A stretch of 32,916 nt of DNA, from assembly GCA_040755095.1 (NCBI GenBank), contig JBFMBH010000032.1, forward strand, positions 1-32,916. Reading direction: 5' to 3'. Under the pieces are notes generated by a model, which made no database searches, was not told where the DNA came from, and saw only the letters and a list, made by a program, of their open reading frames with translations. The position numbers were made by a program, and so were the translations under genes. Of this stretch, positions 1 to 32,916 are shown in pieces; within the stretch, counting starts at the first letter, position 1, and each line of letters opens with the position of its first letter. The DNA is from Thermodesulfobacteriota bacterium (GTDB lineage Bacteria > Desulfobacterota > Desulfobulbia > Desulfobulbales > JBFMBH01).

Positions 1-1103
1 ACGGCGAGCTGCGCTACGGCAACGGGGTCGAGTTCTGGAACAACGCCCACGACACCCTGGTCGAAGGCTGCCGGCTCTGGGAGATCTACGACGCCGCCCT
101 CACCACCCAGGGGATCGGGGAAAGCACCAAGGTCAACCAGATCTTCCGCAACAACGTGGTCTGGAGAAGCGAATACTGCTTCGAATTCTGGAATCACCCC
201 GCCTCGGCGGTCAGCGACAACATCCATTTCGTGAGCAACACCTGCGCCTTTTCCGGCTTTGGTTGGGGCCATGAGCAACGCTTCGACCCTTCCGGCCGCC
301 ACATCTGCCTGTTCAGCAACACCGCCCAGACGACCAACCTCTCCATCCGGAACAACATCTTCTTCCGGGCCACGAGCGCGGCCATCTTTCTCACCGACCC
401 CTGGACCGGGCTGGACAGCTTAGTCCTCGACCACAACAGCTACCACCAGGGAGACACGGACGGTCTCCTGGCCGACTGGCTGGGCCGGTCCTTTCGGCTC
501 GACGAATTCTCCGCCTATCAGGCCGAAACCGGCAAGGATCCCAGCTCGCTGGCCAGTGACCCGCTCTTCGTGGCCGCGGACGCGGCGGACTTCCACCTTG
601 CGCCGCGCTCCCCCTGCATCGATGCCGGCTTCAACGAGGCGACGGGTCTTGCCACCACCGACGCCGGCGGCCAGCCGCGGGTGGTGCACGAGGTGGTGGA
701 CATGGGGGCCTACGAGCGCCAGGCCGGCTTCCCGGCGACTCTCTTGGGCATCGTGCTCCAGGGCGGCACGCCGGTGACCGGCGAGATCGCCTGCTTTCAG
801 GCAAGCCAGGGAGCGACACCGATGCGGGTGCCGCTCGGCGCAGACGGCAGCTTCCGGCTGGAGGCCTTCGACGAGCCCTTTGTCTGCGCCACCTACGGCA
901 ATCGGGGCCAGAAGCCGGCAACCGGCGCTGCGCCGGTGACCGGTGGCGTCTGGCTGGACAGCCGCCCGGTATCCGGCTGGGTGGCCCTCTATCAGACCAG
1001 GACCGCCCCGGAGCCCGCGCTGGCCCGGATCGGCCCCTCCGGCCGCTACCGGCTGCCACCAGCCCCGCGCCAGCCTTTCGTCGCCCTGACCTGCGGCCAC
1101 TGA
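1..1103 (+). CDS. Right-handed beta-helix / choice-of-anchor Q protein, 3' part
   Basis: The reading frame is open from base 3 and runs into the window from the left, so the N-terminus and any signal peptide are missing. The visible part starts with short Asn-rich rungs (NGVEFWNNAHD, IFRNNVVW, SIRNNIFF, LVLDHNSY) typical of right-handed parallel beta-helix repeats as in pectate-lyase-like folds. It continues into SPCIDAG ... VDMGAYE, the usual ending of choice-of-anchor Q proteins. After that come about 130 residues holding two similar beta-sandwich-like units, each ending in a G-x-(F/Y)-R-L stretch followed by PFV (GSFRL and GRYRL). This is known as a family of secreted or surface carbohydrate-binding or -cleaving proteins; a specific substrate cannot be read from the sequence. 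The gene ends about 40 bases before the restriction relic and has no obvious operon partner. Confidence 0.8.
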   Translation, partial: GELRYGNGVEFWNNAHDTLVEGCRLWEIYDAALTTQGIGESTKVNQIFRNNVVWRSEYCFEFWNHPASAVSDNIHFVSNTCAFSGFGWGHEQRFDPSGRHICLFSNTAQTTNLSIRNNIFFRATSAAIFLTDPWTGLDSLVLDHNSYHQGDTDGLLADWLGRSFRLDEFSAYQAETGKDPSSLASDPLFVAADAADFHLAPRSPCIDAGFNEATGLATTDAGGQPRVVHEVVDMGAYERQAGFPATLLGIVLQGGTPVTGEIACFQASQGATPMRVPLGADGSFRLEAFDEPFVCATYGNRGQKPATGAAPVTGGVWLDSRPVSGWVALYQTRTAPEPALARIGPSGRYRLPPAPRQPFVALTCGH

Positions 1104-1143
1104 CCCCGGTGCACCGTCAGGGCGGCAGGGCAGGCGGGTCCGG

Positions 1144-1896
1144 CGGCAGGACCGGGAAGGCTGGGGCACCAAGGTGATCGAACGGTTGGCTCAGGACCTG
1201 CGCAACGCCTTCCCGGACATGAAAGGATTTTCGCCGCGCAACCTCAAGTACATGCGGGCCTTTGCCGAGGCGTGGCCGGACGGCGGATTTGTGCAGCAAG
1301 TTGCTGCACGATTGCCCTGGTTTCACCTCTGTACACTGCTCGACAAGCTCAAGACACCGGACGAGCGCGAGTGGTATCTGGCCAAAGCCATTGAGCACAA
1401 CTGGTCACGCGGCGTGCTGGCCATCCAGATCGAGACCCGTTTGCGTAAGCGCAGCGGGCAGGCCGTCACCAACTTTGCCGAGCGTCTGCCCGCACCCTTG
1501 TCGGATCTGGCGCACGAGTCGCTGAAGGATCCCTACCGGCTCGATTTTCTGGGCCTGGGCGCGGAGGCGCAGGAGCGCTCCCTGGAGGAGGCCATCGTCC
1601 AGCACATCACCCGTTTCCTGCTTGAGCTCGGCACCGGCTTCGCCTTCGTCGGACGGCAGGTGCATCTCTCGGCAATGGAGGAGACCTTGGGCCCCGGCGG
1701 CACGCTGGGCCGCGAGGCCAGGGGCGAGGTGGTGCTGGTCAATCGCCCGCGCGCCGCGCTGGGCAAGCTCAACCCCGCGCGGTGGCTGAAATCATCAACC
1801 TTCGCCAGGAGAACCCAAAACCTCCGCCGCACGCGCGACCTGCTGCTGCCCGCGTCCGCTCTCGGGCCAGCTCCCTCTGGAGCGGAAGTGAGATGA
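1144..1896 (+). pseudogene. Relic fusing DUF1016 (YhcG-like), HsdR-like and HsdS-like fragments
   Basis: An open frame from a GTG at 1174 gives 240 codons, but it reads as three unrelated pieces. Codons from about 1147 to 1665 match the N-terminal half of DUF1016 (PDDEXK nuclease family, YhcG): REGWGTKVIERLAQDL, FSPRNLKYMRAFAEAWPD, GFAFVGRQVHL. The homology starts upstream of any start codon, so the 5' end is lost, and the frame stops matching just before the PD-(D/E)XK core. About 1675-1778 (LGREARGEVVL, LGKLNPA) resembles the N-terminus of a type I restriction subunit HsdR. From 1782 the sequence matches the C-terminus of a specificity subunit HsdS (AEIINLRQEN, then NLRRTRDLLLP, then SGQLPLERK with TGA at 1889), broken by two apparent one-base insertions near 1815 and 1850. 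I infer a collapsed type I restriction locus and no nuclease function. Confidence 0.7.
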
Positions 1897-1900
1897 CGCC

Positions 1901-2947
1901 GTGATGACCCTTCGGCAACTGGCCGCTGAGCCTGCGACCCTTCCCATGAGCACGAGCTGGTACCTGGCCGACCTCTCCGAGGCGCGGGGCAGGCAGGAGC
2001 TGTTCACCCGCCAGGCGCCGCAGAGGCTCAAGGCCCTGCGCGAGCACGCCCTGGTCGAGAGCGCGGTCTCGTCCAACCGCATCGAAGGCGTCGAGGTGGA
2101 TGAGTCCCGCGTTGGCACAGTGGTTTTCGGGCAGGCCCCGCTCCGCGACCGGGACGAGGAGGAAGTGCGGGGCTACCGCGACGCGCTGAAGCTCGTTCAC
2201 GAAAACGGCGCCAGCCTTCCCGTGTCTGAAGCCACCATCAAGCGGCTTCATAAGCTCTCGCGCGGAGATGTCTGGGACGCTGGGGCCTACAAGGAAAAGG
2301 ACATCGACATCATCCAGACCTGCGCGGACGGCCGAAGCCGCGTTCGCTTCAAGACGGTTTTCCCGGCGCAAACACCGGCGGCGATGGCCGAGATGGTGAA
2401 GCGTTGGGAGCTCGGCGTGCAGGAGCGACGAGTCCACCCGCTGGTGCTTGCCGCCGCCTTGAACCTCGACTTCCTCTGCATCCATCCCTTTCGAGACGGC
2501 AACGGCCGCGTTTCACGGCTGCTGTACCTGCTGACCACGTACCAATGTGGCCTCGAAGCCGGGCGCTTCATCAGCCTGGAACGCCTCGTCGAGCAGAACA
2601 AGGAGCGCTATTACGAGGTCCTCGAGCAGACCTCCCAGGGCTGGCACGAGGGCAGGCACGACCCCTGGCCCGCGATCAACTTCCTGCTCTTCATCCTCAA
2701 GCAGGCCTGCGGCGAGCTTGATCGACGCGTCGGCCATCTCAGATCGCCGCGAGGGGAAAAGACCGCCGCCGTGTTGGCGGCAATCGACCGCCAGATCGGG
2801 GCCTTTCGCGTGGCGGACCTGCGGACCGAATGCCCCGGTGTTGGCCTGGACCTGATCCGTAAGCTTCTCGCCCGCCTGCAGAAGGAGCACAAGGTCCAGG
2901 CGCTGGGCATTGGCCGAAACGCGCAGTGGCAGAAGACGGGAAACTAG
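1901..2947 (+). CDS. Fic family protein (class II, AMPylase-type)
   Basis: This protein has the Fic core motif HPFRDGNGR at residues 195-203, whose His is the catalytic base for transferring AMP (or another nucleotide part) from a nucleotide to a protein hydroxyl. An inhibitory-helix motif SSNRIEG lies at residues 57-63, N-terminal to the core, which marks a class II, self-inhibited Fic enzyme. Residues from about 290 to 345 look like a winged-helix DNA-binding tail (AFRVADLRTECPGVGLDLIRKLL). The length of 348 residues is normal for the Fic/wHTH group. GTG 1901 is directly followed by ATG 1904; a GGAGCGG stretch upstream serves either. The gene follows the HsdS relic by about ten bases; fic genes are often carried inside type I restriction loci, so this is probably the surviving member. 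No key residue is missing. The target protein is unknown. Confidence 0.9.
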   Translation: MMTLRQLAAEPATLPMSTSWYLADLSEARGRQELFTRQAPQRLKALREHALVESAVSSNRIEGVEVDESRVGTVVFGQAPLRDRDEEEVRGYRDALKLVHENGASLPVSEATIKRLHKLSRGDVWDAGAYKEKDIDIIQTCADGRSRVRFKTVFPAQTPAAMAEMVKRWELGVQERRVHPLVLAAALNLDFLCIHPFRDGNGRVSRLLYLLTTYQCGLEAGRFISLERLVEQNKERYYEVLEQTSQGWHEGRHDPWPAINFLLFILKQACGELDRRVGHLRSPRGEKTAAVLAAIDRQIGAFRVADLRTECPGVGLDLIRKLLARLQKEHKVQALGIGRNAQWQKTGN

Positions 2948-2984
2948 GTACCAACTCATAAACTACGTACTCAACTAGGTACTC
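2942..2984. repeat. Three imperfect 12-bp direct repeats after fic
   Basis: The stop codon of the fic gene lies in the first of three related 12-mers: AACTAGGTACCA (2942), AACTACGTACTC (2961) and AACTAGGTACTC (2973). They form a noticeably AT-richer patch inside GC-rich DNA between fic and the helicase gene. The centre of each is a GTAC palindrome. Function is unknown; it may be a recombination scar at the edge of the restriction relic or a small regulatory site. Confidence 0.5.
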
Positions 2985-3003
2985 ACGAAGGCCGGAGACA
3001 CCG

Positions 3004-6000
3004 ATGACCAAGGTGATCACCCCGCCCATGGACTTTCTCGCTGACCTGCACATCCACTCGCCCTATTCCCGGGGCACCAGTCCCACCGGGGACCTGGCGG
3101 CTCTTTTTGCCTGGGCCCGGGTCAAAGGGATCACCGTGCTGGGCACCGGTGACTTCACCCATCCGGCCTGGTTCCGGCATCTGCAAGAAGAGCTGGTGCC
3201 GGCCGAGCCGGGGCTCTTCCGGCTGCGGGACGAGGGCAAGGTGCCACCGGCCCTGGTCGGGGTCAGTCCTGCGCCCACCGCCGTGCGCTTCCTGCTCTCC
3301 GCCGAGATCTCCAGCATCTACAAGCGGGACGGCCGGGTGCGCAAGGTGCACAACCTGCTCTTCGTGCCGGATCTGGCGGCGGCGGCGGCTGTCAACGCCC
3401 GGCTGGCGGCAGTGGGCAACATCGAGGCGGACGGCCGGCCGATCCTGGGGCTGGACAGCCGGCATCTCCTGGAGATCCTGCTGGAATGCGCGCCGGCCGG
3501 GTTCCTCGTGCCGGCCCACATCTGGACGCCCTGGTTCTCGATCCTGGGCTCCAAGTCCGGGTTCGATGGCATCGAGGAGTGCTTCGGCGATCTGAGCCCC
3601 CAGGTCTTCGCCCTGGAGACCGGGCTGTCGTCGGATCCGGAGATGAACCGGCTGGTGTCGAGCCTGGACCGCTTCACCCTCATCTCCAACTCGGATGCCC
3701 ATTCCCCGGCCAAGCTGGGCCGGGAGGCCAACCGCTTCCGGACCGCCCTGGACTATTTCGCCATGCGGGAGGCCCTGCGACAGCCGGCCCTGGGCTTTGC
3801 CGGCACGGTGGAATTCTTCCCCGAGGAGGGCAAATACCACCTGGACGGCCACCGGGCCTGCGGGGTGGTGACCGGGCCCGAAGAAACCCGGCGCTCCAAG
3901 GGCCGCTGCCCGGTGTGCGGCCGGCCCCTGACCGTGGGCGTTTTGCACCGGGTGCGGGAGCTGGCGGACCGCCAAGCCCCGCCGGCCGCCGCCGGACCGG
4001 GCTGGGAGAGCCTGGTGCCTCTGCCGGAGATCCTGGCCGAGCTGCTCGACAAGGGCGCCGCCAGCAAGGCGGTGCTTTCCTGGTACGGCTCGCTCATCAA
4101 CCGCTTCGGCTCCGAATTCCGGCTGCTGCGGGAAGTCCCGCTGTCGGACCTGGAGGCGGTCTCGCCGCCCCTGGCCGAGGCGATCCGCCGGCTGCGGGCC
4201 GGCCAGGTGCATCGCCAGGCCGGCTATGACGGCACCTACGGGGTCATCCGGCTCTTCGCCCCGGGCGAGCGCCACGAGATCGCCGGCCAGAAGGCGCTCT
4301 TCCGGTCAGCTCCCCGGAAAGCCGCCAGTGCCGGCGCCCCGGTCAGCCGCCAGCCCCTGGCCCGGTCAACGGTTGGCGAAGATCCGCCGTCGCCGGCCCT
4401 GCCCACCTCCGGCCCCAACCCGGAGCAGGAGCAGGCGATCCGCAGCGAGGCCCGCCTGCTGGTGGTGATCGCCGGCCCGGGCACCGGCAAGACCTACACC
4501 CTGGTCAGCCGCCTGCAGCACTTGCTGGCCCAAGGCCTGGACCCGGCGAGCCTTGCGGCCATTACCTTCACCAACCGGGCCGCGGACGAGATCCGCACCC
4601 GGCTGGCCAAAGGGTCGGCGGACGCGGCCCAGGTCTTCGTTGGCACCTTCCATGCCTTCTGCCTCAAAGGACTGCGGGCGGAGACCCCGGGGCTCACCGT
4701 GGTGGGGGACGAGGAGCGCCAGCTTCTTCTGGCCGCGCTTTTTCCGGAGCTGTCCGGCGCGAAGCGTAGTCTCTTGGCCGAGGCGGTCGCCGCCCACAGC
4801 CAGGCCCTGGCCACCGGCGAGCCCGAGCCACCTCCTGAGGTGGCCCGCTACCTGGCGCTCCTGGACCAGCGGCAGGCCCTGGATCTGGAGGCGGTCATCC
4901 CCGCCTGGCTGGAGCGCTGCCGCAAGGACCCTGCCTTCCGCCAGCGGGTAGTGGCGCCGGTCCGGCATCTCCTGGTGGACGAGATCCAGGACCTGAGCGA
5001 AAGCCAGTACGCCCTGGTGGAGCTGGTGGCGGCCCAGGCCTCGGTGTTCGCTATCGGCGATCCGGATCAGGCCATCTACGGCTTCCGGGGCGCCCGGCCG
5101 GAATTCCTTTTCCGGTTCCGGGACGAGCAGGGCGCCCAGGTCCTGCCCCTGGCCACCAACTACCGCTCCACCACCACCATCCTGACCGCCGCCGGAGCGG
5201 TGATCCGCCACAATCCCGGGGGGGGGCAGGTGCGCCTGCAGGCCCGGCGCCGGGACCTGGGCGGCGGCATCGAGCTGGCCGCCTTTCCCCAGCCGACGGC
5301 CGAGGCGGCCTGGGTGGCGCAGCGGGTGGAGGCGCTGCTGGGCGGCACCAGCCACCGCAGCCTGGAGCGCCGGCAGGGGTCGGCCGGCGACCGGGAGCAT
5401 GGCCTGGGCGACATCGCCATCCTCTATCGCCTGCAGGCGGCAGCACTCACCGTCGCCGAGGCCTTGCACCAGGCTGGCATCCCCTTCCAGCTGGTGGGAG
5501 CGCCGCCCTTCTTTCTCCAGGATGGCCTGGCCCCGGCCGCCGCTCTGGTGCAGGCCGCTGCCGGCGGTGCCGCCGAGGCCCTGCTGCTCGCGGCCGCCTG
5601 GCCGGGTCTGGGCCGATCGGCGGCAGAGACCCTGGCCCGGCTGCCGGAGGCCAAACGGCCAAGCCTGGCGGCCATGGCCGGATTGCCCGGGCTCACTGCG
5701 GCCCAGGGCCGCGCCCTGGCCCAGCTGACCGCAACCATCGAGGTCTTCGCCGCTGCGGCGCCAGCCGGTCTCGCCCCGGCCCTGGCCCCGGTCCTGACGG
5801 CTCTTGGCCTGGATCCTGCCAGCGGGCCGGGCAAGCGTCTGGTCGATCTGGCTGCCGCCTTTGGCGGCGACCTGGCCGCCCTGGCCCGGCATCTGGCCGA
5901 AAACCGCCAGGCCACGGTCTACGACCCCAAGGCCCAGACGGTGGCGGTCATGAGCCTTCATGCTGCCAAGGGCCTGGAGTTCGAAACGGTCTTTCTGGCC

Positions 6001-6261
6001 GGCCTCGAGGACAACCTCCTGCCCTGCCGCCTGCCAGGCCTGACCACCGATCTGGAAGAAGAGCGGCGCCTCTTCTACGTCGGCCTCACCCGGGCCCGCT
6101 CCGCCCTGGCGCTGACCCACGCGGCCAGCCGCACCCTCTTCGGGCAGACCTACGCCCAGGCCCCCTCCCGCTTCCTGGCCGAGATCCCCAGCCAGCTGCT
6201 GACCCGGGTCGCCGCCCCCTCGCCCCGCCGGCCGGCCGGCCGGCAGTTGCGCCTCTTTTGA
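3004..6261 (+). CDS. EndoQ-like PHP endonuclease fused to UvrD/Rep helicase
   Basis: Residues 1 to about 440 are a PHP-family domain of the endonuclease Q type: DLHIHSPYSR at 14-23, GTGDFTHP at 47-54, AHIWTPWFS, SNSDAH, and a Cys-containing zinc element ending CPVCGRPLTVGVLHR. EndoQ enzymes nick DNA 5' of deaminated bases such as hypoxanthine or uracil. After a linker of about 35 residues comes a complete SF1A helicase: Walker A GPGTGKT at 491-497, DEIQ at 659-662, GDPDQAIYGFRG from 685, NYRS at 719, SLHAAKGLEF from 984, and LTRAR at 1028-1032. The joined architecture suggests a single protein that finds or cuts a damaged strand and unwinds from the nick; that coupling is inference. ATG 3004 is chosen because GGAG lies eight bases upstream; ATG 3028 would remove eight residues only. 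The kinase gene follows without a gap. Confidence 0.9.
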   Translation: MTKVITPPMDFLADLHIHSPYSRGTSPTGDLAALFAWARVKGITVLGTGDFTHPAWFRHLQEELVPAEPGLFRLRDEGKVPPALVGVSPAPTAVRFLLSAEISSIYKRDGRVRKVHNLLFVPDLAAAAAVNARLAAVGNIEADGRPILGLDSRHLLEILLECAPAGFLVPAHIWTPWFSILGSKSGFDGIEECFGDLSPQVFALETGLSSDPEMNRLVSSLDRFTLISNSDAHSPAKLGREANRFRTALDYFAMREALRQPALGFAGTVEFFPEEGKYHLDGHRACGVVTGPEETRRSKGRCPVCGRPLTVGVLHRVRELADRQAPPAAAGPGWESLVPLPEILAELLDKGAASKAVLSWYGSLINRFGSEFRLLREVPLSDLEAVSPPLAEAIRRLRAGQVHRQAGYDGTYGVIRLFAPGERHEIAGQKALFRSAPRKAASAGAPVSRQPLARSTVGEDPPSPALPTSGPNPEQEQAIRSEARLLVVIAGPGTGKTYTLVSRLQHLLAQGLDPASLAAITFTNRAADEIRTRLAKGSADAAQVFVGTFHAFCLKGLRAETPGLTVVGDEERQLLLAALFPELSGAKRSLLAEAVAAHSQALATGEPEPPPEVARYLALLDQRQALDLEAVIPAWLERCRKDPAFRQRVVAPVRHLLVDEIQDLSESQYALVELVAAQASVFAIGDPDQAIYGFRGARPEFLFRFRDEQGAQVLPLATNYRSTTTILTAAGAVIRHNPGGGQVRLQARRRDLGGGIELAAFPQPTAEAAWVAQRVEALLGGTSHRSLERRQGSAGDREHGLGDIAILYRLQAAALTVAEALHQAGIPFQLVGAPPFFLQDGLAPAAALVQAAAGGAAEALLLAAAWPGLGRSAAETLARLPEAKRPSLAAMAGLPGLTAAQGRALAQLTATIEVFAAAAPAGLAPALAPVLTALGLDPASGPGKRLVDLAAAFGGDLAALARHLAENRQATVYDPKAQTVAVMSLHAAKGLEFETVFLAGLEDNLLPCRLPGLTTDLEEERRLFYVGLTRARSALALTHAASRTLFGQTYAQAPSRFLAEIPSQLLTRVAAPSPRRPAGRQLRLF

Positions 6262-6272
6262 GATCCGCCAGC

Positions 6273-7358
6273 ATGCCCATCCCGCCGGAGGTGGCCGCTG
6301 TCCTGGCCGGGCTCGCTCTGCCCGCCCCGGCCATCGCCTGCCGCCCGCTGGCCGGCGGCCACATCAACCGGAGCTTTCTGGTGGAGCTGGCCGCCCCGCC
6401 CTGGGGCCTGGTGCTGCAGCGGATCAACCCCGGGGTGTTCCCGGAGCCGGTCCGGATCATGGCCAACCTGCGGCTGCTGGCCGACCACCTGGCCGCCAAG
6501 GGGCTGCCTCCGGCCCAGCGCTGGCAGGTGCCGGCTCTGATCCCGGCCGCCGGTGGCGCCGACTATCTGTGCACCGCAGACGGTGCCCTGTGGCGGGCCC
6601 TGGTGCAGATCCCGGACGCCGGGCACCGGGAGCGGTTGACCTCGTCCCAGGAGGCCCGGGAGGTGGGGGCCTGCCTGGGCCGCTTCCATGTCTGGCTGGC
6701 CGATCTCGACCCTCGTCTTCTTGCCGATCCCCTGCCTGGCTTCCACGACACGCCCCGCTACCTGGCGGACTGCGAGGCCGTGCTGGCAGCGCACCCCGCC
6801 CCCCTGTCCGCCGAGGAGGCCTGGTGCCAGGCCTTCATCGCCCGGCGGCGCCACCGGGTGGGCCGGCTGGAGGAGGCCCGGCGCCGGGGGGATATGCCGG
6901 TGCGGCTGCGCCACGGCGACCCGAAGCTGGCCAACATCCTCTTCGACCGTCAAGGCCGGGCCCTGGCGCTCATCGATCTCGACACCGTGGGACCGGGCCT
7001 GCTCATCCACGATGTCGCCGACTGCCTGCGCTCGGCCTGCAACCAGGCCGGCGAGGGGGCGGCGGCGGGCGAGGTCTCTTTCGATCTCGGGATCGCCGCG
7101 CCGATCCTTGAGGGCTACTTTGCCGAGGCGAGCGGGCTGTGGGCCGACCAGGAGCGGCAGCTCCTGGGCTCGGCGGTGGGGCTCATGGCCTTGGAGCTGG
7201 GAATGCGCTTTTTTGCCGATCATCTGGCCGGGGATTGCTACTTCCGGGTGTGTCACGCAGGCGCCAACCTGCGGCGCGCCCGGGCGCAGCTGGAGCTGGC
7301 GGCCAGCATCGAGGCCCAGGAGGAGGCCTTAAGCCGGCTCGGTCAGACAGCGGGATGA
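6273..7358 (+). CDS. Phosphotransferase, NahK-like (APH fold) sugar kinase
   Basis: This protein has the aminoglycoside-phosphotransferase fold. Its catalytic loop HGDPKLANILF starts at residue 214 and the metal-binding IDLDTVGPG follows near 234. The N-terminal GGHINRSFLVE and LQRINPGVF stretches, and PGFHDTPRYL in the middle, match the subgroup that contains N-acetylhexosamine 1-kinase rather than antibiotic kinases. The likely reaction is ATP-dependent phosphorylation of a sugar at C1, in the cytosol; the substrate cannot be decided from sequence. A TTG at 6258 overlaps the helicase stop by four bases and would add five residues; I prefer ATG 6273, though neither has a strong ribosome-binding site. 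The tight spacing means it is probably co-transcribed with the helicase, with no evident functional link. Confidence 0.8.
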   Translation: MPIPPEVAAVLAGLALPAPAIACRPLAGGHINRSFLVELAAPPWGLVLQRINPGVFPEPVRIMANLRLLADHLAAKGLPPAQRWQVPALIPAAGGADYLCTADGALWRALVQIPDAGHRERLTSSQEAREVGACLGRFHVWLADLDPRLLADPLPGFHDTPRYLADCEAVLAAHPAPLSAEEAWCQAFIARRRHRVGRLEEARRRGDMPVRLRHGDPKLANILFDRQGRALALIDLDTVGPGLLIHDVADCLRSACNQAGEGAAAGEVSFDLGIAAPILEGYFAEASGLWADQERQLLGSAVGLMALELGMRFFADHLAGDCYFRVCHAGANLRRARAQLELAASIEAQEEALSRLGQTAG

Positions 7359-7373
7359 AGACGGTGCGGGCCG

Positions 7374-7406
7374 AAAAAAAACCGGCCGGGGAGGCCCCCC
7401 GGCCGG
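7374..7406 (-). terminator. Rho-independent terminator of the minus-strand membrane-protein gene
   Basis: A perfect 10-bp stem (CCGGCCGGGG at 7382-7391 with its complement at 7397-7406) encloses a 5-base loop. On the minus strand it is followed by eight T residues (A run at 7374-7381 on plus). It lies 26 bases after the stop codon of the gene at 7433-7909. Read on plus, the stem has no T tract after it, so it is not a good terminator for the kinase gene. Confidence 0.85.
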
Positions 7407-7432
7407 GTCACCAACCGTCTTGGCAGGACGCC

Positions 7433-7909
7433 TCAGATGAGGAAGCGACAGGCCACCAGGGTGCCGGCGGTGAGGGTGGGCCAGGTGATCCCTTCCACCA
7501 GGGTCTCCCGGATGGGGAAATTGAAGTCGTGCTGGAGCACCGCCACGGCGGAGGCGCCGAAGAGGACAATCGGTGACAGGACGGTGAAGATGCCGAAATC
7601 GGCCGGGAAGCTCTGCTGCAGCACCAGGCCGGCGGCCATCCAGGCCAGGGAGCCGAAGGTGACCGCAAAGCGGCCGATGAGAAAGGCCCCCCGGGCCAGA
7701 AGGTGGATGGCGAGGGAGGCTGGCCCGGTATGGAGCCAGTAGGAGCCGGCGAGGAGGGTGAGGCTGGCCCCCAGGGTCAGGACGAACAGGGTCGGCCCGT
7801 CCGAGGAGATGATGAGCACCAGCTGGCGGTAGACGTCCTCATCGTCAAGGCCCAGCACGGTGTGCAGCCAGAAGAGCACGAGGATCGAAGCAAGAATGTT
7901 GCGGACCAT
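7433..7909 (-). CDS. Small integral membrane protein of unknown function
   Basis: I do not recognise a family. The 158-residue product is strongly hydrophobic with about four to five possible membrane segments: residues 3-20, 35-57, about 63-85, 85-105, 108-127 and a last one near 140-158. Short charged loops (GLDDEDVYRQ, LQHDFNFPIRET) lie between them. There are no Cys pairs or His clusters that would suggest metal or haem binding. The start ATG at 7909 is preceded by GAAGGAGGTGTCCC, an excellent ribosome-binding site, and a strong terminator follows the stop. It is therefore a single-gene unit, transcribed away from the regulator at 8100 with which it shares a 190-bp spacer. Confidence 0.75.
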   Translation of the reverse strand: MVRNILASILVLFWLHTVLGLDDEDVYRQLVLIISSDGPTLFVLTLGASLTLLAGSYWLHTGPASLAIHLLARGAFLIGRFAVTFGSLAWMAAGLVLQQSFPADFGIFTVLSPIVLFGASAVAVLQHDFNFPIRETLVEGITWPTLTAGTLVACRFLI

Positions 7910-8099
7910 GGGACACCTCCTTCAGCCAGCACCGGTAAGGATCAAGGCCAGCCAGACCTGCGGACGGCTGGAACGATGATGCCCTTTTTCGCGATAGAAA
8001 ATTTTTTTAGGCCAGTAGGCAGGCCAGAAGGCGCTTGCAGCGCCAGGGGGCGGGGCCCGGCTCGCTGATCCGTCCCCTTGCCCAGGAGATATAGCAAAG
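7910..8099. promoter_or_regulatory. Divergent intergenic spacer with AT-rich patch
   Basis: This 190-bp spacer separates the minus-strand membrane protein from the plus-strand regulator, so both promoters should lie here. The only AT-rich part is around 7983-8010 (TTTTTCGCGATAGAAAATTTTTTT), which stands out from the GC-rich surroundings. I could not identify a convincing -35/-10 pair on either strand and give no promoter coordinates. An AGGAGA box precedes the regulator start. Confidence 0.35.
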
Positions 8100-8444
8100 A
8101 TGGTGCCAACATCGAGAAGGGGAGCGGGCCGGCCACCGGCGACGCCGGAGGCCCGGGAGGAGACGATCCGCCAGGAGCTCCTGGCCCTGCTGGCAGCAGG
8201 ACCGGTCAGCGCCCGGGAGATCTCCCAGACCCTGGGCATCGGCGAGGGACAGGTGGCGGGCCACCTGGAGCACGTGGCCCGCAGCCTGGCGGCGGCCGGC
8301 AGCAGCCTTGCGGTGACCCCGCCGGCCTGCCGCTCCTGCGGCTTTGTATTCGCTGGCCGCGAGCGGCTCACCAGACCGGGACGCTGTCCCCAGTGCCACG
8401 GCACCCGGGTCAGCGCCCCCCGGTTTGCCCTGGGCCGGGGGTAG
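8100..8444 (+). CDS. Predicted HTH + zinc-ribbon transcriptional regulator (COG3357-like)
   Basis: The 114-residue protein has a winged-helix-like N-terminal region (about 20-70; VSAREISQTLGIGEGQVAGHLEHVAR fits a helix-turn-helix). It ends in a C-terminal four-Cys zinc ribbon, C77-x2-C80 and C96-x2-C99. This arrangement matches the small family of predicted transcriptional regulators with HTH fused to a Zn ribbon. Its DNA target and signal are unknown. AGGAGATATAGCAAAG in front of ATG 8100 supports the start. The gene converges on the glycosyltransferase gene at 8410 and the last 35 bases of the two coding regions overlap, so no terminator fits between them. Confidence 0.75.
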   Translation: MVPTSRRGAGRPPATPEAREETIRQELLALLAAGPVSAREISQTLGIGEGQVAGHLEHVARSLAAAGSSLAVTPPACRSCGFVFAGRERLTRPGRCPQCHGTRVSAPRFALGRG

Positions 8445-9591
8445 GCCTGCCCTGCCCCCCTGCCTGGCTGGCCAGCATCCGGCGGTAGAGAGCAAGGGTC
8501 TCGCCCACCACCCGGCCGACCGCGAATTCCTGCTCGGCCAACCGCCGGCTGGCCTGCCCCTGCCGCTGCCGCAAGGGCTCGTCCGTCAACAGCCGCTCCA
8601 GCCGCTCGGCCAGAGGCAGGCTTTCCCGGGCCGGCACCAGGAAACCGTTCTCCCCCTCCCGCACCACCTCCCGGCAGCCAGGCACATCGGTGGCCACCAG
8701 AGGCAGGCCGCAGGCCGCCGCCTCCAGGAGGCCCTTGGGCAGACCCTCACGGTAGGAAGGCAGCACCGCCACCTGGCAGGAGGCCAGAAGCTCCGGGATG
8801 TCCTGCCGGAAGCCCAGCCAGGTGATGATGCCCTCCTCGTGCCAGGACCTGAGGGTGCGCTCGGGAATGGCGGCCGGGTTCTCCTCGTCCAGACGGCCGG
8901 CCACCAGGATCTCGCCGGCCACGCCCCGGGCCTTCAGGATACGGGCCGCATCCACCAGCTCACCGATCCCCTTGTCCCACAGCATCCGCGAGGCGAGGAT
9001 CACCCGGGGGATCCCTGGCGCTGGCCCCACTGCCGGCCGGAAGCGGCGGGTATCCACCCCGGAGCCCCGGATGAGCACCGTCTTTCCGGCCGCCACCACC
9101 CCCATGGCCACCAGGAGCTGCCGGTCCTCGTCGTTCTGGAACAGCACCCGGCAGCCCGGGGGCGCGAAAGCCAGGCGGAAGAACAGGGAGACCAGGCGCC
9201 GGCCCAGGCGAGCCCGAGGGGTGCCGGCGATGAAGAGGTGGCCGAGGCCGGCCAGGGCGTTGACCACCCCTGGCACCCCGGCCAAACGGGCGGCCAGGGA
9301 GCCGTAGAGGATGGGCTTCAGGGCCACATGGTGGACGATGTCCGGCCGCTCCCGGCGGTAAAGGGTCAGCAGCTGCCGCAGGGTGGCCAGCTCCTGGCCC
9401 AGTCGGGCCGAGCGCCGCCTGAGGGCGAGGGGGTGGAGGTGGATGCCCTCGTTCACGATCCGCTGGCCATGGTCCTGGACCCGGGTGGCCAGATGGACGG
9501 CAAAGCCTTGCTCCCGGGCCGCCCGGGCGATGGGCAGCCGGTGCGACCAGAAGTACCAGTCCTCGGTGATGAAGAAGAGGAGCTTGGCCAC
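8410..9591 (-). CDS. Glycosyltransferase family 4 (GT-B)
   Basis: This 393-residue protein has the two-domain GT-B layout. The N-terminal part begins KLLFFITEDWYFWSHRLP and contains HHVALKPILYG and VNALAGLGHLF, typical of capsule or O-antigen GT4 enzymes. The C-terminal donor domain has RMLWDKGIGELVDAA and an EGLPKGLLEAAACGLPLVA segment with the E-x7-E pattern that binds the nucleotide sugar. It should transfer a sugar from a UDP- or GDP-donor to a lipid-linked intermediate at the inner face of the membrane. The start is GTG 9591, six bases after the asnB-like stop, with GGGGGATGA as ribosome-binding site. It is the last gene of the minus-strand glycan operon. Confidence 0.88.
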   Translation of the reverse strand: MAKLLFFITEDWYFWSHRLPIARAAREQGFAVHLATRVQDHGQRIVNEGIHLHPLALRRRSARLGQELATLRQLLTLYRRERPDIVHHVALKPILYGSLAARLAGVPGVVNALAGLGHLFIAGTPRARLGRRLVSLFFRLAFAPPGCRVLFQNDEDRQLLVAMGVVAAGKTVLIRGSGVDTRRFRPAVGPAPGIPRVILASRMLWDKGIGELVDAARILKARGVAGEILVAGRLDEENPAAIPERTLRSWHEEGIITWLGFRQDIPELLASCQVAVLPSYREGLPKGLLEAAACGLPLVATDVPGCREVVREGENGFLVPARESLPLAERLERLLTDEPLRQRQGQASRRLAEQEFAVGRVVGETLALYRRMLASQAGGQGRPTPGPGQTGGR

Positions 9592-9597
9592 GGCCGC

Positions 9598-11574
9598 TCA
9601 TCCCCCATGGTGCTGTTCCAGCCAGGCCTGGAACATGAGCACCACCCACAACCGGTGCTGCCAGTTGTGACTGCCGGCCAGGTGCTGGTGCCAAATCCGC
9701 TGGATGGGCTCCGGTCGCAGGTAGCCCTGCCGTCGGAGCCGCGCCGGGTCGAGGAGATCCTCGGCCCAGGCCCGGAGGGGTCCCCGCAGCCAGGAGTCCA
9801 GCGGGATGCCAAAGCCCATCTTGGCCCGCTCGGTCAGCTCCGGTGGGACGTAACGGTGCAGGACCTGCCGCAACAGCCACTTGCTGCGGCCATTCCGGAT
9901 CTTCATCGCCAGGGGCAACCGCCAGGCAAAGGCCACCAGGTGATGGTCCAGGAGCGGCACCCGCGCCTCCAGGCTCACCGCCATGCTGGCCCGGTCCACC
10001 TTGACCAGGATGTCGTCGGGCAGATAGCCCGCGGTGTCCCAGAAGAGCATCCGGGTGACAAAGTCGCTGGCGGTGAGCCCCGGGGGCAGGCCGGCCGGCA
10101 CCGCACCAGCGGGCTCGTGGCCGGCGGCCAGCAGCGCGGCCGGCCTCTTCCACAGGGACACGAGACGCCGGTAGAGGTCCTCCTGGGAGGCTGCAGGCAG
10201 AAGCTCCGCCAGCTTGTGCAGCTTGTCGCCGGCTGACTGGTGCCGGAGACGGGGCGGCAGGACCTCTGCCAGCAGCCGGAAGAGGGCATCCCAGGCCCCA
10301 GGCGGCACGGCGCCCAGGCCGGCTGCCAGCAGCTGGCGGCCGGCGGCCGGCAGCCAGCCCACCCGGGACCAGATGGCAGGTGCCCAGGCGTGGCGGTTGT
10401 AGCCGGCAAAGAGCTCGTCGCCGCCGTCCCCGGACAAGCAGACCGTGACATGCCGGCGGGCCATGCGGGCCACCAGGAGGGTCGGGATCTGGGAGGAGTC
10501 GGCAAAGGGCTCGTCGTAGATGGCCGGCAGCTCCGGGATCACCGCCTGGGCCTCGGCGGCGGACAGACAGAGCTCGGTGTGATCGGTGCCCAGATACCGG
10601 GCGACCTTCTTGGCGTGCTCGGCCTCGTTGTAGGCGTCTTCGGTAAAGCCGATGGTGAAGGTGCGCACCGGCCGGCTGCTTTGCGCCTGCATCAGGGCCA
10701 CCACGGTGGAGGAATCGATGCCGCCGGACAGGAAGGCGCCCAGGGGCACATCCGCCAGCATCTGCCCTGCCACCGCCTGGCGGAGCAAACGCTCCAGCTC
10801 GGCCGCCGCCTCGTCCCCATCACCGGCAAAGGGGCCCCGGACGCCGGCCTCAGCCACCGCTGCCAAGCGCCAATAGGGCTCCGGCTCGGGCAGCCTCCCC
10901 GGCGTGAGGGTAGCGACCGCAAGCCGCAGGAAGTGCCCCGGCGGCAGCTTGACGATGCCGTCGTAGATGGACCAGGGGCCGGGCAGACAGGCCAGGCGCA
11001 GATAGAGGGCCAAGGCCTGGCGGTTGATGGTGCCCTGCCAGGCCGGATGGGCGGCCAGGGCCTTGAGCTCGGAGCCGAAAAGGAGGACGCCGCCGGACCA
11101 GCCCAGGTAGAGGGGTTTTTCCCCCAGGCGATCGCGGATGAGGTAGAGGGCTCGCTCCTGGCGGTCCCAGAGGGCCATGGCGAACATGCCGGTGAACCGG
11201 GCCAGGGCCCCGGCCACCCCCCAGTGGGCAACGGCGGCCAGCATCACCTCGGTGTCCGAGTGGCCCCGCCAGGGACGGTCCACGGCCGCCGCCTCCAGCT
11301 CCTGCCGGATGGCCCGGTGGTTGTAGATCTCGCCGTTGTAGACCACCACAAAGCGGCCGCAGGCCGAAATCATGGGCTGCCGGCCCTCGGGGCTGAGATC
11401 GACGATGGCCAGCCGCCGGTGGGCCAGGGCAAGACCAGCCGCAGCGTCCACCCAGAGGCCGCCATCGTCCGGCCCACGGTGGACCAGGCTGGCCGCCATG
11501 CGGCCGGCGCCAGCCGTCAGATTCGTTTCGTCCAAGCCAGCCCCGGGATCGAGTACCCCGGCGATGCCACACAT
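9598..11574 (-). CDS. asnB: Asparagine synthase (glutamine-hydrolysing) family amidotransferase
   Basis: I chose the start at 11574, giving 658 residues, because it places the catalytic cysteine at position 2 (MCGIAGVLDPG), as needed for N-terminal nucleophile glutaminases. The upstream frame continues 23 codons but would block this Cys. A GGGGAGGG ribosome-binding site sits just before it. The N-terminal domain contains VVYNGEIYNH; the C-terminal synthetase domain has the ATP pyrophosphatase loop FLSGGIDSSTV (near 278-288) and later CLSGDGGDELFAGYNRH. The family makes Asn from Asp, but members inside polysaccharide loci often amidate sugar uronic acids or other carboxylates; that role is inference from the neighbours. 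It lies between a GT2 and a GT4 gene in the same operon. Confidence 0.9.
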   Translation of the reverse strand: MCGIAGVLDPGAGLDETNLTAGAGRMAASLVHRGPDDGGLWVDAAAGLALAHRRLAIVDLSPEGRQPMISACGRFVVVYNGEIYNHRAIRQELEAAAVDRPWRGHSDTEVMLAAVAHWGVAGALARFTGMFAMALWDRQERALYLIRDRLGEKPLYLGWSGGVLLFGSELKALAAHPAWQGTINRQALALYLRLACLPGPWSIYDGIVKLPPGHFLRLAVATLTPGRLPEPEPYWRLAAVAEAGVRGPFAGDGDEAAAELERLLRQAVAGQMLADVPLGAFLSGGIDSSTVVALMQAQSSRPVRTFTIGFTEDAYNEAEHAKKVARYLGTDHTELCLSAAEAQAVIPELPAIYDEPFADSSQIPTLLVARMARRHVTVCLSGDGGDELFAGYNRHAWAPAIWSRVGWLPAAGRQLLAAGLGAVPPGAWDALFRLLAEVLPPRLRHQSAGDKLHKLAELLPAASQEDLYRRLVSLWKRPAALLAAGHEPAGAVPAGLPPGLTASDFVTRMLFWDTAGYLPDDILVKVDRASMAVSLEARVPLLDHHLVAFAWRLPLAMKIRNGRSKWLLRQVLHRYVPPELTERAKMGFGIPLDSWLRGPLRAWAEDLLDPARLRRQGYLRPEPIQRIWHQHLAGSHNWQHRLWVVLMFQAWLEQHHGG

Positions 11575-11646
11575 GAAGAGCCCTCCCCCTTCCGTTGCAG
11601 GCATTGGCGTCGGTAAGCCCTGGCCAGAAGATGTGCAACGCAATAC

Positions 11647-12612
11647 TCAGAGGGAGAGATCCTCCCGCACCACCTCCACCAGGTCCACCTTCCTTAGCAA
11701 AGCGCCAAGCCCTGTTTTCAGTCCCTCCAGCTGACCGGCGGCGTAATGGATGTGAGCGGATTCGCGGTAAGCAAGACCGTAGGTCAGCCGCAAGAGCACT
11801 TGACCCAACAGCATCCAGATACAGGCCAGGGTCGAAAGGTCCTCGTTGGCGTGGGCAAAATGCAGACGCCAGAGGGTCACCGTCCGGCCGTAGTAACGCT
11901 CCTTGTGGGACGAGACGTGATCGTAGACATGCTCGTGCCGGAGCCTGGCCGCGGCACAGACATAAAGAGGATATGTCTTGCCGATGGGATAGCTGAACAT
12001 GACGTCTTCGCCGATGGCCCAACGGGAGCTGACTTCCCGGTTCGTGTACCGCGTGAGGATCTCCTGTCGCCAGACGGTGGCCCCGCCGCACAGCCACTGG
12101 GAACGGAGATCGGACTCCACCGGCGAGATGGCCGTGTTGTACCCGGAGGGGAGCACCACCCCCTGGCGCCGGGAGCTCATGCCGATGAGGGCCTTGGTCC
12201 ACGAATACTGGTAACGGGGGTTGGTGATGACATTGAAGGAGACGCCCGCCGTCTCCGGCTCGCAGCGGTTCCAAAAGTCGAGCATCGCGGCCAAGGCGCC
12301 CTCTTCCAGCACCACGTCGTCGTCGAGGGAGCCAACCAGGGAGGTCCGATCGTCGAGCTTGGAAATACCCAGATTCCGCTGCCGGATCTGACCTGGAGGA
12401 TCACAGTGATAGTACTCCACCGGCAAGCGGTCAGTGAAGGAGAGAACCAGACCCTCGATGCTCTTCCCGCTGGCCACGACGATGATGCGGGCACAGGCTA
12501 CCTGCTGGGCCACTAGGCTTTCCAGAAGGTTCCGCATCTTCTGCGGCCGATCCTTGGTGGGGACGATGAAGGCCAAATCCTGGCCGGTGTAGGGGCGCCG
12601 TTTCTCGGACAT
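11647..12612 (-). CDS. Glycosyltransferase family 2 (GT-A)
   Basis: This 321-residue protein begins with DLAFIVPTKDRPQKMRNLL near residue 12, the standard nucleotide-binding start of GT2 enzymes. It has a metal-binding GSLDDDV (DDD at 97-99) and an ED pair at 202-203 (AIGEDVMF), a likely catalytic-base region. The C-terminal third has a hydrophobic helix (LACIWMLLGQVLLRLTYGL) that may contact the membrane. The open frame extends 68 codons upstream of ATG 12612, but that part is unlike GT2 and overlaps the FkbM gene, so I reject it; the ribosome-binding site at 12612 is weak. It should add one sugar of the repeat unit. Donor and acceptor are unknown. Confidence 0.82.
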   Translation of the reverse strand: MSEKRRPYTGQDLAFIVPTKDRPQKMRNLLESLVAQQVACARIIVVASGKSIEGLVLSFTDRLPVEYYHCDPPGQIRQRNLGISKLDDRTSLVGSLDDDVVLEEGALAAMLDFWNRCEPETAGVSFNVITNPRYQYSWTKALIGMSSRRQGVVLPSGYNTAISPVESDLRSQWLCGGATVWRQEILTRYTNREVSSRWAIGEDVMFSYPIGKTYPLYVCAAARLRHEHVYDHVSSHKERYYGRTVTLWRLHFAHANEDLSTLACIWMLLGQVLLRLTYGLAYRESAHIHYAAGQLEGLKTGLGALLRKVDLVEVVREDLSL

Positions 12613-12671
12613 CGCTGACAGCCAATCGCGGTGGGAGAGGCCGAGGGTGCAGGTCGTACGCCCGGCGCCTC

Positions 12672-13691
12672 TCAGTAGAACATGCCGAACTGTTTCCTGG
12701 AGCCGAGATGGTGTCCGCTTGCCGACCATTCGTGGTAGCTGGGTTGACTGATCCGGTATACCCGGGCTGCGACCTCCGCCACCACCCTGGATCCCCAAGA
12801 ACGGTAGCGGAGACATGTACCGTATCCGAGGGCGATTCGCCGGAGCTCCCTCCGGAGGCCGGCTGGCAGCCGGGCCGCCACCTGCCCCTGGTCGAGGAGG
12901 GCCAAGACGTAATCCACATAGCCGTAGCCCAGCCCGATGAGGCAGGCCATGGCGACCTTCGCCTCGGCCTCTTCCTCGTCGAGCCCCTCGAGCAGAGAAG
13001 CCACCCCCTCCGGCGGCCGCAGATACAGCGCATCACCGAAAATTAGCTGTCCTTTGCACTGCCCCAGCCCGACACCTTCCCGGCGTTTCCAGTACGCCTT
13101 GCGCAGATCGAAGAGCTGCAGGCCGAAACCCTTGGCCAAAAAGGAGTCGACGGCGGCGAACAGCGGCTGTCCGACGTAGAGGGGCTGGAACTCGACCTCG
13201 ATCTCCACCCCCAGGAGATGGCGGGACAGGAGTTCGGTCGCACCCTGGAGAACATCGAGGCCGGCGCCCTGGACATCGATCTTCACGAAGTCCATCCTGT
13301 CCACCTCCTGGCGGGACAAAAAATCGTCCAGCCGCTCGGTGCGGACCTGCACCTCGGCCTCGACCTCGAAGCGGTCCGTTTCAGGAAAATCCCGCAAAAA
13401 AGCCCGATTGGGATGATAGACAGAAGAACAACCTCGGGACTTGGTCAGAAACAGGGGCATCGATCCCTGTTGCCGATGGACGGCACAGTTGAACAGCCGG
13501 TCACCATCCCTGAGTGTCCTGGCCAGTGCCCTGAACTCCTCTTCGTCGGGCTCGAAGCTGATGGTATCAATGAGCGGTTGCAGCCCCCGCCAGGGATGAG
13601 CCTCGACGCCACCCCGCGCTCCCACGTCGCAGTAGACTAGGTGACGCGGCAACAGTGGCCGGAAGAACCTGGTCAGAGGTTTCGCCATCAT
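12672..13691 (-). CDS. FkbM-family SAM methyltransferase
   Basis: The 339-residue product opens with an SAM-binding motif, VYCDVGARGGVEAHPW, after about 18 residues. It then shows the FkbM pattern: TISFEPDEEEFRAL (acidic residue binding ribose), RTERLDDFL, and MDFVKIDVQGAGLDVLQGA, where the KIDVQG segment is the family hallmark. A region of about 110 residues beyond the Rossmann core (GLGYGYVDYVLALLDQGQ onward) is an extension I do not recognise. FkbM enzymes O-methylate sugars or natural products, so methylation of a glycan residue is the likely role. The start is ATG 13691 (ATG 13688 is equally possible), 14 bases after the radical SAM stop; the longer open frame upstream overlaps that gene and is rejected. 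Confidence 0.85.
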   Translation of the reverse strand: MMAKPLTRFFRPLLPRHLVYCDVGARGGVEAHPWRGLQPLIDTISFEPDEEEFRALARTLRDGDRLFNCAVHRQQGSMPLFLTKSRGCSSVYHPNRAFLRDFPETDRFEVEAEVQVRTERLDDFLSRQEVDRMDFVKIDVQGAGLDVLQGATELLSRHLLGVEIEVEFQPLYVGQPLFAAVDSFLAKGFGLQLFDLRKAYWKRREGVGLGQCKGQLIFGDALYLRPPEGVASLLEGLDEEEAEAKVAMACLIGLGYGYVDYVLALLDQGQVAARLPAGLRRELRRIALGYGTCLRYRSWGSRVVAEVAARVYRISQPSYHEWSASGHHLGSRKQFGMFY

Positions 13692-13705
13692 CTCGGCCAC
13701 AAGGA

Positions 13706-14710
13706 TCACATGTAGTTGTCGCAGCCCTGGCAGAAGCGGGGCACCCGGTCCGGCTCGCCGCTTTCCACGTCCAGCCGCAAGCCCTTGAGTGCCCGGCCCT
13801 GCCACAGCGCCTCGATGGAGTCGACGCCGACCCTGCCCAGGGCCAGTTGGTCGTCGTAATCGTCGCAACAGGCCTTGATGACGCCCTGGGCGCTGATCGA
13901 CAGCTTGTTATAGAGTTCCGAGCACTTCTTGCCGCGGTTGACGTCCAGCTGCCGCAAGGGCCGGCCCTGCCGCAGGTCGACAGCGGCGACCCGGCCCGAT
14001 TCCTTGGCCCGCTGGAAGGAGGTGAGCAGGGGTTTGCCGCCATAGACGCCAACCTTCCCCAGCCCCCAGATGCTGTCCGCCAGCGGATACCAACGGTCGA
14101 AAAAGGCTTGCTGCAGACCCGGCTCCTGCTGCTCGTTCTTGAGCATCGACACCGAGACCTGGACGTGGCAAGGTGCACTCAGGAGGTTCCGGTTCTCGAC
14201 GAAGGTCTCGATGTTGCGCTCGACCACGGCGTAGCCGCAGCGGGGGTCATCGTGTCGGCGGGGCCGGCGCATCCGTTCGTACTCCCGGGCGGTGAGGCCC
14301 TGGAGGGAGAACTTGATCTTGTTCAGCCCTGCCTGCAACAAGGCCAAGCCCAGCTCCCGGCTCAGGAGGGTAGCGTTGGTGGTGAGATGGACCAGGATGC
14401 CGCTGGCGCGGGCGTAGCGGACGAACTCGACGATCTCGGGGTTGAGGGTCGGCTCTCCCCAGCCGCTGAAGCGCAGGGAGGTGGGCCGGTGCCGCCGCAT
14501 CTCGTCCACCACCTGCTTGAGCACCGCCAGCGGCAACATGGCCGGAGGTCTGGTCATCACCTGGCGGGCGCAGAAGAGGCAATCGAGGTTGCAGGCACTG
14601 GACGGCTCCACGTCGATGAGGATGGGGAACGGCATCAACACCGAGTGCATGTCTCGGTAGGCAGCCGTCTGGTAGACCTCGGCCTGAAACGGATCAACGA
14701 TCTTGTTCAT
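13706..14710 (-). CDS. Radical SAM / SPASM-domain protein
   Basis: This 334-residue protein has the radical SAM cluster motif C40-x3-C44-x2-C47 (SSACNLDCLFCARQ). It is followed by FSGWGEPTLNPE (the GGE-type SAM-binding motif) and TTNATLLS. The C-terminal part holds further cysteines (KKCSELYNKL, IKACCDDYDD, PRFCQGCDNY) that fit a SPASM-type auxiliary iron-sulphur domain, usually found in peptide- or substrate-modifying radical enzymes. It should cleave SAM to a 5'-deoxyadenosyl radical and oxidise or rearrange a substrate; which one is not visible. No small precursor-peptide gene lies beside it, so a sugar or lipid-linked substrate is plausible. ATG 14710 follows the kdsA-like stop by eight bases with AAGGGG as ribosome-binding site. 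Confidence 0.85.
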   Translation of the reverse strand: MNKIVDPFQAEVYQTAAYRDMHSVLMPFPILIDVEPSSACNLDCLFCARQVMTRPPAMLPLAVLKQVVDEMRRHRPTSLRFSGWGEPTLNPEIVEFVRYARASGILVHLTTNATLLSRELGLALLQAGLNKIKFSLQGLTAREYERMRRPRRHDDPRCGYAVVERNIETFVENRNLLSAPCHVQVSVSMLKNEQQEPGLQQAFFDRWYPLADSIWGLGKVGVYGGKPLLTSFQRAKESGRVAAVDLRQGRPLRQLDVNRGKKCSELYNKLSISAQGVIKACCDDYDDQLALGRVGVDSIEALWQGRALKGLRLDVESGEPDRVPRFCQGCDNYM

Positions 14711-14718
14711 GGACCCCT

Positions 14719-15576
14719 TCACTCGATTTCCAGCTCCGGGAACTGCTGCACCAAGTCGTAGACCGCCTTGGCCTGCTGCAGCAAGGGTTCCAGGTGACGC
14801 AGGGGCAGCTGGGTGGTGGCGTCGCACAAGGCCGCTGCCGGGTTGTCATGGACCTCCATGAACAGGGCGTTGATCCTGGCCCCCAGCGCCGCCCGGGTCA
14901 GATCGGGGATGTACTCCCGCTGGCCGCCGCTGGAGGTGCCGAGGCTGCCCGGCATCTGGATGCTGTGGGTGGCATCGTAGCAGACCGGATAGCCGGTCTC
15001 CTTCATGACCCGGAAACAGCGCATGTCCGACACCAGCATGTTGTAGCCGAAGAAGGTGCCGCGGTCGGTGAGGATCATGCTCCGGTTGCCGGTGGACTCC
15101 ACTTTGAGCACCGCGTTCTTGAGGTTCCAGGGGCTGAGGAACTGCCCCTTCTTGATATGCACCGGCAATCCGGTCTCGCCGGCGGCGATCAGCAGATGAG
15201 ACTGCCGGCTCAGGTAGGCCGGGATCTGAACCATGTCCACCACCGCGGCCGTCTCCTGCATCCATTCCACGTTGCTCACGTCGCAGGTCACCGGCACCTT
15301 GACCTCGGTCCGTACAGCGGCCAGGATCTCCAGGCCCTCCTCCAGGCCGACGCCGTGGAAGCTCCTGATGGAGCTGCGGCAGTCCTTGTTGTAGCAGGAC
15401 TTGAACACGTACTGGATACCCAACCGTCCGGTGATCTCCGCGATCGCCGCCGCCATCTCCAGACTGTGTGCCCTGGATTCAATGGCACAAGGCCCGGCAA
15501 TCAGGGTCAGAGGCCGTCCCTCCCCGACCACCACCGCCTTCACGTCCGACCTGCCCACCACCACATCCCTGATCAT
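14719..15576 (-). CDS. kdsA: KdsA-like 3-deoxy-8-phosphooctulonate synthase, variant
   Basis: This 285-residue TIM-barrel enzyme matches Kdo-8-phosphate synthase along its length: LIAGPCAIES (C30, the metal-ligand Cys of the metal-dependent class), IQIPAYLSRQ, KKGQFLSPWNLKN, LTDRGTFFGYNML, YDATHSIQMPG, GTSSGGQREYIP and FMEVHDNP. The reaction joins phosphoenolpyruvate to arabinose 5-phosphate. The substrate-binding loop normally written KANRSS is here KDCRSS (64-69), in the segment FKSCYNKDCRSS; Lys, Arg and both Ser stay but Ala-Asn becomes Asp-Cys. That Asn is a specificity position in the family, so a different acceptor aldose phosphate is possible. It sits nine bases after kdsB and before the radical SAM gene. 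KDO synthesis is most likely; a Kdo analogue cannot be excluded. Confidence 0.85.
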   Translation of the reverse strand: MIRDVVVGRSDVKAVVVGEGRPLTLIAGPCAIESRAHSLEMAAAIAEITGRLGIQYVFKSCYNKDCRSSIRSFHGVGLEEGLEILAAVRTEVKVPVTCDVSNVEWMQETAAVVDMVQIPAYLSRQSHLLIAAGETGLPVHIKKGQFLSPWNLKNAVLKVESTGNRSMILTDRGTFFGYNMLVSDMRCFRVMKETGYPVCYDATHSIQMPGSLGTSSGGQREYIPDLTRAALGARINALFMEVHDNPAAALCDATTQLPLRHLEPLLQQAKAVYDLVQQFPELEIE

Positions 15577-15585
15577 GCCGAATCC

Positions 15586-16323
15586 TCACCTGACCACTGG
15601 GTATTCACGAACGAAACGCTCCGCGAGCGCGAGGTCGGACGGAATATCCACATCCGCCATCGGACTGTCGGTTGAGATGCCGCCCAGGGGTATCCCGTAA
15701 TCGAGGGCGCGCAGCAGTTCCACCCCCTCCACCGCTTCGAGGGCCGTCGGCGCCAAGTCGGCGAACTCCAACAGGGTGCGCCGTTCGAACAGGTAGATGC
15801 CAACCTGCCGGCGATAGCGGACCTCACCCGGGTACGGGCCCCGGTGGTACGGAATCGGCAGCCGGGACATGTAGACGATGTGACCCAGACGGTTGACCAC
15901 CACTTTGACCACATTGGGGTTGGGCAGGTCCTCCGCGGTCGCGTCCGTGTACAGCGTCGAAACCGGCGGGGTGGTCTGCCCCACCCCGGCCAGGATGCCG
16001 TTGATGACCTCCGGCCCGGCGATGAGCTGGTCTCCCTGGACGTTGAGGATGTGCTCCGCGTTGACCGCCGCCGCCACCTCGGCGATCCGGTCGGTGCCGC
16101 ACGGGTGGTCCGGCCTGGTCATCACCACCCGGCAGCCCCCGGCCGCTGCCACCACCGCCCGGATCTCCTGGTGGTCGGTGGCGACGATGATGTCGTCGAC
16201 CTTGGCACCCGCCACCCGCTCGATGACGTGCAGGATCAGCGGCCTGCCGGCGATGGGCGCCAGGGGCTTCCCCGGCAGGCGACTGGAGGAGTAACGGGCG
16301 GGAATGATGACCACCGTGCTCAT
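15586..16323 (-). CDS. kdsB: KdsB-like CMP-Kdo synthetase
   Basis: The 245-residue product starts MSTVVIIPARYSSSRLPG and continues KPLAPIAGRPLI, the signature of 3-deoxy-manno-octulosonate cytidylyltransferases. CGTDRIAEVA, ILNVQGDQLI (metal-binding Asp) and YRRQVGIYLFERRTL follow as in KdsB. It activates Kdo with CTP to CMP-Kdo for later transfer. Its ATG overlaps the TGA of the CBS gene as ATGA, so the two are translationally coupled. The longer open frame up to 16764 runs through the CBS gene in another phase and is a shadow. The variant KdsA next to it may mean the substrate is a modified Kdo. The CMP-pseudaminate enzyme PseF is not present in this window. Confidence 0.9.
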   Translation of the reverse strand: MSTVVIIPARYSSSRLPGKPLAPIAGRPLILHVIERVAGAKVDDIIVATDHQEIRAVVAAAGGCRVVMTRPDHPCGTDRIAEVAAAVNAEHILNVQGDQLIAGPEVINGILAGVGQTTPPVSTLYTDATAEDLPNPNVVKVVVNRLGHIVYMSRLPIPYHRGPYPGEVRYRRQVGIYLFERRTLLEFADLAPTALEAVEGVELLRALDYGIPLGGISTDSPMADVDIPSDLALAERFVREYPVVR

Positions 16324-16718
16324 GACCCACCCATCGCCTTCAGCAAGGCGTGCATGTGCAGCATGCCGACGAGGACATGGTCCCGGTCGACGACGGGGAT
16401 CACCCAGAAGCCATGGCGCTCCAGGAGCAGCAGCGCCTCGTGCAAGGAGGCATCCGCCGAGATGGTTTTCGGGTTCGGGGTCATGATGTTCTTGACGTTC
16501 TTCATGAACAGCTCCGGCAGTGGCACCTGCGTCTTCAAAAGCAGCCGCCGGACGTCGCCATCGGTGATAAGCCCAAGCAGCCGGCCCTGACCGTCGACGA
16601 TACTGACCGCTCCCAGCCGCTTGGCGTTCATCTCCTCCAGCATGTCCCGGAAGCAGGAGCTGTCCGGAACCACCGAATTGCGGCCGCCGCTGTGCATGAT
16701 CTGACCGACGTTGTGCAT
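16320..16718 (-). CDS. Stand-alone CBS-domain pair resembling the KdsD C-terminus
   Basis: The 132-residue protein is only two CBS modules (about 1-58 and 75-130). Its wording closely follows the C-terminal half of arabinose-5-phosphate isomerase KdsD: VGQIMHSGG, RLLGLITDGDVRRLL, IMTPNPKTISAD and VLVGMLHMHALLKA. The catalytic SIS domain of KdsD is absent, and nothing in the 43 bases upstream encodes it. CBS pairs bind adenine nucleotides or related ligands and regulate partner proteins. Its position, coupled to kdsB and followed by kdsA, suggests a regulatory subunit of Kdo synthesis acting in trans on an isomerase encoded elsewhere, or on KdsB or KdsA; this is inference. ATG 16718 is preceded by GGAGGGG at a good distance. 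Confidence 0.85.
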   Translation of the reverse strand: MHNVGQIMHSGGRNSVVPDSSCFRDMLEEMNAKRLGAVSIVDGQGRLLGLITDGDVRRLLLKTQVPLPELFMKNVKNIMTPNPKTISADASLHEALLLLERHGFWVIPVVDRDHVLVGMLHMHALLKAMGGS

Positions 16719-16760
16719 CTGTCCCCTCCAGGTGCGATGGGTTGGCGCCCTGGCCCCTGG

Positions 16761-18728
16761 TCACCGGGCACCGGGATCCACGAAATCATCCTTCTTCCTG
16801 TCGGCGGCTGCAGCCTGGGCGTCCCGCAGGGGCCCGGGGACAAACCCCAGCAGAAGCTGGTCCTCGGCCGCACTCAGATAGCTTGCCACGTAGGCCCGGG
16901 CAGCCTGCCGTCGCTGGTGGTAGTCGGCCGGTGCCAGTGCTTCGATATCGCGAACGATGTCAGCGAGGGAGGATGCGGAGGAAACCGTCCACTTGAAGGC
17001 GTCAAGGGCAAAAAGCGGATCATAGCTGATCACATCACCCTTGTCAAAATGAACCACCGGCCGCCCGATCATGAGGGCCTCCAGGGCGATGGTGGTACCC
17101 CAGTACAGCACAGCATCGGCACTCTCCACATCCTCTTGCACCGTGCTCCCTGATGATGCCGAGACGTTGGCCGGCAGGGGGCCGCCTTGATCCAGCATCC
17201 GGAGGATGTTGGCCAGGGGCAACACCGGATGGGCCCGCAGCTGGAACTCCAGATGGGGACAGGCTATTGCCTGCCGGAGCACATACCGCACCAGAGGCAC
17301 CACCTCCCAGACGCCCTCCAGGGCGGCCAGGATCCGAAAGCGTCCCCGGCCGGCCGCTAGCCGAGGGGAAGGCTGCATGGCAGCCAGGTACTGGTAGCGG
17401 AGCGCTCCGGCGACGGCAATACGCTCCGGGGAGACGGCGCCGTATTTGGCCAGCAGCGCCGCTGGCACCGTACCGGTGGTCATGATCCGGTCCGGCAGGG
17501 GCATGGCTGTCGCCAACTCGCGGCGGTCCTGAAACATGCCGGCCGCGGCCAGGGGGATGACCGAATGCTGATAGCCGTAGACGGGCAACCGGGGCCGGAC
17601 CTGGCGCAGCCCGGCGACGAACATCCGTTCCCAGGCGTTGCCCTCTGAGGTCATGGCGCAACCGACCAGGGCGTATGCCGCCGCCAGCCGCCTTGCCGCT
17701 GCCAGATGCAGCCAGTTGTAGAAGACGATCCGCCAACCGCCAGATGCCAGACACTCGTCCAGCAGGGAGGTGATGTCCCGGCCCTGCAAGAATACCTTCT
17801 TCCCGACCCGAAAGGGCCGGCGACAACGGCCCCACACCAGCCGGGCCAGTTCGCAGGGCAGATCGGACCAGGAGAGGGCCGCCTCCAGGGGCACCAGGCG
17901 GTGGTCGGGCAGGGTCCGCATCCGCCGGTAACAGTGCGGCCGCGCCCCCAACGTCACCGCCACGGTCAGCACCTGGGCCTGGCCGCCGAAACGGCCGGCC
18001 AGAAACGTTGCCAGCCGGCCCATGAACGGATCGCGAGGCTCCTCGCCGGGGACCAGGGAGGAGGGGTAGACAAAGCTCTTGATGAGGTAAGTGGGCCTCT
18101 CCTGGACGGCCGCCGGCATGGTTCCGTAGTACCAGCGACACTCGACCAGCCTGACCACCGAGATCGTCCAGCTGCGCAAGACCTCAAACCAGGCCCGGCA
18201 GCGACCGGACCAGCGCTGCCAACGGCCCAGCCACCAGGGGGCGGCCAGGGAGAACCCCCAGCCGCGGTTGTTAGCATCGGCAGCAACCACCCCCAGGATC
18301 GGCCACGGCGGACAGACCAGAAGAATCTGCCCGCCGTCCGCGGCTGCCGCCTCGGCGGCGTCCAGGTAATGAACCAGGGCGGTGATGAGGCCTGGCAACG
18401 GGGACAGAAACCGGTTCTTGGCCGCCAGGTCCGTGGCCCACCACTGGAGGTCGTGGCCGTTCTCCTCGGCCAGCGAGCCCACCAGATGCAGGGTTTCCCG
18501 CAGGATTTCCTCCTGACGCGCCCGGGAGGTCTGGGGTGGGGTCCAGGGTTCGATGCCCCGATCCCTGAGCCAGGCGTGCCAGGATCGGGGAGCCGCGTCG
18601 CCGAGGAGACAGCGCCACGGACTGGGCCCCGGCCGCCGCCCCTTGAGGACCTCATCGAGCCGGGACCTGGAATAGACGACGACCACCGTCGTGTCCTGCC
18701 GCGGGTATGCCGGCGCCCCGGTGCCCAC
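16761..18728 (-). CDS. Large surface-carbohydrate biosynthesis protein, putative GT-B transferase
   Basis: This 655-residue protein resembles the TIGR04326-type surface carbohydrate biosynthesis proteins known from leptospiral O-antigen loci; I give this from memory of the pattern and at moderate confidence. Visible anchors are MTSEGNAWERMF, VYGYQHSVIPLAA, DRIMTTG, AALRYQYL-like AGALRYQYLAA, LRAHPVLPL and SADAVLYWGTTIALEALMIGRPVVHF. This last sequence is like the donor-binding end of GT-B and sialyltransferase-type folds. The N-terminal half (about 1-280) is unfamiliar, with Trp-rich stretches (WWLGRWQRW, VRLVECRWYYG). Start GTG 18728 lies five bases after the methyltransferase stop with GGGAGA upstream. 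The most likely role is glycosyl transfer, perhaps of a CMP-activated ulosonic acid since the locus makes such donors. Confidence 0.65.
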   Translation of the reverse strand: MGTGAPAYPRQDTTVVVVYSRSRLDEVLKGRRPGPSPWRCLLGDAAPRSWHAWLRDRGIEPWTPPQTSRARQEEILRETLHLVGSLAEENGHDLQWWATDLAAKNRFLSPLPGLITALVHYLDAAEAAAADGGQILLVCPPWPILGVVAADANNRGWGFSLAAPWWLGRWQRWSGRCRAWFEVLRSWTISVVRLVECRWYYGTMPAAVQERPTYLIKSFVYPSSLVPGEEPRDPFMGRLATFLAGRFGGQAQVLTVAVTLGARPHCYRRMRTLPDHRLVPLEAALSWSDLPCELARLVWGRCRRPFRVGKKVFLQGRDITSLLDECLASGGWRIVFYNWLHLAAARRLAAAYALVGCAMTSEGNAWERMFVAGLRQVRPRLPVYGYQHSVIPLAAAGMFQDRRELATAMPLPDRIMTTGTVPAALLAKYGAVSPERIAVAGALRYQYLAAMQPSPRLAAGRGRFRILAALEGVWEVVPLVRYVLRQAIACPHLEFQLRAHPVLPLANILRMLDQGGPLPANVSASSGSTVQEDVESADAVLYWGTTIALEALMIGRPVVHFDKGDVISYDPLFALDAFKWTVSSASSLADIVRDIEALAPADYHQRRQAARAYVASYLSAAEDQLLLGFVPGPLRDAQAAAADRKKDDFVDPGAR

Positions 18729-18733
18729 GCCGG

Positions 18734-19483
18734 TCAGGTCTCCCGCACAAACAGACGAATCGTGTTGTTGCGGAACACCTCCCGGCGGTCGTAGTGCGGC
18801 AGGAGCACCCGCCGCTGGCCACGGAGGTTGTAGTATTTGTAGAGGATCTGCACGAATCCCTGCCGGCGGAACATCGTCTCCAGGTCCCGGGGATAGGCGG
18901 TGATACCGCCCTCGCTTTCCATGGTCAGGATGAACCCCCGGGCAACCCTGGCCATCTCCCGGAACAGGCCGTTCCACTTCGGGGCGATGTTGATCAGCAC
19001 CGAGTGGGCAAACACGAGATCGAAAGCCGCATCAGGCAGCTTCCTGATCTCGTCGTAGGCGTTGCCCACCAGGTACCTGGTCATGGCATAGGTGGCGGGA
19101 AAGTGTTCCTGCATGGCCTTTTCGGCCTCGCTGCCGATCTCGATGCCGGTGAAGGAAGAGAAGCCCTGACCGCGCAGGTAATCCAGGTTCCGACCGGCAT
19201 TGCAGCCGATCTCCAGGATGTTGGCGCCCTGGCCCAAAAACGGCAGCACGTCCGCGAACAGCAGCGGGATGGAGTCGTCGAACTGCACGAAATGGAGCGG
19301 ATTGCGGGTGGAATGCGCCGCGTGCTGGTGCCGCCACGAGTCCTCGACCCGGGCGGAACGGCTCGACAGCGGCGGATGGATGCCGTTGGTGGTGCAGAAC
19401 CGGGCGAGCCGGTAGTAGTACCACTTGAGGGAGGGCTGCCGGTCCAGGAGGTCCATCAGGGCCTGATACGATCTTCTGAGCAC
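18734..19483 (-). CDS. Class I SAM-dependent methyltransferase
   Basis: The 249-residue protein has a clear SAM-binding motif ANILEIGCNAGRNLDYL (Glu at 91) followed by FTGIEIGSEAE and FDLVFAHSVLINI, the usual motifs I, II and IV of Rossmann methyltransferases. The first about 60 residues are helical and hydrophobic-aromatic (LKWYYYRLARF) and may bind the acceptor or the membrane. The end (PHYDRREVFRNNTIRLFVRET) is like glycan or lipid methyltransferases of capsule loci. It probably methylates a sugar of the repeat unit. The start is GTG 19483, four bases after the flippase stop, with AGGTGA upstream; ATG 19456 is the alternative. It lies in the same operon as the FkbM enzyme, so two methyl groups may be added. 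Confidence 0.8.
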   Translation of the reverse strand: MLRRSYQALMDLLDRQPSLKWYYYRLARFCTTNGIHPPLSSRSARVEDSWRHQHAAHSTRNPLHFVQFDDSIPLLFADVLPFLGQGANILEIGCNAGRNLDYLRGQGFSSFTGIEIGSEAEKAMQEHFPATYAMTRYLVGNAYDEIRKLPDAAFDLVFAHSVLINIAPKWNGLFREMARVARGFILTMESEGGITAYPRDLETMFRRQGFVQILYKYYNLRGQRRVLLPHYDRREVFRNNTIRLFVRET

Positions 19484-19487
19484 GTTG

Positions 19488-20960
19488 TCACCTGTGGTGA
19501 GTGACCAGCCCGCCGACCACGCGCAGACTGTCCCTGGTCAGGATGCCGATCCTGATACCAACACAGACATAGGCGAGGACTGCCACCACCTTCATCGTCA
19601 GCAGCAGCTCGTAGGCCATGGCCATCCGCCGCAGCGCCAGCAGCAACAAGGCGCTTCCCAGGAAGACGCCGTAGATTGCCAGGACCCGGCCCCTCTGCCA
19701 GTGAATGCGGTAATGACGCTGCGAGAAACGGTAGTAAAGGGTGCCGGAAAAGAGCGATGCCAGAAGCGTCGCCCAGGCCGCGCCCTCGGCCCCCCATTTC
19801 AGGACCAGAGGAACGGTGACCAGCGCATTGACGGCGACGCTGCAGACGCCGAGCACCGACATGAGCAGCATCTTCTTGGCGTAGAGCAGCTGCGGGTGCA
19901 TGTTGAAGAACAACAGCCCGTAATACATGGACAAAATGGTGACGATGTCTGCGGCGCCGTGGTACGAGGCCGGCGTCAGGACCGCAATCGCCTCCTGGGC
20001 GAAGAGCGCCACCGGCAGGGCGATGGCGACGGAGGCGTAGGCGAAGGGCGTCAGATAGGCGCCGACCGCCTGGCCCCCTTCGTCGCCCAGCTCGAACATC
20101 CGCCGGAACACCTGGGGTTGGCAGACGTTGTAGAGAGCGGTCATGAAGGTGAAGACCACCAGTGCCACCCGCTGGCCGATGCTGTACACGCCGGCGCCGC
20201 CCAGGGAGGCCAGCATGCCCACTAGGTACTTGTCCAGCTGGCTGCCGGCCACGCCCAAGAGCACCTTCGGCAGCATGGGGGTGCCGAGCCGCACGGACTC
20301 GAGCAGCATGGCCCGGTTCAGGCGGACAGGCTGATGCCGGAAGAAGTCGACGCTCAGCCACAGGAAGACCAGAGAACCCGCAAACAGCTGCCCCCAGACC
20401 AGGCCGACCACCCCCACCCTGGCTACCACCACTAGGTAATAGGCCGCGCCCAGGTTGAGCACGCTGCCTGCCACGGTGCAGAGGGCGAACCGGATGGCCA
20501 TTTCGGAGTTGCGGAGGAAGGCCAGGTAGTACCAGCTGATCCCGGATGCGAACTGACCGCAGACGGTCCAGAACAGGAAATCGCCGTGCCCGGGGGCGCC
20601 GATGATCAACCTTGCCAGCCCATCCCGAGCCACGAAGGTCACCAGCGCCCAGACCACGAAGTTGGCAATCACCAGTCCCAGGGTACTGCTCAGGAGTTGC
20701 AGGCTTTCCGCTTCGCTGCCGCGGTACTGGAAAAAATTCCGGTTGTAGACAGCGTTCATACCGAAGTTCGCCATGCCGCTGGCCAGCATGGCGTAGATGG
20801 TCGCCAGCGCCAGCACGCCGTAGTCCTCGCTGGACAGGATCCGGGTGAACACCGGCATGGTGAGAAATGGCAGCAGACTGTTCACCAGCACCGGCATGAG
20901 ATAGATGATGCCGTTTCTGACCTGGTCCCTCCGGAAGGAAGCCGTCGCGGGTTCAGGCAT
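19488..20960 (-). CDS. Wzx-type oligosaccharide flippase (MOP/PST superfamily)
   Basis: The 490-residue protein has about 12 to 14 hydrophobic segments through its length. Its N-terminus reads RNGIIYLMPVLVNSLLPFL and PVFTRILSSEDYGVLALA, the standard beginning of Wzx proteins (a TRxLxxxDYG pattern). LDKYLVGML and GVYSIGQRVA in the middle also fit. It should move the undecaprenyl-diphosphate-linked oligosaccharide from the inner to the outer face of the cytoplasmic membrane. ATG 20960 (ATGCCTGA) overlaps the stop of the upstream 701-residue gene by eight bases; GTG 20966 would add two residues. A Wzy polymerase is not seen in the window, so either polymerisation is encoded elsewhere or a single unit is exported. 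Confidence 0.9.
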   Translation of the reverse strand: MPEPATASFRRDQVRNGIIYLMPVLVNSLLPFLTMPVFTRILSSEDYGVLALATIYAMLASGMANFGMNAVYNRNFFQYRGSEAESLQLLSSTLGLVIANFVVWALVTFVARDGLARLIIGAPGHGDFLFWTVCGQFASGISWYYLAFLRNSEMAIRFALCTVAGSVLNLGAAYYLVVVARVGVVGLVWGQLFAGSLVFLWLSVDFFRHQPVRLNRAMLLESVRLGTPMLPKVLLGVAGSQLDKYLVGMLASLGGAGVYSIGQRVALVVFTFMTALYNVCQPQVFRRMFELGDEGGQAVGAYLTPFAYASVAIALPVALFAQEAIAVLTPASYHGAADIVTILSMYYGLLFFNMHPQLLYAKKMLLMSVLGVCSVAVNALVTVPLVLKWGAEGAAWATLLASLFSGTLYYRFSQRHYRIHWQRGRVLAIYGVFLGSALLLLALRRMAMAYELLLTMKVVAVLAYVCVGIRIGILTRDSLRVVGGLVTHHR

Positions 20961-23058
20961 GGTCACGCCGGTCCTGGTCCTGCCACACGTGTTCCTGTCC
21001 CCAGACGGTTGCGAACCGCTGCGCCGCCGTGGCTAGGGCCGTCTGCTGCGTCGCCCCGTCTCGCAGCGCCTCGTGGGTCCAGCGGATGAAGGAGCCGAGC
21101 CGACCAGCGGCGTTGCCATCCCGGAAAGGGTCGATGTCGTCCAGGCCCGGGGTCCAGTCACCGAAGCCGGGGCAGCGGTCGGGATCGGCACAGTAAGCCT
21201 CGAAGGCGCTGCGGAAGGCGGGCCACTCCCGAAATACCACACGCCCTCGCCCCCAGGCGTAAAAGGGGTGATCCAGGGTGGCTGTGGCGTCGATGAGCGC
21301 GGTGGGGATACCGGCGAGGGCGGCCTCCAGGGCGGCGGTGCCGCCGTTGAGCAGCCCCACCACCGCGTCGGCCATGAGGGCGGCCTCGGTGGGATAGATG
21401 TTGCCGACCAGGGTGTCGCTGGTGAGAAACACGGCCCGGCCGGTATCCCGGGCCCTCTCCAGCAGGTCCCCCAAGGAGGCGAGGCGCTGGAACAGGTCGG
21501 TGGATTTCTTGGGTTTGAAGACCACACCAAGCGTCGGCTCGTCCAGGAGCCATTCCAGCAGAAACCGGTAATCGGCCGCGGCCACAGCATGGGACGACCT
21601 GATGTACCAGCGGTCCACCGAGTTTTCGTCCAGAAAGCAGAGGATGTGTCTGGCCCCTTGCGCCTCCAGGCCCCGCCGGACGGCCTCGATGCGGGGGTTC
21701 GCCTCCACCAGCCGCCGGACGCCGCCATGGACGAAGCCCATGTTGACCAACCAGTCGTTCGCACCCCGCAGCCGCTGGCGCTGTTCCCGAAAACGGGAGG
21801 AGAACACGAACTGCACGTTTTCACCGGCCACCAGGGCCGTGCTGGGCGCGACGATGTTGGACAGGGAATACTGGTACGAGATGGTGGCTCCTCCCAGGTG
21901 GTCCAGGGCCAACACCTGGCCCACGGCGGCCACATTGTCCGGCGTGACGTTGACCGCCACCCGGTTGCCCTGGAAAAAATCGAGCCAGTAGCTGTACTCA
22001 AAGGCCAGGGAGGCCGCCTCGAACAGGAGATAGGCCGGCACCCTGGATCCAGGCCCCAGGGAGGCGACCGCTGCCCACAGCACCGCCAGCAGCTCGCGAC
22101 CCAAGACGACCAGCATGGCCGGCCGGGGTCGCCAGTCAACCACATCCGGACCGCGGCCGACGATACGCAGCCCCCCGCTGTGGAACGCCGTCCGCACTTC
22201 CGGCGACAAAGGGGCTTCCGAGGTGTAGCCATAGACAAGGAGGTAGCCGGCCCCGACATCCGCCTCGGCCGCCCAGAAGAGCCCGGAGCGGTCCTCGGGC
22301 CGCAGGCTCAACGTGCGGTGGTAGTTGTGCACAGCCACCGTCGGGACGGCCGTGGGCGCTGGTAACTGCGCCAATCCGTCGGGGCATTCTCTTCCCTTCC
22401 GCGCGCCGCATCCCCAGCCGGCCACCACCCGGGTCAAGAACCGGGGCAGCGATGCCAGGCCCCTGCGGAGGGTCGGAACGGCCCGATCGAAGACGCGACC
22501 GGCCCGGTCCGGGTCCCAGTTGGGGCCGTAGCCCTGTAAACGGATGTTTCTGGCCGCCGCATAGCGTTGCAAGGCCAGGAACCAGCAGCTCCGCCGTACC
22601 AGGAGGAGGGCGTCGGCCCGACGGACGTCGTCTTCCCGGCCAAGCAGCCATTCGACTAAGCCAAGCCGCAAGAACTCCCGGGTCAGCCATTGCTCGGCCA
22701 GACGCTCGAAGTAGAGGACCAGTTTCTCGTGTTGCCAGCGCCGCGCCAGGGTGGCGAGAAAGGGGCTCCTTTCCAGGAGGTCACGCCTGAGCTGCCGGCA
22801 ATGCCGCCGTGCCTCCTCCTGCAGACTCACGTAGACGCAGCATCCGTCCTGGTCCACCACCTGGCCGATGTGGCTGGTCACGAGTCGCTCCTGCGCCCTG
22901 AGCAGACCAAGAGCGCGGACGGTGGCCAGAAAGACACCGGCGCTCCGCTCCGGCTCCTCAAAACGGACAATGGCCGCTGCCGAGCGGCCGTGCCACAAAA
23001 CCGGCACCAGGGACCACAGACAGAGCCGGTCGACGAAAAGCATCCTGGGCGGGGACAT
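20953..23058 (-). CDS. Uncharacterised 701-residue surface-polysaccharide protein (GT-B-like C-terminus)
   Basis: I do not recognise a named family. The first 250 residues are Arg- and Leu-rich with several Trp and Tyr (LRLGLVEWLLGRED, GYGPNWDPDR). Residues around 340-460 include FEYSYWLDFFQGNRVAVNVTP, LGGATISYQYSLSN and ENVQFVFSSRFRE. The last 200 residues contain HILCFLDENSVDRWY, LGVVFKPKKST and MADAVVGLLNGGTAALEAALAGIPTALID, where the final stretch is the Gly/Ala-rich donor-binding end of GT-B enzymes. A surface-glycan transferase similar in kind to the neighbour at 16761-18728 is therefore plausible. The start ATG 23058 has a weak ribosome-binding site; ATG 23043 is an alternative. It lies between the ACP and the flippase genes. 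Confidence 0.6.
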   Translation of the reverse strand: MSPPRMLFVDRLCLWSLVPVLWHGRSAAAIVRFEEPERSAGVFLATVRALGLLRAQERLVTSHIGQVVDQDGCCVYVSLQEEARRHCRQLRRDLLERSPFLATLARRWQHEKLVLYFERLAEQWLTREFLRLGLVEWLLGREDDVRRADALLLVRRSCWFLALQRYAAARNIRLQGYGPNWDPDRAGRVFDRAVPTLRRGLASLPRFLTRVVAGWGCGARKGRECPDGLAQLPAPTAVPTVAVHNYHRTLSLRPEDRSGLFWAAEADVGAGYLLVYGYTSEAPLSPEVRTAFHSGGLRIVGRGPDVVDWRPRPAMLVVLGRELLAVLWAAVASLGPGSRVPAYLLFEAASLAFEYSYWLDFFQGNRVAVNVTPDNVAAVGQVLALDHLGGATISYQYSLSNIVAPSTALVAGENVQFVFSSRFREQRQRLRGANDWLVNMGFVHGGVRRLVEANPRIEAVRRGLEAQGARHILCFLDENSVDRWYIRSSHAVAAADYRFLLEWLLDEPTLGVVFKPKKSTDLFQRLASLGDLLERARDTGRAVFLTSDTLVGNIYPTEAALMADAVVGLLNGGTAALEAALAGIPTALIDATATLDHPFYAWGRGRVVFREWPAFRSAFEAYCADPDRCPGFGDWTPGLDDIDPFRDGNAAGRLGSFIRWTHEALRDGATQQTALATAAQRFATVWGQEHVWQDQDRRDHA

Positions 23059-23084
23059 ACGGAAGCGGCGGCGCTGATGCTGCC

Positions 23085-23327
23085 TCAGCGCTGGGCCCTG
23101 GAGGCAACATAGTTGACGACGTTGGTCATGATGGTGAGCTGGTACTGGCCGATATCCTCTTCCTTGACGGGGATGGAAAAGGCCTTTTCCAGGTCGAAGA
23201 AGAAGGTGATCATATCCAGGGAATCCATGCCCAGGTCGTTCTGCAGCCTTTCACCCTTGTCGAAGTCAACCCTGCCTTTGATGCCGGTGATGATCTCCTC
23301 GATCTTGGTCCTGATCTCCTCAGACAT
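23085..23327 (-). CDS. Acyl carrier protein
   Basis: The 80-residue protein is a normal-size ACP with the phosphopantetheine attachment site GMDSLDM. Ser36 is in the same position as in E. coli AcpP, and acidic residues dominate. The ATG at 23327 has GGAGG eight bases upstream, so the 17 extra upstream codons in the open frame are rejected. Its ATG overlaps the 3' end of the KAS III gene (stop at 23320), implying coupled translation. It differs from a housekeeping AcpP in having TFFFDLEKAFSIPVKEEDI. I infer that it carries the acyl group made by the KAS III enzyme for transfer to a sugar, as reported for ACP/FabH pairs in flagellar or O-antigen glycosylation loci. Confidence 0.9.
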   Translation of the reverse strand: MSEEIRTKIEEIITGIKGRVDFDKGERLQNDLGMDSLDMITFFFDLEKAFSIPVKEEDIGQYQLTIMTNVVNYVASRAQR

Positions 23328-24294
23328 GCCATCCTCCGCCGCAATTTTCAAGAACTGTGCTGGCCCATGACAGGCCAACTCCGAATCCAGATATCAGAAT
23401 ATGGCAAATATCTTCGCCGCCAGTCTGCACGAGCAAAGTATGCAGCGCGATGGGCACCGATGACGACACAGTATTGCCGAAGCGTTCCACGCAGCTGAAC
23501 ACCTTGTGCCCCTCGACGTCCAGGCGCTTCGCGATGGCCTGCAGCATGAAGAGGCTGGCCTGGTGGAAGACGAAGCGGTCCATCCCGGCCAGGGTCATGC
23601 CGTTGACCGCCGCGCAACGCCGGATGTCCTCGGGGACCACCGCTGCCACCAGTTCGAACACCCGCCGGCCGTCCATGTGGAGATGCTGCCGCGGTCCGAG
23701 GTACTGGTCGGTTCGCCTGACGATCAGGCTGTCAGCGCCGGCACCGCTGGTTCCGAACGTGAACCGGCCGACGGTCAACCGCGGCGCGTGGCCCAACAGG
23801 GTGGCAGCAGCGGCATCACTGAACAGCGGTTTCGTGTTCCGGTCGTCGTCGGCGATGATCTTCGAATAGGTCTCGGCGGTGACCAACAGGCCGGCCTCGA
23901 TGCCGTTGCTTTCCATGAAGGCCTTGACCACGGACAGCCCGTAGACATAGCCGGAACAACCCAGGCCGAGATCGAAGCAGGCAACCTTCGCCGGCAGGCC
24001 CAGCTTGACCTGCACCAGCGCCGCGGTATGCGGAAGCTGGTAATCGGGGGTCTGGGTACAGACCACCAGCACCCCTAACCGATCCAGCACCTCGGGCCGG
24101 CGCTGCAGGATCGACCGCACCGCCATGACAGCCAAGTCAGAGGAGTACTCGCCAGGAGCGGCCACGAAAATGGAACGTACCCCCAGCTTCTCCTCCAGAA
24201 AGGGAAGCGAGAAGCCGAACCGTGCCGCCAGCTCCCGGGAGGAGATGGACTGCTCCGGCAGATGGTAGGCGATGTCCTCGATGCCGATGGTCAC
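23320..24294 (-). CDS. Ketoacyl-ACP synthase III (FabH-like)
   Basis: The 324-residue thiolase-fold enzyme has a complete catalytic triad at the same positions as E. coli FabH: Cys113 in LGLGCSGYVYGL (112 in E. coli), His244 in FVFHQASLF and Asn274 in ERFGNTVSSSVP. Family members condense acetyl-CoA or another acyl-CoA with malonyl-ACP. The neighbouring dedicated ACP and GNAT suggest it makes a short beta-ketoacyl-ACP for an amino-sugar acyl group and not for membrane lipids. The start is GTG 24294 with AGGAGAGG nine bases upstream. An otherwise empty 105-bp gap separates it from the preceding gene. The end overlaps the ACP start. Confidence 0.9.
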   Translation of the reverse strand: MTIGIEDIAYHLPEQSISSRELAARFGFSLPFLEEKLGVRSIFVAAPGEYSSDLAVMAVRSILQRRPEVLDRLGVLVVCTQTPDYQLPHTAALVQVKLGLPAKVACFDLGLGCSGYVYGLSVVKAFMESNGIEAGLLVTAETYSKIIADDDRNTKPLFSDAAAATLLGHAPRLTVGRFTFGTSGAGADSLIVRRTDQYLGPRQHLHMDGRRVFELVAAVVPEDIRRCAAVNGMTLAGMDRFVFHQASLFMLQAIAKRLDVEGHKVFSCVERFGNTVSSSVPIALHTLLVQTGGEDICHILISGFGVGLSWASTVLENCGGGWHV

Positions 24295-24399
24295 TGGTCA
24301 TCCTCTCCTGGGACGCTGGCGTGGGGCGACGCCGTGGGTTCGCAGGCCACCTGCGCCCGGGTCATCCGGCCCCAGTCAGCAACGCGGCCCCTGGGCTGA

Positions 24400-25080
24400 T
24401 CACGGCTGTTCAAACAGGGCGAAGGCCACTTCGAAGGGTTTCACGAAGGTGTCTGGCAACGACACGGCGCTGAGGGTGGCGATGGAATCATCCCGGCGGC
24501 GAACCCCGATGTTCCTGATCACAAGGGGCAACCAGCATGACCCCTCCTGGTTGGAGACCGGAGGCTGCAGGGGCACCCGCCGCATGAAGAGATTCACCAC
24601 CCGGAACGGCCCGGGCTTGGCCGACACCGTCAGCAGATGGATCTGCTTGTTGGCCTCGATGGCATTGGCAAAGAGATCGTCGGCGGTGCCAACATCGATC
24701 AAGCAGCGGCCGCTGTAGTCCCCGGCCAGCTGCAAGTCCCCCACCCCACGTCGTCTCTCCAGCCGCCGTTCCACCGGCCGCCCGGTGTCTTCCAGGAAGA
24801 CCGCGGTGTAGGCCCAATTCCGATCCTGGAAGCGCATCACCGTCTTGGCGCCGGCCGTCGCCTCGGCGGTGGGCGCCTGGGTACCGGCAAAGAAACGGAA
24901 GACACCATTGGACAACACCTCGCCGTGGAATTGGGCATCGACCACGGGGTGGTGCCATCGGGCCTCCGGCACCAGATGACGAGCCAGGGCTTTGCGGGCC
25001 TCCGACAGCAGGGTCGACGAGTTCACATACGACCGGGCGCCGATGAGAACAAAATCCGTCACGACATCCATGGGCTTCAT
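24400..25080 (-). CDS. Unrecognised 226-residue cassette protein
   Basis: No family is recognised. The product is soluble-looking with mixed alpha/beta character. Features that stand out are DFVLIGARSYVNSSTLL near the N-terminus, HHPVVDAQFHGEV, SNGVFRFFAG, RCLIDVGTADDLF (about 145) and HLLTVSAKPGPFRVVNLFMRR. There are no transmembrane segments and no metal-binding Cys clusters. It lies between the GNAT gene, whose stop is three bases upstream, and the KAS III/ACP pair. The tight spacing suggests a shared task, for example processing, reduction or transfer of the ACP-bound acyl group, but no reductase or dehydratase motif can be seen. ATG 25080 has GAGGGGCGA upstream; ATG 25071 is a possible later start. 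Confidence 0.6.
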   Translation of the reverse strand: MKPMDVVTDFVLIGARSYVNSSTLLSEARKALARHLVPEARWHHPVVDAQFHGEVLSNGVFRFFAGTQAPTAEATAGAKTVMRFQDRNWAYTAVFLEDTGRPVERRLERRRGVGDLQLAGDYSGRCLIDVGTADDLFANAIEANKQIHLLTVSAKPGPFRVVNLFMRRVPLQPPVSNQEGSCWLPLVIRNIGVRRRDDSIATLSAVSLPDTFVKPFEVAFALFEQP

Positions 25081-25083
25081 CCG

Positions 25084-25818
25084 TCATTCGCCCCTCTTCA
25101 GCATGCCCCACAGATTCTCCGCCTGCTCAGCAGCCAGCCAGGCCCGAAGCCGATCCACTGTGGATTCGGCAGGCAGATTCTTCAGCATCTCGAACAGGGC
25201 GCTCTTCCCTGGCCAAAGGGAGCCGCTCCGGGCCTCCTTGAGGCGCAGGTAATCCTCCAGCAGGCACGACGCCATCATCGTGTCCCATACCCGATGTCCC
25301 TTCCGGAAGTTGTTACGAAGAATGCCCTCGATCTGGTAGCCGAACAGCACCTGCCAGCGCTGCCATTTGATGAGTTCCACGACCTGTTCGGACTGCACAC
25401 GCTCCACGCCAACCTGTTCAAAGGCATGTTCGGTCATCCGGCACTTGGTTTCCATGGCGTAGTAGATCGAGTCGGGAGCGTCGTCCTTCTTGCCGATGAC
25501 CATGGCAAAATGACAACGCCTTTGCACGTGATCGATGAAGGACAGTGACGCTACGCCCACGAAATAATTTGCACTCTTGGGCTTGATGAGCAGGACGATT
25601 CGGTTGTCGCTGTTCGTCACCGTGTCGTAGAACCGTTCCTGCCTCTCTCTGGTATTGGGAAACACCCCCTGGTAGAGGTAGGGGGTCACGTCCGGGTCGT
25701 TGAACCAGCGGTACCATTGCTGGAGGACCCGCTCCTCCCTGGAGGGGGCGCACAGATCCACCACCTCGCCTCGGATAAAGACATCGTCCGCCGGACCTTC
25801 CTGCCCTCTGCCCGCCAT
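25084..25818 (-). CDS. GNAT-family N-acyltransferase
   Basis: The 244-residue protein has a GNAT-like core: QQWYRWFNDPDVTPYLYQG, a segment beginning VGVASLSFIDHVQRRCHFAMVIGK, and LFGYQIEGILRNNFRKGHRVWDTMMAS at the end of the core. This is the pattern of N-acyltransferases that work on nucleotide-linked amino sugars. About 45 further residues (PGKSALFEMLKNLPAEST...) form an unfamiliar tail. ATG 25818 is chosen because GGGGGAG lies at the correct distance before it; longer starts overlap the synthase gene. It is followed after three bases by the unrecognised gene and then KAS III/ACP, so it may take acyl-ACP or acetyl-CoA. The product is presumably an N-acylated deoxy sugar on the way to the nonulosonic acid. 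Confidence 0.75.
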   Translation of the reverse strand: MAGRGQEGPADDVFIRGEVVDLCAPSREERVLQQWYRWFNDPDVTPYLYQGVFPNTRERQERFYDTVTNSDNRIVLLIKPKSANYFVGVASLSFIDHVQRRCHFAMVIGKKDDAPDSIYYAMETKCRMTEHAFEQVGVERVQSEQVVELIKWQRWQVLFGYQIEGILRNNFRKGHRVWDTMMASCLLEDYLRLKEARSGSLWPGKSALFEMLKNLPAESTVDRLRAWLAAEQAENLWGMLKRGE

Positions 25819-25861
25819 GGTCATCTCCCCCGCTGCCGCCGACGGTTGGCACCCCAAGCCA

Positions 25862-26932
25862 TCAGCCATCCAATACTGCCGCCCAATCCAGTGGCGTTCC
25901 CTTACGGATGTCCCGGCTTGCCCGGCGGCCCAGGATGAGCCCATAGTACTTGGGGGCCAGTCCGTCCCCCGGCCGTATGATCCTCAGGTTGTGCTCGTTC
26001 AGCTCTTCCCCCCGGCGCACGTCCTCGACCACGTAGATGGAGCGGCGGAAGCGCAAGGAGGGTGCCTCGGCGGTGGTCACCCCGTAGGCCACCCGACCCA
26101 GCGCCTGCCATGCTTGCAGGGATTCCGCCACCAGTTGCCGCATCTCGTGCGGCTCCATGGAAAAGGCGGCATCGACACCCCCGGCGGCCCGGGAGAGCGT
26201 GAAATGCTTCTCGATTACGGTGGCGCCCATGGCCACCGCGGCCACGGCAACACCGATGCCCCGGGTATGGTCGGACAGCCCCACCTCGGCTGTGAACAGC
26301 TGCCGCAGATGGGGCAAGGTGGCCAGGTTGATGGTGTCGGCTGCCGCCGGGTAGGTGCTGGTGCACTTCAGGAGCACCAGCCGGTCGCAGCCGGCCCCTC
26401 TGGCCGTCGCCACGGCCTCGTCCAGCTCGGCGACCGTCGCCATGCCGGTGGACAGGAAGAGGGGCTTACCGGTGGCCGCCACCTTGCGGATGAGGGGCAG
26501 ATGGTTGTTCTCGAAGGAGGCAATCTTGTAGGCTGGTACCCCCATGGACTCCAACCGATCCACTGCCGCCTCGTCGAACGGGGTGCTGAAGACGGTCAGC
26601 CCCAGGTCCCGACAACGCCGAAATATGGCTTCATGCCACTCCCAGGGGGTATGAGCCTGCTCGTAAAGTTGATAGAGGGAACGATCGTGCCACAGGCTCT
26701 TCGGATCATCAATGAGGAAGCTTTCGGACCGGGCATCGATGGTCAGGGAGTCGGGGGTGTAGGTCTGTAGTTTCAGGGCGTGAGCCCCGGTGGCGGCGAC
26801 GGCATCGACGATGGCCAGGGCCGTGTCCAGGGACTGGTTGTGGTTGCCCGACATCTCGGCGATAACAAAAGGCGGCTCTTCCACGCCGATCAGCCGGCCG
26901 TTCACCACCAGTTCCCCAGCCCCCTTTCCCAT
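25862..26932 (-). CDS. pseI: PseI-like pseudaminic acid synthase (NeuB family)
   Basis: The 356-residue protein condenses phosphoenolpyruvate with a six-carbon amino sugar to a nonulosonic acid. Evidence for the PseI branch: PFVIAEMSGNHNQSLDTALAI at 21-41, ALKLQTYTPDSLT, LYQLYEQAHTPWEWH, FSTPFDEAAVDRLES, YKIASFENNHLPLIRK, LLKCTSTYPA, GLSDHTRGIG and EKHFTLSRAAGGVDAAFSM. A C-terminal SAF (antifreeze-like) domain (RRSIYVVEDVRRGEEL ... LILGRRASRDIRKGTPL) completes the usual layout, at a normal length. I therefore favour pseudaminate over sialate or legionaminate synthesis. ATG 26932 has GGGAGG upstream at good distance; the open frame starts at GTG 26956. A TIM/GNAT fusion precedes it and a GNAT follows it in the operon. 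Confidence 0.85.
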   Translation of the reverse strand: MGKGAGELVVNGRLIGVEEPPFVIAEMSGNHNQSLDTALAIVDAVAATGAHALKLQTYTPDSLTIDARSESFLIDDPKSLWHDRSLYQLYEQAHTPWEWHEAIFRRCRDLGLTVFSTPFDEAAVDRLESMGVPAYKIASFENNHLPLIRKVAATGKPLFLSTGMATVAELDEAVATARGAGCDRLVLLKCTSTYPAAADTINLATLPHLRQLFTAEVGLSDHTRGIGVAVAAVAMGATVIEKHFTLSRAAGGVDAAFSMEPHEMRQLVAESLQAWQALGRVAYGVTTAEAPSLRFRRSIYVVEDVRRGEELNEHNLRIIRPGDGLAPKYYGLILGRRASRDIRKGTPLDWAAVLDG

Positions 26933-26971
26933 GATCGTGTCATCCTCCCTGCGCACAGCCCCTGACCGCTG

Positions 26972-28192
26972 TCAACCTGCCAACCTCTGAAGCTGCCCGG
27001 CTGGTCGGACATAGAGCAACAGATCGCCCTCGCGACCGGTGCAGCTCATGCCGATGGCCTCGGCCATGCGGATCGAGGCCTGATTGCCGGGTTTGATAAC
27101 TGCCCTCAGGACCCCGGGCATGGTCGCGGCCAGCTGGGCCAGCATTCGCTTGCCAATGCCGCGGCCCGTCGCCCGGGGTGCCACGATCCAGGACAGCTCC
27201 CAGCCGTGGTCAACGGCATCGGCACGCACCATGCCCACCGGCAGACCGTTCTCCTCCGCCACCGAGATCCTTCGGGCCGGATCGGCCAGGACAGCGCCCA
27301 GCCACCGTTCGTGCTCCTGCCTGTCCAGCAGCCGGGAATGGCGGCTGGCCTGCCTGGCTTCATCCGTGTTGCGCCAGGCAAGGAGCAGATGCCGATCGGC
27401 CCAGGTGGCAGGGCGCAGGCCGATGGCGCTCACCGCGGGCCTGAGACGGCTCCGCAGCCAGTGCACATCCCGAACGAAGTCGTCGAGGCCAGAGTCCGGC
27501 CGTCGGGGAGTCTCAAGGCTCAACCAGCAGCTCCGCGGCAGAAAAGCGACCAGCTCGCCCACAGGCAGGTCACCCTGCCCCAGATTGAGGTGCACGTCGA
27601 TCTCCGAGGCCTGCCATCCGTCCGCCAGGTGGAAGTGCCGGGGTGACAACCCCGCCAGATCCCCCACCACCTGCAAGGGGTCCTGTCCCAGGGAGCGGGC
27701 GGCGCAGACGGCATGACCAAAATCGAGCACCAGTCCGGCTGCTACGCCGGCGGCCAGAATCTGACCGATTTCCCCAGCGCTGTAGCCCCGGCAGCTCTGC
27801 CCTCCCAGCCCCAGCCGGGGCTTGTTTTCCACCTGGATGCGGCTGTCGTCCAGCAGCCGCAGCTGGCGGATGGTCTCGGCCAACGTGCCGTCGCAGCCGG
27901 GATGGACGATGATGGTGTCTGCGGCGAGAAGATCGGCCAGCCGCTGCACCTCCGCCATGGCGGCCCGGTTGGTGGCCTCCAGCTGCCGCTCCGCCAGGTT
28001 GACACCGTGGCCGGCATGGGGGGCGTGGAGGAGAAACGGCAGGCCGGACCGGCTCCAGAGGTCGGCTGTGGCCTCTACGCTGCCGGGCACCACATAAAGC
28101 TCGATATAGTCAAACAGGCCGTCGGCATGCCGCTCCTGCGCCTGCCGGCTCAGCCCTGTATCCGTTGACCAGAGCTTGAGACCAAGCCGCAT
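26972..28192 (-). CDS. Fusion of a TIM-barrel sugar isomerase-like domain and a PseH-like GNAT
   Basis: The 406-residue protein has two domains. Residues 1 to about 255 form a xylose-isomerase-like TIM barrel: LHAPHAGHGVNLAE, DTIIVHPGCDGTLAET, IQVENKPRLG, GLVLDFGHAVCA and HFHLADG, with His, Asp and Glu in the places where AP-endonuclease-2-type isomerases or epimerases bind metal. Residues from about 258 to 395 are a GNAT: GLRPATWADRHLLLAWRNTD, SWIVAPRATGRGIGKRMLAQL (acetyl-CoA pyrophosphate loop) and NQASIRMAEAIGMS. The GNAT is written like PseH, or the acetyltransferase half of PseG/PseH fusions, which acetylates an amino group of a UDP-sugar. Joining it to a TIM barrel in place of the UDP-sugar hydrolase PseG is unusual. 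The start is GTG or ATG at 28192; it is followed by pseI. Confidence 0.8.
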   Translation of the reverse strand: MRLGLKLWSTDTGLSRQAQERHADGLFDYIELYVVPGSVEATADLWSRSGLPFLLHAPHAGHGVNLAERQLEATNRAAMAEVQRLADLLAADTIIVHPGCDGTLAETIRQLRLLDDSRIQVENKPRLGLGGQSCRGYSAGEIGQILAAGVAAGLVLDFGHAVCAARSLGQDPLQVVGDLAGLSPRHFHLADGWQASEIDVHLNLGQGDLPVGELVAFLPRSCWLSLETPRRPDSGLDDFVRDVHWLRSRLRPAVSAIGLRPATWADRHLLLAWRNTDEARQASRHSRLLDRQEHERWLGAVLADPARRISVAEENGLPVGMVRADAVDHGWELSWIVAPRATGRGIGKRMLAQLAATMPGVLRAVIKPGNQASIRMAEAIGMSCTGREGDLLLYVRPAGQLQRLAG

Positions 28193-28237
28193 CGGTCAGC
28201 GCCCCCCGGTTCCGGCCGCCCCGCGCCGGGAACGGTG

Positions 28238-29521
28238 CTACAATATGACGTATTCACTCTGCTGATTGAGGCTCTCCCCCTCCTCGATGTGCTCGTCTCG
28301 ACAGGAGCCCTTGCGCGGGGTGCGGATGAAGCCCTTGCAGTCCGGTTGCAGCGGCAGCCGTGCTGCCTCCACCCCCGGATCCTGGAGGTGGTTGCCGATG
28401 TGATCCTTGACCTGCCATCGCCCATCCTGGCCCTTTTCCCAGATGCTCGGATCCCGCATCGGTTCCACCAGGGCCTCGAATTCCTCCTCGGTCATGCCGA
28501 TAAAGCGTAAGTACAGATCCAGGTCTGCCGGCCGCACCGGATCGTACTGCATGACCATGGCAATCCCTTCCTCCCGGGTCATGCGGCGGTGACGGATCTC
28601 GGTGCTGGCGTCATCCGTGGCCCGGCCGTAGCCGAACTTCAGATACTTGAGATAGTCGTGGACGCCGTTGGCGTGGATGTCCTCGAGCTTGTCGTAGAGG
28701 TTGAAAGTCCGGTCCCGTCGCTGGGCCGTTTCAAAGCCGTACTTCTCGATCATCAGCTCGGTCTGTTTCCGGGCATTCCAACTGATGAAGTTGCTGAGAT
28801 AGATCCCGCGCAGCCCCACCTCTTCGATCTCTTCATCCGAAGGATAGAAAAAGGCGGCCAGATCCCGGGGGGTAAAAGGCGAGTCCCGGCGGTTGAGCAG
28901 GTCCTCGGGCTCGAAGCCGCGCATGTCGTGCTCCTGACGCTTCTTCTTGGTAAACTCCACCATGTCGTCCTGGTTGAACATGCCGGTAAGCTCAGTGAAG
29001 CCCTCTTCCCCCCAGATCATGAGGGGAATCTTGTAACGGACCGCGATCTGGATCGGGAAGGTCATGATGCCGGCATGATAATGCCAGGTGATGTCACCAA
29101 CGTGCTCCAGCATGTAGCGGCTGATCTTGCGCACGGAATCCGGATTGATCGTGAAGCGTAACAGATCGCAGCTGAACTGCTTCACGAGATTGGCGAGATT
29201 GCGCATACCAAGCTTGGTGTTGAACAGGTGATTGTACGTGACGAGCAGCGGATTCATGCCGTAGACCTCCTTCATCAGGTAGGTCTGGTAATGGCTGTCC
29301 TTGCCGCCGCTGACCGGGATGATGCAATCGTAAACCTGGTTCTGCTCCCGGGCCCGTGCCTTGTACTCCGCCAGCAGGTCCCGCAACCACCGTTCCCGCT
29401 CGGTCCAGTCGATCCGCCGCCTGGATTCGATCACACGGCAGCCGCTGCATACGCCGCTGCCATCGAAGATGATGTCGGGCTTGGCATTGGCCGGATAGCA
29501 ACAACGCTGACAATACTCCAC
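28238..29521 (-). CDS. N-acetyl sugar amidotransferase (PseA/WbpG family)
   Basis: The 427-residue enzyme has the PP-loop ATP motif PVSGGKDSHYQTYL (SGGKDS at 71-76) and a zinc pair C4-x2-C7 with C25-x2-C28, the hallmark of N-acetyl sugar amidotransferases. ATP activates the acetamido carbonyl, ammonia attacks it and an acetamidino group results, as with PseA in Campylobacter and WbpG in Pseudomonas. The following neighbours upstream, HisF-like and HisH-like proteins, would supply that ammonia from glutamine, so the three form a functional set. A tail after residue 390 is rich in charge and less conserved. ATG 29521 lies 12 bases after the HisF-like stop, with GGGAGGACAGCC upstream. A pseudaminic acid with an acetamidino group is the likely product. 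Confidence 0.9.
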   Translation of the reverse strand: MEYCQRCCYPANAKPDIIFDGSGVCSGCRVIESRRRIDWTERERWLRDLLAEYKARAREQNQVYDCIIPVSGGKDSHYQTYLMKEVYGMNPLLVTYNHLFNTKLGMRNLANLVKQFSCDLLRFTINPDSVRKISRYMLEHVGDITWHYHAGIMTFPIQIAVRYKIPLMIWGEEGFTELTGMFNQDDMVEFTKKKRQEHDMRGFEPEDLLNRRDSPFTPRDLAAFFYPSDEEIEEVGLRGIYLSNFISWNARKQTELMIEKYGFETAQRRDRTFNLYDKLEDIHANGVHDYLKYLKFGYGRATDDASTEIRHRRMTREEGIAMVMQYDPVRPADLDLYLRFIGMTEEEFEALVEPMRDPSIWEKGQDGRWQVKDHIGNHLQDPGVEAARLPLQPDCKGFIRTPRKGSCRDEHIEEGESLNQQSEYVIL

Positions 29522-29533
29522 GGCTGTCCTCCC

Positions 29534-30352
29534 TCAAACACGATATTGCACTTCGTACTTCGGCTTTCTTTGCGTCAGATTCTTGAAGAAGACGGTCTCC
29601 CGCATCTCCACCTGCTGCTGCACCATGTACTCCTTGGCTTTCTTGGTGCTGTGTTCGGTGAAATGGAAGATGTTGGCCGCCGATACTGCTGCCGCTCCCC
29701 CCCGGGTGATGCCGTCCACCAGATGCTGCCAGTTGCCCACCCCTCCCGAGGCGATGACCGGGACACCCACGCCTTCCGCCACCCGCCGGGTCAGTTCCAG
29801 ATCGAACCCTTGCCGGGATCCGTCCTGGTCGATGGAGGTGAGGTAGATCTCGCCTGCCCCCCGTTCCTCAACGATCCGGGCCCAGGACAACGGGTCAAGC
29901 CCGGTGGGCTGCCGGCCCCGGTCAACTATCACCTCGTACCGCCCCTCCTGGTCACGCCGCACATCCATGGAAACGACGATGCACTGGCTGCCGAAGGTGC
30001 GGGCGCAGGTCGCCACCAGCTCCTCCTGCCGATAAGCCTCGGTGTTGATCACCACCTTGTCGGCTCCCAGCTGGAGAAAGGTGCGTACGTGCTCCGGCCG
30101 GGAGATCCAACCGCCCACGGTCAGCGGCACGAAACAGCGCTCCGACAGGTCGCGCACGATCTGCCCGAAGGGCTCCCGGAACTCCTGATCCCGGCTGACG
30201 TCCAGAAGCACGATTTCGTCCACCGCCCAGGTATTGAAGAAATCGACGGCGGTGATGGCATTGCCGATGACGTTGGTGTGCGCAAAGCGGATGCTCTGGA
30301 CGATGCGGCCGTGACGGGCCAACAGGGTGGCGATGAGTCTCTTCTTAAGCAT
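29534..30352 (-). CDS. HisF-like ammonia-using partner subunit
   Basis: The 272-residue beta/alpha barrel resembles HisF, the cyclase subunit of imidazole glycerol phosphate synthase: TVGGWISRPEHVRTFLQLGADKVVIN, SASGGVGNWQH-like VIASGGVGNWQHL and GGAAAVSAANIFHF are clear. The normal N-terminus IACLDVKDGRVVKG reads IATLLARHGRIVQS here, so the first catalytic Asp (Asp11 in Thermotoga HisF) is replaced by Leu. That argues against histidine biosynthesis and for an ammonia channel serving the next gene, an N-acetyl sugar amidotransferase. It overlaps the HisH-like gene by eight bases. Pseudomonas and Campylobacter glycan loci carry similar HisH/HisF paralogues beside an amidotransferase. Confidence 0.88.
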   Translation of the reverse strand: MLKKRLIATLLARHGRIVQSIRFAHTNVIGNAITAVDFFNTWAVDEIVLLDVSRDQEFREPFGQIVRDLSERCFVPLTVGGWISRPEHVRTFLQLGADKVVINTEAYRQEELVATCARTFGSQCIVVSMDVRRDQEGRYEVIVDRGRQPTGLDPLSWARIVEERGAGEIYLTSIDQDGSRQGFDLELTRRVAEGVGVPVIASGGVGNWQHLVDGITRGGAAAVSAANIFHFTEHSTKKAKEYMVQQQVEMRETVFFKNLTQRKPKYEVQYRV

Positions 30353-30986
30353 GCGGCGCCTCGTGCGCGCAACTGTCCAGGAAGTTGCGCAGCAGCTTCA
30401 GGCCTGCCGCCTGGCTCTTTTCCGGATGGAACTGCACCCCGTGGATGTGCCCGAGGGACACGCTGGCCACCACGTCCGTGCCGTGCCAGCAGCGGGAAGT
30501 GACTAGATGTGCCGACTCCGGTACCGGTCGCAGGTGGTAGCTGTGCACGAAGTAGAAGACCGGCCGGGGGGCGAGATCCCGGAATAGCGGCCCGAAGCCT
30601 ACGACCTCGACGTCGTTCCAGCCTATATGCGGCACCTTGAAGGCCCCGCCCTCGGGCACGATCCTCTCGACCGTTCCCGGCAGCCAGCCCAGGCCCTTGG
30701 TCACCCCGTGCTCGTGGCTCTCCGAGGCCAGGAACTGCATGCCGAGACAGACCCCCAGGTAGGGCTTACGCCGGTCCAGCACCTGACGACTCAGGGCCTC
30801 GATCATCCCCAGTTCCCGCAGCCTGCGCATGCCGTCTTCGAAAGCACCAACCCCGGGCAGCACGATGGCGTCCGCTGCCTCCAGATCGGTTGCCGCGCGG
30901 GTGACCAGCACTTGACAGCCCAGCGCCAGGAAGGCGTTGGCGATGGAACGTAGATTGCCCATGCCGTAATCGATGATGGCGAGCAT
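30345..30986 (-). CDS. HisH-like glutamine amidotransferase subunit
   Basis: The 213-residue protein is a class I glutaminase with an intact triad: Cys80 in YLGVCLGMQFL, and His187 and Glu189 in VQFHPEKS near the end. IIDYGMGNLRSIANAF and LPGVGAFEDGM place it in the HisH family. It hydrolyses glutamine and passes ammonia to a HisF-type partner, here the overlapping next gene. I prefer ATG 30986 (MLAIIDYGMGN, starting directly with the first strand); GTG 30992 would add two residues. A gap of 43 bases separates it from the aminotransferase. Histidine biosynthesis is an unlikely role since the partner HisF lacks its first catalytic Asp and the rest of the his operon is absent. Confidence 0.88.
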   Translation of the reverse strand: MLAIIDYGMGNLRSIANAFLALGCQVLVTRAATDLEAADAIVLPGVGAFEDGMRRLRELGMIEALSRQVLDRRKPYLGVCLGMQFLASESHEHGVTKGLGWLPGTVERIVPEGGAFKVPHIGWNDVEVVGFGPLFRDLAPRPVFYFVHSYHLRPVPESAHLVTSRCWHGTDVVASVSLGHIHGVQFHPEKSQAAGLKLLRNFLDSCAHEAPHA

Positions 30987-31029
30987 GACCACCGTCCGCT
31001 GCCCGCCGGAGCGCCTGCTCCGGCGGGGT

Positions 31030-32361
31030 TCAGATCAGCCGGGCGAAACCGGCGCTGGCCGGCTGGCCACGGAGGGCCGCCAGCAGCACCCCCTCGTCCC
31101 CCAGGGTCGCCAGCTCCCCGAAACACTCGTCCACCAGGCGCAGATACGAGGTTACGTGTTCTTCCTGGTGGGCGTACATGGCGTAGAAGAGCGTCGAGGC
31201 CAGGCAGCCCCGGTCCAGCATCATTTGCACGAACAAGGCCTTGCGTTGCTGGGGCAGCGAGTCCTGGAAGGCGAAGTGACTTAACGGCGGGATGCCGCCG
31301 ACCGAGATCCGCAGGCCATGCCGGGCCGCTGCCTTACGCCAGCCCTCCTGTACCAGGCCACCGACCCGCACCAGATGGTCCGCCGCCTGACAGGCCCGGT
31401 GCTTGCGAACGGTGGCCAGGGCTGCTGCCGGCCCCAGCCGCTCGGTCCAGCACGTGCTACTGATGAAGCTCTCCTGGGCTGCGGCCATCACCTCGGCGCG
31501 ACCGATGACGGCGCCGATGGCGTAGCCGTTGCCCAAGGCCTTGGAAAAGACCGCCAGGTCCGGGGCGACGCCCAGGATCAGATGGGCACCGCCTGAGCAT
31601 AGCCGGAATCCCGCCGAGATCTCATCGAAGATGAAGACGGCACCGTTCTTGGCGGCCAGATCTCTGACCCCAGCCAAGAAGCCGGGAGCAGGGGTATCGT
31701 TGCGGATGGGCTCCATGACGACTGCGGCCAGGCTAGCGCCGTGGCGGGCGCAGATCGCTTCCAGTTCCGGCAGCTGGTTGTACCGAAACGGCAAGGCGGT
31801 GCCGGCCAGGCCAGCAGGCACGCCGCGGGGGCTCAGGCCCGGCATGAGATGGCCTTCCAGAGCCGTGCCACTGGCCAGGTTGGCGGCCAGGTACCAGTCG
31901 TGCCAGCCATGGTAGCCACAGAAGGCGACCAGGTCCCGACCGGTGTGGGCCCTGGCGATGCGAACAGCTACGGCCATGGCCTCGCCGCCGGCCCGGGTAA
32001 AGCGCACCATCTGGGCCCAGGGGTGGATCTCGCACAGGAGTTCCGCCAGCTCCACCTCCTCCGGACAGTTGAGGGACGAGCTGACGCCGTCGGCGATGGC
32101 GCGGCGCACCGCCTCGTCCACCTCCGGATCCCCGTAGCCCAGGATGTTGGCGCCAATGCCGGCGATGCTCATGTCCAGGTATCGGTTGCCGTCCAGATCC
32201 CAGACCTCCACCCCCTGGGCGCGGCTGAAATAGCCTGGCCAAACCCCCAGGGAGAAGCGGTCCGGCCGCTTGGACAGAAGCTGGGTCATGCCCGGTATGC
32301 AAACTCGCGCCCGGGCCTGCATGGCCAGGCTCAGCGAAAGATCCCGTGGTCGGTTTTCCAT
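31030..32361 (-). CDS. Class III PLP aminotransferase (glutamate-1-semialdehyde aminomutase-like)
   Basis: The 443-residue protein has the class III aminotransferase signature: VWDLDGNRYLDM, RFTRAGGEAMAVAVRIARAHTGR, CGYHGWHDWY, AAVVMEPIRND, FIFDEISAGFR and FSKALGNGYAIGAVIG, with the PLP-binding Lys at residue 274. The sequence most resembles glutamate-1-semialdehyde aminomutase, but the location in a nonulosonic-acid locus suggests transamination of a sugar or sugar-derived aldehyde or ketone. PseC, the usual enzyme for the pseudaminate pathway, is from another aminotransferase class and is not visible here. ATG 32361 has GTGGAGTTG upstream; 48 more upstream codons in frame lie in the oxidoreductase region and are rejected. 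It follows the partial oxidoreductase by 38 bases. Confidence 0.85.
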   Translation of the reverse strand: MENRPRDLSLSLAMQARARVCIPGMTQLLSKRPDRFSLGVWPGYFSRAQGVEVWDLDGNRYLDMSIAGIGANILGYGDPEVDEAVRRAIADGVSSSLNCPEEVELAELLCEIHPWAQMVRFTRAGGEAMAVAVRIARAHTGRDLVAFCGYHGWHDWYLAANLASGTALEGHLMPGLSPRGVPAGLAGTALPFRYNQLPELEAICARHGASLAAVVMEPIRNDTPAPGFLAGVRDLAAKNGAVFIFDEISAGFRLCSGGAHLILGVAPDLAVFSKALGNGYAIGAVIGRAEVMAAAQESFISSTCWTERLGPAAALATVRKHRACQAADHLVRVGGLVQEGWRKAAARHGLRISVGGIPPLSHFAFQDSLPQQRKALFVQMMLDRGCLASTLFYAMYAHQEEHVTSYLRLVDECFGELATLGDEGVLLAALRGQPASAGFARLI

Positions 32362-32399
32362 GCCCAACTCCACCCCTGAGTCGACCTGCCCCGGCGCTC

Positions 32400-32916
32400 T
32401 CAGGACGTGGCGCAGCACATGGCGCCGGCCCCTGCCCTTGCCCGGGCCTCCAGGGCGACCTCCAGCTCCCGAAGTGCCTGCCTGCCGTCGAGGAGCAAAG
32501 ACCATTCCTGCTCACCGCCAGCGATGAAGCGCCCCAGCATCAGCCGGTAAGGCTCGTTGCCGTCCAGGCTGTCGGAGGCGTGGAGGGTCTCCCACTGGTC
32601 GCGATCCCGCCGGAACAGACGGACGCTGCAGATCTCCGGGTTCTTGCCTTCGCTCTGCCACAGGAGCATGCCGTCCTCTCCAACCAGCTCACAGCCCCGG
32701 CGCTTATAGGGGCGCAGATAGTCGAGATGGATCTCCGACACCGTCCCTGACGCGTGCCGCAAGGCCAGGCAGGCATAGTCTTCGACGTCGATATCGAGGT
32801 CGCTCAGCCGGGCGGCCACCGCGGCGTTCACGGTGGCAACCGGTCCCAGAATCCACCCAAGGTAGTCCAGTTCGTGGATCGCGTCCAGAATCACCCCGCC
32901 CCCCGCCTCCCGCCGG
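32400..32916 (-). CDS. Gfo/Idh/MocA-family oxidoreductase, C-terminal part
   Basis: The coding region enters from beyond the right edge; the frame is open up to the last bases (REAGGGVILDAIHELDYLGW). Only about 170 C-terminal residues are visible and the NAD(P)-binding Rossmann half is outside the window. GGGVILDAIHELDY is the strand and helix with the conserved His of Gfo/Idh/MocA dehydrogenases, and EDYACLALRHASGTVSEIHLDYL plus YRLMLGRFIAGGEQ are family-typical. Such enzymes oxidise or reduce nucleotide sugars or their derivatives. As the first visible gene of the operon it probably acts early in making the unusual sugar. The remaining upstream genes, which may include pseB, pseC, pseG and pseF counterparts, cannot be seen. 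Confidence 0.8.
   Translation of the reverse strand, partial: RREAGGGVILDAIHELDYLGWILGPVATVNAAVAARLSDLDIDVEDYACLALRHASGTVSEIHLDYLRPYKRRGCELVGEDGMLLWQSEGKNPEICSVRLFRRDRDQWETLHASDSLDGNEPYRLMLGRFIAGGEQEWSLLLDGRQALRELEVALEARARAGAGAMCCATS

Follow-up and report, generated by a model that had tools for sequence, protein, structure and literature searches.

A putative ACP-linked acyl-supply cassette beside pseI in a surface-glycan cluster of a Thermodesulfobacteriota bacterium

Gene order around pseI and the Pse genes of the genome

The window analysed here (the whole stretch of 32,916 nucleotides) corresponds to the complete contig C32 of a Thermodesulfobacteriota genome of 4.52 Mb in 255 contigs; on the minus strand it bears a surface-glycan cluster. 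Read in the direction of transcription, the genes on this strand are a class III (glutamate-1-semialdehyde-type) aminotransferase (31030–32505; Aminotran_3, 135 bits), a HisH-like protein (30345–30992; GATase, 77 bits) and a HisF-like protein (29534–30352; His_biosynth, 183 bits) that make up an ammonia-supply pair, a WbuX-type N-acetyl-sugar amidotransferase of the kind used for acetamidino formation (28238–29521; TIGR03573, 361 bits against a cut-off of 203), a xylose-isomerase-like TIM barrel fused to a PseH-like GNAT (26972–28192; AP_endonuc_2 46 bits, Acetyltransf_3 47.9 bits), and pseI, encoding pseudaminic acid (Pse) synthase (25862–26956; TIGR03586, 475 bits against a cut-off of 340). 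Downstream of pseI, on the same strand, lie the four genes of the cassette: a GNAT N-acyltransferase of 244 aa (25084–25818; Acetyltransf_3, 34.3 bits against a cut-off of 25.4), its length counted from an ATG with a well-placed GGGGGAG; a 226-aa protein with a predicted hotdog fold (24400–25080); a KAS III-like ketosynthase of 324 aa with a GTG start (23320–24294; ACP_syn_III 64.7 bits against a cut-off of 24, ACP_syn_III_C 78.6 bits against 26.6); and an ACP of 80 aa (23085–23327; PP-binding, 23 bits against a cut-off of 20.8) whose phosphopantetheine serine is Ser36 in the motif LGMDSLD. The GNAT gene follows pseI by 43 bp and is followed after 3 bp by the gene for the 226-aa protein, which is separated by 105 bp from the KAS III gene, and the latter overlaps the ACP gene by 8 bp; these figures bear out the original prediction of four close or overlapping genes with a single 105-bp gap. 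The window had no Rfam match, and promoter and terminator scans of it stayed at chance level.

The cassette GNAT is only weakly PseH-like and was rejected as a PseH equivalog (TIGR03585, 32 bits against a cut-off of 93.1), and its closest solved sequence is a spermidine N1-acetyltransferase (3tth, E = 2.8e-4); despite the low score it may work like PseH. The second GNAT, in the TIM-barrel fusion, scores 30 bits with the PseH model (cut-off 93). This second PseH-like GNAT could be the one that acts on Pse, which would leave the cassette acyl group for another sugar and speaks against Pse as its acceptor.

The genome has further Pse genes on another contig, C103, where PseB passes its cut-off and is adjoined by an RmlD-like/PseC fusion (PseC, 487 bits against 423.5); a PseF-like protein there falls narrowly under its cut-off (196 against 206), and a NeuB-family synthase is present in addition to the pseI product of the window. 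No PseG was seen on C103. C103 breaks off within the N-terminal region of a Gfo/Idh oxidoreductase and the window within the C-terminal region of one, so that the two contigs probably abut; we sought sequence overlap between them and found none.

A ketosynthase and carrier protein apart from the housekeeping set

The ketosynthase residues Cys113, His244 and Asn274 line up with E. coli FabH and are kept in all 13 of the KAS III sequences that we aligned; this alignment, with the LGMDSLD motif of the ACP, agrees with the earlier reading that the KAS III triad and the ACP Ser36 are intact. We rejected a housekeeping FabH identity for this KAS III on the basis of its scores, which lie under the cut-offs of the NCBIfam FabH models (222 bits against 249, and 200 against 292), and of its position outside the FabH clade. 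It shares 26% identity with E. coli FabH, 30% (BLASTP) with the FabH encoded elsewhere in this genome, and about 50% (also obtained as 52%) with the KAS III of a related cassette in a MAG of Desulfarculus, which shares its phylum with the bacterium of the window. In the 13-sequence tree the three FabH sequences form a clade of their own (support 1.0), and the window KAS III groups with the enzymes of the Desulfarculus MAG, of genome G544, of Pontibrevibacter and of Pseudomonas veronii (support 0.999), the support for its exact nearest neighbour being just 0.40. The related KAS III genes come mostly from other amino-sugar clusters. These include an Azospirillum block (pseI, ACP, ligase, SDR, KAS III, flagellin) and one of Burkholderia glumae (vioA, KAS III, ACP, with flagellin adjoining). 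The P. veronii gene sits among phb-annotated genes, so not all members of the clade are glycan-linked. A Capnocytophaga KAS III and a Klebsiella-labelled MAG were considered as further cases and discarded, as neither has such a cassette.

Over 44 residues the ACP and E. coli AcpP share about 30% identity. Contig C12 of the genome carries a distinct FabH, AcpP and FabF together, and on this ground we rejected the reading that the cassette consists of the housekeeping fatty-acid genes; the concern raised with the original prediction, that the cassette ACP might be the sole AcpP of the genome, is answered by this second AcpP. PF08545 finds only two KAS III genes in the genome. That one of the two should overlap an ACP gene at a distance of four genes from pseI is not, in our view, chance.

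A rare protein family between transferase and ketosynthase

The 226-aa protein has no match in Pfam, in NCBIfam or among PDB sequences. Single-sequence searches with it against relatives, the contigs of its genome, plasmids, the PDB and phages returned only itself; weak matches to the single sequence within the same class (E = 0.003–0.09) were not convincing, and a search of viral contigs with a three-row profile of the family gave nothing. Three relatives were nonetheless found, two in Desulfarculus-type bacteria and a weaker one in an alphaproteobacterium: that of the Desulfarculus MAG (L025, 7281–7973; pairwise E = 1e-12), that of genome G371 (L033, 8045–8773; E = 7e-9, and E = 3e-12 in the profile search that found it), and that of Pontibrevibacter (L053, 5381–5992; BLASTP E = 8e-4 in a 13-sequence set, hhalign E = 0.001 at a probability of only 21%). 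For the Pontibrevibacter protein the sequence evidence taken by itself is marginal, and gene position raises our confidence. The family is rare. With a four-row profile it was found within the window's class in the window only, among 258 genomes, and in each of two overlapping samples of the phylum (about 395 genomes each) it is carried by the window and G371. Marginal profile matches in G375 and G400 were rejected, falling in chemoreceptor-like or otherwise unrelated frames, as was a 199-aa protein of G544 that occupies the same position beside a KAS III gene yet is not a relative.

Each of the three relatives is part of an amino-sugar cluster and has an ACP and an N-acyltransferase close by; two of them abut a KAS III gene. 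The Desulfarculus MAG has the order AAC(3)-type acyltransferase, 226-aa homologue, KAS III, ACP, on a contig that also encodes a NeuC-type epimerase, a WbuX homologue, a formyltransferase and, as read by eye, HisF- and HisH-like proteins. In Pontibrevibacter the order is ACP, hexapeptide transferase, hotdog gene, KAS III, FdtA, aminotransferase, the hotdog gene being directly upstream of KAS III. In G371 an AAC(3)-type gene stands divergently beside the homologue, and a methyltransferase, an ACP, LuxE and (read by eye) a LuxC-like gene follow; the same contig carries NeuB, NeuC, PseG and two WbuX homologues. No KAS III was found near the G371 homologue, although ACP and LuxE are nearby, so the hotdog protein need not serve the product of a KAS III. 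The transferase that accompanies the family changes fold from one cluster to another: GNAT in the window, AAC(3)-type or hexapeptide elsewhere. The gene-neighbourhood search proposed with the original prediction has in this way shown that the core of the cassette recurs elsewhere among bacteria, beside genes for nonulosonates and further amino sugars.

Our fold assignment comes from a relative of the window protein. An AlphaFold model of the window protein, built from three sequences, reached a pLDDT of only 36 and was left out of the fold search; the Desulfarculus relative, about 30% identical to the window protein and likewise modelled from three sequences, reached a pLDDT of 60.9 and a pTM of 0.58, its C-terminal half being the best part. 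When this second model was compared with the PDB by Foldseek, all of the 50 best listed matches were hotdog folds (best E = 1.5e-4), mostly PaaI/4HBT-type thioesterases but also MadB (1T82), with double-hotdog enzymes lower down. A hotdog fold is therefore likely for the 226-aa protein, as predicted from the relative's model, and that model has two helices with strands after each, an arrangement suggestive of a double hotdog. The original guess that this protein is a processing enzyme gains support from the hotdog-like relative. The entry 1T82 is the malonyl-ACP decarboxylase MadB, and MadA is a GNAT fused to such a hotdog (PMC8666670); the 226-aa family would share with MadB the fold and an ACP-bound acyl substrate, and differs from it in that MadB is a single hotdog domain, that no sequence similarity was detected, and that the essential Asn45 is not conserved. 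We rejected membership of the MadB family on this last ground and for want of any match to PF09500 or another Pfam model. The residues invariant in the 226-aa family are the G, R and Y of a G-x-R-x-Y loop and one Asn in the second half, and among these we identified no catalytic set that fits; the invariant Tyr of the loop lines up by eye with MadB Asn45, the MadB loop being taken from the printed 1T82 sequence, and so lends no support to a reaction of the MadB type.

Acyl route, acceptor and alternatives

Several described systems bring these functions together. The viosamine island of Pseudomonas syringae has a KAS III (vioS), a reductase (vioR), an acp and an N-acyltransferase (vioB) for N-(3-hydroxy-1-oxobutyl) viosamine (PMC3927599); as in the window, genes for KAS III, ACP and N-acyltransferase are adjacent in a surface-glycan amino-sugar cluster, whereas its sugar is dTDP-viosamine and it has a reductase and no hotdog protein, against the Pse context, GNAT and hotdog of the window, where no reductase was seen. 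The wfp O-antigen R-group of Flavobacterium psychrophilum likewise has its own ACP, ketoacyl synthases and acyltransferase, with the proposed role of placing an N-acyl group on a diamino sugar; it differs in having two ketoacyl synthases with a reductase, a proposed 3,5-dihydroxyhexanoyl product and a PglD-type transferase, and no hotdog protein is mentioned in the sections consulted (PMC6519341). Among the flagellar glycosylation islands of Aeromonas, the consulted sections report Pse genes with ACP, a reductase, an AMP-dependent synthetase, LuxE and LuxC in group II and, in one strain of group IIIC, Pse genes with a GNAT and an 'acyl dehydratase'; they name no KAS III, and for these genes, whose function is untested, the authors suggest a liposugar component (PMC7874193). 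An established Pse structure with (R)-3-hydroxybutanoyl at N7 is Pse5Ac7R, the product of Acinetobacter baumannii psaABCGHF, which is made with alternative psaG and psaH and with no dedicated KAS III or ACP listed (PMC9676051).

Kits of KAS III, ACP and N-acyltransferase are thus already known, and the new element here is the hotdog-like family with the swapped transferase fold around it. Gene context and published precedents give good support to the general idea that a sugar N-acyl group comes by a dedicated ACP-linked route. We consider it likely that the cassette is dedicated to supplying a sugar amine of the window's glycan with an ACP-linked acyl group, and, with slightly less confidence, that it is probably the ACP-dependent acyl-supply branch of the Pse surface-glycan cluster. 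The separate FabH and AcpP, the recurrence of the core by amino-sugar genes and the precedents speak for the dedicated N-acyl route originally predicted, while the identity of the acyl group and Pse as its acceptor go further than this evidence: for Pse itself we see about an even chance, and for a C4 acyl group, acetoacetyl or 3-hydroxybutyryl, somewhat less than that. Neither a 3-oxoacyl-ACP reductase (VioR equivalent) nor a short-chain reductase was among the genes scanned in the 33-kb window, and none was noticed on inspection of C103; 3-hydroxybutyryl would therefore need the housekeeping FabG, while the viosamine, Azospirillum and Flavobacterium cassettes have a reductase of their own.

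In the scheme that we infer, from the substrates and the chain to the acceptor, the succession of steps and the reaction of the hotdog protein, KAS III would prime a short chain on the cassette ACP, in the simplest case making acetoacetyl-ACP from acetyl-CoA and malonyl-ACP. The hotdog-fold protein would act on the ACP-bound chain or govern its release, as an enzyme of dehydratase, thioesterase or decarboxylase type, and the GNAT would pass the acyl group on to an amine of the sugar; the likeliest acceptor is the 4-amino group on the UDP-altrosamine intermediate, whose nitrogen later becomes N7 of Pse. A broader and tentative proposal is that the 226-aa protein belongs to an undescribed double-hotdog family that is devoted, within glycan N-acylation, to short acyl chains carried on ACP. 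It would be active through its G-x-R-x-Y loop and would pair interchangeably with three unrelated transferase folds, GNAT, AAC(3)-type and hexapeptide, so that pseudaminic, legionaminic and related sugars receive more varied acyl groups. The antigenicity of nonulosonic acids and other amino sugars of bacteria is shaped by their N-acyl groups, and the source of the non-acetyl ones is seldom known; a ketosynthase and carrier of the cluster's own, with an unannotated hotdog-like partner and a swapped transferase, offer a genetic signature by which to recognise unusual acyl sugars, and the cassette gives a testable biochemical context to a protein family that neither Pfam nor NCBIfam contains.

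In the alternative that fares best, the machinery is the same but the acyl group passes from ACP to a different amino sugar of this polysaccharide, or to one of its hydroxyls, instead of to Pse, and the TIM-barrel/GNAT fusion is the true PseH. We think this unlikely, given that the cassette GNAT begins only 43 bp after pseI and that two of the three relatives of the 226-aa protein are also in nonulosonate clusters. Its appeal lies in the presence of two PseH-like GNATs in the window, in the extra NeuB-type synthase and the class III aminotransferase, which suggest further unusual sugars, and in the Pontibrevibacter set of hotdog, KAS III and ACP, which sits with FdtA and an aminotransferase and not with Pse genes.

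If instead the hotdog protein were like MadB or the double-hotdog LnmK, it would make acetyl- or propionyl-ACP from which the GNAT would add an ordinary acetyl or propionyl group. MadB is among the top Foldseek matches of the relative's model, and the MadB decarboxylase, the MadA fusion with a GNAT and the feeding of sugar N-acetylation by GlmU from acetyl-ACP (PMC8666670) all lend this some plausibility. Yet the family has an invariant Tyr (by eye) at the place of the essential Asn45 and matches no Pfam or NCBIfam model, and a condensing KAS III would be superfluous, all of which makes this account quite improbable in our view. Some FabH-like acyltransferases, such as CerJ, transfer acyl groups directly, and a non-condensing KAS III that passes the acyl group straight from ACP to a sugar oxygen or nitrogen would fit a KAS III outside the FabH clade and under the FabH cut-offs, but it is highly improbable here, where the Cys-His-Asn triad of decarboxylating condensation is intact and the adjacent GNAT is available for the transfer.

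Pse and possible Kdo genes

On C103, a contig of the same genome that probably abuts the window, a PseC aminotransferase is fused to an RmlD-like reductase (L051:2063-4207, L051 being a stretch of C103), with the PseC part scoring 487 bits against a cut-off of 423.5. This fusion is flanked by PseB and by a second NeuB-type synthase, which scored below both the PseI and the NeuB cut-offs. Within the window, a PseH-like GNAT is fused to a xylose-isomerase-like TIM barrel (26972-28192) with no evident function in making Pse. A KdsA-like synthase, a KdsB-like cytidylyltransferase and a CBS-domain protein (14719-16718) belong to the same strand run, which makes Kdo a possible further component of the glycan or of its carrier.

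Large window proteins and a G544 protein

Two large window proteins, one of 701 aa directly downstream of the ACP (20953-23058) and one of 738 aa (16761-18977), had no Pfam match above cut-off and are possibly glycosyltransferase-like. In G544, another genome with a related KAS III, a 199-aa protein without a Pfam match (L041:1886-2485) has a methyltransferase-like gene on one side and the KAS III-ACP-AAC(3) genes on the other; it occupies a gene position equivalent to that of the 226-aa hotdog-like protein, yet is unrelated to it.

Other observations

Read by eye, window positions 3004-6261 form a single 1085-aa frame in which a PHP-type N-terminus is apparently joined to a UvrD-like helicase. 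The contig L027, labelled as a Klebsiella pneumoniae MAG, is possibly a mislabelled record, its gene content appearing un-Klebsiella-like on visual inspection.
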